Assembly (NCBI RefSeq): GCF_011326735.1
Contig: NZ_JAANCN010000004.1
Coordinates: 62,001-126,000 of the forward strand
Direction: 5' to 3'
DNA length: 64,000 nucleotides
DNA from: Phycicoccus endophyticus
GTDB taxonomy: Bacteria > Actinomycetota > Actinomycetes > Actinomycetales > Dermatophilaceae
Part shown: one piece after another, positions 1-64,000 of the stretch
Position numbering within the stretch: the first letter of the stretch is position 1
How the letters are laid out: the number at the start of each line of letters is the position of its first letter
Position numbers and translations under genes: made by a program
The notes under the pieces: model-generated
Seen by the model: only the letters and a program-made list of their open reading frames with translations
Databases searched by the model: none
Told to the model about the DNA's origin: nothing

Positions 1-395
1 GCGGCGATGAGGTCGGCCGCGGCCACCTGACGGCTCTGGGTGACCGTCCGCACGCTGTGGTCGAGCCGCACCCCGGCGTCCCAGATCGGGTACCAGAGCC
101 GCTCGGCGAAGGCCCCGAGCTCCTTGGCGCCGAGCGAGCGCTCGGAGTGCAGGAGCACGAGGTCGTAGTCCGAGAGCGGCCCGGCGTCACCGCGGCCCAG
201 GCTCCCGACGGCCGCGAGGGCCACCCCCTCGTAGCGCGCTCCCCCGGTCGCGGTCCGCCACACCTGGGCGAGCCAGTCCCGGTTGAAGCTCGACAGGGCC
301 GCCCGGCGCGCCCGGCCGGCACCGGCGACGTGGAAGTCGCGGGTGCCGGCCAGGTCGAGCCTCCGGGAGCCGATGTCGCTCGAGGAGGGGGGCAT
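1..395 (-). CDS. glnD: PII nucleotidyltransferase GlnD, N-terminal part (cut by window edge)
   Basis: Modifies PII protein GlnB in response to nitrogen status; in actinobacteria the homologue adenylylates PII. Only the first 131 codons are present; the gene runs off the left edge. The nucleotidyltransferase signature is visible at residues 64-80: GSLGRG, then PLSDYDLVLL with the two metal-binding Asp residues. The following LWYPIWDAGVRLDHSVRT stretch (about 100-117) is typical of GlnD. The ATG at 395 lies 3 nt after the glnB stop codon, so it is the last gene of an amt-glnB-glnD operon. The C-terminal HD and ACT domains cannot be checked here. Confidence 0.93.
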   Translation of the reverse strand, partial: MPPSSSDIGSRRLDLAGTRDFHVAGAGRARRAALSSFNRDWLAQVWRTATGGARYEGVALAAVGSLGRGDAGPLSDYDLVLLHSERSLGAKELGAFAERLWYPIWDAGVRLDHSVRTVTQSRQVAAADLIA

Positions 396-398
396 CGC

Positions 399-2137
<1,739 letters not shown>

Positions 2138-2161
2138 GGCGCAGTACTGTCACGGTCGCGG

Positions 2162-2199
2162 GTTTCACCGTCTGCCGTGTCGTGTTACGCCCGTGTTGC
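2162..2199 (-). promoter_or_regulatory. Candidate GlnR-type half-site array upstream of amt
   Basis: Read toward amt, the pentamers GCAAC, GTAAC, CGGCA and GAAAC start exactly 11 nt apart, each separated by six bases. The actinobacterial GlnR box is gTnAc-n6-GaAAc with the same 11-nt pitch. Two of the four units match well and one (CGGCA) is poor, so this is a candidate only. Its position directly before the amt-glnB-glnD operon fits nitrogen control. Confidence 0.4.
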
Positions 2200-2596
2200 G
2201 AGGTGCGAGCGGGTGTAAGCATCCCGTTTCGCCCCGCAGGGGTCCCGGATCGTGAGACGCCCATTCGCAGATCTGGAGAGAGCCGCCGACCAGGCCCTGC
2301 GAGGCATTCCTACGGGTGGGGGGCACCGCTCCGTCTCGTTCTCGACCTCGTCAGGACTCTGTCCCCTCCCCGCTCCTGCCGCCGCGGTTGCCGCCGCCTC
2401 GGGTGCCGGGGTCTCGGCGAGCACCCGCCGGTCAGCCATGCCCCGTAGCACCGAGCCCTGCTCCGTGGGCCTCGCAGCTGAGCCCTCCTCAGGAGCAGGG
2501 ACGCCCGCGAGTTCCCGCAGTCAGCCAGGCGGCGGGCCGGCATCGCCCCGAGAATGTTCGCGGATCCGCCGACCGCGCGGACAGAGGAGGCCCATC
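2200..2596. other. Gene-poor spacer between amt and the six-cysteine gene
   Basis: I see no convincing gene in this stretch of about 400 nt: the open frames here lack ribosome sites and resemble no family. It contains inverted repeats with arms GGGTGC/GCACCC at 2401-2426 and CCCTGCTCC/GGAGCAGGG at 2456-2500. It presumably holds the promoter of the gene starting at 2597. A strong GAGGAGG ribosome site is at 2584-2590. Confidence 0.5.
2456..2500. repeat. Inverted repeat (possible hairpin) in the spacer
   Basis: Perfect 9-nt arms CCCTGCTCC (2456-2464) and GGAGCAGGG (2492-2500) flank a 27-nt loop that can fold further. No T-run follows on either strand. It lies about 100 nt before the six-cysteine gene and could be a leader structure or an operator; nothing else supports either use. 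Confidence 0.4.
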
Positions 2597-3220
2597 ATGT
2601 CCGGAGCGCGCCGCGCGTCGATCGCCCCCATCCTCGCAGCGCTGCTGGTGGTCGCGACCACCACGGTCGCGTCCGCGACGACGGTCAAGACGACGAAGTA
2701 CTACCCCTACAGCCAGAACCGCTACTTCAAGTCCACCCACCTCAAGACCTGCTTCACGGCGAATCTCAGCGGGCGGATACAGGTGGTCTTCTCCAAGAAC
2801 ACCGCGTCGCCCGCGACGACTGCCTTCACCAACTACACCCTGGTCAATCCGACGCTCAACGTTCAAGCGCGGAACTGCTCGACAGGGAAACTCAAGACGA
2901 TGTCGAAGTGGCGTGTGAAGCAGAGCTGGTGGGACTACAAGTGCTCGCTGCATGCGTCCGTATCCGCCGGTTTTCCTTGGGGCATCAGCGTCAGCGCAAC
3001 ACCGAACTGTGGTCGCACGAGAACCGCGAACCGACAGACTGGCTACGGCAGAGTCGCTCAGGTGACCCAGTTCAACTCGGGCGCACCCGTTCATCTGGGG
3101 TCGATTGTGCGAGCTCAGTCCGGCCGCTGCTTCTCGGCGGGTACGACAGTCACCGCGTGGTCCGGCGGTAGGTCCGACACGTTCAACTTGAGGAACTACA
3201 AGATCTGCTACAGCAAGTAG
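2597..3220 (+). CDS. Secreted six-cysteine hypothetical protein
   Basis: I do not recognise the family. The 207-aa product has a clear Sec signal peptide: basic MSGARRAS, a hydrophobic core, then AxA-type cleavage near residue 27 (VASA). The mature part of about 180 residues is rich in Ser, Thr, Asn, Lys and aromatics and holds six cysteines, in KTCF, RNCS, YKCS, PNCG, GRCF and KICY, enough for three disulfides. The ATG at 2597 is chosen because GAGGAGG sits 6 nt before it and the signal peptide starts there, although the frame is open to 2252. Codons such as ATA, GTA, AAT and TTT are more frequent than in neighbouring genes, which suggests recent acquisition or weak expression. Confidence 0.8.
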   Translation: MSGARRASIAPILAALLVVATTTVASATTVKTTKYYPYSQNRYFKSTHLKTCFTANLSGRIQVVFSKNTASPATTAFTNYTLVNPTLNVQARNCSTGKLKTMSKWRVKQSWWDYKCSLHASVSAGFPWGISVSATPNCGRTRTANRQTGYGRVAQVTQFNSGAPVHLGSIVRAQSGRCFSAGTTVTAWSGGRSDTFNLRNYKICYSK

Positions 3221-3256
3221 CGGTGACTTCCTGCGCACCACGGGCATTTGACGTCG

Positions 3257-4456
3257 TCAGTCGACGATGGCGTCGACGAAGGCCTCCGGGTCGAAGGGCG
3301 CGAGGTCGTCGGGCCCCTCGCCGAGCCCGACGAGCTTGACCGGCACACCGAGCGCTCGCTGCACGGCGACGACGATGCCGCCCTTGGCGGTGCCGTCGAG
3401 CTTGGTGAGGACGATGCCGGTGATCCCGACGACCTCGGCGAACACCTCGGCCTGACGCAGGCCGTTCTGGCCCGTCGTCGCGTCGAGGACGAGGAGCACC
3501 TCGTCGACCGGGGAGCGCTTCTCGATGACCCGCTTGACCTTGCCGAGCTCGTCCATGAGCCCGACCTTGTTCTGCAGCCGGCCGGCGGTGTCGACGACGA
3601 CGACGTCGGCCTCCATCTCGGCCGCCGCGGCGACGGCGTCGAACGCGACCGAGGCGGGGTCGGCGCCCTCGCGGTCCGAGCGCACGGTCGGCACGCCGAC
3701 CCGTCCGCCCCACGTCTCGAGCTGGTCGGCCGCCGCGGCACGGAAGGTGTCGGCGGCACCGAGCACGACGTCCTTGTCCTCGGCGACGAGCACCCGGGCC
3801 AGCTTGCCGACCGTCGTCGTCTTCCCGGTCCCGTTGACGCCGACGACGAGGATGCACGAGGGCCGCCCGTCGACCCGCTCGTCGGCGAGGGAGCGGTCCA
3901 TCGAGGGGTCCACGAGCCGCAGCAGCTCCTCGCGCAGCATCCCGCGCACGGCCGCCTCGTCGGTGCTCCCCTCGACGGCGACCCGCGTGCGCAGGGCCTC
4001 GACGAGCTCGGTGCTCGCCTGCACCCCGAGGTCGGCGGCGAGCAGGGTGTCCTCGACCTCCTCCCAGGCGGCCTCGTCGAGCCGGCCGCCGGCGAGCAGG
4101 GCCAGCAGCCCCCGCCCGAGGGAGGAGTTGGAGCGGGCGAGCCTCGCGCGCAGCCGGCGCAGCCGCCCGGCGGGCGCCTCGGGCGCCTCGACCCCCGGGG
4201 CCGCCTCGGGCGCGCTCGGCGGCGCGGTGGTGTCGGGCTCGGTGTCGACGACCTCGCCCGGATGCTCGATGGTGCCGATCGCGCCGTCCGGCGCCAGGTC
4301 GGCGTCGGCGGGTCCCGGGGTGCCGGGCACCTGCGGTGCCTCCGGTCCCGGCTCGGGGCCCTGGGCCCGGCCCCGGAGCAGGCCGAGGACGACGCCCCCG
4401 ACGACGAGGAGGACGGCGACCGCGATGCCGACGTAGGCCCAGAAGGAGTCAGTCAC
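3257..4456 (-). CDS. ftsY: Signal recognition particle receptor FtsY
   Basis: GTPase that docks SRP-ribosome complexes at the membrane SecYEG translocon. The 399-aa protein has an N-terminal membrane helix (about residues 7-27), an acidic/Pro-rich linker, the NG domain helical bundle (about 95-195) and the GTPase core. Visible motifs are the P-loop GVNGTGKT (206-213), DTFRAAAADQL (236-246), DTAGRL (289-294) and the C-terminal TKLDGTAKGG. The start is GTG. An anchored FtsY is common in actinobacteria. smc, its usual partner in the rnc-smc-ftsY neighbourhood, lies 4 kb upstream here, separated by the peptidase, lepB and an epimerase-like gene. Confidence 0.96.
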   Translation of the reverse strand: MTDSFWAYVGIAVAVLLVVGGVVLGLLRGRAQGPEPGPEAPQVPGTPGPADADLAPDGAIGTIEHPGEVVDTEPDTTAPPSAPEAAPGVEAPEAPAGRLRRLRARLARSNSSLGRGLLALLAGGRLDEAAWEEVEDTLLAADLGVQASTELVEALRTRVAVEGSTDEAAVRGMLREELLRLVDPSMDRSLADERVDGRPSCILVVGVNGTGKTTTVGKLARVLVAEDKDVVLGAADTFRAAAADQLETWGGRVGVPTVRSDREGADPASVAFDAVAAAAEMEADVVVVDTAGRLQNKVGLMDELGKVKRVIEKRSPVDEVLLVLDATTGQNGLRQAEVFAEVVGITGIVLTKLDGTAKGGIVVAVQRALGVPVKLVGLGEGPDDLAPFDPEAFVDAIVD

Positions 4457-4510
4457 CGGGTCATCCTGTCAAGGCGCGGGTCCCGGCCCAAACCGGAGGG
4501 CGGGTGCAGG

Positions 4511-6463
4511 TCAGAAGACCCGCACGCGCTCCTCCTCCGACAGCCACATGCCGTCGCCGGGGCGGGTGCCGAAGGCCTCGTGGAACTCGGTGAGGTTGCG
4601 CGGGGCGTTGGCGCGCAGGTCGGTCGGGCTGTGCGGGTCGATCGCGAGCAGCCGCTCGGCCTCCGCGGTGCGGGCCTTGCCGCGCCAGATCTGCGCCCAT
4701 CCGAGGAAGAACCGCTGCGGCCCGGTCAGGCCGTCGAGCTGCGGCGCCGGGTCCTGCCCGAGCGAGATCCGGTAGGCCGAGTAGCCGATCGTCAGCCCGC
4801 CGAGGTCGCCGATGTTCTCCCCGACGGTCAGCGCACCGTTGACCTTCCGGCCGGGGGCGTCGCGGGTCTCCAGCCGGTCGAACTGGGCCACGAGCGCGTC
4901 GGCGAGGGCCTGGAAGCGTGCCCGGTCCTGCGCGGTCCACCAGTCGCGCAGCTCACCGCGGCCGTCGAACTGCGAGCCCTGGTCGTCGAAGCCGTGGCCG
5001 ATCTCGTGGCCGATGACCGCGCCGATGCCCCCGTAGTTGGCCGCGTCGTCGGCCTCGGCGTCGAAGAACGGCGGCTGGAGGATCGCCGCGGGGAAGACGA
5101 TCTCGTTCATCCCCGGGTTGTAGTAGGCGTTGACGGTCTGCGGCGTCATGAACCACTCGCCCCGGTCGACCGGTCCGCCGAGCTTGCCCAGGTTGCGGTC
5201 GAGCTCGACCGCGGCGGCCCTGCGGACGGTGCCGAGCAGGTCGTCCCGGTCGACGACGAGCGCGGAGTAGTCCCGCCACCGGTCCGGGTAGCCGATCTTC
5301 GGTGTGAAGGCCTCGAGCTTGGCCAGTGCCTCGGCCCGGGTGGTCTCCCCCATCCACGGCACCGAGGACAGGCTCCGGCGGAAGGCCTCGACGATGTTGC
5401 CGACGAGCTCGAGCATCGCCTCCTTCGCCGCCGGCGGGAAGTGCCGCTCGACGTAGAGCTGCCCCACGGCCTCGCCGAGGGCCTCCTCGACGAGCGAGAC
5501 CCCGCGCTTCCACCGGGCGCGGATGCGCGGCACCCCCGAGAGCGTGCGCCCGTAGAAGTCGAAGTTCTCCTCGACGAACGCCGAGGAGAGGTAGGGGGCG
5601 TGGGCGTGCACGACGTGCCAGGCGAGCCAGTCCCGCCACACCTCGACCGGCTCCTCCTCGAGGGCGGCGCCGAGGGCACGCAGGTAGTCCGGCTGGCGGA
5701 CGACGACGTGTGCGAAGGCCGCCTCGGGGGCGTGCATCCCGGCGAGGAAGGCCGACCAGTCCACCTGCGGGGCGAGGGCGTCGAGCTCGGCGCGCTCGAG
5801 GAGGGTGTAGGTGCGCACCGGGTCGCGGTTGGTCACCTTGTCCCAGTGGCCGGCGGCGAGCCGGGTCTCCAGGGCGAGGACCCGCTCGGCCGCGGCCTGC
5901 GCGCCGGGGTGGCCGACGAGCTCGAGCATGCGGGCCACGTGGGGTGCGTAGGCCGCGAGGGTCGCGGCGTGCTCCGGGGCCCGGTAGTAGGACTCGTCGG
6001 GCAGCCCGAGGCCGGCCTGCTCGAGGTAGACGACGTAGCGGTCGGGGTCGCGGTCGTCGGTGTTGACGAAGGGCAGGACCGGGCCCGGGACGCCGTCGCG
6101 GGCGAGCTCGCCGAGCAGGCCCAGGAGGCCGGAGGCGTCCTGGACGTGCGCGACCCGCTCGAGGTCGGCCAGGACCGGGCCCGCCCCGAGCGCCTCGACG
6201 GTCTGCTCGTCGAGGAAGGCGGCGTAGAGGTCGCCCACCTTGGCCGCCACGCTGCCCGGCGCCGGTGACCCGGCGGCGACCTCCTCGACGATCGTGCGGA
6301 CGTGCTCCTCGGCCGCCTCGCGCAGCAGGTCGAACGTGCCGTAACGGCCGCGGTCGTCGGGGATCTCGGTGCGAGCGACCCAGGCGCCGTTGGCGTGGGC
6401 GAACAGGTCGTCCTGGGGGCGGACCGTCGCGTCGACGGCGTCCTGGTCGATGCCGGACCTCAT
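4511..6463 (-). CDS. M13 (neprilysin/PepO) family zinc metallopeptidase
   Basis: Zinc endopeptidase acting on short peptides. The 650-aa length is normal for the family. The zinc site is complete: HEIGH at 486-490 and the third ligand Glu 549 in GENIGD, which also holds the conserved Asp. The NAYYNPGMNEIVFP substrate-binding stretch is at about 445-458. There is no signal peptide or membrane anchor, so the enzyme is predicted cytoplasmic, unlike animal neprilysins. The ATG at 6463 is supported by AAGGAG about 8 nt upstream. It is divergent from lepB across a 109-nt gap. Its physiological substrate cannot be read from sequence. Confidence 0.94.
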   Translation of the reverse strand: MRSGIDQDAVDATVRPQDDLFAHANGAWVARTEIPDDRGRYGTFDLLREAAEEHVRTIVEEVAAGSPAPGSVAAKVGDLYAAFLDEQTVEALGAGPVLADLERVAHVQDASGLLGLLGELARDGVPGPVLPFVNTDDRDPDRYVVYLEQAGLGLPDESYYRAPEHAATLAAYAPHVARMLELVGHPGAQAAAERVLALETRLAAGHWDKVTNRDPVRTYTLLERAELDALAPQVDWSAFLAGMHAPEAAFAHVVVRQPDYLRALGAALEEEPVEVWRDWLAWHVVHAHAPYLSSAFVEENFDFYGRTLSGVPRIRARWKRGVSLVEEALGEAVGQLYVERHFPPAAKEAMLELVGNIVEAFRRSLSSVPWMGETTRAEALAKLEAFTPKIGYPDRWRDYSALVVDRDDLLGTVRRAAAVELDRNLGKLGGPVDRGEWFMTPQTVNAYYNPGMNEIVFPAAILQPPFFDAEADDAANYGGIGAVIGHEIGHGFDDQGSQFDGRGELRDWWTAQDRARFQALADALVAQFDRLETRDAPGRKVNGALTVGENIGDLGGLTIGYSAYRISLGQDPAPQLDGLTGPQRFFLGWAQIWRGKARTAEAERLLAIDPHSPTDLRANAPRNLTEFHEAFGTRPGDGMWLSEEERVRVF

Positions 6464-6559
6464 CCGGGTGGCTCCTTCGCGCTGGGGAGGACTCATTCGA
6501 CCACACGCGCAGCGGCCCACGGCCCGCGACGTGCGTCGACACGTGCGACGTCGCCGGTC

Positions 6560-6565
6560 TAGGGT
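6560..6565 (+). promoter_or_regulatory. -10 hexamer of lepB, leaderless type
   Basis: TAGGGT is followed after 7 nt by the GTG start of lepB. The same spacing recurs before leuB (ACCCTA on the plus strand at 57756-57761), the 52.9-kb regulator and the cold-shock-like segment at 29703, so it looks like a leaderless-promoter pattern in this genome. Confidence 0.5.
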
Positions 6566-6572
6566 GACGCGG

Positions 6573-7283
6573 GTGACCGATGCCGGTGCCGCGTCGGACC
6601 AGCCGGCCCCCCCGCGTCGGCGCCGCGTGCCGTGGTTCACCGAGGTCGTCGTGGCCCTCGTGGCGGTCGCCCTCGTCCAGGCCTTCCTCGTCAAGCCCTT
6701 CGGTGTGCCCTCCCAGTCGATGGAGCAGACCCTGCACGTCGGGGACCGCATCCTCGTCAACCGGCTCGACCACAGCGTCGAGCGGGGCGACGTCGTCGTC
6801 TTCGGACACGGGGACACCTGGCAGGAGAGCCGCCTCCCGACGGCGGGCAACCCCCTCGTCCGGCTCGCGCGCTGGGTCGGCGACCTCACCGGCTTCGGGC
6901 CGAGCAACACCTCCTACACGGTCAAGCGGGTCATCGGGCTGCCCGGTGAGCGGGTGTCGTGCTGCACCGCGGCGGGCGCGGTCATCGTGGACGGCCGCGC
7001 GCTCGAGGAGCCCTACCTCTTCGAGGACCTGCCCTTCACCCCCGGCGAGCTGGACTGCTCGAGCACCCCGCGATCCACGCGCTGCTTCCCGCAGGTCACG
7101 GTGCCGCAGGAGAACCTGCTCGTGCTCGGTGACCACCGGTCCGAGTCCGCCGACAGCGTCCTCGGCTGCCGGGGTGCCGCCGAGGGGGACGGGTGTGCGC
7201 GCTTCGTGCCCGAGAACCGGGTCGTCGGCCCGGTGGTCCTGCGCTTCTGGCCGCTGGGCGACCTCGGCGGCCTCTCCCGCTGA
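6573..7283 (+). CDS. lepB: Type I signal peptidase
   Basis: Membrane serine protease that removes signal peptides from exported proteins. The 236-aa protein has one N-terminal membrane helix (about 23-40). Catalytic Ser 49 is in PSQSMEQTL and Lys 118 in YTVKRVIGLPGERV. The box LLVLGDHRSESADS is intact. I chose the GTG at 6573: a TAGGGT -10 hexamer (6560-6565) ends 7 nt before it, which predicts a leaderless mRNA. An in-frame GTG at 6564 is the alternative. A hydrophilic insert with two adjacent cysteines (SCCTAAG) follows the Lys box. Confidence 0.95.
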   Translation: MTDAGAASDQPAPPRRRRVPWFTEVVVALVAVALVQAFLVKPFGVPSQSMEQTLHVGDRILVNRLDHSVERGDVVVFGHGDTWQESRLPTAGNPLVRLARWVGDLTGFGPSNTSYTVKRVIGLPGERVSCCTAAGAVIVDGRALEEPYLFEDLPFTPGELDCSSTPRSTRCFPQVTVPQENLLVLGDHRSESADSVLGCRGAAEGDGCARFVPENRVVGPVVLRFWPLGDLGGLSR

Positions 7284-7361
7284 CGCATCGCGCCTCCTGG
7301 CCGCATCCGCCCTCGGCGAACGGCCTTGGCCCCGAACGGGTCGCCGTGATGGGCTGCCGCC

Positions 7362-8357
7362 ATGAGGCTCCTCCTGCTCGGCGGCACCGCCTTCCTCGGC
7401 CGTGCGGTCGCCCGGGTCGCTCTCGAGGACGGCCACGACGTCACCTGCGTGGCCCGCGGAGTGTCCGGCGGCGTGGCCCCGGGCGCGCGGCTCGTCCGCC
7501 ACGACCGCGACCACGAGGGGCTCGGGGGTGTCGAGGACGAGCACTGGGACGCCGTCGTCGACCTCGCCCGGGACCCCGGCCAGGTGCGCCGCGCGGTCAC
7601 GGCGCTCGCCGGCCGCGCCGCGCACTGGGTGTTCGTCTCGACGGTCAACGTCTACGCCGACCACTCCCGGGCCGGAGCCGACGAGTCCACACCGCTGCTC
7701 GCGGCCCGCGAGGACGACGACGGGCCGGACGCCTACGGGGCGGGCAAGGTCGCCTGTGAGGGGTACGTCCTCGAGGCCGCGGGCCCGCAGCACGCGCTCG
7801 TGGCCCGGCCGGGGCTCATCGGCGGGCCCGGCGACGGGTCGGGGCGTACCGGCTACTGGCCGTGGCGGTTCGCCCACCCCGCGGGCGACGGTGAGGTGCT
7901 CGTGCCGGACGCGCTCCAGGGCGCCACCCAGGTGCTCGACGTCCGCGACCTCGCGGCCTGGCTCGTCACCGCCGCCGAGCAGCGCATCGCGGGGGTCGCC
8001 GACGCCGTCGGCCCACGGACGACCCTGGGGGCGGCCCTGGCCGCCGCGGCGGCCGCTGCCCGCTCGCACGCGGTGTGGACCGCGGCCGACCCCGGCTGGC
8101 TGACCGAGCACGGGGTCGACGCCTGGATGGGGCCGCGCTCGCTGCCGCTGTGGCTGCCCTTCCCCGACCATGCGGGCTTCGCCGACCGCGGCGGCGCCGC
8201 CGCCCGCGCGCTCGGACTGACCACCCGTGCCCTCGAGGACACCCTGGTCGACACCCTCGCGTGGGAGGAGCGGCGCCCCGCCGACCGTCCACGGCGGGCG
8301 GGCCTCACCGACGACGAGGAGCGCGAGCTGCTCGCCGCGTGGCACGCGCGCGGCTGA
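7362..8357 (+). CDS. NAD(P)-dependent epimerase/dehydratase-like protein
   Basis: Rossmann-fold extended-SDR homologue of 331 aa. The dinucleotide-binding motif GGTAFLGR is at residues 7-14, and a YGAGK segment near 127-131 occupies the usual Tyr-x3-Lys catalytic position. Members annotated as isoflavone-reductase-like or reductase are common in actinobacteria, but no substrate can be assigned. The ATG at 7362 gives the expected N-terminus, with only a weak ribosome site. It follows lepB by 78 nt and converges on smc with a 12-nt gap. Confidence 0.85.
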   Translation: MRLLLLGGTAFLGRAVARVALEDGHDVTCVARGVSGGVAPGARLVRHDRDHEGLGGVEDEHWDAVVDLARDPGQVRRAVTALAGRAAHWVFVSTVNVYADHSRAGADESTPLLAAREDDDGPDAYGAGKVACEGYVLEAAGPQHALVARPGLIGGPGDGSGRTGYWPWRFAHPAGDGEVLVPDALQGATQVLDVRDLAAWLVTAAEQRIAGVADAVGPRTTLGAALAAAAAAARSHAVWTAADPGWLTEHGVDAWMGPRSLPLWLPFPDHAGFADRGGAAARALGLTTRALEDTLVDTLAWEERRPADRPRRAGLTDDEERELLAAWHARG

Positions 8358-8369
8358 GTGCGGACCGCC

Positions 8370-11300
8370 TCAGGCGGTGGCGGCGACGTCCCGGAGACGC
8401 TGGCTGACGACGGTCGTCACGCCGTCGCCGCGCATGGAGACGCCGTAGAGCGCGTCCGCGACCTCCATCGTGCGCTTCTGGTGGGTGATGACGATGAGCT
8501 GGCTGGAGTCGCGCAGCTCCTCGAAGAGGGTGATGAGCCGCCCGAGGTTGGTGTCGTCGAGCGCCGCCTCGACCTCGTCCATGATGTAGAAGGGGCTCGG
8601 TCGGGCCTTGAAGATCGCCACGAGCAGGGCAACCGCGACGAGCGAGCGCTCCCCGCCGGAGAGCAGCGAGAGCCGCTTGACCTTCTTCCCCGGAGGCCGG
8701 GCCTCGACCTCGATGCCCGTCGTGAGCATCTCGTCGGGGTCGGTGAGCACCAGGCGCCCCTCGCCGCCGGGGAAGAGCCGTTCGAAGACCCGCTCGAACT
8801 GCTCCTTGGTGTCGTGGAAGGCCTCCCGGAAGACCTGCTCGACCCGCTCGTCGACCTCCTTGACGATGTCGAGCAGGTCGCGCTTGGAGCGCTTGAGGTC
8901 CTCGAGCTGGGTGGTGAGGAAGGTGTGCCGCTCCTCGAGGGCGGCGTACTCCTCGAGGGCGAGCGGGTTGACCTTGCCGAGGGCGCCGAGGGCCCGCTCG
9001 GCACGGCGCAGCCGCTTCTCCTGCTCGGCACGCACGAAGGGCACCGGGTCCGGGAGCGCGTCCGGGTCGTCGTCCGGGCCCGGGACGTGCGGGACGGGCT
9101 GGTGCGGGCCGAACTCCTCGGCGAGCACGTCCGGGTCGATGCCGAGCTCCTCGACCGCCTTGGCCTGCAGCTGCTCGATCCGGGCCAGCTGCCGGGCCCG
9201 GGCCATCTCGTCGCGGTGGGCGGCGTCGGTGAGGTCACGCAGCTCGTCCTGGACCCGCCCGAGCTCCTCGCGCAGGGTGGCAGCGGCCCGGTCGCGCTCG
9301 GCACGCTCGGTCTCGGCCGCCTCCCGCAGCGCTCCGGCCCGGGCCAGCGCGGTGGCCACCCGCCGGCCGGCCCAGTCCGCCGCCTCGTGGACGGCCGCGG
9401 CCACGGCAGCCTCGCGCCGGCGGGTCTCCCGGCGCTCGCGCAGCCGCTCGCGGGCGGCGATCTCGTTGCGTGCGGCACCCTCGAGGGAGTCGGCCCGTCC
9501 GGCGAGGGCGCGGGCACGCTCCTCGGTGGTGCGCAGGGCCAGCCGCACCTCGGTCTCGCCCGTGCGGGCGCGGCTCGCCTCGAGCTCGAGCCGGTCACGC
9601 TCGTCGGTCGAGGGGTCGGAGTCCTCGGGCGCCGGCTCGGCCTCGGCCTGCTCGAGACGCTCGGCGAGGGCTGCGAGCTCGGTCCGGTCGGCCTCGAGGG
9701 TCTCCTCGGCGGCGGCGATGGCACGCTCGGCGCGCTCGGCCTCGGCGCCGGAGGTGCGCACCGACGCCCCGAGGGTGCCGAGCCGCTCGGCGACCGCGGC
9801 CATCCGGGCGTCGGACTCGTGGAGGGCCTCGAGCGCGGTGTCCACCTCGGTCCGCACGGCCGCCGCCTGCTCCCGGGCGGCGGCGAGGGCGAAGCGGCTG
9901 CGCTCGAGGCGGGCCGAGGCGTCCTGCAGGTCCGCGCGGGTCTCCTCGAGCGCGGCCTGGACCTCCAGGAGGCTCTCCCCCGCCGCGCTGCCGCCACGGG
10001 CCCACCCCGGGCCGAAGACGTCGCCCTCCCGGGTCACCGCGGTGACCCCGGCGTACCGGGCGACGAGCGCGACGGCGTGCGCGCTCGTCGGGACGAGGGC
10101 GACCCGCTCGAGCACCTGGTGGACCGCGGGCAGCACGGTGTCCGGTGCCGAGACGACGTCGCGGGCCCAGACCGCGTCGCCCTCGAGCGCCGGCCACGAG
10201 GCGGGGTCGCTCGGGGTGGCGGTGGCTCCGACGAGCAGCGCCGCGCGGCCACCGTCGGCGGAGCGCAGCGCGGCGAGCGCGGCGGCGGCCTCGTCGGCCG
10301 AGCCCACCGCCAGCGCCTCCGAGGCCCAGCCGAGGGCGGCGGCCACCGCGGCCTCGTGCCCCCCGGAGACGTGCACGAGCGCGGACACCGCGCCGAGGAT
10401 GCCGTGGGCCTCCTCACCGGCCTCGAGCAGGGTCGCCGCACCGTCCTTGCGGCGCAGGCTGAGCTCGAGCGCCTCGAGCCGGGCCTGGGCCGAGGCGCGG
10501 TCGCGTTCGGCCGCGCGCTCGTCGGCCTCGTGCCGCTCGATCTCGGCCTCGGCGGCCGCCAGCCGCTGCGCGGACGCCTCGTAGGAGGTGTCGAGCCCCT
10601 CCTCGCCCTCCTCGTCGTGCGCGATCGAGCCCTCGAGGCTGGCGAACTCGGCCTCGGCCTCGCTCGCCCGCTCGCGCGCCTGGACCGCGAGCTCGCGCAG
10701 CCGCCCGATCTCGGCCTCCCCGGCCTCGATCCGGCTGCGCCGGGCGCCGACCTGGCCGGCGAGCTTGGCCAGGCCCTCGCGCCGGTCGGCGGCGGCGCGC
10801 GCCAGCCGCGCCAGCCGCTGCTGCTCGGCGGCGAACGCCTGCTCGGCCTCCTCCCGGGCGGTGACGGCCGCCTGGAGGGCCTCGGTGGTCTCGGCGATCT
10901 CGGCCTGGAGCAGGGCCTCGGCCTCGCGGGCCTGCGCGGCCTGGGCGCGCAGCTCCTCCGGGTCGCGCCCGCTCGTCGTCTCGTGCTCCTCGTCCTGGGA
11001 GAGCAGGCGGACCCGCTCGGCGGCGACGGAGGCGGTCGACTCGAGCCGGTCGCGCAGGCTCTGCAGCCGCACGACCCGCTCCTGGGCACGCCCGAGCTCG
11101 GGCGCGGCCTCGGCCGCCTGTCGTTCGACCTCACCGAGCCGGGAGCGCACCGCGGCCACCGCCTCCTCCACGGCGGTCCGGCGCTCGAGCAGGGCTGTCT
11201 CGTCGGCCACCTCCTGCTGGAGGATGCTCGTCACCTGGACGAGGTCGTCGGCGAGCAGGCGCAGGCGGGCGTCGCGCACCTCGGCCTGGACGACGGCGGC

Positions 11301-11942
11301 CCGGCGGGCGGCCTCGGCCTGGCGCCCGAGCGGGCCGAGCTGGCGGCGGATCTCGCCGGTGAGGTCCTGGACGCGGGTGAGGTTGCCCTCCATCTGCTCG
11401 AGCTTGCGCAGCGTGCGCTCCTTGCGCCGGCGGTGCTTGAGCACCCCGGCGGCCTCCTCGATGAAGCCGCGGCGCTCCTCGGGCGTCGCCCGCAGGACGG
11501 TGTCGAGCTGGCCCTGCCCGACGATGACGTGCATCTCGCGGCCGAGCCCGGAGTCCGAGAGCAGCTCCTGGACGTCGAGCAGCCGGCACGCGGTGCCGTT
11601 GATGGCGTACTCCGAGCCGCCGCCGCGGAACATCGTGCGGGTGATCGTCACCTCGGTGTAGTCGATCGGCAGCGCCCCGTCGGCGTTGTCGATGGTCAGG
11701 CTCACCTCGGCCCGCCCGAGCGGAGGCCGCCCGGCGGTACCGGCGAAGATGACGTCCTCCATCTTGCCGCCGCGCAGCGACTTGGCCCCCTGCTCGCCCA
11801 TGACCCAGGCGAGCGCGTCGACGACGTTGGACTTGCCCGAGCCGTTGGGACCGACGACACAGGTGATGCCGGGCTCCAGGCGCATCGTCGTCGCCGAGGC
11901 GAAGGACTTGAAACCCCGCAGGGTCAGCGTCTTGAGGTACAT
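8370..11942 (-). CDS. smc: Chromosome segregation ATPase SMC
   Basis: Condensin ATPase that compacts and segregates the chromosome, working with ScpA and ScpB (not in this window). The 1190-aa length is standard. The head P-loop GPNGSGKS is at 31-38. Two long Glu/Ala/Arg-rich coiled coils flank a hinge at about 510-650 (ILGAVSALVHVSGGHEAAV region). The C-terminal head has LSGGERS near 1094 and Walker B DEVEAALDD near 1121. The ATG gives MYLKTLTLRGFKSFA, the classical SMC N-terminus. It lies upstream of the epimerase-like gene on the opposite strand, and the usual rnc-smc linkage is interrupted only by chorismate mutase and mutM. Confidence 0.98.
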   Translation of the reverse strand: MYLKTLTLRGFKSFASATTMRLEPGITCVVGPNGSGKSNVVDALAWVMGEQGAKSLRGGKMEDVIFAGTAGRPPLGRAEVSLTIDNADGALPIDYTEVTITRTMFRGGGSEYAINGTACRLLDVQELLSDSGLGREMHVIVGQGQLDTVLRATPEERRGFIEEAAGVLKHRRRKERTLRKLEQMEGNLTRVQDLTGEIRRQLGPLGRQAEAARRAAVVQAEVRDARLRLLADDLVQVTSILQQEVADETALLERRTAVEEAVAAVRSRLGEVERQAAEAAPELGRAQERVVRLQSLRDRLESTASVAAERVRLLSQDEEHETTSGRDPEELRAQAAQAREAEALLQAEIAETTEALQAAVTAREEAEQAFAAEQQRLARLARAAADRREGLAKLAGQVGARRSRIEAGEAEIGRLRELAVQARERASEAEAEFASLEGSIAHDEEGEEGLDTSYEASAQRLAAAEAEIERHEADERAAERDRASAQARLEALELSLRRKDGAATLLEAGEEAHGILGAVSALVHVSGGHEAAVAAALGWASEALAVGSADEAAAALAALRSADGGRAALLVGATATPSDPASWPALEGDAVWARDVVSAPDTVLPAVHQVLERVALVPTSAHAVALVARYAGVTAVTREGDVFGPGWARGGSAAGESLLEVQAALEETRADLQDASARLERSRFALAAAREQAAAVRTEVDTALEALHESDARMAAVAERLGTLGASVRTSGAEAERAERAIAAAEETLEADRTELAALAERLEQAEAEPAPEDSDPSTDERDRLELEASRARTGETEVRLALRTTEERARALAGRADSLEGAARNEIAARERLRERRETRRREAAVAAAVHEAADWAGRRVATALARAGALREAAETERAERDRAAATLREELGRVQDELRDLTDAAHRDEMARARQLARIEQLQAKAVEELGIDPDVLAEEFGPHQPVPHVPGPDDDPDALPDPVPFVRAEQEKRLRRAERALGALGKVNPLALEEYAALEERHTFLTTQLEDLKRSKRDLLDIVKEVDERVEQVFREAFHDTKEQFERVFERLFPGGEGRLVLTDPDEMLTTGIEVEARPPGKKVKRLSLLSGGERSLVAVALLVAIFKARPSPFYIMDEVEAALDDTNLGRLITLFEELRDSSQLIVITHQKRTMEVADALYGVSMRGDGVTTVVSQRLRDVAATA

Positions 11943-12093
11943 GCGGCGGGTCGTCGTCTCTCGGTGGTCGTCGGGTCCGGCCGGGCCGGGTCGCGGGCGA
12001 TGCTACCGGGGCGGGCGGGCGGCGCCGGGACGTGCGGCGGCGCCGGTGGCGCGTGGGACCGATGGGGCCGGTGATGCGGGTGGTGCGGCGGTG

Positions 12094-12399
12094 TCAGCCC
12101 TCGCGGCCCGCGATCCGCTCGTGGTGGTGGATCACCTCGGCGATGACGAAGCCGAGGAAGGCCTCGGCGAACTGCGGGTCCAGGCCCGCCTCGTCGGCGA
12201 GCGCCCGGAGCCGGGTGACCTGGGCCTCCTCGCGGGCGGGGTCGGCCGGGGGCAGCCCGGCGTCGGCCTTGAGCCGGCCGACGGCCTGGGTGCACTTGAA
12301 CCGCTCGGCGAGCAGGTGGACCAGGGCGGCGTCGATGTTGTCGATGCTCGCCCGCAGCCGCCCCAGCTCCGGCGGGATGCCGCTCTCGTCCTCGCTCAC
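12094..12399 (-). CDS. AroQ-type chorismate mutase
   Basis: Converts chorismate to prephenate for Phe and Tyr synthesis. The 101-aa all-helical protein shows LRASIDNIDAALVHLLAER (about 14-32), VGRLKADAGLPPADPAREE (about 40-58) and a C-terminal FLGFVIAEVIHHHE helix, the pattern of small actinobacterial chorismate mutases that may be activated by DAHP synthase. The start is GTG at 12399; an ATG nearby (GATGTCC) is out of frame. There is no signal peptide, so this is the cytoplasmic type. Confidence 0.88.
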   Translation of the reverse strand: MSEDESGIPPELGRLRASIDNIDAALVHLLAERFKCTQAVGRLKADAGLPPADPAREEAQVTRLRALADEAGLDPQFAEAFLGFVIAEVIHHHERIAGREG

Positions 12400-12500
12400 C
12401 CGGACATCGTAGGAACTGCGCGGCGCCGGCTCGCTCACCCGTCCATCCGCCGGTCCCGTGCGGCACCGGCCCGCCGGCCCGGCCCGGCCTCCCGGGCCGG

Positions 12501-13373
12501 TCAGGGGGCGGGCGGCGCCACGGCGCGACGCCGCGGGCGGGGCTGGCAGCGCGGGCAGGAGAACGAGCTGCGGTTCATGAACTGCTCGCGCCGGATGGGC
12601 GTGCCACACCGGCGGCAGGGCCGCCCCTGCTGCCCGTAGACCGCGAGCGAGCGGTCGAAGTAGCCGGAGGCGCCGTTGACGTTGACGTAGAGCGCGTCGA
12701 AGCTCGTGCCGCCCTGGCCCAGCGCCTCGCGCATCACCTCGGCCGCGTGCGCGAGCAGGGCGGTGGCCCGTGGCCGGGTGAGCGCCGACGCCGGCCGCTC
12801 GCCGTGCACCCGGGCCCGCCACAGGGCCTCGTCGGCGTAGATGTTGCCGATGCCGCTGACGACCCGCTGGTCGAGCAGCACCCGCTTGACGGCGCTGTCC
12901 TTGCCGCGCAGCCGGCGCACGACGGCCGCCTCGTCGAACGCCGGCTCGAGCGGGTCGGGCGCGATGTGCGCGATGGTCCGCGGGACGCCGTCGCCGTCGA
13001 GCTCGGCCAGGGCGAGGCCGCCGAAGGTGCGCTGGTCGACGAAGCGCAGCTCGGGACCGGGGTCGGTGAAGCCGAACCGGGCGTGCAGGTGGCGCTCGTC
13101 GGGTGCGCCGGGGTCCTCGACGAGCAGCTGGCCGCTCATCCCGAGGTGCAGCACGAGCCCGACGGAGTCCTCCAGGTCCCACCACAGGTACTTCCCCCGG
13201 CGCCGGACGGCGGCCACCCGGCGCCCGGTGAGCCGCGCGGCGAGGTCCTGCGGCCCCGGGAGGTGCCGGCGCGCGACCCGGTGGCCGCGCAGCTCGACGG
13301 CGGCGATCCGCCGACCCTCGACGTGGGTGGCCAGGCCGCGGCGGACGACCTCGACCTCGGGCAGCTCAGGCAC
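12501..13373 (-). CDS. mutM: Formamidopyrimidine-DNA glycosylase
   Basis: Excises 8-oxoguanine and other oxidised purines and cleaves the abasic strand. The 290-aa product starts (GTG)[13 protein letters not shown], so catalytic Pro 2 and Glu 3 are present after Met removal. The helix-two-turn-helix region contains [16 protein letters not shown]. The C-terminal zinc finger is CRRC-x16-CPRC, followed by a basic/Pro-rich tail. Its GTG overlaps the rnc stop by 8 nt, so rnc and mutM are translationally coupled, the usual actinobacterial order. Confidence 0.97.
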
Positions 13374-14130
13374 CGGCGGACGCGGCCTCGGGGCGCTCGT
13401 GGGCGTCGCGGACCGCGGCCCAGGCGAGCGCGGCGGCCTCCTGCTCGGCGACCTTCTTGGTCCGGCCGCTCCCGCGCCCGAGGACGGCACCGCCGACGGC
13501 GACCTGCGCCTCGAAGGTCTTGGCGTGCTCGGGCCCGTCCTCGGTGACGACGTAGTCGGGCGAGCCGAGGCCGTGTCGGGAGCAGATCTCCTGCAGGCTC
13601 GTCTTCCAGTCCAGGCCGGCGCCCAGCGTCGCCGACTGCGCGAGCAGCGGGTCGACGAGGGCGTGGACGAGCTCGGTGGCCGCCGCCATGCCCGCGCTCG
13701 AGTAGACGGCCCCGATGACGGCCTCGACGGTGTCGGCGAGGATGGAGTCCTTGTCGCGTCCCCCGGTGCTCTCCTCACCGCGGCCGAGGTAGACGAAGTC
13801 GCCGAGGCCGAGGGTGCGCCCGACGTCGGCGAGCGCCCGCATGTTGACGACGGCCGCCCGCAGCTTGGCGAGCTGGCCCTCGGTGTCCTCGGGGTTGGTC
13901 TCGTAGAGGGTCGTCGTGACGACGAGCCCGAGGACGGAGTCCCCGAGGAACTCCAGCCGCTCGTTGTGCGGCAGGCCGCCCATCTCGTAGGCGTACGAGC
14001 GGTGCGTCAGGGCACGCCGCAGCAGCGCCTCGTCCACCCGGTCGCCGGTGACCTGCGCGAGGTGCTCGGCGAGCTCGGTGACGGGGCGCAGGGGTCGAAG
14101 ATCGTCGGCTGCGGCCGACCCCTTGCCCAT
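13366..14130 (-). CDS. rnc: Ribonuclease III
   Basis: Double-strand-specific endonuclease that processes rRNA precursors. The 254-aa protein has the signature [14 protein letters not shown] (about 56-69), the second acidic cluster [11 protein letters not shown], and a C-terminal dsRNA-binding domain. The ATG at 14130 starts 13 nt after the rpmF stop. The DUF177-rpmF-rnc-mutM order matches many actinobacteria and suggests one operon for ribosome biogenesis. Confidence 0.97.
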
Positions 14131-14143
14131 CCGGCTGCTGGTG

Positions 14144-14338
14144 TCAGCCCTGGTGCTCGGTGCGCTCGGCGGCGCCGTAGTGCCGGCCCTTGTAGGCGCC
14201 GCACGAGGGGCACGCCGTGTGCGGCTGGGTCGGCGCCTTGCACTGCGGGCAGGTCGTCGTCGCGACCGCGGCGGCCTTCCAGTTGGCGCGGCGCGAGCGG
14301 GTGTTGGAGCGCGACATCTTCCGCTTCGGAACGGCCAC
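14144..14338 (-). CDS. rpmF: Ribosomal protein bL32
   Basis: Small 50S subunit protein of 64 aa. The N-terminus [17 protein letters not shown] is diagnostic. A zinc-ribbon pair, CPQC and CPSC, is present, so this is the Zn-containing C+ form. The GTG start is separated by one base from the stop of the upstream DUF177 gene, the usual arrangement. Confidence 0.97.
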
Positions 14339-14339
14339 G

Positions 14340-14918
14340 TCAGGTCCTCTTCTCTGTCGTCGTCGGGGGCTCCTCGGCCAGGGCCGAGAGCGCCGCCCAT
14401 CGGGGGTCGATCTCGTCGTGCTGGTGCTCCGGGTCCTCCGCGAGCGGCTGGCCGCACACGGAGCACAGCCCGGGGCAGTCCGGCCGGCACACCGGCTGGA
14501 ACGGCAGTGCAGGCACCACCGTGTCCCGGACCACCGGGTCGAGGTCGACCAAACCGTCCTCGACCAGGTGCTCCTCGTCGGCGTCCTCGTCCCCCACCTC
14601 GTGGTGGTGGTCGTGACGATCGGCGTGAACGAACAGCTCCTGGAACCTCCCGTCGACCGCAACGGTCACCGGGTCCAGGCACCGCACGCAGGCGCCGGTC
14701 GCCGTGCCGCGCACCGACCCGGTGACCAGGACGCCCTCGAGCACCGACTCCATCCGGACCGTGAGGCGCAGCGGGCTGCCCTCCTCGACGCGGACGACGT
14801 CGGTCCCGAGGTCGCTCGGGGCCCCGACCTCACGCTCCAGCTCGTGCATCGCCCCCGGCCGACGGCCCACGAGCTTGGCGTCGAGCACCAACGGGGACCG
14901 GGGGTCGAGACGGGACAT
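14340..14918 (-). CDS. DUF177 (YceD) family protein
   Basis: Homologue of YceD, a protein linked to 23S rRNA accumulation in plants and bacteria and almost always found upstream of rpmF. The 192-aa product has the family features [10 protein letters not shown] (about 106-115) and a C-terminal cysteine cluster [13 protein letters not shown] (about 143-155). A His/Asp/Glu-rich insert ([14 protein letters not shown]) lies between them. Transcription continues into rpmF with a 1-nt gap. Confidence 0.92.
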
Positions 14919-15023
14919 GGCCTTCGGTGAGGGTCGGGACGGGTCGGGTCACGCCGCACGGACGCAGACCGAGGGTCAAGGCTACCGGCAGGTCGCCCAC
15001 CGGCCCAAACCGGCGTGCTCCGC

Positions 15024-17126
15024 TCAGCGCCCGCGGGCCTGTCGCAGGGCCGCGGTCACCGCCCGTCCGACCCGGGGCGCGAGCGTGCGGGCGTAGGTGG
15101 CCGTGACCCGGTCGCCGGGCCGGTGGACGGCGACGTGACCGACGACCACCGGGCAGCGGCCCCCCGGGCACACCCACGGGGTGAGGTCGAGCAGGCGCAC
15201 CCGCGGGCCGGTTCGCTCCGCTGCCGCCCGCTGCACCGGCAGCCCGCTCGCCGCGACGGCGGGAGCGGCCGGGAAGGTGCACTCCTCCAGGGCGCCGGCG
15301 TGCCACGCGGCGCAGACGTCGAGGTCGTCGGGGGCGGCCGGGGTGTCGCCGATGACGACGACGGGGACGCCGGAGCGGCCGAGGGCCGTCCAGCGCTGCG
15401 CGTAGCCACGCACGAGACGGGCGTCGAGGTCGGTGGCGGCACCGGCGCCGGGCGTGGCCCCGGAGGTGACGACGACGTCCGGTGGGTCGCTCTCGAGGGC
15501 GCGGCTCACGGCCGCGTTCCACGCGTCACACCCCGGGTCCGGGCCACCGGCGAGGGCGGCGGGCGCCCGGGTGAACCGGCACTGCGCGGTGGCGTAGGTG
15601 ACGATGCGCCAGTGCCGGTCGGTGGCGCGGGCCCGCAGCGCGGGGAGCCACTGCATCGCGGTCGCGTCCCCGACGAGGGCGAGCGTCGTGCGGGCGTCGT
15701 CGTCGCCGAAGGTGCACGTGGTCGCCTCGCCCGTGGCGGGGTCGGCCAGGCAGCCGTCGCGGTCGGCCGCCGCCCGGTCCTCCGCGGCGGCGAGCGGGTC
15801 CGGGACCACCCAGTCGGGCTGCACGCCGTCGGCCACGGCCCGTCCCGGCACGACGGTCGCCGCGCCGAGCCGGCTCTCGGGTGGCAGCTGCCCGCCCGGC
15901 GGCTCGGTGACGAACGGCGTCCGCAGGGGCAGCAGCGGCAGCGCGACGGCGACCCCGACCACCGTGAGGGCCAGGCCGGCCGCGACGGAGGCACGTGGGC
16001 GTCCCCGCAGCCCGGGCCCGTAGCGCACCGGCTGCTCGAGGAAGCGCCAGGACACCCAGGCCGGCCACAGCGCGGCCGCGGCGAGTGCGAGGCGGGCCCA
16101 CTGCGGGAGCGGGTCACCGGTGAGGTACTCGGCGGTCCAGCCCGAGAGCACGATGACCGGCCAGTGCCACAGGTACGCGGAGTAGGAGAGCCCCCCGAGC
16201 CACACGAGAGGCCGCAGCCCGAGAAGGCGCACCGGGCCCGAGCCCGACCCTGCCCACCCCGACCAGAGGACCAGGGCGGTCGGCACGGTCGGGAGCAGCG
16301 CCCACGCGCTCGGCCACTCGACATCGGTGGGCATCCGCAGCACCACGACGACGAGGAGGGCCAGGCCGGCCCAGCCGAGCGCCACGGAGGCCGCCGACGG
16401 GGTACGCGGGCGCTCGCGGCCGGCGAGCCGGACCGCGAGCAGGGCGCCGATGCCGAGCTCCCAGCCGCGGGAGGTCGTCGTGTAGAAGGCCGCCTCGGGT
16501 GCGGTGTGCGGGGCCCACAGCGACCAGGCGAGCGAGGCCGCCGTCAGGGTGCCGAGGACGCCGGTGAGCGCCGCACGCGTCCCGAGCCCGCCGCGCCGGC
16601 GGGCCACGACGGCGACGACGACGAACAGCACGAGGACCCCGAGGGCCAGCTGCGCCCCGGCCGCCAGCGGCCAGTAGTGCTCGAGCGGCGAGGGCCCGGC
16701 GAGCTCCGGCGGGTCGGCCGCGCGCCCGGCGAGCAGCCAGTTGAGGGTGTACGTCGCGGCCGCGACGACGTCGGTCCCCACAGAGCGCAGCCGCAGGCCG
16801 GGCACGACGAGGTAGGACCACGCGGCGACGACCGCCAGCACGAGGACCGCGCCGGGCACCAGCCGGCGGACCCGCCGGCCGAGGAAACCCACCCAGGAGA
16901 CCCGCCCCGTCCCCTCGAGCTCGGTGAGCAGCGTGCCGGCGAGGAGGAACCCGGAGACGACGAACAGGACGTCGACCCCGACGAACCCGGCCTCCAGCGG
17001 CAGGCCGGCGTGGTGGACGACGACGGCCAGGACCGCGAGCGCGCGCAGCCCCTCGACGTCCCGCCGGAAGCCGGGCGCCCGGACCGCGCCCCGCCAGGCG
17101 CGGACCGCGGCCTCAGTGCTCGCCAC
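15024..17126 (-). CDS. OafA-like acyltransferase/SGNH membrane protein with degenerate catalytic motifs
   Basis: A 700-aa protein of the acyltransferase-3 plus SGNH architecture that normally O-acetylates surface polysaccharides. About ten membrane segments span residues 28-400, and an extracellular SGNH-like domain spans about 410-700. The N-terminal VEGLRALAVLAVVVHHAGLP is well conserved and keeps the His pair (38-39). However, the usual SLAVEEQ motif reads PLAAGAQ (153-159), the SGNH nucleophile motif GDSH reads GDAT (487-490), and the C-terminal DxxHLT reads GDRVT (671-675). The frame is intact. It is probably inactive as a classical SGNH enzyme, or works differently. The GTG start overlaps coaD by 14 nt. 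Confidence 0.85.
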   Translation of the reverse strand: MASTEAAVRAWRGAVRAPGFRRDVEGLRALAVLAVVVHHAGLPLEAGFVGVDVLFVVSGFLLAGTLLTELEGTGRVSWVGFLGRRVRRLVPGAVLVLAVVAAWSYLVVPGLRLRSVGTDVVAAATYTLNWLLAGRAADPPELAGPSPLEHYWPLAAGAQLALGVLVLFVVVAVVARRRGGLGTRAALTGVLGTLTAASLAWSLWAPHTAPEAAFYTTTSRGWELGIGALLAVRLAGRERPRTPSAASVALGWAGLALLVVVVLRMPTDVEWPSAWALLPTVPTALVLWSGWAGSGSGPVRLLGLRPLVWLGGLSYSAYLWHWPVIVLSGWTAEYLTGDPLPQWARLALAAAALWPAWVSWRFLEQPVRYGPGLRGRPRASVAAGLALTVVGVAVALPLLPLRTPFVTEPPGGQLPPESRLGAATVVPGRAVADGVQPDWVVPDPLAAAEDRAAADRDGCLADPATGEATTCTFGDDDARTTLALVGDATAMQWLPALRARATDRHWRIVTYATAQCRFTRAPAALAGGPDPGCDAWNAAVSRALESDPPDVVVTSGATPGAGAATDLDARLVRGYAQRWTALGRSGVPVVVIGDTPAAPDDLDVCAAWHAGALEECTFPAAPAVAASGLPVQRAAAERTGPRVRLLDLTPWVCPGGRCPVVVGHVAVHRPGDRVTATYARTLAPRVGRAVTAALRQARGR

Positions 17127-17619
17127 GCAGCCGGGCGACGAGCGCGTCGCGGACCTCGTCGGGCACGAGACCCCGCACCTCGCCGCCGTGGCGGGCGACC
17201 TCCTTGACCAGCGAGCTCGACACGTGCTCGAGCGCGGGGTCCCCGGGCAGGAACACCGTCTCGATGCCCGTGAGGTGCCGGTTCATCAGCGCCATCGGCA
17301 GCTCGTAGGCGAAGTCGGTGCCACCGCGCAGGCCCTTGACGACGACCTCGGCCCCCAGCTCGCCACAGACGTCCACGAGCAGCCGGTCCGCGAAGGCCTC
17401 GACCCGCACCCGCGAGCGCAGCCCGGCCGCGGCGACCGCGTGCTCGAGGAAGGCGACGCGCTCCGGGACGGAGAAGGCCCCGGCCTTGGCCGGGTTGTGC
17501 AGGACCGCCACGACGACCTCGTCGTAGAGGTCGGCGGCGCGCCCGACGACGTCGAGGTGCCCGGCCGTCACCGGGTCGTAGGAGCCGGGGCAGACGGCCC
17601 GGCGGACGCGATCGCTCAT
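17113..17619 (-). CDS. coaD: Phosphopantetheine adenylyltransferase
   Basis: Penultimate step of coenzyme A synthesis: 4'-phosphopantetheine plus ATP gives dephospho-CoA. The 168-aa protein shows the nucleotidyl-transfer motif CPGSYDPVTAGHLDVV (T-x-G-H), GLRGGTDFAYE, and the C-terminal SSSLVKEVARHGGEV. The ATG at 17619 is preferred; an in-frame TTG at 17628 is possible but lacks a better ribosome site. rsmD lies upstream on the same strand as in many bacteria, with a hemerythrin gene in between. Confidence 0.96.
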   Translation of the reverse strand: MSDRVRRAVCPGSYDPVTAGHLDVVGRAADLYDEVVVAVLHNPAKAGAFSVPERVAFLEHAVAAAGLRSRVRVEAFADRLLVDVCGELGAEVVVKGLRGGTDFAYELPMALMNRHLTGIETVFLPGDPALEHVSSSLVKEVARHGGEVRGLVPDEVRDALVARLRGEH

Positions 17620-17647
17620 CCGCGCCAACCTAGCAAGCGCACGGTCC

Positions 17648-18277
17648 TCAGCCGTCGCGCTTGGCCGCCTCCTCGATCTCCTCGGCCCGCTCCTTGGCCT
17701 CGGCCTTGACCTGCTCGGCCTCCTCGCGGGCCTCCGCGGGGGCCAGCGTGCCCTCGGCCACGGCCTCGTCGATGAGCGCAGCCACCTGCTCCTCGGAGGC
17801 GCACCCCTGCTCGAGCAGCGCGTTGCGCCGGGTCAGCCAGTCCACCCCGAGCCGCTCGCGGGTCTCGAGGGCGACCTCCTCGCGGGCCGGGTTGAGGATG
17901 GTCTGCTCCTCCTCGTTCGTGTGGTGGTTGACCACCGTCGCGAGATCCTCCAGGGCGTCGTCGTACTTCTGGGTGTCGGTGCCGCGGGCGCGCAGGAAGG
18001 CCAGGAGCGCCTCGTTGATCTCGGCGTGCTCCTCCTCGCCGTGCTCGGCCTCGTGCTCGGTGATGTCCTCCGCGCGGCGCTTGAGCGTCGGGTAGACCTT
18101 CTCCTCCTCGGCGACCTCGTGGGCGATGAGGACCTCGGCCAGCGCGGTGCGCGCGTCGGCCCGGTCGGCGTCGGTGCGCCGGCACTCGCGCAGCAGGTGC
18201 TCGAAGAGCTGGTGGTCCTGCAGGATGAGCTCGACGACGTCGCCGCTCACCGGTCGGGGGATCTCGTAGTCGCTCAT
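17648..18277 (-). CDS. Hemerythrin HHE-domain protein
   Basis: Cation-binding four-helix protein of 209 aa, likely binding a non-haem di-iron site for O2, NO or redox sensing. Candidate ligands are in LQDHQLFEHLL (first helix), IAHEVAEEEKVYP, ITEHEAEHGEEEH and VNHHTNEEEQTILN. A Glu/Ala/Lys-rich helical tail of about 45 residues follows the domain. The ATG at 18277 is chosen over an upstream in-frame start because homology begins at MSDYEIPRP. It sits between rsmD and coaD, a pair otherwise usually adjacent. Confidence 0.85.
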   Translation of the reverse strand: MSDYEIPRPVSGDVVELILQDHQLFEHLLRECRRTDADRADARTALAEVLIAHEVAEEEKVYPTLKRRAEDITEHEAEHGEEEHAEINEALLAFLRARGTDTQKYDDALEDLATVVNHHTNEEEQTILNPAREEVALETRERLGVDWLTRRNALLEQGCASEEQVAALIDEAVAEGTLAPAEAREEAEQVKAEAKERAEEIEEAAKRDG

Positions 18278-18328
18278 GCCGCCATCCTCGCAGACCACGG
18301 CCCTGACCTGCACCGACGACGCGCGTCG

Positions 18329-18892
18329 TCACTCACGCACGGCGAGCCAGAGCGTCGTCTCCCCGTAGCGACGCGGCCGGCCCAGGGGCTCCAGGCCCGC
18401 CGGCCAGCGCGGCTGCGGCGAACGCGAGGAGCGCTCGAGCACGAGCGTGCCGCCCGGCGCGAGCCACCCGGCGGCGAGCCGGCCGAGGACCTCCTCGAGC
18501 GCCGGCTCGCCGACGTCGTAGGGCGGGTCGGCGAGGACGAGGTCGGCGGCCTCGCCCTCGGTCGGGTCGGGGGACAGCGCCGCGGCGACGGTGGAGGTCA
18601 GCACGCGCACCGTGCCCATGCCGAGGGCCCGCGCATTGGCGACCGCCGTGGCGGCGGCGCGCCGGTCGGACTCGACGAGGACGCACTCCCGGGCCCCCCG
18701 GCTGACCGCCTCGAGCCCCAGGGCGCCCGAGCCGGCGTAGAGGTCGAGGACCCGCGCCCCCCGGACGAGGCCGCGGGCGTCCAGGGCGGAGAAGAGCGCC
18801 TCGCGCACCCGCTCGCTCGTCGGCCGGGTACCCGACCCGGCCGGGGTGCGCAGCCTGCGCCCCCCGTGGGTCCCCGCGACGATCCGGGTCAT
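18329..18892 (-). CDS. rsmD: 16S rRNA (guanine966-N2)-methyltransferase
   Basis: SAM-dependent methyltransferase that modifies G966 of 16S rRNA. The 187-aa protein begins TRIVAGTHGGRRL, has motif I DLYAGSGALGLEA (about 50-62) and the catalytic LADPPYD (about 120-126). The ATG overlaps the recG stop (TGATG), so the two are coupled as in many actinobacteria. Confidence 0.95.
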   Translation of the reverse strand: MTRIVAGTHGGRRLRTPAGSGTRPTSERVREALFSALDARGLVRGARVLDLYAGSGALGLEAVSRGARECVLVESDRRAAATAVANARALGMGTVRVLTSTVAAALSPDPTEGEAADLVLADPPYDVGEPALEEVLGRLAAGWLAPGGTLVLERSSRSPQPRWPAGLEPLGRPRRYGETTLWLAVRE

Positions 18893-21048
18893 CAGCCACG
18901 CTCCAGGTAGGCCGCCTGCTCGGCGTCGACGCGGGCCTGGACGGCCTGGGCGAGCAGGGGGTGGGCGGACAGGTCCGGGTCGGCCTCGACGAGGGCGAAG
19001 GCGTCCTCACGGGCCTCCTCGATGACGTCCTCGTGCTCGAGGATGTGGAGGAACTCCAGCTGGGTGTGCCGCCCGTGCTGCGCGGCGCCGAGGATGTCGC
19101 CCTCGCGCCGCTGGGTGAGGTCGAGGCGGGCCAGCTCGAAGCCGTCGCCCGTGCTCGCGACCGCGTCGAGCCGGGCGCGGGCCGGCTCGGCGTCCGAGCC
19201 GGTGACGAGCAGGCACAGGCCGGGGTGGCCGCCGCGGCCGATCCGCCCACGCAGCTGGTGCAGCTGGGAGACGCCGAAGCGGTCGGCGTCCATGACGACC
19301 ATGACGCTGGCGTTCGGCACGTCGACCCCGACCTCGATGACGGTGGTCGCGACGAGGACGTCGGTCTCACCCCGCTGGACGCGGCCCATGACGGCGTCCT
19401 TCTCCTCCGGCGGCATCCGGCCGTGGAGCGTCTCCACCGTGAGGCCGGCGAGCGCCGGCTCCTGCTCGAGGGCCGCGTACACCGCGGTGACGCTGCGCAG
19501 GGGCCGCGCGGTGGCGCCGTCCTCGTCCTCCGGGTCGGCGAGCACCGCACCGTCGCCCGCCTCGTCCTCGTCGCCGATCCGTGGGCAGACGACGTACGCC
19601 TGCCGGCCGGCGCGCACCTCCTCCCCGACGCGCTCCCATGCCCGCGCCAGCCAGCCGGGCCGGCCCTCCGGGACGACGTGCGTCGTGACCCCCGCCCGCC
19701 CGGCGGGCAGCTCGCGCAGGGTGGAGGTCTCGAGGTCGCCGAAGACCGTCATCGCGACGGTCCGCGGGATCGGCGTCGCGGTCATGACGAGCACGTGCGG
19801 CGGGGTCTCGCCCTTGCCGCGCAGCGCGTCGCGCTGCTCGACACCGAAGCGGTGCTGCTCGTCGACGACGACGAGCGCGAGGTCGTAGAACTCGACGTTC
19901 TTCTCGAGGAGCGCATGGGTGCCGATGACGATCCCCGCGTCACCCGACACCGCGTCGGCCATGGCCTTGGCCCGCTCGGCGGTCGACTGGCTGCCGGTGA
20001 GGAGCGCGACGCGCGTGCCGTGCTCGGCCCCGCCCAGCATGCCGCCCTCGGCGAGGTCGCCGAGCATCCGGGTGATCGTCCGGTGGTGCTGGGCCGCGAG
20101 GACCTCGGTCGGGGCGAGCAGGGCCGCCTGGCCGCCGGAGTCGACGGCCTGGAGCATCGCCCGCAGCGCGACGACGGTCTTGCCGGAGCCGACCTCGCCC
20201 TGAAGCAGCCGGTGCATCGGGGTCGCCCGGCCGAGCTCGTCCGCGACCGTCCGGCCGACCTCGCGCTGGCCGTCGGTGAGCGCGAACGGCAGCCGCTCGT
20301 CGAAGGCCGCGAGCAGCCCGTCCTCGCGGCCGGGCCGGGGCCGGGTGGCCTGCCCGGACACGGCTCGGCGCCGCAGGGCGAGGGTCGTCTGCAGGACGAA
20401 CGCCTCCTCGTAGCGCAGCCGCCGGCGGGCCCGCTCGACCTCGTCCATCGTGTCGGGGGTGTGGATGCCGCGCAGGGCCTCGATCCGCGAGACGAGCCGG
20501 CGGCGCTCGCGGACCTCGTCGGGCAGGGCGTCGGGGACGTCGTCGAGGACGTCGAGCACCCGGCGGACGCTCTCGGTGACCGTCCAGGTGTGCAGGTTGC
20601 CCACGGGGCGGTAGAAGGGGATGAGGTCCTTGCGGTCCCCGGCGTCGAAGTCGGAGAGCATCGTGTAGCCGGGATGCGCCAGCTGGTTGCGTCCGCCGTA
20701 CCGGCTCACCGTCCCCGCGAAGATGCCGCGGGCGCCGGGGACGAGGACGTGCGCGTGCGGGTAGGGGCGGAAGAACGTCACGTCGAGGTCGTGGCGCCCG
20801 TCGGTGATGACGACCTCGAGCATCGTGCCGCGACGCTTCTGCATCCGGCGGGTGTGCGCGGACTTGACCTCCGCGACGCCGACGAGCAGCTCGCCCGGGG
20901 TGACCGACCCGAGGTCGGCCTCGCGGGAGCGGTAGCGCCGCGGCCAGAACGCCAGCAGGTCGCCGACGGTCCGGATGCCGCGGTGGGTGGCGAACTTCTC
21001 GGCGGCCTGGGCGATGATCGGCCGCAGCGGGCTGGACTCGGTCGCCAC
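18892..21048 (-). CDS. recG: ATP-dependent DNA helicase RecG
   Basis: Branch-migration helicase that remodels stalled forks and Holliday junctions. The 718-aa protein has the N-terminal wedge/OB domain (about 55-150) and two RecA-like motor domains. Motifs include Walker A GEVGSGKT, VVDEQHRFG (DEQH box), TATPIPRT and VIEVGVDVPNA. Its GTG start directly abuts the stop of the upstream DhaL-type gene. Confidence 0.96.
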   Translation of the reverse strand: MATESSPLRPIIAQAAEKFATHRGIRTVGDLLAFWPRRYRSREADLGSVTPGELLVGVAEVKSAHTRRMQKRRGTMLEVVITDGRHDLDVTFFRPYPHAHVLVPGARGIFAGTVSRYGGRNQLAHPGYTMLSDFDAGDRKDLIPFYRPVGNLHTWTVTESVRRVLDVLDDVPDALPDEVRERRRLVSRIEALRGIHTPDTMDEVERARRRLRYEEAFVLQTTLALRRRAVSGQATRPRPGREDGLLAAFDERLPFALTDGQREVGRTVADELGRATPMHRLLQGEVGSGKTVVALRAMLQAVDSGGQAALLAPTEVLAAQHHRTITRMLGDLAEGGMLGGAEHGTRVALLTGSQSTAERAKAMADAVSGDAGIVIGTHALLEKNVEFYDLALVVVDEQHRFGVEQRDALRGKGETPPHVLVMTATPIPRTVAMTVFGDLETSTLRELPAGRAGVTTHVVPEGRPGWLARAWERVGEEVRAGRQAYVVCPRIGDEDEAGDGAVLADPEDEDGATARPLRSVTAVYAALEQEPALAGLTVETLHGRMPPEEKDAVMGRVQRGETDVLVATTVIEVGVDVPNASVMVVMDADRFGVSQLHQLRGRIGRGGHPGLCLLVTGSDAEPARARLDAVASTGDGFELARLDLTQRREGDILGAAQHGRHTQLEFLHILEHEDVIEEAREDAFALVEADPDLSAHPLLAQAVQARVDAEQAAYLERG

Positions 21049-22704
21049 TCACTCCACCCCGAGCGCGAGCAGGGGGTCGGGCTGTCCGCCGTCGACGACG
21101 ACGACCTCGACCTCGGGACGCTCGTGGCCGAGCCAGGCCGCCGTCCGCTCGGCGAGCAGCGGGTCGGCCCCGGCGCCGGTGAGCAGGGTCACGAGCTCGC
21201 CGCCGGCGGACAGCAGCCGGTCGAGCACACCGCGGGCGGCCTGCTCGAGGTCGTCCCCGACGAGGGCGACGTCGTCCTCGACGAGGCCGAGGACGTCCCC
21301 CGGCCGGCAGACGCCGGCCCAGGTGAGCGCCTGCGCGCTGGCGACCGTCACCGCCCCGTGCCGGGTGGCGGCCGCCGCCTGGGTCATCGCGACGACGTTG
21401 GCGTGGACCGGGCGTGCGGGGTCGAGCACGGCGAGCGCCGCGAGCGTCTGGACGGCCGCCCGGGCCGGGACGACGTGGACCTCGAGCCCCTCCTCGGGTG
21501 CCGCCTGGGCGGCCACCTCGGCGGCATGGAGGGCCTCGGGGTCCCCCGGCACGAGGACGACGGACCGGGCGCCGGTGCGCCGCGCCGCGTCGAGCAGCCC
21601 GCTGGCCGAGGGCCCGCCCCCGGCCCCGACCTCGACGGCCAGGGCCCCGGCGTCCGCCACGAGGCCGGCCACCCCGGGCCCGGCGACCCCGGCGACGACA
21701 CCGAGGGGTGCCGGCTCCTCCCGCGGTCCGTGCCGGCGGGCGAGATGGGTGATCCGCAGCCGCTGCGGGGCGCCGGCCGCCAGGCCGGCCTCCACCGCGG
21801 CACCCGCGTCGTCGACGTGGACGTGGACGTTCCACAGGTCCGGGCCGCCGACGACGAGCAGGGAGTCACCGAGCCGGTCGAGGTCCTCGGTGAGCGCCTG
21901 CACCCGCTCGGGCGTGGAGTCGGCAAGGAGGAACATCACCTCGTAGGCCGGGCCGTCGGGGTCCTCGTCGGCCGGCGCCGAGGACGACCCGGCGTCCGGG
22001 CTCCAGCGCGGAGGGCCGCCGGGGCCGGCCGCCGTCAGCAGCCCCTCGTCCTGCGGCGTCCACGTGCCGCCGACGACGCGGTGCAGGGCCTCGAGGAGCA
22101 GGACGCACCCGGCGCCGCCGGCGTCGACGACGCCCGCCCGCGCCAGCGCGGGCAGCTGCTCGGGAGTGCGCGCCAGGGCCTCGGTCGCGGCCTGGACCGC
22201 CGCGGCGACGACCTCGAGCATCGACGCGCCGTGCTCGCACGCCGCCCGTGCGGCCGCTGCGGCGGCGTCGGCGACGGTGAGCATCGTGCCCTCCCGAGGC
22301 CGGGCGACGCTGGCCCGGGCGGTGGCGGCGCCGCGCTCGAGACACGCGACGAGCGTGGTGGTGTCGAGCACCTCGGCCCCGCGCTCGACGACGACGTCGC
22401 ACAGGCCGCCGACCACCTGGCCGAGGATGACGCCCGAGTTCCCCCGCGCGGACGTCAGCAGCGCGCGGCGCAGGGTCCGGCACTCCGCGACGAGGCCGGC
22501 GCCGTCCCCGTCGCCGCGGGGCCCGCGGCGCGCGAGGACCTCGTCGATCGCCCCGTCGAGGGTGAGGAAGAGGTTCGTGCCGGTGTCGCGGTCGGGCACG
22601 GGGAAGACGTTGAGCGCGTCGATCTCGGTGCGCCGGGCCGCGAGCGCGGCACGGGTGAGGAGAGCCCAGTGCCGGGCGTCGTCGGCGGTGAACACGTCGG
22701 GCAC
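21049..22704 (-). CDS. DhaL-domain protein, FakA-like fatty-acid kinase
   Basis: 551-aa protein with an N-terminal DhaL/DAK2 kinase domain and a longer C-terminal region, the architecture and length of FakA (fatty-acid kinase that works with a FakB lipid-binding partner). The nucleotide/Mg motif reads [15 protein letters not shown] (about 34-48), with Arg where Gly is usual (DGDTGTN). [12 protein letters not shown] matches the second DhaL motif. The C-terminal half has a Rossmann-like pattern. The GTG at 22704 gives the expected start. The DhaL-recG-rsmD-coaD order is conserved in Gram-positive bacteria. No fakB is seen nearby. Confidence 0.8.
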
Positions 22705-22749
22705 GCGCCTCAGGGTAGCCCGGGGCGAGGGCGTGGCCGTCGGGCCGTT

Positions 22750-22779
22750 TTGGTGGGCTGGGTCGGGCTCGGCTACGCT
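22750..22779 (+). promoter_or_regulatory. rpmB promoter
   Basis: TTGGTG (22750-22755) and TACGCT (22774-22779) are spaced by 18 nt and point at rpmB, 73 nt downstream. This is a reasonable housekeeping sigma promoter for actinobacteria; no mapped transcript start is available. Confidence 0.45.
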
Positions 22780-22852
22780 GGTCCGGTTGCGCGTGCGCCG
22801 AGCGCCGCGCCCCGCGAAGACCAACACGACCGTACTGCACAGGAGATCACCC

Positions 22853-23047
22853 GTGGCTGCCACCTGCGACGTCTGCGGCAAGGGCCCCGGTTTCGGGCAC
22901 AACATCTCGCACTCGCACCGCCGCACCAAGCGCCGCTGGAACCCGAACATCCAGCGGGTGCGGGCCATGGTGGGCGACGCCGGTGCCACCCCGAAGCGGC
23001 TCAACGTCTGCACCTCGTGCCTCAAGGCCGGCAAGGTCACCCGCTGA
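22853..23047 (+). CDS. rpmB: Ribosomal protein bL28
   Basis: Small 50S subunit protein of 64 aa. [20 protein letters not shown] followed by [12 protein letters not shown] and a C-terminal [10 protein letters not shown] are diagnostic. Two CxxC pairs (CDVC, CTSC) make this the zinc-containing form. The GTG at 22853 has AGGAGA 6 nt upstream. It is transcribed alone and ends in a strong terminator. Confidence 0.97.
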
Positions 23048-23066
23048 CCACCGCCTGACGCGCACC

Positions 23067-23102
23067 GGAACGGGCGGCCTCCTGCGGGAGGCCGCCCGTT
23101 CC
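23067..23102. terminator. Strong hairpin terminator after rpmB
   Basis: A perfect 16-bp stem with arms GGAACGGGCGGCCTCC and GGAGGCCGCCCGTTCC and a TGCG loop begins 20 nt after the rpmB stop. There is no long T-run. It lies between convergent rpmB and thiL and could serve both. Confidence 0.85.
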
Positions 23103-23119
23103 CGCTGTCCGGGGGGCGC

Positions 23120-24115
23120 TCACGGCGGCGTGAAGTGGTCCCATCCCCGCGCGTGCGTCACGGCGCCGTCGACGGTGACCACCGGCCCGTCCGGGCCCGC
23201 CTCGGCCACCCGGCCGATGACCCTCCAGCGCTCACCGGGGAGGGCGCGCACGTCGGTGCCGGCGGGGAAGCAGGCGACCAGCGAGTGCTCCTCGCCCCCG
23301 GTGAGCACCTGATTCCACGCCTCCTGCGCCCCCAGCGCCTCGGTCAGCGGGCCGGCCGCGAGCTCCTCGCGCAGCACCGTGCCGTCGAGGTCGACGCGCA
23401 CCCCGCTGGCCCGGGCGATGTGCCCGAGGTCGGTGGCCAGCCCGTCGGAGACGTCGACGAGCGCGCTGGCCCCGGCCGCGGCGGCGAGCGGGCCGGACTC
23501 CCAGGGGGGGCGCGGCGCGAGGTGGTAGCGCACCAGACCGGCACCGGCCCACTCGAGCGCCGACGGGCCCGAGCGCAGCAGCAGCGCCAGCCCCCCGCCG
23601 GAGTGGCCGAGCGACCCGCAGACCGCGACGACGTCGCCGGGGCGGGCACCCGAGCGCAGCACGGGCTCGCGCCCCTGCAGGTCGCCGAGGGCGGTGACGG
23701 TGACGACGACGACGCCCGGCGGCCCGGAGGACAGGTCGCCCCCGACGACCGCCGCCCCGGCGTCCCGGGCGGCCTCGGCGATGCCCGCGGCGAGGTCGCG
23801 CGCCCAGGCCACCTCGAGGGCCGGGTCGGCGACCAGCGCGACGAGCAGCCCCGTGGGCACCGCCCCGACGGCCGCGACGTCCGCGATGTTCTGGACCGCG
23901 ACCTTGACGCCCACGTCGTGCCCGCTGGACCACTCGTCGCGCCAGTCGCGCCCTCGGACCATCCCGTCGGTCGTCGCCACGACGCTCCCCGAGGGTGTCG
24001 CGATCACCGCGGCGTCGTCGCCGGGACCCACGGCGACTGCGGGCCCTGCGGCGCCGTACAGCGGCAGGACGCGCTGCAGGACGCCGGCCTCGTCGAGGTC
24101 GCGCAGCCGTTCCAC
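23120..24115 (-). CDS. thiL: Thiamine-monophosphate kinase
   Basis: Phosphorylates thiamine monophosphate to thiamine diphosphate, the last step of cofactor synthesis. The 331-aa protein has GPGDDAAVI (about 29-37), TTDGMVRGRDWR (usual TTDMLVEGVHF position), AAVVGGDLSSGP, and a C-terminal VDVSDGLATDLGHIA and TGGEEHSL. The GTG at 24115 is preceded by a strong AGGAGG. It is divergent from the Lrp-like gene. Confidence 0.93.
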   Translation of the reverse strand: MERLRDLDEAGVLQRVLPLYGAAGPAVAVGPGDDAAVIATPSGSVVATTDGMVRGRDWRDEWSSGHDVGVKVAVQNIADVAAVGAVPTGLLVALVADPALEVAWARDLAAGIAEAARDAGAAVVGGDLSSGPPGVVVVTVTALGDLQGREPVLRSGARPGDVVAVCGSLGHSGGGLALLLRSGPSALEWAGAGLVRYHLAPRPPWESGPLAAAAGASALVDVSDGLATDLGHIARASGVRVDLDGTVLREELAAGPLTEALGAQEAWNQVLTGGEEHSLVACFPAGTDVRALPGERWRVIGRVAEAGPDGPVVTVDGAVTHARGWDHFTPP

Positions 24116-24244
24116 GGGGCCTCCTCCCCTCGGTGACGTGCCGACCACCGGCACGGTAGCGTCTGGAGCGGGCCTGCCGACCGGTGGGCCGACCGGGCGG
24201 GGCCGCCCCAGCCCCACCGGCCCGACGACCGAAGCGGAGCGCAC

Positions 24245-24478
24245 GTGGTCCAGGCCTACATCCTCATCCAGACCGACGTCGGCCGGGCGGCCGCGGTGGC
24301 CGCGACCATCGCCGCCATCGACGGCGTCGTCCTCGCCGAGGACGTCACCGGCCCCTACGACGTCATCGCGCGGGTCGAGGCCCCCACCGTGGACGAGCTG
24401 GGCCGGCTGGTCATCTCCCGCATCCAGGACACCGACGGCATCACCCGCACCCTGACGTGCACGGTGGTCCACGTCTGA
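24245..24478 (+). CDS. Stand-alone Lrp/AsnC ligand-binding (RAM) domain protein
   Basis: A 77-aa protein consisting only of the effector-binding RAM fold, without the DNA-binding helix-turn-helix. Features are VQAYILIQTDVGRAAAVA and TGPYDVIARVEAPTVDEL. Such proteins form small oligomers and may bind an amino acid; the partner is unknown. The GTG is at 24245. The same small gene is found beside thiL, ddl and DUF3515 genes in many actinobacteria. Confidence 0.9.
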   Translation: MVQAYILIQTDVGRAAAVAATIAAIDGVVLAEDVTGPYDVIARVEAPTVDELGRLVISRIQDTDGITRTLTCTVVHV

Positions 24479-24942
24479 ACGGCGGTCCACGGCCGAGAGG
24501 CGGCCGGCTCGCTCGCCCGACGGCGGCGCTCGGCCTCGCCGTCCTCGCGCTGTCCGGGTGCTCCTCCGCGGTCGAGGTGTCGCTCCCCGGGGGCCACACC
24601 GTCTCCGCCTGCACCGAGGCCCCCTGGCCGGCGACGGTCAGCGGGATGGCCCGCCGCGAGACCTCACCGCAGGACCCCGCGGTCGCCGCGTGGGGCGACC
24701 CGGCCGTCGTCGCCCGCTGCGGGGTCGCCGCGCTCGCGCCGACCGAGACCCAGTGCGTCGAGGTCGACGGCGTCGGCTGGGTCCCCGAGACCCTCTCCGA
24801 CGGCACCCGGTTCACGTCCTTCGGCACCGACCCCGCCGTCGAGGTGCTCGTCCCCGCCGACTACGACCCGGCGCCGTTGCTCCTGCCCGCCTTCGACGAG
24901 GTGGCCGAGGGTCTGCCGGCCAACGGCCTGCAGTGCCGGTGA
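24457..24942 (+). CDS. DUF3515 family lipoprotein
   Basis: 161-aa predicted lipoprotein, with a hydrophobic segment ending in the lipobox LALSGC. The mature domain has DUF3515 features: AWGDPAVVARCGV, TQCVEVDGVGWV and DGTRFTSFG, with several conserved cysteines. The function is unknown; the family is actinobacterial and typically next to ddl. I place the start at GTG 24457, overlapping the end of the RAM gene by 22 nt. A CTG at 24475 is the alternative, and no good ribosome site separates them. It converges on ddl with a 9-nt gap. Confidence 0.8.
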   Translation: MHGGPRLNGGPRPRGGRLARPTAALGLAVLALSGCSSAVEVSLPGGHTVSACTEAPWPATVSGMARRETSPQDPAVAAWGDPAVVARCGVAALAPTETQCVEVDGVGWVPETLSDGTRFTSFGTDPAVEVLVPADYDPAPLLLPAFDEVAEGLPANGLQCR

Positions 24943-24951
24943 CCGCCCGGG

Positions 24952-26076
24952 TCAGCGCAGCCCGGTGCGGCGCTCCATCGCGAGCGCGACGAGCTCGTCG
25001 ATGAGCTCGGAGTAGCCGATACCGCTCGCCGCCCACATCCGCGGGTACATCGAGCTCGGGGTGAAACCGGGCATGGTGTTGACCTCGTTGACGAGCACCT
25101 CGCCACCGTCGGTGAGGAAGAAGTCGACCCGGGCCAGCCCCTCGCAGCCGGCGGCCTCGAAGGCCGTGACCGCCATCGCCCGGATCCGCTCGGCGACCTG
25201 CGAGGGCACCTCGGCGGGCGTCTCGAGCCGGACGTCCTCGGCCGCGAGGTACTTGGCCTCGAAGTCGTAGAAGTCGTGGTTGGCGACGACGACGCACTCC
25301 CCGAGCTCGCTCGTGCGCGGGTCGTCGGTTCCGCGCCCCTCGAGGACACCGCACTCGATCTCCCGCCCGAGGACACCTTGCTCGACGACCACCTTGGGGT
25401 CGTGCTCGCGGGCGGACTCGACGGCCGCCTCGAGGTCGTCCATCGAGCCCACCTTGACGATGCCGAGGCTCGAGCCCGCCCGGGCCGGCTTGACGAAGAC
25501 CGGCAGGGTGAGCGCACCGACCGCCTCCATCGCGGCCGCCCGGTCGCGGCGCCACTCCCGGTCGGTGATGACGACGTACGGGCCCACGGGCAGCCCGGCG
25601 GCGGCGAGGACGGTCTTCATCATCGCCTTGTCCATCATCACCGCGGAGGCTGCGACGCCGGAGCCCACGTAGCGGACGTCGGCGAGGTCGAGCAGGCCCT
25701 GGATGGTGCCGTCCTCCCCGAACGGCCCGTGGAGCAGCGGGAAGACGACGTCGACCTCGCCGAGGGTGCGTGGCGGCTGCCCGGGCTCGTGAACGACGAG
25801 GGTGCGGTCGGTCGCCGACGTCGGGACGATGACGCTCGCCGAGCCACCGTCGACCTCCGGCTCGTGGCCCGGCGCGAGCCGCAGCGGCTCGGGGTCGTCG
25901 GCCGCGAGCACCCAGTGCCCGTCCTTGGCGATCCCGACGGGCACGACCTCGTAGCGGTCGCGGTCGAGCGCCTCGAGGACGCTGGCGGCCGTGGCGCAGG
26001 AGACGGCGTGCTCGGAGGAACGGCCCCCGAAGACGAGGGCGACCCGGATCTTGTCGGCGCGGCTGTGGTCGGTCAT
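24952..26076 (-). CDS. ddl: D-alanine--D-alanine ligase
   Basis: Makes the D-Ala-D-Ala dipeptide for peptidoglycan precursors in the cytoplasm. The 374-aa ATP-grasp protein has RVALVFGGRSSEHAVSC (about 10-26), HGPFGEDGTIQGLLD, KPARAGSSLGI, and the metal/substrate region NEVNTMPGFTPSSMYP near 328-343. The Ser-Met-Tyr-Pro ending of this motif fits a D-Ala-D-Ala rather than D-lactate ligase. The ATG is at 26076, divergent from the PLP enzyme. Confidence 0.96.
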   Translation of the reverse strand: MTDHSRADKIRVALVFGGRSSEHAVSCATAASVLEALDRDRYEVVPVGIAKDGHWVLAADDPEPLRLAPGHEPEVDGGSASVIVPTSATDRTLVVHEPGQPPRTLGEVDVVFPLLHGPFGEDGTIQGLLDLADVRYVGSGVAASAVMMDKAMMKTVLAAAGLPVGPYVVITDREWRRDRAAAMEAVGALTLPVFVKPARAGSSLGIVKVGSMDDLEAAVESAREHDPKVVVEQGVLGREIECGVLEGRGTDDPRTSELGECVVVANHDFYDFEAKYLAAEDVRLETPAEVPSQVAERIRAMAVTAFEAAGCEGLARVDFFLTDGGEVLVNEVNTMPGFTPSSMYPRMWAASGIGYSELIDELVALAMERRTGLR

Positions 26077-26112
26077 CGCCCGCGACTCTAGCCGCCCCTA
26101 CGCTGGGCCCTC

Positions 26113-27213
26113 GTGACCGACGGCCCCTCCCCCCGCCCCGACGACCTCTCCCCGGCGACCCGGCTCGTCGCCCTCGGTCGCGAGCCCGCGGCGCCGGGCG
26201 CCCAGGTGGGCGCACCGCTCGTGCTCACCTCGACCTACCACGCCGACGGCGAGGTCGCCTACGGTCGGGGAGGCAACCCGACGTGGTCGGCGCTCGAGGA
26301 GGCCGTGGGCTCGCTCGAGGGCGGTGACGCACTCGTCCTCGCCTCCGGGATGGCGGCGGTCAGCGCCGCCTTCGCGCTGCTCCCCCACGGCGGGACGGTC
26401 GTCGTCCCGTCGGCGGCCTACAACGGCGTGATGGCGACCGTCGCCGACCTCGAGGCGAGCGGCGGTGCCACGGTGCGCCGGGTCGACGTCGCCGACACCG
26501 CCGCGGTGACCGCCGCCCTGGACGGCGCGGACCTGCTGTGGCTGGAGTCCCCCACCAACCCCCTGCTCGAGGTCGCGGACCTGCCGGCGGTGTGCGCCGC
26601 GGCCCGCGCACGGGGGGTGCTGAGCGTCGTCGACAACACCTTCGCCACGCCGCTGCTCCAGCGCCCGCTCGAGGTCGGGGCCGACGTCGTGGTGCACTCG
26701 GCGACGAAGTACCTCGCCGGGCACAGCGACGTCCTGCTCGGCGTCGTCGTCACCGCGCCGACCGCCGCGGGCCGCGCGCTGCGGGCACGGCTGCAGCGGC
26801 ACCGGCTGCTCCACGGCGGGGTGGCCGGTCCGATGGAGGCGTGGCTCGCCCTGCGGGGGCTGCGGACGCTGCACCTGCGGCTCGAGCGCGCCTGCGCCAA
26901 CGCCGCCGAGCTCGCGCGGCGGCTCGCCGGGCACGGGGCGGTCACCCGGGTCCGCTACCCGGGCCTCGGGGCGGTCGTCAGCATCGAGGTGGTCGGCGGC
27001 GCGCCGGGGGCCGAGCGGGTGGCCGCCGCGACCCGGCTGTGGGTGCACGCGACGAGCCTGGGCGGGGTCGAGAGCCTCCTGGAGCGACGTCGCCGGCAGC
27101 CGAACGAGCCGGCCGAGGTGCCGGAGGAGCTGCTGCGGCTGTCGGTCGGCGTCGAGGACGTCGAGGACCTGTGGGCCGACCTCGCCGCCGCCCTGGAGCG
27201 CGCGGCCGGCTGA
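26113..27213 (+). CDS. Cys/Met-metabolism PLP enzyme (cystathionine gamma-lyase/synthase family)
   Basis: Fold-type I PLP enzyme of 366 aa. The Schiff-base lysine is in VHSATKYLAGHSD, the cofactor Asp in VVDNTFATPLLQRPLE, and YGRGGNPTWSALEEAVGSLEG matches the substrate-binding loop. Members act as cystathionine gamma-synthase, gamma-lyase or beta-lyase; the sequence does not settle which. The GTG start follows a TACGCT hexamer by 8 nt, so the mRNA may be nearly leaderless. It converges on gpsA with a 10-nt gap. Confidence 0.9.
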   Translation: MTDGPSPRPDDLSPATRLVALGREPAAPGAQVGAPLVLTSTYHADGEVAYGRGGNPTWSALEEAVGSLEGGDALVLASGMAAVSAAFALLPHGGTVVVPSAAYNGVMATVADLEASGGATVRRVDVADTAAVTAALDGADLLWLESPTNPLLEVADLPAVCAAARARGVLSVVDNTFATPLLQRPLEVGADVVVHSATKYLAGHSDVLLGVVVTAPTAAGRALRARLQRHRLLHGGVAGPMEAWLALRGLRTLHLRLERACANAAELARRLAGHGAVTRVRYPGLGAVVSIEVVGGAPGAERVAAATRLWVHATSLGGVESLLERRRRQPNEPAEVPEELLRLSVGVEDVEDLWADLAAALERAAG

Positions 27214-27223
27214 GCGCGCCGCC

Positions 27224-28222
27224 TCAGCCGGTCTCGGCCTTGCGCGGCCGGGAGAGCAGGGCGGCCGCGACCTGCGCGGCGGTGCGGTCGTGCCGGATCA
27301 TCGCGTCGACCTGCTCGATGATCGGGACGTCGACGCCGTGGTGGCGGGCGAGGTCGAGGATCGCGGTGCTCGACTTGACCCCCTCCGCGGTCTGCCGGGT
27401 GTGTGCCACGACCTGCTCGACCGACATCCCCTGCCCGAGCCGCACCCCGAAGGAGTGGTTGCGCGAGAGCGGGGACATGCACGTCGCGATGAGGTCACCC
27501 ACGCCCGCCAGGCCGGCGAAGGTCACCTCCTCGCCGCCGAGGGCGCTGCCGAGGCGCATCGTCTCGGCCAGCCCCCGGGTGATGATCGAGGCCTTGGAGT
27601 TGTCACCCATCCCGAGCCCCTCGGCGACGCCCACCGCGAGGGCGATGACGTTCTTCACCGCGCCGGCGATCTCCGTGCCGACGACGTCGGTGCCGGTGTA
27701 GGGCCTGAAGTACGGTGCGGCGCAGGCGGCGGCGACCCGTTCGGCCATCGTGGCGCTGCGGGAGGCGACGACCGACGCGGCGGGCTGCTTGGCGGCGATC
27801 TCCCGGGCCAGGTTCGGGCCGGAGAGCACGACGACCCGCTCGGCCTCGACACCCCCGACCTCGGTGATGATCTGCGACATCCGCTGCGTCGTCCCGAGCT
27901 CGACACCCTTCATCAGCGACACCACGGCGGCCTCGGCGGGGATCACGTGCCCCCAGGCCTCGAGGTTGGTGCGCAGCGTCTGGGCGGGCAGGGCCAGCAC
28001 GACGACGTCGGCACCGGCGGCGGCCTCCGCGGGGTCGGTGGTCGCTCGCACCGCACCCGGCAGCCGCAGCTCGGGCAGGTACTCCTCGTTGACGCCCGCG
28101 TTGAGCTGCGCGACGACCTCGGCCCGCCGGCCCCACATCGTCACCGGGGTGCCCGCGTCGGTGAGGACCGCCGCGAAGGCGGTGCCCCAGCTCCCGGTGC
28201 CGAAGACGGCGGCGCGGCTCAC
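27224..28222 (-). CDS. gpsA: Glycerol-3-phosphate dehydrogenase [NAD(P)+]
   Basis: Reduces dihydroxyacetone phosphate to sn-glycerol 3-phosphate for phospholipid synthesis. The 332-aa protein has the nucleotide-binding FGTGSWGTAFA (7-17), the catalytic-Lys region AGAVKNVIALAVG (about 187-199) and a C-terminal helical domain. Its GTG overlaps the plsC stop (GTGA), so glycerophosphate production and acylation are coupled. Confidence 0.96.
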   Translation of the reverse strand: MSRAAVFGTGSWGTAFAAVLTDAGTPVTMWGRRAEVVAQLNAGVNEEYLPELRLPGAVRATTDPAEAAAGADVVVLALPAQTLRTNLEAWGHVIPAEAAVVSLMKGVELGTTQRMSQIITEVGGVEAERVVVLSGPNLAREIAAKQPAASVVASRSATMAERVAAACAAPYFRPYTGTDVVGTEIAGAVKNVIALAVGVAEGLGMGDNSKASIITRGLAETMRLGSALGGEEVTFAGLAGVGDLIATCMSPLSRNHSFGVRLGQGMSVEQVVAHTRQTAEGVKSSTAILDLARHHGVDVPIIEQVDAMIRHDRTAAQVAAALLSRPRKAETG

Positions 28223-28977
28223 GAGGCGTCACCGAGCGGCTTGGGGCGGCCGGTCGGCGTGACCCGCGCCGTGCGGGGGTCGTACCGCTCGGGCGGCGCC
28301 TGCTCACCGCGCAGCACCTCGAGCTCGGCGGTGATGGCGTCCATGATCCGGCGGGTGGCCTCGGTGAGGACCGCGGTGGTCACCGGCCCGTCGTAGAGGT
28401 CCTCCAGGGGGACCGGGGCGCCCGCCCGCACCTGCATCCTCGGCCGGGGCCGCAGGTGGGGGCGCCGGCCGTAGGGGGGCAGCAGCTGCTGGGGCCCCCA
28501 CTGGGCCACCGGGATGACCGGGCAGCGGGTCTCGAGCGCGACCCGGGCGGCTCCGGTCTTGCCGCGCATCGGCCACAGGTCGGGGTCGCGGGTCAGGGTC
28601 CCCTCGGGGTAGATCGCGACGCACTTGCCGGCCCGGACCGCGGCGACCGCTGCCCGGTAGGCGTCGGTCGCCCGGCCGGAGCCGCGGTAGACGGGGATCT
28701 GGTCGGCCGAGCGCAGGACGGCCCCGACGACCGGCACGTCGAAGACCTCGTACTTGCCGAGGAAGCGGGGGGCGTGCCCGTTGTCGACGAGGAAGTGCGC
28801 GAAGACGAGGGGGTCGATGTGCGAGACGTGGTTCGGGCACACGACCCACCCGCCCTGCGAGGGCAGGTTCTCGGCACCGGACCAGTCCCGCGTCGTCGAG
28901 GCCATGAGCAGTGGTCGGAGGGCCCGGATCGCGAACCGGTAGCCGAACGGTCGCGAGGTGTCGGTCGGGTTGGTCAC
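28219..28977 (-). CDS. plsC: 1-acyl-glycerol-3-phosphate acyltransferase
   Basis: Acylates lysophosphatidic acid, consistent with its coupling to gpsA. The 252-aa protein has the acyltransferase motif NHVSHIDP (His 50, Asp 55) and YPEGTLTRD (PEGT at 125-128). The C-terminal 40 residues are Pro/Arg-rich. The start is GTG. It is divergent from cofC with an 89-nt gap. Confidence 0.92.
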   Translation of the reverse strand: MTNPTDTSRPFGYRFAIRALRPLLMASTTRDWSGAENLPSQGGWVVCPNHVSHIDPLVFAHFLVDNGHAPRFLGKYEVFDVPVVGAVLRSADQIPVYRGSGRATDAYRAAVAAVRAGKCVAIYPEGTLTRDPDLWPMRGKTGAARVALETRCPVIPVAQWGPQQLLPPYGRRPHLRPRPRMQVRAGAPVPLEDLYDGPVTTAVLTEATRRIMDAITAELEVLRGEQAPPERYDPRTARVTPTGRPKPLGDAS

Positions 28978-29066
28978 CTGGGGCCTTCCATGGTCGGGTC
29001 ACCGCATTGTGGTCCGCAGCCGGGTCGATGTCCACGGTGCCACGGACGCCTGTCAGGATCGTGGAC

Positions 29067-29918
29067 GTGGCAGCTGCACCCCGGCGCGCGGTCGTCGTCC
29101 CCGTCAAGGGCGGACCCCTCGCGAAGTCCCGGCTCGAGCTCGCCCGCAGCGTGCGCCTCGCGCTCGCGGAGGCCTTCGCCCGCGACACGCTCGAGGCCGC
29201 CGCCGCCGCCCTGCCGGACGCGCTGCTCCTCGTCGTCACCGACGACCCGCACGTCGGGCTCTGGGCCGGCGAGAGCGGGTACCGCGTCGTCGGCGACCCG
29301 GGGGAAGGGCTGGACGCCGCGGTGGCCGAGGGGCTGCGCGCGGCGTGCACCGACGGCGCCGCGCGCGCGAGCGTGCTGCTCGGCGACCATCCGGCCCTGC
29401 GGCCGGCCGAGCTGGCAGCGGCCACGGGGCGGGCCGGCGACCGGCCCCGGGTCCTCGTGCCCGACGCCGAAGGCTCCGGGACCGCGATGCTCGAGATGTC
29501 GCTGGACGGCGCCGAGGTGCCACCGACCCGGTTCGGCGCCGGGAGTGCCCGGGCGCACGTGGCCCTCGGCTACTCCCCGCTGCGGCTCGCGGCACCGGGG
29601 CTGCGCACCGACGTCGACGACGCCGAGTCGCTCGCCGCCGCGATCGCGCTCGGGACCGGCCGGCACACCCGCAGCGTCCTCGCCCGCGCTACCCTGCCCG
29701 GCGTGCAGGCCACCATCCATCGACCGCCCGTCGGGGGCGAGGGCAGCGCCCTCCTCGACGACGGGCGGGTGGTCGCGGTCCCTGTTGCCGCCGTGGCCGA
29801 CAGCGGGCTGCTGCACCTGCGGGCCGGGCAGCGGGTCAGCCTCGAGCTCACCGCGGACGAGCGCGCCGCGAGCAGGGTGTGGATCGTCGGGATCGGCCCC
29901 GGCGAGACGATCCGCTAG
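29067..29918 (+). CDS. cofC: F420 biosynthesis guanylyltransferase CofC/FbiD joined in frame to a cold-shock-like segment
   Basis: CofC/FbiD activates phospho(enol)pyruvate or 2-phospholactate with GTP for coenzyme F420. Residues 1-212 match a complete family member: VVVPVKGGPLAKSRLE, LLVVTDDPHV, LLGDHPALRP, EGSGTAMLE and GLRTDVDDAESL. The frame continues without a stop for 71 more residues (from GTG 29703), beginning VQATIHRPPVGGEGSALLDD, then VSLELT. This resembles the small cold-shock-like proteins of actinobacteria. A TACCCT-N7-GTG pattern before 29703 suggests that segment may also be made as its own protein. The GTG at 29067 is chosen for AGGA 8 nt upstream. Confidence 0.85.
   Translation: MAAAPRRAVVVPVKGGPLAKSRLELARSVRLALAEAFARDTLEAAAAALPDALLLVVTDDPHVGLWAGESGYRVVGDPGEGLDAAVAEGLRAACTDGAARASVLLGDHPALRPAELAAATGRAGDRPRVLVPDAEGSGTAMLEMSLDGAEVPPTRFGAGSARAHVALGYSPLRLAAPGLRTDVDDAESLAAAIALGTGRHTRSVLARATLPGVQATIHRPPVGGEGSALLDDGRVVAVPVAAVADSGLLHLRAGQRVSLELTADERAASRVWIVGIGPGETIR
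29690..29695 (+). promoter_or_regulatory. Possible internal -10 for the cold-shock-like segment
   Basis: TACCCT ends 7 nt before the in-frame GTG at 29703, the same leaderless spacing seen before lepB and leuB. It would permit separate expression of the last 71 residues of the cofC frame. Confidence 0.35.
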
Positions 29919-29928
29919 CCGAGCCGGC

Positions 29929-30657
29929 TCAGCGACCGGAGGACCTCGCCGTCTTCTTCGCGGTGCCCGTCTTCTTGGCGGTGCTCGTCTTCTTGGCGGT
30001 GCTCGTCTTCTTCGCCGCGGCGGCCGTGCGCGCCGGCGTCTTCTTCGCCGTGCTGGCCGCCTTCGACGCCGCGGACTTCGTCGTCGCACGGGTCGTGCGC
30101 GCGGCGCCCGTCGTCTTCGCCGCGGCAGCCTTGGTCGCCGTGGCCTTCCTCGCGGCGCTGCTCGTCGTCGTCGCGGCGCTGGCCTTCTTCGCCGTGGACC
30201 TCGTCGCGGTGCTCCCGGTCTTCTTCGCCGCGCTCGACCTCGTGGCGGTGCCGGTCTTCTTCGCGGTGCTGGCCTTCTTGGCGGTGCTGGCCTTCTTGGC
30301 GGTGCTGGCCTTCTTCGCCGTCGCGGCGCCGACCGTCCCTGCCGCCGCGCGTCCGGTGGCGGGCGCGGACTTCGGCAGGCTGCTCGGCTTGCGCACGTAG
30401 TCCTTGAAGGCGGTCCCGGGACGGAAGCGGGGAGCCTTGCCCTTGGGGATGCGCACGGAGGTCCCGGTGTGCGGGTTGCGACCGGTGCGGGCGGCCCGTT
30501 CGGCGCGGTCGAAGGTACCGAAGCCGGTGATCGCCACCTTCCCGCCCCGGGCGACCTCACGGACGATCGTGTCGAGCACGGAGTCGAGGGCGTCGAGGGC
30601 CGCCTTGCGGCTGCCGAGGGCCTTCTCCAGCTCCTTGACGATGTCTGCCTTGTTCAC
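29929..30657 (-). CDS. hup: HU-type nucleoid protein with Lys/Ala-rich tail
   Basis: DNA-bending histone-like protein, actinobacterial form. The N-terminal HU fold (about 1-95) includes NKADIVKELEKAL, ITGFGTFDRAERAARTGRNP and KAPRFRPGTAFKDYV. It is followed by about 145 residues of AKKAS/TAKK-type repeats ending in TARSSGR, like mycobacterial HupB and resembling eukaryotic H1 tails. GGAGG lies 5 nt before the GTG at 30657; an upstream ATG overlaps that site and is rejected. The tail is encoded by 18-nt tandem repeats. It converges on cofC with a 10-nt gap. Confidence 0.95.
   Translation of the reverse strand: MNKADIVKELEKALGSRKAALDALDSVLDTIVREVARGGKVAITGFGTFDRAERAARTGRNPHTGTSVRIPKGKAPRFRPGTAFKDYVRKPSSLPKSAPATGRAAAGTVGAATAKKASTAKKASTAKKASTAKKTGTATRSSAAKKTGSTATRSTAKKASAATTTSSAARKATATKAAAAKTTGAARTTRATTKSAASKAASTAKKTPARTAAAAKKTSTAKKTSTAKKTGTAKKTARSSGR
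29960..30013. repeat. 18-nt tandem repeat, 3 copies, in the HU tail
   Basis: Three consecutive 18-nt units (29960-29977, 29978-29995, 29996-30013) of the type GCGGTGCTCGTCTTCTTG encode the six-residue KKTSTA-like repeat of the C-terminal tail. Copy number may vary between strains. Confidence 0.8.
30245..30316. repeat. 18-nt tandem repeat, 4 copies, in the HU tail
   Basis: Four 18-nt units starting at 30245, 30263, 30281 and 30299 are near-identical to GCGGTGCTGGCCTTCTTG and encode AKKAST repeats. Confidence 0.8.
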
Positions 30658-30899
30658 GGGAACCTCCATCGGTCGGCGTCGAGCAGGGCCCGACGCTCGG
30701 GTCGTGAGGGGTCGTTGCCGACCTTGGGACCGACGGTATGCCTGTGTGAGAGGGACGTCCACCACTCCCCCGGCGTGTTCCGGTTGCGCCGCACAGGGTT
30801 TGGCGACCCGCTTCGCGGTCACACCGGTCTCATGCGTCCCACGGGACGCGGGTTGCCGGACCGCCGGCGGGTCCGGGTTGAGGCGTCAGTGCACGACCC

Positions 30900-31490
30900 T
30901 CAGGCGGTCACCGTGGGCTTCCACGACGGCCGGGTCGCCTCGTAGGTCGCAATGTCGTCCGCGTGCCGCAGCGAGAGGCTGATGTCGTCGAGCCCCTCGA
31001 GCAGCCGCCAGCGGGTGTAGTCGTCGACCTCGAAGGGCGCGACGATGTCGCCGGCGGTCACCGTGCGGGAGACGAGGTCGACGGTGACCGACATGCCGGG
31101 CTCGTTCTCGAGCAGCTTCCACAGCAGCTCGACGTCGTCCTGGCTGCACTGCGCGGTGAGCAGGCCCTGCTTGCCGCTGTTGCCCCGGAAGATGTCGGCG
31201 AACCGGGAGGAGATGACGACCCGGAAGCCGTAGTCCATGAGGGCCCACACGGCGTGCTCGCGCGAGGAGCCGGTGCCGAAGTCCGGCCCGGCCACGAGCA
31301 CGGAGCCCGCGGCGAACTGGGGGTCGTTGAGGACGAAGGTCTCGTCGCCCCTCCAGGCCGCGAAGAGACCGTCCTCGAAGCCGGTCCTCGTGACCCGCTT
31401 GAGGTAGACCGCCGGGATGATCTGGTCGGTGTCGACGTTGCTGCGCCGCAGCGGCACGCCGATGCCCGTGTGCGTCGTGAACTGCTCCAT
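30900..31490 (-). CDS. leuD: 3-isopropylmalate dehydratase small subunit
   Basis: With LeuC isomerises 2- to 3-isopropylmalate (leucine) and probably citramalate to 3-methylmalate, given cimA in this window. The 196-aa protein has [18 protein letters not shown] and the swivel-domain motif [17 protein letters not shown]. The ATG overlaps the leuC stop (TGATG). The gap after it to the HU promoter region has no clear terminator. Confidence 0.97.
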
Positions 31491-32902
31491 CAGACGCTCG
31501 CCTCCTCGGCGTCGAGGTCGGCCGGGCTGGACAGCGTGCCACGCACGGCCGTCGCCGCCGCGACGAGCGGGCTCACGAGATGGGTGCGTCCTCCCCGACC
31601 CTGGCGGCCCTCGAAGTTGCGGTTGGACGTCGAGGCGCTGCGCTCCCCCGGCGCGAGCTGGTCGGGGTTCATCCCGAGGCACATCGAGCATCCGGGCAGG
31701 CGCCACTCCGCACCGGCGGCGGTGAAGACCGCGTCGAGGCCCTCGCTCTCGGCCTGCTCGCGCACCCGTGCCGAGCCGGGGACGACGAGCATCCGCACCC
31801 CGTCGGCGACCTGTCGGCCCTTGATGACCTCGGCGGCGGCCCGCAGGTCCTCGATCCGACCGTTCGTGCACGAGCCGAGGAAGACGGTGTCGACGTGGAT
31901 GTCGCGCAGCGGTGTCCCCGCGCTCAGGCCCATGTACTCCAGCGCCCGGCGGCCGGCCACGCGGTCGTTCTCGTCGGCCATGTGCTCCGGGTCGGGGACG
32001 GCCTCGCCGAGGGGGCTGCCCTGGCCGGGGTTCGTCCCCCAGGTGACGAAGGGGGTCAGGCTCGCGGCGTCGAGGACGACCTCCGCGTCGAACCGTGCGT
32101 CGTCGTCGCTGCGCAGCTCGCGCCAGGCCTGCACCGCGGCGTCCCAGTCGGCGCCGCTCGGCGCGTGGTCGCGGCCGCGCAGGTAGTCGAAGGTCGTCTC
32201 GTCCGGCGCGATCATCCCGGCCCGCGCTCCGGCCTCGATCGACATGTTGCACACCGTCATCCGCGCCTCCATCGACAGCGCCCGGATGGCGCTGCCCCGG
32301 TACTCGATGACGTACCCCTGCCCGCCACCGGTGCCGATCTTCGCGATGACCGCGAGGACGATGTCCTTGGCGGTGACGCCGGGCGCGAGCTCGCCCTCGA
32401 CCGTGACCGCCATCGTGCGGAACGGCTTCAGGGGCAGGGTCTGGGTGGCGAGGACGTGCTCGACCTCGGAGGTGCCGATGCCGAAGGCGAGGGCCCCGAA
32501 GGCGCCGTGGGTCGAGGTGTGGCTGTCGCCGCAGACGATCGTCATCCCCGGCTGGGTGAGCCCGAGCTGGGGCCCGACGACGTGGACGATGCCCTGCTCG
32601 GCGTCGCCCATCGGGTAGATCGTGACGCCGAACTCCTCGCAGTTGCGCCGGAGGGTCTCGACCTGCGTCCGGCTCACCGGGTCGGTGATCGGGCCCGGGG
32701 TCGTCGGCACGTTGTGGTCCTCGGTCGCCACCGTGAGCTCGGGGCGCCGGACCGGCCGGTCGGCCAGCCGCAGGCCGTCGAAGGCCTGGGGGCTGGTCAC
32801 CTCGTGCAGGAGGTGGAGGTCGATGTACAGCAGGTCGGGCTCGCCGTCACCGCGATGGACGACGTGCGCTTCCCACACCTTCTCGGCCAGTGTGGTGGCC
32901 AT
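31490..32902 (-). CDS. leuC: 3-isopropylmalate dehydratase large subunit
   Basis: Aconitase-family Fe-S subunit, 470 aa. Features are [21 protein letters not shown] and the three cluster cysteines in FLGSCTNGR and [11 protein letters not shown], then the NRNFEGRQG motif. The ATG at 32902 is supported by GGAGG 8 nt upstream. It is transcribed away from the IclR regulator gene with a 150-nt operator region between them. Confidence 0.97.
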
Positions 32903-33020
32903 GGACGACACCTCCGGGAGGCGGGCCGCTTCGGCCCGGACGACGGGGACGCGGCGAGTGACCGGGGTGCGCCCTCGCCGCCATGTCGAGATTCGCACGG
33001 GTCCCCGACGTGCGGACTTG

Positions 33021-33039
33021 CGTCTCAGGCAATGAGACG
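33021..33039. promoter_or_regulatory. Palindromic operator between leuCD and the IclR gene
   Basis: CGTCTCA and TGAGACG form perfect 7-nt arms around GGCAA, 14 nt before the regulator ATG. IclR regulators of this type (NdgR in Streptomyces, LtbR in Corynebacterium) act on the divergent leuCD operon, so this is the natural operator candidate. Confidence 0.6.
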
Positions 33040-33052
33040 GCAATATCAAGAC

Positions 33053-33796
33053 ATGGACAACAGCAGTGGGGTCGGCGTGCTCGACAAGGCGGCCATCGTC
33101 CTGTCCGCGCTCGAGGCCGGCCCGTCGACGCTCGCCCAGCTCGTCACGGCCACCGGCCTGGCCCGCCCGACGGCCCACCGGCTCGCCGTCGCGCTCGAGC
33201 ACCACCGGCTGGTCACCCGCGACCTCCAGGGGCGCTTCGTCCTCGGCCCCCGGCTCGGCGAGCTCGCCGCCGCCGCCGGCGAGGACCGCCTGCTCGCGGC
33301 CGCCGGGCCGGTCCTCGGGGCGCTGCGCGACCACACGAACGAGTCCGCACAGCTCTTCCGCCGCCAGGGCGACTACCGGGTGTGCGTCTCGGCCGCCGAG
33401 CGTCCGGTCGGGCTGCGCGACTCGATCCCCGTGGGAGCGACCCTGTCGATGCGGGCCGGCTCCGCGGCCCAGGTGCTCCTCGCCTGGGAGGAGCCGGACC
33501 GGCTGCACCGGGGGCTGCAGGGCGCCGCGTTCTCGGCGACCACCCTCTCCGGTGTGCGTCGTCGCGGCTGGTCCCAGAGCATCGGCGAGCGCGAGCCGGG
33601 CGTGGCGTCGGTCTCGGCGCCGGTGCGCTCGCCGTCGGGGCGGGTCATCGCCGCCGTGTCGATCTCCGGCCCCATCGAGCGGCTCTCCCGCCAGCCCGGA
33701 CGGCTGCACGCCGCGACGGTGATGGCCGGGGCCAACAAGCTCACCGAGGTCCTCGCGCGGCACGCCGCCCAGCAGGAGGCCCAGAACACGGTCTGA
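33053..33796 (+). CDS. IclR-family regulator, NdgR/LtbR type
   Basis: Transcriptional regulator of leucine and related amino-acid genes. The 247-aa protein has an N-terminal winged helix (about 5-65: [41 protein letters not shown]) and the IclR effector domain. [13 protein letters not shown] is the recognition-helix region. Placement divergent from leuCD is the defining context for NdgR/LtbR. The ATG at 33053 has no clear ribosome site. Confidence 0.92.
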
Positions 33797-33959
33797 GCGA
33801 CCGCCGCGCCGGGGCCTCGCGCGACGCGCCCCCGGGTCGCCGCTCCGGTGTCGGCCGAGGCGTGCCGGGCCCGGCAGCAACACGGATGTCACACGGCGCG
33901 CCTGCGGCGGCAACATCGCGGGTCCACCCTGAGCCCACCGACGAGGAGCAGGAGGGCCC

Positions 33960-34298
33960 GTGACACCGACGACCGCCCGGCGGATCGCCCGGGACCGCAC
34001 CCGCCTGCTCGCCTTCCCCCGCCCGGACCGCTGCGCGCTCGTCGTGGGGGGCGGAGCGGTCGCGGCGCGGCGGGCCGCCGCGCTGACCCGGGCGCGAACC
34101 CCGGTCATCGTCTTCGCGCCCACGCTGTGCGACGACGTCTTCGACCTGCTCGCCGAGCATCTCGTGACCTGGGAGAACCGGTGGCCGACGCTCGAGGACC
34201 TGCGCACGGCGTGGCTCGTGCACGCCGCGACCGGCGACGCCCAGCGCGACGCCCACGTCTGCGCTCTCGCCGCCGCCGTCCGCCCGTCGGTCGCCTGA
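33960..34298 (+). CDS. Orphan N-terminal domain of sirohaem synthase type (precorrin-2 dehydrogenase-like)
   Basis: A 112-aa protein with a Rossmann start [21 protein letters not shown] (about 25-45) and [19 protein letters not shown] (about 85-103), matching the NAD-binding domain of CysG/Met8. The dimerisation and ferrochelatase parts that complete the enzyme are absent. It may be a small standalone relative or a remnant. GTG start with GGAGG 4-8 nt upstream. It converges on the DUF4188 gene with a 7-nt gap. Confidence 0.6.
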
Positions 34299-34305
34299 GC
34301 GTCCC

Positions 34306-34803
34306 TCAGGAGAGCCGCGACCCCAGCCGCTCGCGGGCACTCTCGCCGCGCCGGCGCACGGGCACGCTCCCGGCGACCGCGGCCAGGCCGAAGGGCTTGG
34401 GCCCGACGTAGACGCTCTCGGGACCGCGGGTGGAGACCTCGTAGGTCTCGTGCCAGATCGTCACCGCGCCCGGTGAGCGAGCCGCCAGCCGGTAGAACTC
34501 GGTCCATGCCGGGCGGTGGGCGTGTTCGCCGGAGGCGGCGTAGGCGTAGAGCTCCTCGGTGCTGCGCCACCACTGGATCGTCGTCGCGCCCATGAGGTGG
34601 ACGGTCGTACGGCTTCCGAGGTAGCCCAGGTGCTCGGCCTGCCCCCGCCCGGCCGCCGCCCGGTTGCGCTCGAGCTCGGTGAGCATCCGGGTCATCGCCC
34701 CGCCCGCCTGCCGGACGAGGCGCAGGTGCCACGGCCGGTGGACGCGCAGCCCGATGAGGAAGACGGTGAGGGGCCCGTCGTACGCGTGGGTGACGCGGTC
34801 CAT
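34306..34803 (-). CDS. DUF4188 family protein
   Basis: 165-aa member of a small family sometimes described as monooxygenase-like. Conserved stretches are [40 protein letters not shown] and [10 protein letters not shown]. No catalytic residues are established, so I assign no reaction. It is divergent from a MerR-type regulator across 92 nt; such pairs usually mean that the regulator controls this gene. Confidence 0.8.
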
Positions 34804-34816
34804 GGGCGGGCTCCCG

Positions 34817-34870
34817 ACTGGATAGTTTGGCTACCTGGTGCCACTATCGTGGAGAGTTGGACTATCCGGT
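34817..34870. promoter_or_regulatory. Dyad repeat in the MerR/DUF4188 intergenic region
   Basis: ACTGGATAGT (34817-34826) and ACTATCCGGT (34861-34870) are inverted copies matching at 9 of 10 positions. A third ACTATC lies at 34843-34848. This is the likely operator of the MerR-type protein encoded next to it. Confidence 0.5.
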
Positions 34871-34895
34871 GTCAAGACCCTGACCGAGGAGCCCT

Positions 34896-35498
34896 GTGCG
34901 CATCTCCGAGCTCGCGACCCGGACCGGCGTCCCGGTCCCCACCCTGAAGTTCTACCTGCGCGAACGGGTCCTACACCCCGGCCGGGCGACGAGCCGTACG
35001 TCTGCCGAGTACGACGAGGGCCACGTCGAGCGCGTCCGGCTGCTGCGGGTGCTCGCCGAGCACGGCGGCATCAGCGTGGCCGACCTGCGGGTGATCGTCG
35101 CCGCCCTCGAGGCCCCGCCGCCCTCGCGCCACGAGCTGCTCGGCGCGGCACACGACGTCCTTCCCGGGGCGCGCACGGGGACCCCGGCGGGCGAGGAGGT
35201 GACCGGGCTCTTCGCAGACCTCGGCTGGCCGGTCCCCGCCGACGCGGCGTTCGCCGCGGGTCTCGGCGAGGCCGTCGACGCGGCGCGGGCGGCCGGTGTG
35301 CCCATCACCCCCACCACCCTGCGGCGGTACGCGGCGGCCATGCGCCACGTGGCCGAGGTCGACGTGGGCCTCGCGCTGGCAGCCGCGTCGCCGGCGGACG
35401 CGCTGCGGACCGTCGTCGTCGGCACCGTCCTCGTCGACCCCGTCCTGGCCGCGCTGCGGCGGGTGGCCCAACAGGTGGTGAGCACCGAACGCGCCTGA
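34896..35498 (+). CDS. MerR-family transcriptional regulator
   Basis: 200-aa regulator with an N-terminal MerR winged helix: MRISELATRTGVPVPTLKFYLRERVLHPGR (positions 1-30). It continues with a 'Y-x3-HVERVRLLRVLAEHGGIS' helix and a helical C-terminal domain lacking metal-binding cysteines, so the effector is probably organic. GTG start. It is divergent from the DUF4188 gene. Confidence 0.88.
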   Translation: MRISELATRTGVPVPTLKFYLRERVLHPGRATSRTSAEYDEGHVERVRLLRVLAEHGGISVADLRVIVAALEAPPPSRHELLGAAHDVLPGARTGTPAGEEVTGLFADLGWPVPADAAFAAGLGEAVDAARAAGVPITPTTLRRYAAAMRHVAEVDVGLALAAASPADALRTVVVGTVLVDPVLAALRRVAQQVVSTERA

Positions 35499-35515
35499 GC
35501 CACAGGCGGAGATGA

Positions 35516-35547
35516 CGAAGGCCCGGTCCTGGTGGACCGGGCCTTCG
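35516..35547. terminator. Bidirectional hairpin between MerR gene and tRNA-Glu
   Basis: Perfect 14-bp stem, arms CGAAGGCCCGGTCC and GGACCGGGCCTTCG, loop TGGT. It lies 17 nt after the MerR-gene stop and 7 nt beyond the 3' end of tRNA-Glu, so it can end both. Confidence 0.85.
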
Positions 35548-35553
35548 GCCGGG

Positions 35554-35626
35554 TAGCCCCGACGGGATTCGAACCCGCGCTACCGCCTTGAGAGGGCGGC
35601 GTGCTAGGCCACTACACAACGGGGCC
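35554..35626 (-). tRNA. tRNA-Glu (anticodon CUC)
   Basis: Cloverleaf with acceptor GGCCCCG/CGGGGCT, anticodon stem CCGCC/GGCGG enclosing the loop CTCTCAA (anticodon CTC) and T-loop GGGTTCGAATCCC. The encoded 3' end is A without CCA. It reads GAG, the dominant Glu codon at this GC content. Confidence 0.95.
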
Positions 35627-35725
35627 GGGTGCCGACCGGGCCGCCGTGGCAGGCCCGGACAACGAGAGAGAACCTTACCGAACGGACGGGATTCTCCGAA
35701 ATCGCACCGGTGAGGACCGGGGCGA

Positions 35726-35800
35726 TGGCTGGGGTACCAGGACTCGAACCTAGAACGGGTGAACCAGAATCACCTGTGTTGCCAATTACACCATACCCCA
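35726..35800 (-). tRNA. tRNA-Gln (anticodon CUG)
   Basis: Cloverleaf with acceptor TGGGGTA/TACCCCA, anticodon stem GGTGA/TCACC enclosing loop TTCTGGT (anticodon CTG) and T-arm CTAGGTTCGAGTCCTGG. The discriminator is G and the CCA end is encoded, unlike the adjacent tRNA-Glu. It reads CAG. Confidence 0.95.
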
Positions 35801-35860
35801 TGGGGTATACCGTGCGACCTCTCCCCGAGGGGCCGGCGCGCGGCGAACCGAGTGGCGATA

Positions 35861-36624
35861 CTACCGGCCGCCCTCCCCGGGCCCAAATCGCCCGTCGCTC
35901 CTCTCGAGCAGCCCGGCGATCGCGTCCAAGCCCGCGATGACCGGCACGGACCGCGACTCCACGAGGCGCCGGGAGCGTTCGTCGGGCACGCCCGCGCGCA
36001 CGAGCCAGGCCGCGCGCAGACCCGCGTCGTCGGCCGCCAGCGGGTCGGTGGCCAGCTGGTCGCCGACGTAGAGCGTCGCCGCGGGCTCGGTACCGAGCCG
36101 GCGGCAGGCCTCGTGGAACGCCCTCGGGTCGGGCTTGCCGAAGCCGAGCGTATCCCGGCTGCACACGACGTCGAAGAGCCCCTCGAGCCCGCTCGCTTCC
36201 ATCTTCACCCGGGTGTAGTCACCCGAGGAGTTCGTGAGGACACCCACGGCGAGACCGGCCGAGCGCAGGCCGACGACCGTCGCGCGGACGTCGTCGAAGG
36301 CCGCCAGCCCCTCGACGAAGGCCGGTTCGTAGACCTCCTCGAAGGCGTCCCACCAGTCCTCCCCCGCCTGGTCGAGCCAGGCCGCGAGCTCGGCCACCCG
36401 CGCTCGGCGCATCTCCTCGAACTCGATCTCCCCACGGGCGTAGGCGGTGAAGTGACCCTCGGGATCGGAGCGGAAGTGCTCCCCGGCGTGGGCGAGCCGC
36501 TCGGGGTCGGCCTGCGGCCAGAGCCGGGACGCGGCGGCCGCACCCGCGGCGTGCATCGCGGCCCGGGTGTCGTAGAGGGTGTCGTCGGCGTCGAGGAGGA
36601 CGGCGGCCACGCCCGGGTCGCCGC

Positions 36625-36628
<4 letters not shown>
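35861..36628 (-). CDS. HAD-superfamily hydrolase
   Basis: 255-aa phosphatase-like protein. Motif I is LLDADDTLYDT (about 10-20), motif II VLTNSSGDYT, the motif III lysine is in GFGKPDPRAF, and motif IV YVGDQLATDPLAA. A helical cap lies between motifs I and II, as in phosphoglycolate phosphatase relatives; the substrate is unknown. The GTG overlaps the gltX stop (GTGA), so it is co-translated with gltX. Confidence 0.88.
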
Positions 36629-38172
<1,544 letters not shown>

Positions 38173-38225
38173 GATGGGGCCAGCGTAGTGAGGTGGAGCG
38201 CACGGACCGGTGCCCGACCACCGCC

Positions 38226-38231
38226 TAGCAT
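38226..38231 (+). promoter_or_regulatory. -10 hexamer of a leaderless small membrane-protein gene
   Basis: TAGCAT ends 6 nt before the GTG at 38238, which fits leaderless transcription. GGAG between them is too close to the start for a normal ribosome site. Confidence 0.45.
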
Positions 38232-38237
38232 GGAGCC

Positions 38238-38678
38238 GTGCCCGGGTCGCGGGCGGCGCGCACCGCCGACGAGACGGGGGTCGCCCCGGCCCCCGCCGCC
38301 GCGCAGCGCTGGGCGGCGGTCGGCGCAGGAGCGGTGTCGGCATCGGCCCTCGCCGGGGCGGTCGGGCTCGCCACGGGCACCGACCCCTACCTCGCCCACC
38401 TCACCGAGCGGCTGCCGCTGCACAGCCCCGTGCTCGGTGCCGCGGCGCTGACGGCGGTCGTCGGCGTGCCCTACGGCCTGCTCGCGTGGGACACGTGGAC
38501 CGGGCGACGCCGCGCGGCCTCGATCGCGGTGGCCGCCGGGTCGCTGCTCGTGGCGTGGATCGGGGTCGAGGCGGCCGTGCTGCGCGAGACGAGCGTCCTC
38601 GACCCGCTCTACGCCGGGATCGGCCTCGCGACGCTGGTGCTCGGGCGGCGCCACCGGCCGCGGCGGGTCACGGACTGA
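38238..38678 (+). CDS. Hypothetical membrane protein
   Basis: 146-aa protein with an N-terminal Ala-rich tail and about three to four hydrophobic segments (about 28-48, 67-85, 95-115 and 121-138) ending in RRHRPRRVTD. I recognise no family. It is divergent from gltX with a 65-nt gap and its stop overlaps the end of the convergent FAH gene by 11 nt. Confidence 0.65.
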   Translation: MPGSRAARTADETGVAPAPAAAQRWAAVGAGAVSASALAGAVGLATGTDPYLAHLTERLPLHSPVLGAAALTAVVGVPYGLLAWDTWTGRRRAASIAVAAGSLLVAWIGVEAAVLRETSVLDPLYAGIGLATLVLGRRHRPRRVTD

Positions 38679-39438
38679 CGAACGGGTTGGCCAGGGTGCC
38701 GATCCCCTCGACCTCGACCTCGACCCGCTGCCCGGCGACGACCGGGCCGACGCCGGCCGGCGTCCCGGTGAGGATGACGTCCCCCGGCAGCAGCGTGAAC
38801 GCCCTCGAGGCGTACGCGACGAGCGCGGCGACGCCGTGGACCATGTCGGCCGTCGTGCCGTCCTGGACGAGCTCACCGTCGAGGCGGGTGCGCACCGCGA
38901 GCGCGGAGGCGTCGAGGTCGGTCTCGACCCACGGCCCCAGCGGGCAGAAGGTGTCGAACCCCTTGGCCCGGGCCCACTGGCCGTCCGAGCGCTGCAGGTC
39001 ACGGGCGGTCACGTCGTTCGCGCACGTGTACCCGAAGACCACGCCGAGGGCGTCCTCGGGCTCGAGGTCCTTGCACATCCGCCCGATGACGACGGCCAGC
39101 TCTCCCTCGTAGTGCACCTCGGCGCTCTGCGGAGGCAGCACGACCGGGTCGCCCGGACCGACGACGGCGGTGTTCGGCACGAGGAACATCAACGGCTCCG
39201 CCGGCACGTCACCGCCCATCTCGGCGGCGTGGTCGGCGTAGTTCTTCCCGATGCCGATGACCTTGCTGCGCGGGATGACCGGCGCGAGGAGGCGGACGTC
39301 CTCGATCCGGTGGGTCGCGCCCGTCAGCTCGATCCGCTGGTAGAGCGGGTCGCCGCTCACCTCGGCGAGCTTCTCCCCCGCTCCGTCGACCAACCCGTAC
39401 GCCGGGTCGTCCCCGGTGGTGAACCTCGCGATACGCAT
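38668..39438 (-). CDS. Fumarylacetoacetate hydrolase-family protein
   Basis: 256-aa FAH-fold enzyme. The metal-binding Glu pair is in VHYEGELAVVIG, with CANDVTARDLQR, KGFDTFCPLGPWV and TGTPAGVGP. Such proteins act as acylpyruvases, oxaloacetate decarboxylases or hydroxy-isomerases; actinobacterial copies next to gltX are of unknown substrate. The ATG is at 39438, divergent from the sugar ABC operon. Confidence 0.88.
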   Translation of the reverse strand: MRIARFTTGDDPAYGLVDGAGEKLAEVSGDPLYQRIELTGATHRIEDVRLLAPVIPRSKVIGIGKNYADHAAEMGGDVPAEPLMFLVPNTAVVGPGDPVVLPPQSAEVHYEGELAVVIGRMCKDLEPEDALGVVFGYTCANDVTARDLQRSDGQWARAKGFDTFCPLGPWVETDLDASALAVRTRLDGELVQDGTTADMVHGVAALVAYASRAFTLLPGDVILTGTPAGVGPVVAGQRVEVEVEGIGTLANPFVSP

Positions 39439-39760
39439 GCCCCGAGCCTACGGTCCCCCCACCCCACCGCCGGAAGACCTCTCCGAGCCCTGCCGATGTC
39501 GCTGACCCCTGCTGACCTCGCTGCCCCCTGGCTCTATGACGCCAGGGATGGGCGAAATCGGCATGGCTCAGCGGAACAGCCGCGGGAGGGAGAGGTCTTC
39601 CGGCGGCGGGGGTACGGGGTGGCGCGCGACGGTCCTCACGCCCCTGACCTGCGGCGCTGGGCAGCGGGGCCCCTTGCGGCGGCCGGGCCTCGGGGCTAGC
39701 GTCACGGGCGACGGCGTGGCCTGGCCGGGCCGTCGGGACTTCCAACGGAGGGAGTGGCGC
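39439..39760. promoter_or_regulatory. Divergent control region with a 140-nt palindrome
   Basis: A 322-nt spacer between the FAH gene and the ABC operon. It holds no gene that I can support. Its main structure is the palindrome 39467-39606. A GGAGGGAG ribosome site precedes the ABC lipoprotein ATG. Confidence 0.5.
39467..39606. repeat. Long palindrome built from a dispersed repeat unit
   Basis: Perfect 18-nt arms CCGCCGGAAGACCTCTCC (39467-39484) and its reverse complement (39589-39606) share a centre with the inner hairpin CCCTGGC/GCCAGGG (39526-39532 and 39541-39547). Between them are offset copies of a CTGCCGATGTCG-like block. Related direct units recur at 47448 and 47583. Confidence 0.8.
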
Positions 39761-41014
39761 ATGCGGCTGAGGCAGCTCACCGGGCTGGGGGTGGCCGCTG
39801 TCTCGGTGGCCGCGCTCGCGGCCTGCGGCAGCGACGACGGCGGGGTCCCGGTCGTCAACCTCTACGGTGGGGCCTCGGACGTCGGCTTCGACAAGATCAT
39901 CGCCGCGTGCAACAAGGAGGCCGACGGCCGCTACCGCATCGTCGGCAACCTCCTCCCGAGCGACGCCGACGGCCAGCGCGAGCAGTTCGTGCGCCGGCTC
40001 GCCGCCCACGACGACAGCCTGGACCTGCTCGGGATGGACGTCACGTGGACCGCCGAGTTCGCCGAGGCCGGCTGGATCCGCGAGATCACCGGTGAGCAGG
40101 CGACCGCCGCCACCGAGGACACCCTCGACCCGCCGATCCAGACGGCGATGTGGGACGACAAGCTCTACGGCATCCCCAAGCACACCAACGTCCAGCTCCT
40201 CTGGTACCGCAAGTCGCTCGTCCCGGACCCGCCGACCACCTGGGACGGCGTCATCGAGCGCGCCAAGCAGCTGAAGTCCGAGGGCAAGCCCTACGTCGTC
40301 GCGTTCACCGGCGCGCAGTACGAGGGGTACGTCGTCGGGTTCAACACCGTGCTGTCCTCCCTCGGCGGCACGCTCGTCAACGACGACAGCACCCAGGTCA
40401 CCGTCGACGACGCCACGGTCCAGGCGCTGACGATCCTCGAGCAGCTCGCCGACAGCGGGGTCGCCTCGGCGTCGCTGTCCAACAGCCAGGAGCCGGAGGT
40501 CTTCGCCCAGCTGCAGAACGGCGAGGCCGCCTTCGCGATCAACTGGCCCTACGTGCTGTCCTCGATGCGTGAGGCCGATCCCGAGATCGCCAAGGACCTC
40601 GGCTTCGCCCGGCTGCCGGAGTTCGCCGACGGCAAGGAGTCCCGGGCGACGCTCGGCGGGATGAACTACGCCATCAGCAGCTACAGCAAGCACCCCGACG
40701 AGGCCTACGACGCCGCGATGTGCCTGCGCTCCCCCGAGCACCAGCTGCAGACCGCGCTCGAGGCCGGCAACCCACCGGTCGCCCGCAGCGTCTACGAGGA
40801 CGGCGAGTTCCAGAAGGCCTACCCGATGTACCAGGTGATGCTCGACGAGCTCGAGACCGCCGTCCCGCGACCGGTGACCCCGCTGTACCAGAACATCTCG
40901 ACGATCGTCTCGACGACGCTCTCACCCCCCTCCGGCATCCGGCCCGAACAGACCGCCGAGAAGCTCGAGAGCTCCATCCAGGACGCGATCGACGGAAAGG
41001 GGATCCTGCCGTGA
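39761..41014 (+). CDS. ABC sugar-binding lipoprotein (LpqY-like)
   Basis: 417-aa extracytoplasmic binding protein. The signal peptide ends in the lipobox ALAAC (Cys 22). The mature protein carries LpqY-like stretches: [22 protein letters not shown], split here as [13 protein letters not shown] and [20 protein letters not shown], then [11 protein letters not shown]. In mycobacteria LpqY-SugABC imports trehalose; the same gene order here supports a trehalose or related disaccharide. It overlaps the first permease by 4 nt (GTGA). Confidence 0.92.
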
Positions 41015-41961
41015 GCACCGTCGCCCCACCTCCCACCGACGCCGTCGACCCGCTCGAGCAGGACGACGAGGCCGTCGCGATCGCGCGCCAGCGCGCCAGC
41101 GAGGGGCGCCGCGCGGAGCGTCGACTCGGCCTGATGCTGTGCGCGCCGGCCGTGGTCGTCATGCTCGCCGTCGCGGCCTACCCCATCCTCTACGCGCTGT
41201 GGCTCTCGCTGTTCAGGGCCGACCTGCGCACCCCGGACGAGAACGAGTTCGTCGGGCTGTCCAACTACGTCACCGTCCTCAGCAGCCCGATCTGGTGGCA
41301 GGCCTTCGGCATCACGATGTTCATCACGGTCATCGGGGCGGCGGCCGAGCTCGTGCTCGGCATGCTGCTGGCCCTCGTCATGCACCGCACGCTGATCGGC
41401 CGCGGCCTCGTGCGCACCTCGGCCCTCGTGCCGTACGCCATCGTCACCGTCGTCGCCGCGTTCTCCTGGCGGTTCGCGTGGACCCAGGGCATCGGCTGGC
41501 TCGCCGGCGACTCGGCACCGCTCACCGACCGCTGGCCCTCGATCTGGATCATCATCCTCGCCGAGGTGTGGAAGACGGTGCCGTTCATGGCCCTGCTGCT
41601 CATGGCCGGGCTCGCCCTCGTCCCCGAGGACCTGCTCAAGGCGGCCTCGATGGACGGAGCCTCGGCCTGGCAGCGCTTCTGGCGGGTGACCGTCCCGCTG
41701 ATCAAGCCCTCGATCCTCGTCGCGCTGCTCTTCCGCACCCTGGACGCGTTCCGGATCTTCGACAACATCTTCGTCCTGACCAACGGGGCCAACGGCACCT
41801 CCTCGGTCTCGATGCTGGCCTACAACAACCTCATCAAGGGCCTCAGCCTCGGCATCGGCTCGACGATGGCCGTCCTCATCTTCATCACGACCGCGATCAT
41901 CGCGTTCGTGTTCGTGCGGTTGTTCGGGGCCGCGGCCCCCGGAGGGAGCGAGAAGCGATGA
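41011..41961 (+). CDS. Sugar ABC transporter permease (SugA-like)
   Basis: 316-aa MalF/SugA-type permease with six membrane helices. The EAA loop contacting the ATPase reads [20 protein letters not shown]. An N-terminal acidic/Arg-rich tail of about 45 residues precedes the first helix. GTGA overlap upstream and ATGA overlap downstream show tight coupling. Confidence 0.92.
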
Positions 41962-42797
41962 GCGCCGTCACCGTCACCCCGCAGCGCCGCATCGGGTGGG
42001 GCGTGGTCAACGCCGTCGTCCTGCTCTACGCCTTCGTCCCCGTCGTGTGGATCATCTCGCTCTCGCTCAAGGGCGACGACACCCTCAACGACGGCAGCTA
42101 CCTGCCGATGAACCCGACGGGCGAGGCCTACTCGCAGATCTTCGGCAACAGCGACTTCCTGCGGGCCCTGGTCAACTCCATCGGTATCTGCGTCATCGCC
42201 ACGGCCGTCGCCCTCGTGCTCGCGACGATGGCGGCCTACGCGATCGCCCGTCTGGAGTTCCCGGGCAAGCGGGCCATCGTCGCGACCTCGCTGCTCATCT
42301 CGATGTTCCCCCAGATCGCCCTGGTGACACCGCTGTTCAAGATCGAGACGGCGATCGGGATCTTCGACACCTGGCCGGGGCTGATCCTGCCGTACATCAC
42401 CTTCGCGCTGCCGCTGGGCATCTACACCCTCTCGGCGTTCTTCCGCGAGATCCCCTGGGAGCTGGAGAAGGCGGCCCAGATGGACGGCGCGACCCCGTAC
42501 CAGGCCTTCCGCCGGGTCATCGCCCCGCTGGCCCTGCCCGGCGTGTTCACGACGGCCATCCTCGTGTTCATCGCCTGCTGGAACGACTTCCTCTTCGCGA
42601 TCTCGCTCACCTCGACCAACGCCGCCCGCACGGTGCCCGCGGCGATGTCCTACTTCACCGGGGCGACGACCTTCGAGAAGCCGACGGCGGCCATCGCCGC
42701 GGCGGCGGTCGTCATCACCATCCCCATCGTGCTGTTCGTGCTGTTCTTCCAGCGACGCATCGTCGCCGGGCTGACCTCGGGAGCGGTCAAGGGCTGA
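41958..42797 (+). CDS. Sugar ABC transporter permease (SugB-like)
   Basis: 279-aa MalG/SugB-type permease with six membrane helices and the EAA motif [21 protein letters not shown]. The ATG overlaps the preceding stop (ATGA). It ends 33 nt before the ATPase gene. Confidence 0.92.
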
Positions 42798-42830
42798 CGG
42801 CCCCGGACCCGGACAAGGAGCGGAACCCCC

Positions 42831-44024
42831 ATGGCAGAGATCGTCCTCGACCACGTGGTCAAGCGCTACCCCGACGGCTCGCTCGCCGTCGACGACTTCA
42901 GCCTGGAGATCGCCGACGGCGAGTTCATCATCCTCGTCGGGCCCTCCGGCTGCGGGAAGTCGACCACCCTCAACATGATCGCCGGGCTCGAGGACATCAC
43001 CCGCGGGGAGCTGCGCATCGACGGCGAGGTCGTCAACGACAAGGCGCCCAAGGACCGCGACATCGCCATGGTGTTCCAGTCCTACGCGCTCTACCCCCAC
43101 ATGACGGTGTTCGAGAACATGGCCTTCCCGCTCGTCCTGGCGCGGGTGGACAAGGAGACGATCAAGACCAAGGTCGACGAGGCCGCCGAGATGCTCGAGC
43201 TGACCCAGCACCTGGAGCGCAAGCCGGCGAACCTCTCCGGCGGGCAGCGTCAGCGGGTGGCCATGGGGCGGGCCATCGTCCGCAGCCCGAAGGCCTTCCT
43301 CATGGACGAGCCGCTGTCCAACCTCGACGCCAAGCTGCGGGTGCAGATGCGCACCCAGGTGGCGCGCATCCAGAAGTCGCTCGGGACGACGACCGTCTAC
43401 GTCACCCACGACCAGACCGAGGCGATGACCCTCGGGGACCGCGTCGTCGTCATGCGCGGTGGCGTCGTGCAGCAGGTCGGCACGCCCACCGAGCTGTACG
43501 AGCACCCACGCAACCTCTTCGTCGGCGGCTTCATCGGCAGCCCGTCGATGAACTTCCTGCCGGCGACGATCGAGGGCGACCGTCTCGAGAGCGGCCTCGG
43601 CACGCTGACCATGCCGGACGCGGTGCGAGCCGCCGTCGCGGAGTCCTCCGAGAAGCAGGTGATCATCGGGCTGCGGCCCGAGCACTTCGAGGACGCCTCG
43701 ATCGCCGGCGACAAGCCCGGCGCGACCGTGCAGGTCCCCCTCGACATCGTCGAGTCGATGGGCTCGGACGTCTACGCCTACTTCACGGTGACCGGCGACC
43801 AGGCCCGCTCCGGCGACCTCGAGGACCTGGCCAAGGACACCGGCCAGGACATGCACGGCGACGGGACGACGGTCACCGCGCGGCTGGACGCCGCCGCCCG
43901 GGTGCGCCCCGGCCAGGAGGCCACGCTGTGGGTCGACACCGCCAAGATGCACGTCTTCGACATCGGCACCGGGCGCAACCTCACCGCCGAGACCGCCGAG
44001 ACCACGCAGGCCGTCGAGGCCTGA
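42831..44024 (+). CDS. Sugar ABC transporter ATPase (SugC/MsmK-like)
   Basis: 397-aa ATPase. Walker A GPSGCGKST (about 38-46), Q-loop VFQSYALYPHMTV, signature LSGGQRQRVAMGRA, Walker B AFLMDEPLSNLDA, and H-loop VTHDQTEAM, followed by the regulatory TOBE/OB domain of the MalK group (about 240-390). AAGGAG precedes the ATG by 10 nt. A dedicated ATPase in the operon fits the LpqY-SugABC layout. Confidence 0.95.
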   Translation: MAEIVLDHVVKRYPDGSLAVDDFSLEIADGEFIILVGPSGCGKSTTLNMIAGLEDITRGELRIDGEVVNDKAPKDRDIAMVFQSYALYPHMTVFENMAFPLVLARVDKETIKTKVDEAAEMLELTQHLERKPANLSGGQRQRVAMGRAIVRSPKAFLMDEPLSNLDAKLRVQMRTQVARIQKSLGTTTVYVTHDQTEAMTLGDRVVVMRGGVVQQVGTPTELYEHPRNLFVGGFIGSPSMNFLPATIEGDRLESGLGTLTMPDAVRAAVAESSEKQVIIGLRPEHFEDASIAGDKPGATVQVPLDIVESMGSDVYAYFTVTGDQARSGDLEDLAKDTGQDMHGDGTTVTARLDAAARVRPGQEATLWVDTAKMHVFDIGTGRNLTAETAETTQAVEA

Positions 44025-44039
44025 GCAGGTCCTTCGCGA

Positions 44040-44065
44040 GGCGCGGCGTCCTGCGGGGCCGCGCC
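44040..44065 (+). terminator. First hairpin after the ABC operon
   Basis: 8-bp stem GGCGCGGC/GCCGCGCC with a 10-nt loop begins 16 nt after the ATPase stop. No T-run. Confidence 0.5.
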
Positions 44066-44078
44066 GCCAACGACCGCG

Positions 44079-44109
44079 CACCGCTGGCCCCGCTGAGGGG
44101 CCGGTGGTG
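44079..44109 (+). terminator. Second, stronger hairpin after the ABC operon
   Basis: 13-bp stem (two G-T pairs) with arms CACCGCTGGCCCC and GGGGCCGGTGGTG and loop GCTGA. It lies immediately before the MHS transporter ATG at 44123, so it may terminate the ABC operon or act as a leader structure of the next gene. Confidence 0.6.
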
Positions 44110-44122
44110 ACAGGGTCGGGGG

Positions 44123-45442
44123 ATGTCATCGAGCGACCCCACGACCGCCGGCGCCGCGCGCGTCGACCCCACGGCCGCCGCTCCCTCGCCGCAGGCGCTG
44201 CGGCAGGCGCGCAAGGCCGTCATCGCCTCCTCGGTGGGCAACGCCCTCGAGTGGTTCGACATCATCGTGTACTCGAGCTTCGCCGTCGTCATCAGCGAGC
44301 TGTTCTTCCCCGACGTCTCGGGGTTCGCGGCGCTGATGTTCACCTTCTTGACCTTCGCCGTGTCCTACCTCGTGCGCCCGGTGGGCGCCATGGTCCTCGG
44401 CAGCTGGGCCGACCGGGTGGGCCGCCGACGGGCGCTGTCGCTGACGATCCTGCTCATGATGGCCGGCACGGGCCTCATGGCGCTCGCGCCCACCGCGGCC
44501 GTGGTCGGTCCGGTGGCGGCCGGGACGTGGCTGCTCGTCTCACGCCTGGTCCAGGGATTCTCGGCGGGAGGCGAGTTCGGTTCGGCGACAACCTTCCTCG
44601 TCGAGACAGCACCGCACCGCAAGGCCTTCTACGGCAGCTGGCAGGTCGCCACCCAGGGGGGTGCGCTCCTGCTCGCCTCGGGCTTCGGCTTCGCCCTGAC
44701 CACGCTGCTCTCCCACGACGCCCTGTACTCGTGGGGGTGGCGGGTGCCCTTCGTCGTCGGGATGCTCATCGGCCCGGTCGGCTTCTACATCCGGCGCCGG
44801 ATGGACGAGACCGAGGAGTTCCGGGCCGCCGAGAAGGAGTCCTCGCCGCTCGGCGCGGCCGTGACGACGCACCTGACGCGGCTGCTCACCGCCGCCGGGG
44901 CGGTGGCCCTGGCCTCCCTGTCGGTCTACCTCATCCTCTACATGCCGACCTTCGCGGTGAAGAGCCTCGGCCTTCCGGACTACGCCGGGTTCCTCGGCGG
45001 GTTCATCGCCGGGGTGGTCACCCTGGCCGGCACCCCCTTCATCGGGCGGCTCGCCGACCACGTCGGGCCCGGCCGGGTCATGCTCGTCGCCGCCGCGGCC
45101 GCCGCCGTCGCGGCCTGGCCGCTGTTCCAGCTCGTCGTGGCCGTGCCGAGCGTCGCCGTGCTGACCGTCGTCCAGGTCGTCTTCGGGGCGCTCATGGCGG
45201 CCTACTTCGGCCCCCTGCCCGGCCTGTACGCGGAGCTGTTCCCGACCAACGTCCGCGGCACGGGGATGAGTGTCGGCTACAACCTCGGCGTGCTCGTCTT
45301 CGGGGGGTTCACCGGCGCCATCTTCACCTTCCTCATCGAGACGACCGGCTCGAAGACCTCACCGAGCATCTACTTCGTCGTCATCGCGGCGCTCTCGTTC
45401 ACGACCGTCGCCGTGGCGCGGCGGACCTTCGGGGTCCGGTGA
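44123..45442 (+). CDS. MFS transporter, metabolite:H+ symporter (MHS) family
   Basis: 439-aa, 12-helix transporter. The MHS signature is clear: GNALEWFDIIVYSSFAVVIS, LVRPVGAMVLGSWADRVGRR, RLVQGFSAGGEFGSATTFLV, and ELFPTNVRGTGMSVGYNLG. Members import citrate, alpha-ketoglutarate, proline/betaine or shikimate with protons; the substrate cannot be told. It converges on cimA with a 16-nt gap. Confidence 0.9.
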   Translation: MSSSDPTTAGAARVDPTAAAPSPQALRQARKAVIASSVGNALEWFDIIVYSSFAVVISELFFPDVSGFAALMFTFLTFAVSYLVRPVGAMVLGSWADRVGRRRALSLTILLMMAGTGLMALAPTAAVVGPVAAGTWLLVSRLVQGFSAGGEFGSATTFLVETAPHRKAFYGSWQVATQGGALLLASGFGFALTTLLSHDALYSWGWRVPFVVGMLIGPVGFYIRRRMDETEEFRAAEKESSPLGAAVTTHLTRLLTAAGAVALASLSVYLILYMPTFAVKSLGLPDYAGFLGGFIAGVVTLAGTPFIGRLADHVGPGRVMLVAAAAAAVAAWPLFQLVVAVPSVAVLTVVQVVFGALMAAYFGPLPGLYAELFPTNVRGTGMSVGYNLGVLVFGGFTGAIFTFLIETTGSKTSPSIYFVVIAALSFTTVAVARRTFGVR

Positions 45443-45458
45443 GGGCGCCGGCGCCGGC

Positions 45459-47060
45459 TCAACGCGGCGTGACGCCGGCGCGGACGAGGCCGTAGGTCAC
45501 CGACTCCACGAGGGCGTCCCAGCTCGCCTCGAGGATGTTCGGGGCCACGCCGATCGTCGTCCACGACGTCGTGCCGTCGGAGGTCTCGATGAGGACCCGG
45601 GTCACGGCGTCGGTGCCGTGCGCGGCATCGAGGATGCGCACCTTGTAGTCGATGAGCTCGAGGCCGGCGATCTCCGGGTAGGTGGCCGCGATGGCTGTGC
45701 GCAGGGCATGGTCGAGGGCGTTGACCGGGCCGTTGCCCTCGCCGGTCTCGACCCGCCGCTCCCCCGCCGTGCGCACCTTGACCGTGGCCTCGGACAGCGC
45801 CTCGCCCGCCCCCCGCGCGTCGGTGATGACCCGCCAGGACTCGACGGCGAAGAAGTCCGGCAGGGAGCCCTCGAGCTCGCGGCGCAGGAGCAGCTCGAAG
45901 CTGGCGTCGGCCGCGTCGAAGGTGTACCCCCGCAGCTCCTTCTCCTTGACGGTGGCGAGCACCCGCCGCAAGGTGGCCGCGTCGGTCTCGTCGCTCGCAT
46001 CGAGGGGGAAGCCGAGCTCGCGCGACTTCAGCTCGATCGACGCCCGGCCGGCCATGTCCGAGACGAGCATCCGCATGTCGTTGCCGACGTGCTTGGGGTC
46101 CAGGTGCTGGTAGAGGTCGGGGTCGACCTTGATGGCGCTCGCGTGCAGCCCCGCCTTGTGCGCGAACGCGCTCGAGCCGACGTACGGCTGACGGGAGTAG
46201 GCGGGCACGTTGGTGACCTCGGCGATGGCGTGCGCGATCCGCGTCGCGTCCTGGAGCCGGTGCGGCTCGAGCAGCTCGCGGCCCTGCTTGAGCTGGAGGT
46301 TGGCGACGAGGGTGAGCAGGTCGGCGTTGCCGGTCCGCTCGCCGTAGCCGTTGACGGTTCCCTGGACGTGCGTGGCGCCGGCGTCGACGGCGGCCATCGA
46401 GTTGGCCACCGCACAGCCGGTGTCGTTGTGGCAGTGGATGCCCACCCGAGCCCCCGTGGTGCGCACGACGTCGTCGACGACCTCGCCCACCTCGCCGGGG
46501 AGGAACCCCCCGTTGGTGTCGCACAGGGCGACGACCTCGGCCCCGGACTCCACAGCCGCCCGGACGACCTCGAGGGCGTAGGCGCGGTCGCTGCGGTAGC
46601 CGTCGAAGAAGTGCTCGGCGTCGAGGAAGACGCGCCGGCCCTCGCCGGTGAGGAAGGAGACGGTGTCCCGGACCATCTCGAGGTTCTCGGCGAGGGTCGT
46701 GCGCAGCGCTCGCTCGACGTGGCCGGTGTGCGACTTCGCGACGAGGGTGACGACCTGCGCCTGGCTGTCCAGGAGCGCCTGGACGAGCGGGTCGGTGGCC
46801 GCCCGACCGCCGGCGCGCCGGGTGGCGCCGAACGCGGCGAGCGTGGCGTGCCGCAGGTCCAGCTCGCGCGCCGCCCGGGCGAAGAACTCGGTGTCCTTGG
46901 GGTTGGCCCCGGGCCAGCCGCCCTCGATGTAGCCGACCCCCAGCTCGTCGAGATGCCCGGCGATCGCGAGCTTGTCGGCCACGGAGAGGTTGAGCCCCTC
47001 CTGCTGGGCGCCGTCGCGCAGCGTCGTGTCGTACACGTGCAGGTCGCTCATCTGCTCCAT
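45459..47060 (-). CDS. cimA: (R)-citramalate synthase
   Basis: Condenses acetyl-CoA and pyruvate to citramalate, giving 2-oxobutyrate for isoleucine without threonine. The 533-aa protein is the long CimA type. It starts DLHVYDTTLRDGAQQEGLNL, has the metal-binding HCHNDTGCAVANSMAAV and NGYGERTGNADL, and a C-terminal LeuA-type allosteric domain. The partner isomerase would be LeuCD and the dehydrogenase LeuB, both in this window. ATG at 47060; an in-frame ATG at 47051 is possible. A leader peptide and intrinsic terminator lie upstream. Confidence 0.93.
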   Translation of the reverse strand: MEQMSDLHVYDTTLRDGAQQEGLNLSVADKLAIAGHLDELGVGYIEGGWPGANPKDTEFFARAARELDLRHATLAAFGATRRAGGRAATDPLVQALLDSQAQVVTLVAKSHTGHVERALRTTLAENLEMVRDTVSFLTGEGRRVFLDAEHFFDGYRSDRAYALEVVRAAVESGAEVVALCDTNGGFLPGEVGEVVDDVVRTTGARVGIHCHNDTGCAVANSMAAVDAGATHVQGTVNGYGERTGNADLLTLVANLQLKQGRELLEPHRLQDATRIAHAIAEVTNVPAYSRQPYVGSSAFAHKAGLHASAIKVDPDLYQHLDPKHVGNDMRMLVSDMAGRASIELKSRELGFPLDASDETDAATLRRVLATVKEKELRGYTFDAADASFELLLRRELEGSLPDFFAVESWRVITDARGAGEALSEATVKVRTAGERRVETGEGNGPVNALDHALRTAIAATYPEIAGLELIDYKVRILDAAHGTDAVTRVLIETSDGTTSWTTIGVAPNILEASWDALVESVTYGLVRAGVTPR

Positions 47061-47287
47061 CCGCAGGTCGTGCCGGCGAGCCGGCGTGCCGTGCCGGCGG
47101 CCGCCGGGCTCCCGGCGGGCCGACGTCGCGGCGTTCGTGCCCCGGCCCGGGTGGGCCGGGGCGTCGACGCGTGCCGTCCGTCGCCATCGTCGTCCAGCGC
47201 CTCGCCGGGCCGCCCACGGGGGGTGGGTGGGGCGACCCGTGCCGCCGGGCCGGCCGTCACCATCCGGCGGTGACGCCCCGTCCCAAC

Positions 47288-47315
47288 AAAAAGACCCCCC
47301 GGGTGTGGGAGGTCT
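47288..47315 (-). terminator. Attenuator terminator upstream of cimA
   Basis: In cimA sense: stem AGACCTCCC/GGGGGGTCT (9 bp with one T-G pair), loop ACACCC, then T5 (TCTTTTTG). This is the only clear stem-plus-T-run terminator in the window. It lies 26 nt beyond the leader-peptide stop. Confidence 0.8.
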
Positions 47316-47317
47316 GC

Positions 47318-47340
47318 GCGGCGAGGAGGGTCCTCGTCGC
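47318..47340 (-). promoter_or_regulatory. Upstream hairpin of the cimA attenuator
   Basis: In cimA sense, CGAGGA and TCCTCG pair around CCC, extended by GCG/CGC beyond one mismatch. Part of it (GACCCTCC, 47325-47332) can alternatively pair with GGGGGGTC of the terminator (47293-47300), which would prevent termination. This gives the mutually exclusive structures that attenuation needs. Confidence 0.6.
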
Positions 47341-47341
47341 G

Positions 47342-47386
47342 CTACACGATGATGATCGCGGTCGTCGCCGCGTCACGGAACGTCAC
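47342..47386 (-). CDS. Ile-rich leader peptide of cimA
   Basis: A 14-codon frame reading MTFRDAATTAIIIV, ending TAG. Three consecutive ATC Ile codons and a Val sit at its end, immediately before the hairpins. This is the classical layout of branched-chain attenuators; actinobacterial leuA and ilvB leaders are established examples. The GTG start has no strong ribosome site. A GATGCT hexamer 6 nt upstream could give a leaderless transcript. Confidence 0.65.
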   Translation of the reverse strand: MTFRDAATTAIIIV

Positions 47387-47447
47387 GCGCGAAGCATCCC
47401 ACGCGCCCGCCTCCGGCTCCAGCCGCCGTCCACATCGTGACCCCCGG

Positions 47448-47486
47448 CCGCCGGAAGACCTCTCCCGTCCATGCCGACATCGACAG
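47448..47486. repeat. Dispersed repeat unit, copy B1
   Basis: 39-nt unit beginning CCGCCGGAAGACCTCTCC and ending ATGCCGACATCGACAG. Its first 18 nt equal the arms of the palindrome at 39467. Matches copy B2 at 33 of 39 positions. Confidence 0.75.
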
Positions 47487-47582
47487 CCCACGGCCGACTC
47501 GCTCGACCATGGCGCCACAGCACCATGAACCAGCGACCTCGCCTCCCCCCAGCGAGCTCGCCGCCCACGGACGATCCACGCT

Positions 47583-47621
47583 CCACCGGGAGACCTCTGC
47601 CACCCATGCCGACATCGACAG
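47583..47621. repeat. Dispersed repeat unit, copy B2
   Basis: 39-nt unit in the same orientation as B1, 135 nt further on, with the identical 3' half CCATGCCGACATCGACAG. Confidence 0.75.
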
Positions 47622-47700
47622 GTCCAGGCACGACCGCCGGGCCGCGCCGAGCTCGACGGGCGGCCTACCCTGGGGCGAGCGCACCGACCCCGGGAGCACG

Positions 47701-48597
47701 ATGGACGACCACGGCGGCGACCTCAGCCGCGCACCGCTCGCCTACCCCGGGACGCCCGTGCCGGGGCCGCGGCTCCTGGTCGGCGACTGCGACCACACCG
47801 TGCGTCCGCGCCACACCCGCTCGCTCGCGGCGGCCCGCTCGGGCGGCTGCGTGCGGTGCGAGCTACCTCTCGGCCCGGGAGCCGAGACCGTGGAACGCAC
47901 CCTGCGCCGGCTCGGCGCCGCACCGCTCGCGGACCGCACCCCGGTGCTCGCCGTCGGCTCCAACGCCGCCGTGGCCGTTCTGCGGCACAAACTCACCGGA
48001 CGCGGCGTCGGCTGCGTCGTCCCGCTGCTCACCGGAGTCGTGCGCCATCTCGGTGTCGGGCACACCGCCTACGTCTCGCGCGGTGGCTACCTCCCGGCGG
48101 CACCGGTGCACCGCGCCCGGGCCCGGACCCCGGTCGTGCTCCAGCTGCTCGACGACGACCAGCTCGCGGCGGTCGACGCGACCGAGCCGGGCTACGTGCG
48201 CGTCGAGCTGTCGGCGACGGACTACCCTCTCCTGCTCGGCGGCGGGCTGCGCCCCACCCGCTACCACGTCTACGCCGCGCGGGCCGGCGTGCTCGGGCTG
48301 CCCGGAACCGGCCGTCGCCTCCTCCCCCAGCGCGAGGTCCTCGGCGCGCTGGCCGCGGCCGGGCTCCCGCACACCGGCTCCGACGACCCCCGCCGGGTCT
48401 CCGGCGAGCTCGCCCGGTCCGCACGCCGGCGCGACGAGCTGCGGGCCGCCCTCGAGGAGCGGGGGATGTCGTGGAGCTCCGGCCTGCGCCACCGCCCCGC
48501 TGGCCGCCTGCGCTGGCCCGAGGTCGCCCGCACGGGCTCGGCCGGTGCCCGCCGCCCCCGCGTCAGAGCCGCACGGCAGAGGCCGCGGCGGCGGTGA
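47701..48597 (+). CDS. Hypothetical protein, possibly gamma-glutamylcyclotransferase-like
   Basis: 298-aa protein that I do not firmly recognise. It has a central segment PVLAVGSNAAVAVLRHKL (about 83-100), reminiscent of the Y/AxGSN motif of gamma-glutamylcyclotransferases, followed by GVVRHLGVGHTAYVSRGGYL. A GDCDHTVRPRHTRSLAAARSGGCVRC region with two cysteines lies near the N-terminus (about 25-50). The ATG at 47701 has GGGAG upstream. Its 3' end overlaps the convergent hydrolase gene by 35 nt. Confidence 0.65.
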   Translation: MDDHGGDLSRAPLAYPGTPVPGPRLLVGDCDHTVRPRHTRSLAAARSGGCVRCELPLGPGAETVERTLRRLGAAPLADRTPVLAVGSNAAVAVLRHKLTGRGVGCVVPLLTGVVRHLGVGHTAYVSRGGYLPAAPVHRARARTPVVLQLLDDDQLAAVDATEPGYVRVELSATDYPLLLGGGLRPTRYHVYAARAGVLGLPGTGRRLLPQREVLGALAAAGLPHTGSDDPRRVSGELARSARRRDELRAALEERGMSWSSGLRHRPAGRLRWPEVARTGSAGARRPRVRAARQRPRRR

Positions 48598-49306
48598 CCA
48601 GCGCCGCGAACAGCTCGGCGCCCTCGGCCTCCTCCGCGTGCCACTGGACGGCGAGCCGGAAGCGCCCCGACGGCGACTCCATCGCCTCGAGGGTCCCGTC
48701 CTCGTGCCACGCGGCCGCACGCCAGCCGGTCCCCGCGAGCGACTCCGGCACGACGGCCTGGTGGTGGTAGGTCGGCACGTCGAGCGCTCCAGCGCCGACG
48801 ATGCCGGCCAGCACGGTGCCCGGGGCCGGCTCGACGGCGTGTACCGCGTACCGGCCCGGCGTCGGGGAGTGCCCCTCGTGCCCGACCCGGTCCGGGACGT
48901 GCTGCTCGAGCCGCCCACCGGCGGCCACCGCCATGACCTGCATGCCCCGGCAGATCCCGAGCATCGGCAGGTCGCCCTCCTCCGCGGCCCGCACGAGCGC
49001 GCTCTCCCAGCGGTCCCTGTCCGGGCGCGCGTCCTGAGAGCTCGGATGGGGGTCGGCCCCGTACAGCGCGGGCGCGACGTCGGCGCCGCCACCGACGACG
49101 AGGGCGTCGACCCGCTCCAGGACGGCACGGGCCATCGCCTCGTCGACGTCCGGGCGCGGCGGCAGCACGACGGCCACGCCCCCGGCCGCCTCGACCTGGG
49201 CCACGTACCGGTAGGGCAGCACGACGCTGCGCTGGCCGACCCAGGGGGCGCGGTCGACCTCCTCGACGTAGCTCGTGATGCCGACCAGCGGCCTCGGGCG
49301 GCTCAC
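48563..49306 (-). CDS. Gamma-glutamyl amide hydrolase (peptidase C26, PuuD-like)
   Basis: Class I glutamine-amidotransferase-like hydrolase that cleaves gamma-glutamyl bonds. The 247-aa protein has nucleophile Cys 119 in LGICRGMQ and the His-Glu pair in VQWHAEE (His 223, Glu 225). VGGGADVAPALYG and TYHHQAVV are typical of PuuD relatives. As last gene of the operon it would release glutamate from the oxidised product of the pathway. GTG start, 7 nt from the reductase stop. Confidence 0.9.
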   Translation of the reverse strand: MSRPRPLVGITSYVEEVDRAPWVGQRSVVLPYRYVAQVEAAGGVAVVLPPRPDVDEAMARAVLERVDALVVGGGADVAPALYGADPHPSSQDARPDRDRWESALVRAAEEGDLPMLGICRGMQVMAVAAGGRLEQHVPDRVGHEGHSPTPGRYAVHAVEPAPGTVLAGIVGAGALDVPTYHHQAVVPESLAGTGWRAAAWHEDGTLEAMESPSGRFRLAVQWHAEEAEGAELFAALVTAAAASAVRL

Positions 49307-49313
49307 CGCGGCA

Positions 49314-50081
49314 TCACACCGGCGTGACGTAGGCGCCGGAGATGCCGCCGTCGACGAGGAAGGTCGAGGCGGTCATGAAGCTCGACTCGTCGGAGGCGAG
49401 GAAGAGGACCGCGTTGGCCATCTCCTCCGGCTCGCCGAAGCGCCCCATGGGGACGTGCACGAGCCGGCGGGCGGCGCGCTCTGGGTCGGAGGCGAACAGC
49501 TCCTGCAGCAGCGGAGTGTTGACCGGCCCGGGGCACAGGGCGTTGACCCGGATGCCCTGGCGGGCGAACTGCACGCCGAGCTCGCGGGTCATCGACAGCA
49601 CCCCGCCCTTGGAGGCGGAGTAGGCGATCTGCGAGGTGGCAGCGCCCATGACGGCGACGAAGCTCGCGGTGTTGACGATCGACCCGCCGCCCTGCTCGAG
49701 CATGATCGGGATGACCGCCTTGCAGCACAGGTAGACCGAGGTGAGGTTGACCTCGTGCACCCGCCGCCACGCCTCGAGGTCGGTCTCGAGGATGGAGTCG
49801 TCCTCGGGCGGGCTGATCCCGGCGTTGTTGAAGGCGATGTCCACCCGGCCGTGCCGCTCGACGGCGGTGGCGAACAGGGCGTCGACGTCGTCCTTGACCG
49901 CGACGTCGCAGTGCACGTAGCTGCCACCGACCTCCGCGGCGAGCCGCTCGCCCTCGGCGTCGGCGAGGTCGGCCACGACGACGGTGGCACCCTCCTCGGC
50001 GAAGCGCCGCACGGTCGCGAGGCCGATGCCCGAGCAGCCGCCGGTGACGACGGCGACCTTGCCCGCGAGCCTGCCTGACAT
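49314..50081 (-). CDS. Short-chain dehydrogenase/reductase
   Basis: 255-aa classical [11 protein letters not shown] (13-20), NNAG (85-88), Ser 140, and Tyr 154/Lys 158 in YSASK. NAD is favoured by the Asp at the end of the second strand (VVVADLAD). In this operon the natural role is oxidation of the alcohol of a gamma-glutamylated amino alcohol to the aldehyde; that is inferred from context. It ends 7 nt before the hydrolase gene. Confidence 0.92.
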
Positions 50082-50119
50082 GGTTCTCTCCTGGGGTGTG
50101 AAGGGGCGAGGGCGGACGC

Positions 50120-51517
50120 TCAGCCCTCGGTGGCGATGAAGACGTTCTTGACCTCGGTGAAGGCGTCGAGGGCGTCCGGGCCGAGCTCGCGGCCGAGCCC
50201 ACTGGCCTTGAACCCCCCGAAGGGCGTGGAGTAGCGCACCGAGGAGTGGCTGTTCACCGAGAGGTTGCCGGCCTCCACGCCCCGGGCGACCCGCAGCGCG
50301 CGGCCGACGTCCCGGCTCCAGATCGAGCCCGAGAGCCCGTACTCGGTGTCGTTGGCCATGGACACGGCCTCCGCCTCGTCCTCGAAGGGCAGGACGGCGA
50401 CCACCGGGCCGAAGACCTCCTCGCGCCAGACCCGGTCACCGGTCCCTCCGGGCAGCACGACCGTCGGGGGGTACCACCAGCCGGCACCGTCGGGAGCGGT
50501 CCCGCGGAAGGCGACCTCGACGGGCGGGGCCTCGCCCGTGCCCTCGACGTACCCGCGCACCGTCTCGCGCTGGCCGGCGCTGACCAGCGGGCCCATCTGG
50601 CTGGCCTCGTCGCCCGGGTCACCGACGACGACGCCCTTGACGGCGACCTCGAAGCGCTCCATGAACGCGTCGAGGACGCTGCGCTGCACGAGGATCCGGG
50701 TCCGGGCGCAGCAGTCCTGGCCGGCGTTGTCGAGGAAGCTCATCGGCGCGGCCGCCGCGGCGGCGTCGAGGTCCGCGTCGGCGAAGACGATGTTCGCCGA
50801 CTTCCCCCCGAGCTCGAGGGTCACCCGCTTGAGGTGGTCCGCCGACCCGCGCAGCACGCGCTGGCCGACGGCGGTCGAGCCGGTGAAGACGACCTTGCGC
50901 ACGTCCGGGTGGGTGACGAACCGCTCCCCGACGACCGAGCCCTTCCCGGGCAGTACGGTGAGCACGCCCTCGGGGATGCCCGCCTCGAGGGCGAGCTCGC
51001 CGATCCGCATCGCGGTCAGCGGCGTGAGCTCGGCGGGCTTGAGCACGACGGTGTTCCCGGCGGCGAGGGCGGGAGCCATCCCCCAGCCCATGATCGGCAT
51101 CGGGAAGTTCCACGGCACGATGATGCCGACGACGCCGAGCGGTTCCTTGAACGTCACGTCGAGCCCGCCCGCGACGGGGATCTGCCGGCCGAAGAGCCGC
51201 TCCGGGGCGGCGCTGTAGTACCGCAGGACGTCGACGACGTTCCCGGCCTCCCAGCGCGCGTTGCCGATCGGGTGGCCGGCGTTGGCCACCTCGAGCCGGG
51301 CGAGCTCCTCGCGGTGCTCCTCGACGACGTCCGCGAAGCGGCGCAGCAGCCGGGCCCGGTCGGCGGGCGCGACCGCACGCCAGGCCGGGCCGGCAGCGAC
51401 GGCCCGGGCGACGGCGGCGTCGGTCTCCTCGAGACCGGCCAGCTCGACGCGTGTCACGACACGCTCGGTCGCCGGGTCGATGACCTCGTGGGTGGTGCTC
51501 ATCGGGGGCGTGCTCAC
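50120..51517 (-). CDS. NAD(P)-dependent aldehyde dehydrogenase
   Basis: 465-aa ALDH. Oxyanion Asn 137 (PWNFP), Lys 160, general base Glu 235 (LELGGKS), and the nucleophile in GQDCCARTR (Cys 269 or 270). It would oxidise the gamma-glutamyl aldehyde to the acid, the PuuC step. The GTG overlaps the stop of the glutamine synthetase-like gene (GTGA). An in-frame ATG at 51502 is an alternative start. Confidence 0.94.
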
Positions 51518-52899
51518 ATCCTCTCGAAGCCGCGGACCCGCTCCCAGTCCGTGACGGCGGCGCTGTAGGCGGCGATCTCGACGTCCGCGGCGTTGACGTA
51601 GTGCTCGACGACCTCGTCGCCGAAGGCCGCGCGGGCGACCTCGCTGCCGGCGAGCAGCTCACGGGCCTCGGCCAGGCTCGTCGGGACGTGGTCGACGTCG
51701 GCGGTGTAGGCGTTCCCCTCGAGCGGGTCGTCCAGGGGCAGCTCGTGCTCGATGCCGTGCAGCCCCCCGGCGAGCATCGCGGCGATCGCGAGGTAGGGGT
51801 TGACGTCACCTCCGGGCACCCGGTTCTCCATCCGCAGCCCCGCGCCGTGGCCGACGACCCGCAGGGCGCAGGTGCGGTTGTCCCTGCCCCAAGCCACGGC
51901 CGTCGGTGCGAACGACCCCGGCTGGAACCGCTTGTAGGAGTTGATGTTCGGTGCGTAGAAGTACGACAGCTCGCGAAGGGTCGACTGCACACCGGCGAGG
52001 AAGTGGTCGAAGAGCTCGCTCTGGCCCCCCGGTCGGGAGTCGTCGGCGAACACGAGCCGTCCGTCGGTGCCACGCAGCGAGAGGTGGATGTGGCAGGAGT
52101 TGCCCTCGCGTTCGTCGTACTTGGCCATGAAGGTCATCGACATCCCGTGGCGGGCCGCGATCTCCTTGGCCGCGGTCTTGTAGACGACGTGGTTGTCGCA
52201 CGTGCGGACGACGTCGTCGTAGAGGAAGGCGATCTCGTGCTGGCCGAGGTTGCACTCGCCCTTGGCCCCCTCGACGGTGCAGCCGGCGCGGTACATCTCG
52301 TTGCGGATCTCGCGCAGCACCGGCTCGACCTTGGTGCCGCCGAGGATGGAGTAGTCGACGTTGTACCGGTTGGCGCCGGTCAGGCCCTGGTAGCGGCGGT
52401 CCCAGGCGTCCTCGAAGCTGTTCTCGAAGAGGATGAACTCCAGCTCGGTGCCCGACACCGCCTGCCAGCCGCGCTCGGCGGCCCGCTCGACCTGGCTGTG
52501 GAGCATGGCGCGCGGGCTCTGGCGCACCGGGCCACTGCCGTCGAGCCACTGCAGGTCGCACTGGATGGTCACCGACCCCGGCTGACCGGGGGTGCGCCGC
52601 AGCGTCTCGAGGTCGAGGACGAACTCGAAGTCGCCGTAGCCGCGTTCCCACGAGGAGATGGCGTACCCCTCGACGGTGTTCATCTCGACGTCGACGGCCA
52701 GCAGGTAGTTGCAGCCCTCGGTGCCGTGCTCGAGGACGTGGTCGAGGAAGAACTGGGCGTGCAGCCGCTTGCCCGTCAGCCGGCCCTGCATGTCGGTGAA
52801 CGCGACGATGACGGTGTCGACGTCGCCGCTGGCGGTCTCGACGCGCAGCTGTTCGAGGGTGTACGGGGGCGGGCCCCCGGCGTGGATCGAGCTCGGCAT
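51514..52899 (-). CDS. Glutamine synthetase-like gamma-glutamyl-amine ligase
   Basis: 461-aa type I glutamine synthetase homologue of the GlnA3/GlnA4/PuuA group, ligating glutamate to an amine with ATP. Metal Glu residues are in TELEFILF (152, 154) and KGECNLGQHE (215, 222), the HIH segment is at 270-272, and MENRVPGGDVNPY is at about 357-369. The tyrosine adenylylation motif of true GlnA is not seen. The neighbours suggest a gamma-glutamyl-ethanolamide or polyamine ligase rather than ammonium assimilation. GGGAGG supports the ATG at 52899; an ATG at 52920 overlaps the regulator stop. Confidence 0.9.
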   Translation of the reverse strand: MPSSIHAGGPPPYTLEQLRVETASGDVDTVIVAFTDMQGRLTGKRLHAQFFLDHVLEHGTEGCNYLLAVDVEMNTVEGYAISSWERGYGDFEFVLDLETLRRTPGQPGSVTIQCDLQWLDGSGPVRQSPRAMLHSQVERAAERGWQAVSGTELEFILFENSFEDAWDRRYQGLTGANRYNVDYSILGGTKVEPVLREIRNEMYRAGCTVEGAKGECNLGQHEIAFLYDDVVRTCDNHVVYKTAAKEIAARHGMSMTFMAKYDEREGNSCHIHLSLRGTDGRLVFADDSRPGGQSELFDHFLAGVQSTLRELSYFYAPNINSYKRFQPGSFAPTAVAWGRDNRTCALRVVGHGAGLRMENRVPGGDVNPYLAIAAMLAGGLHGIEHELPLDDPLEGNAYTADVDHVPTSLAEARELLAGSEVARAAFGDEVVEHYVNAADVEIAAYSAAVTDWERVRGFERM

Positions 52900-52916
52900 G
52901 GTCCTCGTCCTCCCGG

Positions 52917-53645
52917 TCATCCGATGAAGCCGCGCAACAGCGCGGACGTCGCGTCGCAGTGCTCTTCCATCGCGGCCCGCGCCTCGTCGGCCGCTCCGGC
53001 GAGGACGGCGTCGAGGACCGCGTCGTGCTGGTCGTGCGAGTGCTGGATGTTGGTGCGCAGCACCGGGATCGCCTCGAGCAGCTCCCCGAGCGCGGCCTGC
53101 GCCCGGGTCACCGCCTCGATGAGCATCGGTGAGCCCGAGGCGGAGGCGAGGGCGAGGTGGAAGCGGCTGTCGGCGAGCCGGTGCGCACTGTCGCCCTCGG
53201 CGTCGCGGACCTGCCGGGCGGCGGCGACGAGCCAGGCGCGCTGCTCGCCGGCCAGCGGCTGCAGGGCGGCCAGCCGGGCGGCTCCGGGCTCGACGACGCG
53301 GCGGAAGTCGAGCGCGTCGACGAGCGCGGTCCCGACCCGAGGGGCCGGGCCGTCCTCGGGGGCGACCGCCGGCCCGTGGTAGGTGACGACGGTCCCCCCG
53401 CCGCGACCGCGGCGGGTGCGGACCAGGCCGGCGTCGCGCAGCGCGGCGATGGCCTCGCGCAGCGTGTTGCGGGCCACGCCGAGGCGCTCGGCGAGCTCGC
53501 GCTCGGGGGGCAGCTGGTCGCCGTCGACGAAGACACCGAGGCGGATCGCGGTGACCAGCTGCTCGACGGTGGACTCGAAGACGTTGGTCCCCCGGCTCGG
53601 GCGCAGCACCTGTTCGACGAGGTGCAGGTGGGGCTGCGCGGTCAT
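52917..53645 (-). CDS. GntR/FadR-family regulator of the amine cluster
   Basis: 242-aa regulator with a GntR winged helix (about 23-90: TVEQLVTAIRLGVF, LPPERELAERLGVARNTLREAI) and an all-helical FCD domain containing DSRFHLALASASGSP and HDAVLDAV. FCD domains bind small carboxylates or metals. It heads the five-gene operon. An ATG with a TTGACA/GAGACT promoter 7 nt upstream suggests a leaderless mRNA, and an operator lies just beyond the -35. Confidence 0.92.
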   Translation of the reverse strand: MTAQPHLHLVEQVLRPSRGTNVFESTVEQLVTAIRLGVFVDGDQLPPERELAERLGVARNTLREAIAALRDAGLVRTRRGRGGGTVVTYHGPAVAPEDGPAPRVGTALVDALDFRRVVEPGAARLAALQPLAGEQRAWLVAAARQVRDAEGDSAHRLADSRFHLALASASGSPMLIEAVTRAQAALGELLEAIPVLRTNIQHSHDQHDAVLDAVLAGAADEARAAMEEHCDATSALLRGFIG

Positions 53646-53652
53646 GGCCGTG

Positions 53653-53682
53653 AGTCTCCGGCGCGGACGCCACCGCTGTCAA
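53653..53682 (-). promoter_or_regulatory. Promoter of the FadR-led operon
   Basis: Read toward the regulator: TTGACA (53677-53682), 18-nt spacer, GAGACT (53653-53658), then 7 nt to the ATG. The -35 is consensus and the -10 is weak. Confidence 0.5.
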
Positions 53683-53684
53683 AT

Positions 53685-53700
53685 GGTGCTCGTTCACACC
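53685..53700. promoter_or_regulatory. Candidate FadR-type operator
   Basis: GGTG-N8-CACC immediately beyond the -35 of the regulator promoter, inside the 195-nt divergent region. GntR/FadR proteins usually bind short GGT/ACC-type palindromes, so this could control both directions. Confidence 0.4.
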
Positions 53701-53742
53701 TTTTTTACACGCAGGCTCTGGACGCCCCGTGCGCGCCGGGGC

Positions 53743-53748
53743 TAGCCT
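53743..53748 (+). promoter_or_regulatory. -10 hexamer of the permease gene
   Basis: TAGCCT about 92 nt before the permease GTG, with a CTGGAC-like -35 19 nt upstream. Weak support. Confidence 0.3.
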
Positions 53749-53840
53749 CCCGTGCGTTCGGTCCCGTCGCGCACCACGTGCGCACCCCCACCCCGGGCCT
53801 CGGTCGCGCCGGCCGGAGCACCGACGAGAGGACGGCCAGC

Positions 53841-55400
53841 GTGTCGCAGAACTCCACGGGCTCTAGCCCCCGCCGCAGGTCGAGCGTGACCTACGCCACG
53901 GCCGAGGCCGACTACTTCGACAAGCGCGGGCTCACCCGGCACGCCGGTGCGTGGTCGCTGTGGGCACTCGGTGTCGCCGCGGTCATCTCCGGTGACTTCT
54001 CCGGCTGGAACCTGGGCATCGGCGAGGCGGGATGGGGCGGGATGCTCCTCGCGACCGTCGTCATCGGCCTGATGTACCTGCTGATGATCTACTCGATCGC
54101 CGAGATGTCCGCCGCCATGCCGCACACCGGCGGTGCGTACTCCTTCGCCCGCTCGGCGATGGGCCCGTGGGGCGGCTTCGTCACGGGCCTCGCGGAGTCC
54201 ATCGAGTACGTCATCACCACCGCCGTGGTCGGGGTGTTCGCCGGAACCTACGCCGACAGCATCACCGACGACCTCTTCGGCCTCTCCCTGCCGCTGTGGC
54301 TGTGGGTGGTCATCTTCTACATCATCTTCGTCGGCCTGAACTCGGCCGGCGCGGAGGCCTCGTTCAAGTTCGCCGTCGTCATCGCCATCGTCTCGCTCGG
54401 GGTGCTGGCGCTCTTCGCGGTCCTCGCCCTGACCTCGGGCACGTTCTCCTGGGACAACCTCTGGGACGTCGGCGGGGGCGGCTTCCTCCCGCTCGGGGCG
54501 GGCGGCGTGCTCGCCGCGCTGCCCTTCGCCATCTGGTTCTTCCTCGGGATCGAGGAGCTGCCCCTGGCCGCCGAGGAGACCCACACCCCCGCCCAGGACA
54601 TCCCGCGTGGCTCGCTCATGGGGATGTTCACCCTGCTCGCGACGGCCTTCGTCGTCCTCGTGCTCAACCCGGGGGTCGTCGGAGCGGAGAAGATCTCCGG
54701 CAGCGGCGAGCCGATCCTCGAGGGGTTCCGCGCGATCTTCCCCGACAGCAACATCGCCTCTCTCCTCGCGCTCTTCGCCCTTGCGGGGCTCGTCGCCTCC
54801 TTCCAGGGGATCATGTTCGCCGCGGGCCGCAACCTGTACTCGCTCTCGCGGGCGGGCTACTACCCGCAGGCCCTCTCGCTCACCGGGTCCCGCAAGGTCC
54901 CCTACCTCGCCCTCGTCACCGGCGCCGCCATCGGCGTCCTGCTCGTGGTCCTGCTCACCCTGGTGCGCAACGAGCCGGGCGAGAGCTCCTACGACGCCAC
55001 CGTCGCGGTCGCCGGCGAGCTGCTCAACATCGCGGTGTTCGGCGCGGTCATCGCCTACGTGCTCCAGATGGTCTCGTTCGTCATGCTCCGCCGGAAGTTC
55101 CCCAACGCCGAGCGGCCCTACCGCAGCCCGGTCGGGGTCGGCGGTGCGGTGGTCGCGGCGGTCATCGCCGCCGGCACCCTGGTCATCCTGCCGTTCAACC
55201 CCGACTACCGGGCGGTCGTCCTCGGGGTCGCCGCCTTCTTCGCGGTCGGCCTGGCGTACTTCGCCATCCGCGGTCGCCACCACCTCGTGTACTCCCCCGA
55301 GGAGGAGTACGCGACCTCCGGCGGCCTGCACGGCGCCCACCCCGAGACCGAGGGGTACGACGTCACCGACCGCGAGGCCGACGCGCACGACGCCCCCTGA
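53841..55400 (+). CDS. APC-superfamily permease, ethanolamine (EAT) type
   Basis: 519-aa, 12-helix amino acid/amine transporter. The N-terminus FDKRGLTRHAGAWSLWALGV, then AVISGDFSGWNLG, IAEMSAAMPHTGGAYSFAR and GPWGGFVTGLAESIEYV match the ethanolamine permease subgroup. The C-terminal 40 residues are acidic and cytoplasmic. It is divergent from the FadR-led operon and would supply its substrate. The GTG at 53841 is supported by AGAGGA about 8 nt upstream; the frame is open much further up without homology. Confidence 0.88.
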   Translation: MSQNSTGSSPRRRSSVTYATAEADYFDKRGLTRHAGAWSLWALGVAAVISGDFSGWNLGIGEAGWGGMLLATVVIGLMYLLMIYSIAEMSAAMPHTGGAYSFARSAMGPWGGFVTGLAESIEYVITTAVVGVFAGTYADSITDDLFGLSLPLWLWVVIFYIIFVGLNSAGAEASFKFAVVIAIVSLGVLALFAVLALTSGTFSWDNLWDVGGGGFLPLGAGGVLAALPFAIWFFLGIEELPLAAEETHTPAQDIPRGSLMGMFTLLATAFVVLVLNPGVVGAEKISGSGEPILEGFRAIFPDSNIASLLALFALAGLVASFQGIMFAAGRNLYSLSRAGYYPQALSLTGSRKVPYLALVTGAAIGVLLVVLLTLVRNEPGESSYDATVAVAGELLNIAVFGAVIAYVLQMVSFVMLRRKFPNAERPYRSPVGVGGAVVAAVIAAGTLVILPFNPDYRAVVLGVAAFFAVGLAYFAIRGRHHLVYSPEEEYATSGGLHGAHPETEGYDVTDREADAHDAP

Positions 55401-55414
55401 CCCGCGCGGGCGGC

Positions 55415-55451
55415 CCGGCCCGGCGTGGCGCTCCGGCGTCACCCGGGCCGG
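55415..55451. terminator. Hairpin between permease and ilvE
   Basis: 9-bp arms CCGGCCCGG and CCGGGCCGG with a 19-nt loop, located between two convergent genes. No T-run on either strand. Confidence 0.5.
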
Positions 55452-55466
55452 TCGCCCGGCCGGCCC

Positions 55467-56561
55467 TCAGGCCAGGCGCGTCAGCCAGCCGTGGGTGTCC
55501 TCGGCCCGGCCGTACTGCAGGTCGAGCAGGGCGGCGCGCAGCGAGCGGGTGACCTCGCCCCCCTGCTCACCGGCCGTCGACGGTGCCTCGCCACCCTCCC
55601 AGCGCAGCGCCCCGACAGGGGTGACGACGGCGGCGGTCCCGCACGCGAAGACCTCGCGGATGCTCCCGTCGCGCACGCCGTCCTTCCACTCGGCGATCTC
55701 GATGCGCCGCTCCTGCGGGGTGAGACCGAGGTCCTTGGCCAGCTCGAGGATGGAGCCTCGGGTGACGCCCTCGAGGATGGTGCCGGTGAGCTCGGGGGTC
55801 ACGAGCCGGCCGTCGTCGGTGACGAAGAACAGGTTCATCCCCCCGAGCTCCTCGATGTAGGTGTGCGTCGCCGAGTCCAGGAAGACGGCCTGGTCGCAGC
55901 CGTGCTCGATGCCCTCGAGCTGTCCGGCGAGCGAGGAGGCGTAGTTCCCCCCGGTCTTGGCCGCGCCGGTCCCGCCGGCCCCGGCCCGGGCGTAGTGCTC
56001 CGAGACCCACAGGGTGACCGGCTGCAGCCCGCCGGCGAAGTAGGCGCCCGCGGGCGAGGCGATGACCGAGTAGGTCACCTCGGCCGCGGGGCGCACCCCG
56101 AGGAACGCCTCGGAGGCGTACATGAAGGGGCGCAGGTAGAGGCTGGTCTCCCCGGTGCCGGCGGCCGGGACCCACGCCTGGTCGACCTGCACGAGGGCCT
56201 CGAGCGAGGCGAGGAAGTCCTCGGTCGCGAGCTCGGGCAGCGCGAGCCGGCGCGCGCTGCGCTGCATCCGCTCGGCGTTGGCCTCCGGGCGGAAGGACCA
56301 CACCGAGCCGTCCTCGTGGCGGTAGGCCTTCAGCCCCTCGAAGACCTCCTGGGCGTAGTGCAGGACGGCGGCGCTCGGCATGAGGCTCACCGGGCCGTAG
56401 GCATGGACCCGGGCGTCGTGCCAGCCGGCGTCGCGGGTCCACGTGGCGGTGGCCATGTGGTCGGTGAAGTGCACGCCGAACCCCGGGTCGGCGAGGATCT
56501 CGGTGCGTCGCTCGTCGCTCGTGGGGTCGGGCCGGCGCTGGAGGTCGAAGGTCAGGCTCAT
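55467..56561 (-). CDS. ilvE: Branched-chain amino acid aminotransferase
   Basis: Final transamination of Ile, Leu and Val synthesis, and the first step of their degradation. The 364-aa fold-type IV PLP enzyme is of the long (bacterial/eukaryotic BCAT) class. YAQEVFEGLKAYR (about 69-81), the Schiff-base Lys in AAKTGGNYASSL, and EELGGMNLFFV are present. The ATG at 56561 is chosen. It is 113 nt downstream of the leuB stop on the same strand. Confidence 0.95.
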   Translation of the reverse strand: MSLTFDLQRRPDPTSDERRTEILADPGFGVHFTDHMATATWTRDAGWHDARVHAYGPVSLMPSAAVLHYAQEVFEGLKAYRHEDGSVWSFRPEANAERMQRSARRLALPELATEDFLASLEALVQVDQAWVPAAGTGETSLYLRPFMYASEAFLGVRPAAEVTYSVIASPAGAYFAGGLQPVTLWVSEHYARAGAGGTGAAKTGGNYASSLAGQLEGIEHGCDQAVFLDSATHTYIEELGGMNLFFVTDDGRLVTPELTGTILEGVTRGSILELAKDLGLTPQERRIEIAEWKDGVRDGSIREVFACGTAAVVTPVGALRWEGGEAPSTAGEQGGEVTRSLRAALLDLQYGRAEDTHGWLTRLA

Positions 56562-56674
56562 GGGAGGTCTCGGTCCTTTCCTCGGGAGGCGGCGACGCTG
56601 CCCGAGCAGGCTACCCGCCCGGGCTCGGACGGGTGGGGTGGGAGGAACCCACGGCCGAGCGGGGGTCGGCCGGG

Positions 56675-57748
56675 TCAGACGCGGGCGGCGATGGCGTCGC
56701 CGACGGCGCTCGTGGAGCGGGGGGAGCTCCCGCGCTCGGCGAGGTCGGCGGCCACCGCCTGCTCTACTCGCTCGGCGGCCTCGCCGAGCCCGACGTGGGC
56801 CAGCAGCATCGCCACCGACAGCACGGTCGCCGTCGGGTCGGCCGCGCCCGTTCCGGCGATGTCCGGGGCCGAGCCGTGCACCGGCTCGAACATGCTCGGG
56901 AAGCGTCGCTCGGGGTTGATGTTCCCGCTCGCCGCCAGCCCGATGCCACCGGCGATGGCGGCCGCGATGTCGGTGATGATGTCACCGAAGAGGTTGTCGG
57001 TGACGACGACGTCGAAGCGCCCGGGGTCGGTCGCGAGGAAGATCGTCGCGGCGTCGACGTGCTGGTAGGCGGTCTCGACGTCGGGGAAGTCCGCGGCGAC
57101 CTCCTCGACGGTGCGTCGCCACAGGTGGCCGGCGTGGGTGAGCACGTTGTGCTTGTGCACGAGCGTCAGGTGCCGACGGGGGCGGGCCTGGGCGCGGGCG
57201 AAGGCGTCGCGGACGACCCGCTCGACCCCGAAGCGGGTGTTGACGCTCACCTCGGTGGCGACCTCGTGCGGGGTGCCGGTGCGCAGTGCGCCACCGTTGC
57301 CGACGTACGGCCCCTCGGTGCCCTCCCGGACGACGAGGAAGTCGATGCCCTGGGGGGCGACCCGCTCGACGGCCAGCGGTGACTCCACGCCCGGGTAGAG
57401 GCGGGCCGGGCGGAGGTTGACGTAGTGCTCGAGCGCGAAGCGCAGCGGCAGCAGCACCCCGCGCTCGAGGACCCCGCTCGGGACGCTGGGGTCGCCGATC
57501 GCCCCGAGGAGGATGGCGTCGTGCGCCGAGACCTCGGCGAGGACGGACTCCGGCAGGGTCTCCCCCGTCGCGTGCCAGCGCCGCGCACCGAGGTCGTACT
57601 CGGTCGTCGTGACCTTCGGCCCGGCCGACCCGAGGGCGGCCTCGAGCACCTTGAGCCCCTCGGCGACGACCTCGGGTCCGATGCCGTCGCCGGCGATGAC
57701 GGCGAGGTCGAGCGTCGCCGGGGCGGCGCCGGCTGCGGTGTCCGTCAT
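56675..57748 (-). CDS. leuB: 3-isopropylmalate dehydrogenase
   Basis: Oxidative decarboxylation of 3-isopropylmalate (leucine) and 3-methylmalate in the citramalate route. 357 aa, actinobacterial type. [11 protein letters not shown] (about 18-28), the arginine-binding [17 protein letters not shown], and [20 protein letters not shown] are clear, and [12 protein letters not shown] binds NAD. ATG at 57748, exactly 7 nt after a TAGGGT hexamer, so probably leaderless. The in-frame GTG at 57757 lies inside that hexamer and is rejected. Confidence 0.95.
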
Positions 57749-57755
57749 GACCCCC

Positions 57756-57761
57756 ACCCTA
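57756..57761 (-). promoter_or_regulatory. -10 hexamer of leuB
   Basis: TAGGGT in leuB sense with 7 nt to the ATG, matching the lepB arrangement exactly. A -35 is not obvious. Confidence 0.5.
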
Positions 57762-57781
57762 GAGAGCCGTTCCGGGATGCG

Positions 57782-57816
57782 GACGGCCGTCCCATCCCGT
57801 GGATGGGACGGCCGTC
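57782..57816 (-). terminator. Hairpin after the 31-codon ORF, upstream of leuB
   Basis: 14-bp perfect stem (GACGGCCGTCCCAT/ATGGGACGGCCGTC) with a 7-nt loop, 14 nt after the small ORF stop. No T-run follows. It separates that ORF from the leuB promoter. Confidence 0.7.
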
Positions 57817-57829
57817 GCTCGCGGACCGC

Positions 57830-57925
57830 TCAGTCGTCACTGTGGCCCTGGTCGCGCAGGTCCATCGACTCCTGGAGGGCCTGGCGGGCCAGGGTCGCCT
57901 CGTCGGTCGTCGTCTCGGTGTTCAT
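57830..57925 (-). CDS. Small 31-aa protein between serA and leuB
   Basis: Too short for usual gene finders. ATG at 57925, 31 residues: MNTETTTDEATLARQALQ, then ESMDLRDQGHSDD. It is acidic and probably helical from residue 8 on. A GAGAGA sequence lies 4 nt upstream as a weak ribosome site, and a strong hairpin follows the stop. I recognise no family. It lies downstream of the branched-chain leader peptide on the same strand. Confidence 0.5.
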   Translation of the reverse strand: MNTETTTDEATLARQALQESMDLRDQGHSDD

Positions 57926-58039
57926 GGTCTCTCGCATTCCGCGGCCGGTGGCCGCGTCCGGGGATGGCTCGGCGCTCGAGCCGGCAGCTGCCGGCGAGCG
58001 GTCAGCGACGTCGCGGGGTCTCCGCGGCGAGGGTGCTGA
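57926..58039 (-). promoter_or_regulatory. Structured leader after the VVLLI peptide
   Basis: In the sense strand GTCAGC pairs with GCTGAC around an inner CGCGG/CCGCG stem (58001-58040 region), then a CCGGCAGCTGCCGG palindrome, then GCGGCC-ACC-GGCCGC just before the small ORF. There is no T-run, so termination or ribosome-site masking are both possible. Confidence 0.45.
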
Positions 58040-58090
58040 CTACCGGACCTCGCCGCGGCCGGGAATGAGGAGTACCACGCGCCGCGTCAT
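58040..58090 (-). CDS. Branched-chain-rich leader peptide
   Basis: 16-residue frame MTRRVVLLIPGRGEVR, ending TAG. It holds Val-Val-Leu-Leu-Ile in a row (GTG GTA CTC CTC ATT). A TACTAT -10 hexamer lies 10 nt upstream, so the peptide is at the very 5' end of the transcript. Followed by stable hairpins. This is the layout of an amino-acid attenuator; its target would be the small ORF and/or leuB. Confidence 0.6.
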   Translation of the reverse strand: MTRRVVLLIPGRGEVR

Positions 58091-58100
58091 GCCAGCGACG

Positions 58101-58106
58101 ATAGTA
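58101..58106 (-). promoter_or_regulatory. -10 hexamer of the leader transcript
   Basis: TACTAT in the sense strand, preceded by an unusually A-rich GGAAAGATGG. A -35 is not convincing. A start near 58094 would leave a 4-nt leader before the peptide ATG. Confidence 0.45.
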
Positions 58107-58187
58107 GGACGTCCATCTTTCCGCGAGCGGCTTCCCAGGATGCGGACCGCCGACGGGCGGCCGAGTGCGCCGCAGGGGCGCCGGGCC

Positions 58188-59774
58188 TCAGCCGAGCTCG
58201 ACGGTGCGTACCGTGTCGGCCCCGATCTCGGCCCCGATCGCCGCGACGACCTCGTCCGGGATGGGGCTGTCGACGGTGAGCGCGACGAGCGCCGAGCCGG
58301 TGTCGTCGTTGCGCGAGACCTGCATCGCGGCGATGTTCACGTCGGCGTCCCCGAGCAGCCGACCCAGGGCACCGATGACGCCGGGGCGGTCGACGTAGGA
58401 GAAGAAGGCCATGTTGCTGCTCAGCGGGACCTCGAGGTCGTAGCCGTTGACGCCGATGACCTTCTGGACCATCTTCGGCCCGGTCAGGGTGCCCGAGACC
58501 GACACGCTGCTGCCGTCGGCGAGCGTGCCGTGCAGGGTCGTGACGTTGCGGAACTCCTCGGAGGTGGCGTCGGTGACCAGGCGCGACTCGCACCCGCGCT
58601 CGGCGGCGAGCAGCGGCGCGTTGACGTAGGTGACCGGGTCCTCGGTGACGTCGGTGAAGAGCCCCTTGAGCGCCGACAGCTCCCAGACCGAGACGTCGTG
58701 GGCGGTGATCTCGCCACGCACCTCGACGTCGAGCTGCACCGGCACCGAGCCGGCGATGGCCGTGAAGATCCGGCCGAGCTTCTCGACGAGGTCGATCCCG
58801 GGCCGGACCTCCTCGGCGACCGCACCACCGGAGACGTTGACGGCGTCGGGGACGAGGTCGCCCCCGAGGGCGAGCCGCACCGAGCGGGCGACGGCCACCC
58901 CCGCCTTCTCCTGGGCCTCGTCGGTCGAGGCACCGAGGTGGGGCGTGACGACGACGGACTCGTGCTCGAACAGCGGGCTGTCCGTGCACGGCTCGGTCGC
59001 GAAGACGTCCAGGCCGGCACCGGCCACCCGGCCGTCGGCGATCGCCTCGGCGAGCGCCTCCTCGTCGAGGACGCCGCCGCGGGCGGCGTTGACGATGCGC
59101 ACCGTGGGCTTGACCTTGGCCAGGGCCTCCTTGCCGATGAGGCCGAGGGTCTCGGGCGTCTTCGGCAGGTGGATGGTGATGAAGTCGGACTCGGCGAGCA
59201 GCTCGTCGAGGGTGACCAGCCGGGCGCCGAGCTGACCGGCGCGCTGGACGGAGACGTACGGGTCGTAGGCGAGGATCTCGACCCCGAAGCCCTTGAGTCG
59301 CTCGGCGACGAGCTGGCCGATCCGGCCGAAGCCGACGATGCCGATCTTCTTCTCCAGCAGCTCGACGCCGCCGTACTTGCTGCGCTTCCAGGCCCCGGCC
59401 TTCAGGGCCGCGTTCGCCGGGGCGATGTTGCGGGCCGCGGCGAGGAGCAGGCCGACGGCGAGCTCGGCGGCGGAGGTGATGTTCGAGGTCGGGGCGTTGA
59501 CGACCATGACGCCGGCCTTGGTCGCGGCGTCGACGTCGACGTTGTCCAGGCCGACACCGGCGCGGGCGATGACCTTGAGGCTCTTCGCGGCGGCGATCGC
59601 CTCGGGGTCCATCTTCGTCGCCGAGCGGATGAGCACGGCATCGACGTCGGCGAGCGCCGGCAGCAGCTGGGAGCGGTCCGCGCCGTCGGTGTGGCGCACC
59701 TCGAAGTCGGGGCCGAGGGCATCGATGGTCGCGGGCGAGAGCTCCTCGGCGATGAGGACGACGGGCTTGGTCAC
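58188..59774 (-). CDS. serA: D-3-phosphoglycerate dehydrogenase
   Basis: First step of serine synthesis from glycolysis. The 528-aa length is that of type I (long) PGDH as in Mycobacterium: catalytic/NAD domains (IVGFGRIGQLVAERL; ARGGVLDEEAL; PHLGASTDEAQ with active-site His), an intervening domain (about 315-450) and a C-terminal ACT domain (DRPGVIGALGRLLGDADVNIA) that senses serine. GTG start at 59774. It is placed between ilvC and leuB on the same strand, as in many actinobacteria. Confidence 0.96.
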   Translation of the reverse strand: MTKPVVLIAEELSPATIDALGPDFEVRHTDGADRSQLLPALADVDAVLIRSATKMDPEAIAAAKSLKVIARAGVGLDNVDVDAATKAGVMVVNAPTSNITSAAELAVGLLLAAARNIAPANAALKAGAWKRSKYGGVELLEKKIGIVGFGRIGQLVAERLKGFGVEILAYDPYVSVQRAGQLGARLVTLDELLAESDFITIHLPKTPETLGLIGKEALAKVKPTVRIVNAARGGVLDEEALAEAIADGRVAGAGLDVFATEPCTDSPLFEHESVVVTPHLGASTDEAQEKAGVAVARSVRLALGGDLVPDAVNVSGGAVAEEVRPGIDLVEKLGRIFTAIAGSVPVQLDVEVRGEITAHDVSVWELSALKGLFTDVTEDPVTYVNAPLLAAERGCESRLVTDATSEEFRNVTTLHGTLADGSSVSVSGTLTGPKMVQKVIGVNGYDLEVPLSSNMAFFSYVDRPGVIGALGRLLGDADVNIAAMQVSRNDDTGSALVALTVDSPIPDEVVAAIGAEIGADTVRTVELG

Positions 59775-59878
59775 GTGCGGGGTCCCTCTTCCGTGCGGTG
59801 TGATGGCCGGCGACGGCCACGCGGCAGGCCGGGGTGCCGCGGCACTCCATGGTAGGCGCCGCACGCCGGGGGCCCGGC

Positions 59879-59899
59879 GGCGCCCGCCATGTGGGCGCC
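59879..59899 (-). terminator. Hairpin after the DedA-like gene
   Basis: GGCGCCC/GGGCGCC with a 7-nt loop, 12 nt beyond the stop at 59911 and before serA. No T-run. Confidence 0.4.
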
Positions 59900-59910
59900 C
59901 GGGCCGGCCC

Positions 59911-60411
59911 TCACCTCTCCCGTGGGGGCCGACCCGGCCCGCCGGCGCCCTCGGCCTCGACGCGGCGGCGCACCCGGCGCCCCACGAGCACCGCGGCCGA
60001 GAGGAGCGCGGCGGCGAGCAGCAGCCACCACCACGGCAGCCGCCCGAGGGCGGCGTCGACGACCGCGAGCCCCACGGTCGTGTAGAGGAGCGCCCAGAGC
60101 AGCGCACCGGCGGCCACGGCGGGCGCGAACCGTCGCAGGGGCATCCGCAACGCCCCCGAGGAGGCGTTGATCGCCGTCTGCAGGCCCACCGTGAGGAAGC
60201 CCAGGGTCACCGCCGGCGGGCCCACCCGGCGCACGAAACGCTCGGCACGGGCCACGCCCGGGCGCTCGAGGTGACGCGCCCAGCGGGTACGGGCCCCTCC
60301 GGCGCGCACGCCGCGACCGAGCCAGTACGTGGCGGTGCCGCGCGCGAGCGCGCCCAGCCAGAACGCGAGCAGGACGACCCAGAACGGCCAGCCGTCGACG
60401 AGGTCCTCCAC
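59911..60411 (-). CDS. DedA/VTT-type small membrane protein
   Basis: 166-aa protein with about four hydrophobic segments. The pattern WLGALARGTATYWLGRGVR, GPPAVTLGFLTVGLQTAINASSG, and RRFAPAVAAGALLWALLYT matches the DedA/SNARE-associated group, though short and missing the usual first helices. The role may be in lipid flipping or envelope homeostasis, as for the family; specific function unknown. GTG start; between ilvC and serA. Confidence 0.7.
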   Translation of the reverse strand: MEDLVDGWPFWVVLLAFWLGALARGTATYWLGRGVRAGGARTRWARHLERPGVARAERFVRRVGPPAVTLGFLTVGLQTAINASSGALRMPLRRFAPAVAAGALLWALLYTTVGLAVVDAALGRLPWWWLLLAAALLSAAVLVGRRVRRRVEAEGAGGPGRPPRER

Positions 60412-60432
60412 CCGCCCAGCCTAGGAGTGACC

Positions 60433-60459
60433 GGGCACCCGTGCCCCCACCCGGTGGGG
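60433..60459 (-). terminator. Hairpins after ilvC
   Basis: Two adjacent stems, GGGCAC/GTGCCC and CCCCACC/GGTGGGG, share a few bases and could be alternative folds. Located 9 nt after the ilvC stop; no T-run. Confidence 0.45.
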
Positions 60460-60467
60460 CGGTGGGG

Positions 60468-61559
<1,092 letters not shown>

Positions 61560-62072
61560 TCAGGCGCTGCGCAGCGCCCGGTCGGTGATCGAGCGGGGGC
61601 CACGGCCGACCGCGACGACGCCGGACTGGACGAGCTCGCGCACGCCGAACGGCTCGAGGACCTCGAGCAGGGCGGCGAGCTTCTCCGAGGTCCCGGTGGC
61701 CTCGATGGTCAGCGACTCGGTCGCGACGTCGACGACGTTGGCGCGGAAGACCTGGACGAACTCGAGGACCTGGCTGCGGGTGGCAGCGTCGGCCCGGACC
61801 TTGATGAGCATGACCTGGCGCGCGACGGCCGAGCCGGGCTCGAGCTCGACGACCTTGAGCACCTCGACGAGCTTGTTCAGCTGCTTGGTCACCTGCTCCA
61901 GGGGCAGGTCCTCGACGTCGACGACCACGGTCATCCGGGAGACCTCGGCGTGCTCGGTCTCCCCGACCGCGAGGCTGTCGATGTTGAACCCGCGCCGGGA
62001 GAACAGCGCCGCGATGCGGGCCAGGACGCCCGGCTTGTTCTCGACGAGGACGGACAGGGTGTGCTTGCTCAT
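61560..62072 (-). CDS. ilvN: Acetolactate synthase small (regulatory) subunit
   Basis: 170-aa regulatory subunit that confers valine feedback on IlvB. N-terminal ACT domain: TLSVLVENKPGVLARIAALFSR then GFNIDSLAVG, and a C-terminal domain ending SITDRALRSA. The ATG at 62072 is 8 nt after the ilvB stop. Confidence 0.97.
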   Translation of the reverse strand: MSKHTLSVLVENKPGVLARIAALFSRRGFNIDSLAVGETEHAEVSRMTVVVDVEDLPLEQVTKQLNKLVEVLKVVELEPGSAVARQVMLIKVRADAATRSQVLEFVQVFRANVVDVATESLTIEATGTSEKLAALLEVLEPFGVRELVQSGVVAVGRGPRSITDRALRSA

Positions 62073-62080
62073 CGTGGTCC

Positions 62081-63961
62081 TCACCCTCGGTCGTGGTTGG
62101 CGTCGGTCGGCTGGGGTATCGCCTCGGAGTCCTCGCGGTCCCACCGCGGGGCGGTGTCGCGCGCGACCTGGATCAGGTCGTTGCTCACCCCGGCAGCGAC
62201 CATCGGCCAGACCATGGCGTCGCGCTCGACGACGAAGTCGACCACGACCGGCCGGTCGGTGACCTCCATCGCCGCCCGGATCGTCGCGTCGACGTCCTCG
62301 GGTCGCTCGCAGCGCAGCCCGACGCACCCGTAGGCCTCGGCGAGCTTGACGAAGTCCGGCACCCGCGAGCCGACGGACGTGTGCAGGTCGGTGTTGGAGT
62401 AGCGCTCGTTGTAGAAGAGGGTCTGCCACTGCCGGACCATGCCGAGGCTGCTGTTGTTGATGACCGCGACCTTGATCGGGATGTTGTTGATGACGCAGGT
62501 CGCCAGCTCCTGGTTGGTCATCTGGAAGCAGCCGTCGCCGTCGACGGCCCACACGGTGCGGTCCGGCTCGCCGGCTTGGGCGCCCATCGCGGCCGGCACG
62601 GCGTACCCCATCGTGCCGAGGCCGCCGGAGTTGAGCCACGCGTTGGGCCGCTCGTACCGGACGAACTGGGCCGCCCACATCTGGTGCTGCCCGACGCCGG
62701 CGACGTACACGGCCTCCGGGCCGGCGATCTCCCCGAGCCGCTCGATGACGTACTGCGGTGCGAGGGAGCCGTCCTCGGGCGGGGCGTACCCGACGGGGAA
62801 GGTCTCCTTCCACCCGGTCACCCGGGCCCGCCACGCGGAGTAGTCCCCGCCTCCGGAGGCGTCCATGTCGGCCTCGACGGCCTCGGCGAGGTCGGCGATG
62901 ACCGCCTTGCAGTCGCCGACGATGGGCACCTGGGCGATCCGGTTCTTGCCGATCTCGGCCGGGTCGATGTCGGCGTGGATGACCTTGGCCTGGGTCGCGA
63001 AGGTCGACAGCTGGCCGGTGACCCGGTCGTCGAAGCGGGCGCCGAGGGCGATGACCAGGTCGGAGCGCTGCAGGGCGGTGACCGCGGCAACCGATCCGTG
63101 CATCCCGGGCATGCCCAGGTGCAGGGGGTGGCTGTCGGGCAGGGCGCCGCGGGCCATGAGGGTCGTGACGACCGGGATCTGGGTCAGCTCGACGAACCGT
63201 CGCAGCTCCTCGCTGGCCCGCGCGCGCACGACGCCGCCGCCGACGTAGAGGACGGGCCGGCGGGCGGCGGCGACGAGCCGGGCCGCCTCGCGGATCTGCT
63301 TGCCGTGCGGCCGGGTCACCGGGTGGTAGCCGGGCAGGGCGATCTTCGGGGGCCAGGAGAACGTCGTGCGGGCCTGCAGGGCGTCCTTGGAGATGTCGAC
63401 GAGGACCGGGCCCGGCCGTCCGGTGGAGGCGATGTGGAAGGCCTCGGCGATGACCCGGGGGATGTCGGCGGGGTCGGTCACCAGGTAGTTGTGCTTGGTG
63501 ATCGGCATCGTGATGCCGCGGATGTCGGCCTCCTGGAAGGCGTCGGTCCCGATCGAGGACGAGGCGACCTGGCCGGTGATGGCGACGATCGGCACGGAGT
63601 CCATGTGCGCGTCGGCCAGCGGGGTGACCAGGTTGGTGGCGCCCGGGCCCGAGGTGGCCATGCACACGCCGACCCGGCCGGTCGCGGCGGCGTAGCCCTC
63701 GGCGGCGTGCCCGGCGCCCTGCTCGTGCCGGACGAGGATGTGACGGACGGAGACCGAGTCGAGCAGCGGGTCGTAGGCGGGCAGGATCGCGCCCCCGGGG
63801 ATGCCGAAGACGGTGTCGACCTCCATCGCCTCGAGGGAGAGGACGAGGCTCTGGGCACCGGTCACCTCGACCGGCGCCTTGGCCCGCGCCTGCTGGGCCA
63901 CCTGGGCCGGGCTCGGGGCCGGGTGGAGGGCGGTCGGCGTCGCCGCTCGGGTCTCGCTCAC
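62081..63961 (-). CDS. ilvB: Acetolactate synthase large (catalytic) subunit
   Basis: TPP/FAD enzyme forming acetolactate or acetohydroxybutyrate. 626 aa. [16 protein letters not shown], catalytic Glu 80 in [22 protein letters not shown], and the TPP motif [15 protein letters not shown] with NN about 25 residues on. An N-terminal extension of about 30 residues precedes the catalytic fold. The GTG at 63961 leaves only 39 nt upstream in the window, so any leader peptide for ilvBNC lies outside. Confidence 0.97.
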
Positions 63962-64000
63962 GATGGGGTCACCGCTTTCTGCTCGTTGGGCCGGCCGGGG

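Follow-up and report, generated by a model that had tools for sequence, protein, structure and literature searches.

A glnA4-type gene cluster of Phycicoccus endophyticus with a predicted glutamylation route for ethanolamine

Six genes in a 64-kb stretch of the Phycicoccus endophyticus genome (hereafter the window) very probably form a glnA4-type ethanolamine-utilization operon of an Intrasporangiaceae-like actinobacterium that works by glutamylation. In the proposed route, the EAT permease would import ethanolamine and the GlnA4 ligase would couple it to the gamma-carboxyl of glutamate, using ATP. The short-chain dehydrogenase (SDR), with NAD(P), would convert the free alcohol of gamma-glutamylethanolamide to an aldehyde, the aldehyde dehydrogenase (ALDH) would oxidize this to gamma-glutamylglycine, and the C26 hydrolase would release glutamate and glycine. 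The FCD regulator would repress both arms via a single palindrome between its gene and the permease gene. We infer the activities of the window proteins and the operator from sequence comparisons. The pathway and gene set are already known and the window locus is mostly ordinary; because the pathway is known, the locus mainly extends its range.

All six genes sit at 48563-55400 (ORF positions, Table 1), where the first-pass annotation had placed them, and its description of a tight five-gene operon divergent from an EAT-type permease is borne out by the coordinates and the Pfam matches. Transcription on the minus strand runs from the regulator through the ligase, ALDH and SDR to the hydrolase, with the permease gene divergent. 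The ligase gene start overlaps the regulator stop by 4 bp (an alternative ligase start is at 52899), and the ALDH gene start overlaps the ligase stop by 4 bp. The spacings are 38 bp from ALDH to SDR and 7 bp from SDR to hydrolase. A scan of 48400-55600 returned no sigma-70 promoters or terminators. The ORF at 47437-48597 (plus strand), guessed by eye to be a gamma-glutamylcyclotransferase, was dropped because neither Pfam nor NCBIfam gave a hit to it at E 0.001.

Table 1. Predicted genes and operator of the ethanolamine locus (window positions)
Feature	Position	Strand	Evidence and predicted role
PuuD-like hydrolase (peptidase C26)	48563..49306	minus	PF07722 199 bits; predicted gamma-glutamylglycine hydrolase
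SDR	49314..50081	minus	PF13561 (adh_short_C2) 244 bits; predicted NAD(P)-dependent gamma-glutamylethanolamide dehydrogenase
Aldehyde dehydrogenase	50120..51517	minus	PF00171 534 bits; predicted oxidation of gamma-glutamylated aminoacetaldehyde
GlnA4-type GS-like ligase	51514..52920	minus	PF00120 (Gln-synt_C) 330 bits; predicted gamma-glutamylethanolamide synthetase
GntR/FCD regulator	52917..53645	minus	PF07729 66 bits, PF00392 58.7 bits
Predicted operator AAATGGT-N10-ACCTTTT	53681..53704	unstranded	13/14 to palindrome
EAT-type APC permease	53841..55400	plus	TIGR00908 368 bits, PF00324 140 bits; predicted ethanolamine uptake

The operon is more than a chance arrangement, since the neighbors of the ligase recur across 80 related loci: an SDR in 79, an ALDH in 79, a hydrolase in 77, a regulator in 75 and an EAT-type permease in 30. 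Two loci (L052 and L083) have no recognizable hydrolase within reach, and in neither does the contig stop close by. In the most frequent gene order (22/80 loci), two arms oppose each other, with hydrolase, permease and regulator on one and ligase, ALDH and SDR on the other, whereas the window has regulator, ligase, ALDH, SDR and hydrolase in one operon. This compact single-operon version leaves each step open to reconstitution.

By its sequence, the window ligase is a GS-like ligase of the GlnA4 clade. The first-pass annotation had proposed a phylogeny, and our 32-row tree groups the ligase with the cluster ligases of Streptomyces, Nocardioides and Intrasporangiaceae, in the GlnA4 clade, and apart from PuuA, the two other GS proteins of the genome and two distant ligases. 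The 27-row fork has a support of 89/99, just under the starred level; the PuuA and GS rows are long branches, and the rows do not include SCO1613 itself. For SCO1613, the S. coelicolor GlnA4, the residues of the metal, glutamate and ADP sites and of the flap have been published, and we compared these as well. Fourteen of the 15 mapped residues are identical in the window ligase, the exception being V189 (Ile in the window); the mapping ran via Streptomyces adustus (L071), with a constant shift of 4 in the C-terminal half, and left D81/D69 unmapped. The E269/F331 pair is common to the window ligase and the five GlnA4-cluster orthologs compared, and is absent from the two other GS-domain proteins of the genome. 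The pair is not exclusive to the clusters; one locus (L124) has it without SDR, ALDH or hydrolase neighbors.

Identity of the ligase to the Streptomyces copies among the matches listed is 64-67%, which makes a neighboring amino alcohol a possible substrate. The same four-step chemistry on isopropanolamine, alaninol or propanolamine would lead to gamma-glutamyl-alanine or a beta-amino acid, and the three enzymes after the ligase (SDR, ALDH and hydrolase) place no constraint on chain length. In the isopropylamine pathway of Pseudomonas sp. KIE171 (IpuC and its partners), a glutamylated amino-alcohol intermediate is oxidized by alcohol and aldehyde dehydrogenases, a likeness to the window in chemistry. 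In one relative (G097), a GlnA4-type ligase coexists with a second group of genes whose ligase is 33% identical, and there may thus be versions of the set dedicated to other substrates. The words isopropanolamine, isopropylamine and propanolamine are absent from the main text of PMC6529630, and the specificity published there may not cover these compounds. Nevertheless, we consider another amino alcohol improbable, as the window ligase agrees with the ethanolamine ligase at the mapped positions and the permease fits the ethanolamine permease model far above any other.

Puu-type gamma-glutamylation of putrescine or another polyamine is very unlikely. The E. coli cluster PuuP-A-D-R-C-B-E contains homologs of the ligase (PuuA), the ALDH (PuuC, 38% identical) and the hydrolase (PuuD, 28% identical over 249 aligned columns), but the identity of the ligase to PuuA is just 31%, and PuuA differs at the E269 and F331 positions. 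The six genes include no counterpart of the FAD amine oxidase PuuB and no aminotransferase, and an SDR stands at the oxidation step. In addition, S. coelicolor mutated in glnA4 retains growth on putrescine, cadaverine and spermidine (PMC6529630). There is next to no chance that the ligase is a conventional glutamine synthetase, or an enzyme handling ammonium, whose neighbors are there by accident: it has the GS catalytic domain and metal ligands, but Phe replaces the GS flap Glu, the two other GS-domain proteins of the genome outscore it on the same GS-domain model, and the SDR, ALDH and hydrolase neighbors recur in 77-79 of the 80 loci.

Under the ethanolamine route, the SDR, ALDH and hydrolase are predicted to act on glutamylated intermediates. 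The SDR matches NF004713, a model named 3-oxoacyl-ACP reductase, with 477.7 bits (cut-off 404), and its closest solved chain is 4wec (382 bits; 207 for the runner-up). Its catalytic residues Ser140, Tyr154 and Lys158 are kept in 79/79 copies, and Asn85 in 77/79. Likewise, the catalytic residues Asn137, Glu235 and Cys269 of the ALDH are kept in 79/79 copies, and Cys119, His223 and Glu225 of the hydrolase in 77/77 related copies. In the papers on the pathway that we consulted, the steps of these three enzymes are inferred, and we came across no assay for any of them. Glycine decarboxylase was found in the genome. The first-pass annotation saw no EutBC or microcompartment genes nearby, which agrees with the whole 3.18-Mb assembly: searches for EutB, EutC and the BMC shell (PF06751, PF05985 and PF00936) gave no matches, with the E. 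coli control positive in each.

The closest known system is the Streptomyces cluster SCO1610-SCO1615, described by Krysenko et al. 2019 (PMC6529630, Fig. 2 legend and text) as SDR, ALDH, glnA4, regulator (epuRI), permease (SPRI_5940) and glutamine amidotransferase. S. coelicolor GlnA4 glutamylates ethanolamine and is reported to be specific for it, acting on neither ammonium nor polyamines; the Discussion of the same paper proposes the same later steps by SDR, ALDH and hydrolase. Growth of S. coelicolor on ethanolamine needs glnA4, and EpuRI is a repressor that binds the promoter. The Streptomyces cluster and the window share the same six functions and the same proposed route, with no eut genes in either. 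The published Streptomyces set also has a membrane protein, orf1. S. coelicolor M145 is reported to lack a specific ethanolamine permease. A Phaeobacter operon has also been described, with pointers to Chromohalobacter and Agrobacterium, and the Phaeobacter proteins of the glutamylated-intermediate steps are more abundant on phosphorylethanolamine (PMC10132767). The operons of Chromohalobacter salexigens, Agrobacterium tumefaciens and Phaeobacter MED193 have the same glutamylation, alcohol and aldehyde oxidation, and hydrolysis to glycine and glutamate (PMC10132767, PMC9397018). For C. salexigens, PMC9397018 (Table 2) lists a dehydrogenase of the iron-dependent type (PF00465) and a hydrolase of the formylglutamate amidohydrolase type (PF05013), whereas the window has an SDR and a peptidase C26. 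The transporter on that side is of the TRAP type (EtoX system), in contrast to the APC permease of the window. PDB 5dm3 is presumably the C. salexigens enzyme.

The first-pass annotation held that a single self-contained locus for this route would be notable, which does not stand, because the Streptomyces cluster and route were already in PMC6529630 and the Phaeobacter operon in PMC10132767. Its chemistry, from ethanolamine through gamma-glutamylethanolamide, the aldehyde and gamma-glutamylglycine to glutamate and glycine, with an SDR for PuuB and without Eut, is the best-supported reading; for the window ligase, ethanolamine is the probable substrate over a close amino alcohol.

The inverted repeat AATGGT-N10-ACCWTT is conserved and is probably the operator of the FCD regulator, which is the EpuRI counterpart by position; the window copy lies between the regulator and permease genes. 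The palindrome was derived by inspecting the window together with upstream regions of 19 related loci, of which none is from Streptomyces. The window copy is the top site in the 64 kb (13/14, with 9/14 for the runner-up). It is also the one perfect match in the 3.18-Mb genome, which has none with one mismatch, but the pattern and its W were fixed after this copy had been seen and its perfect match is not independent evidence. As an independent set, the 61 loci outside the pattern derivation include 39 in which a site lies close to a gene of the cluster; the chance expectation at ≤2 mismatches is 0.23 matches per window. With two mismatches, the genome itself has 22 sites versus 10 in a reversed-pattern control, and these were not counted as operators, many being codon-like words. 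Short FCD-type operator patterns (TGGT-N1-5-ACCA and similar) had one match in 20 upstream regions and none in the window. The conserved repeat is apparently new, as a prediction, and if it holds, the regulon would be predictable from sequence in many actinobacteria.

The window permease matches the TIGR00908 ethanolamine permease model with 368 bits (E 6.5e-110), just below the cut-off of 381.75, and the next model scores 124 bits. It is 37-59% identical to the permeases of 30/80 loci, 37-42% to the Streptomyces permeases among those listed, and weakly similar to E. coli PuuP (22% over 275 columns). Two distinct APC permease families alternate in the related loci, in 30/80 and 23/80, and never occur together (0/80). 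The second type, whose closest model is 2A0304, lies directly downstream of the AATGGT-N10-ACCWTT repeat in seven loci; an example of this type is the Knoellia remsis permease at 6650-8197 of locus L034. This alternation is apparently new, again as a prediction, and offers a second candidate ethanolamine transporter family that is directly testable. We consider it fairly probable that, across Actinomycetota, the FCD regulator acts on the ethanolamine-glutamylation regulon through this one conserved operator and that the EAT-type and the 2A0304-nearest APC families are interchangeable as its transporter, so that the operator would reveal a second, unrecognized family of ethanolamine permeases and, in certain genomes, additional versions of the cluster for other amino alcohols. 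The position of the locus, flanked by cimA and ilvE, is also fixed, apparently a new addition to what is known of the cluster and likewise a prediction.

Six genes lie where the first-pass annotation placed them, and Pfam and NCBIfam scans confirm each of the six assignments (table). The five minus-strand genes are consecutive; two junctions overlap by 4 bp, and the other two leave 38 and 7 bp between genes. Against the ethanolamine permease model the permease reaches 368 bits (curated cut-off 381.75), and against the next-best model 124 bits. A candidate gene, an open frame with no match in Pfam or NCBIfam, is convergent with the hydrolase gene and slightly overlaps it.

Features in the window and in related loci (L-numbers)
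Feature	Positions	Strand	Basis
GntR/FCD regulator	53645-52917	minus	family scans
Glutamine-synthetase-like ligase	52920-51514	minus	family scans
Aldehyde dehydrogenase (ALDH)	51517-50120	minus	family scans
SDR	50081-49314	minus	family scans
Peptidase-C26 hydrolase	49306-48563	minus	family scans
APC permease	53841-55400	opposite to the five minus-strand genes	family scans
Open frame, candidate gene	47437-48597	plus
Best inverted-repeat site	53681-53704		motif score
Branched-chain amino acid biosynthesis region	55467-61499	minus
Branched-chain amino acid biosynthesis region	45459-47060	minus
DAO + GcvT fusion, L036	5619-8102
DAO + GcvT fusion, L039	6225-8207
Second, divergent set, L130 (G097:C43)	5981-12633

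The cluster is of a known kind, the counterpart of the Streptomyces glnA4 cluster, which according to the Fig. 2 legend of Krysenko et al. 2019 (PMC6529630) comprises a short-chain dehydrogenase, an aldehyde dehydrogenase, glnA4, a regulator, a putative ethanolamine transporter and a glutamine amidotransferase. In that report ethanolamine is a substrate that GlnA4 glutamylates with a Km of 0.47 mM, growth on ethanolamine requires GlnA4, and the alcohol, aldehyde and gamma-glutamylglycine steps are proposed in the Discussion, worded with "may" and "might". Both the observation and the gamma-glutamyl pathway reading of the first-pass annotation are sound, and the system is already in print (PMC6529630). 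The corresponding Phaeobacter proteins are reported as more abundant on phosphorylethanolamine by Westermann et al. 2023 (PMC10132767), who also draw attention to Chromohalobacter and Agrobacterium. For C. salexigens, a review tabulates an iron-dependent dehydrogenase and a formylglutamate amidohydrolase (PMC9397018); the actinobacterial sets encode an SDR and a hydrolase of the C26 type.

The absence of a Eut route, noted earlier for the neighborhood, extends to the genome: searches of the 3.18-Mb assembly, each with an E. coli positive control, gave no match to EutB, EutC or a BMC-shell protein. The absence of PuuB from the cluster was also borne out, as none of the six genes encodes a PuuB-like protein; the ligase is 31% identical to E. 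coli PuuA. The genome encodes a glycine decarboxylase, which could use the glycine from the pathway.

We kept 80 loci from a scan of genome contigs in which at least 580 relatives were confirmed. The ligase has an SDR neighbor in 79 of the 80 loci, an ALDH in 79, a hydrolase in 77 and a regulator homologue in 75. L070, without SDR and ALDH, ends just past the ligase; of the three loci lacking the hydrolase, L054 starts just ahead of the regulator, and L052 and L083 are uncut there. Gene order varies; in the commonest arrangement (22/80) hydrolase, permease and regulator run one way and ligase, ALDH and SDR the other. Key residues are conserved in the SDR (Ser140/Tyr154/Lys158 in 79/79, Asn85 in 77/79), ALDH (Asn137/Glu235/Cys269, 79/79) and hydrolase (Cys119/His223/Glu225, 77/77). 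The window proteins fit the published glnA4-type cluster. Ligase matches at E ≤ 1e-60 occur in 35 of 149 sampled genomes of the order (own genome counted). Among the matches listed, the closest named ligases belong to Knoellia remsis (82% identity) and Phycicoccus sonneratiae (81%), which makes Intrasporangiaceae the probable family of the window. In two MAG loci (L036, L039) a DAO + GcvT fusion adjoins the cluster; it resembles dimethylglycine or sarcosine dehydrogenases, and a role in one-carbon or glycine metabolism after ethanolamine breakdown would suit it.

We mapped the published residues of SCO1613 (S. coelicolor GlnA4) through L071, a Streptomyces ortholog with the same numbering over the N-terminal half and an offset of 4 over the C-terminal half. 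The window ligase is identical at 14 of 15 residues (V189 is Ile; D69 and D81 are unmapped). Among the rows compared, the E269 + F331 pair occurs in the window ligase, all five GlnA4-cluster orthologs and L124; the same positions are N/E and A/E in the genome's own two GS proteins, A/Y in E. coli PuuA, and P/A and P/V in the distant ligases L129 and L130. Because L124 has no SDR, ALDH or hydrolase among its neighbors, the pair alone does not predict the cluster. In the ligase tree, the window groups with Knoellia remsis and genome G122 (support 96/94), within a five-row group that adds Phycicoccus and genome G080 (100/97). Of GlnA3, GlnA4, PuuA and IpuC, which the first-pass annotation named for a ligase phylogeny, this tree covers GlnA4 and PuuA: a fork joins 27 GlnA4-like rows (89/99) apart from PuuA, which with the own GS rows forms long branches. 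Among solved structures the ligase is closest to chains 11zs and 5dm3, at 389 bits each and with the next at 161; 5dm3 is the C. salexigens enzyme. Four GlnA4-like proteins, 44-50% identical (L126, L127 and L128 from G135, G065 and G107; L131 from G079), have no SDR, ALDH or hydrolase homologue within the surrounding 16-18 kb and lie inside the GlnA4 group on long branches. Metal-binding positions are replaced at 6/6 in L126-L128 and 3/6 in L131, and the four proteins seem to be GS folds in which catalysis has been lost.

Three features appear to add to the published system, all as sequence-based predictions: an operator, alternating permeases and a fixed genomic site. The inverted repeat AATGGT-N10-ACCATT, found upstream of the regulator in relatives, is probably the operator. 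Scored over 14 positions (threshold ≥11) in the 80 loci (1.37 Mb), a 10-base spacer gave 72 sites, and spacers of 7, 8, 9, 11, 12 and 13 gave 2, 2, 8, 5, 4 and 0. Of these 72 sites, 56 fall in the 400 bp ahead of the start of a cluster gene, across 49 of 80 loci, as against 7 of 21 sites with other spacers; such a site is present in 39 of 61 loci not used for motif discovery. The window site scores 13/14, the best in the 64 kb (runner-up 9), and is the only perfect match to AAWGGT-N10-ACCWTT in the genome, with no one-mismatch matches. Against this, at the same threshold 31 of the 80 loci lack a site close to a cluster gene (in 7 of these it precedes the other permease), three further cluster regions gave a site of 12 in two and none in one (best 9), and a site of 11 occurred in one of eight regions around distant ligases. 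EpuRI, the regulator of the Streptomyces cluster, is reported to bind the promoters of glnA4, epuRI and several further genes in gel shifts (2022, PMC8998196), so the S. coelicolor EpuRI regulon is wider than the glnA4 cluster. The strings "operator" and "palindrom" are absent from the main texts of the EpuRI papers (PMC6529630, PMC8998196), and our literature search found no other paper describing the repeat.

Among the remaining 16 sites, 8 in seven loci (L034 twice, L035, L037, L040, L044, L062 and L102) begin 37-115 bp ahead of the earliest possible start of a different APC permease. The four of these permeases scanned with Pfam match AA_permease_2, and the two scanned with NCBIfam are nearest TIGR00907 (2A0304), below its cut-off. 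Within the stretches examined, the ligase has an EAT-type permease nearby in 30 of 80 loci, the other type in 23, both in none and neither in 27. Both types belong to the APC superfamily and are not unrelated; among the 23, some share no more than 37-43% identity with the two query sequences. According to PMC6529630 the Streptomyces permeases show no similarity to Eat; in our comparison the Streptomyces permeases listed have 37-42% identity to the window EAT-type permease.

The cluster is surrounded by a branched-chain amino acid biosynthesis region, in which cimA and ilvE were identified by HMM; LeuB-, SerA- and IlvC-like ORFs further along were recognized by eye only. The cluster occupies the interval from cimA to ilvE in the window and in two members of the family; the two genes are 8.4, 11.1 and 6.8 kb apart. 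Five family members with both genes and without the ligase have spacings of 0.3, 0.5, 1.2, 1.5 and 3.0 kb, and cimA had no match in two more. Both genes are visible in 8 of the 80 named loci, flanking the cluster in seven and on one side in L039. The simple reading is gain or loss of the cluster at one place.

Genome G097, which also has a GlnA4-type ligase, carries the second set in L130, 33% (ligase), 40% (SDR), 35% (ALDH), 38% (hydrolase) and 34% (regulator) identical to the window proteins. It includes an APC-type permease with weak similarity to PuuP, and its ligase has Pro/Val at GlnA4 Glu269/Phe331. Its best operator-like site reaches only 10/14, starting 25 bp ahead of the permease's longest start. 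This set may form a parallel pathway that acts on another amino alcohol.
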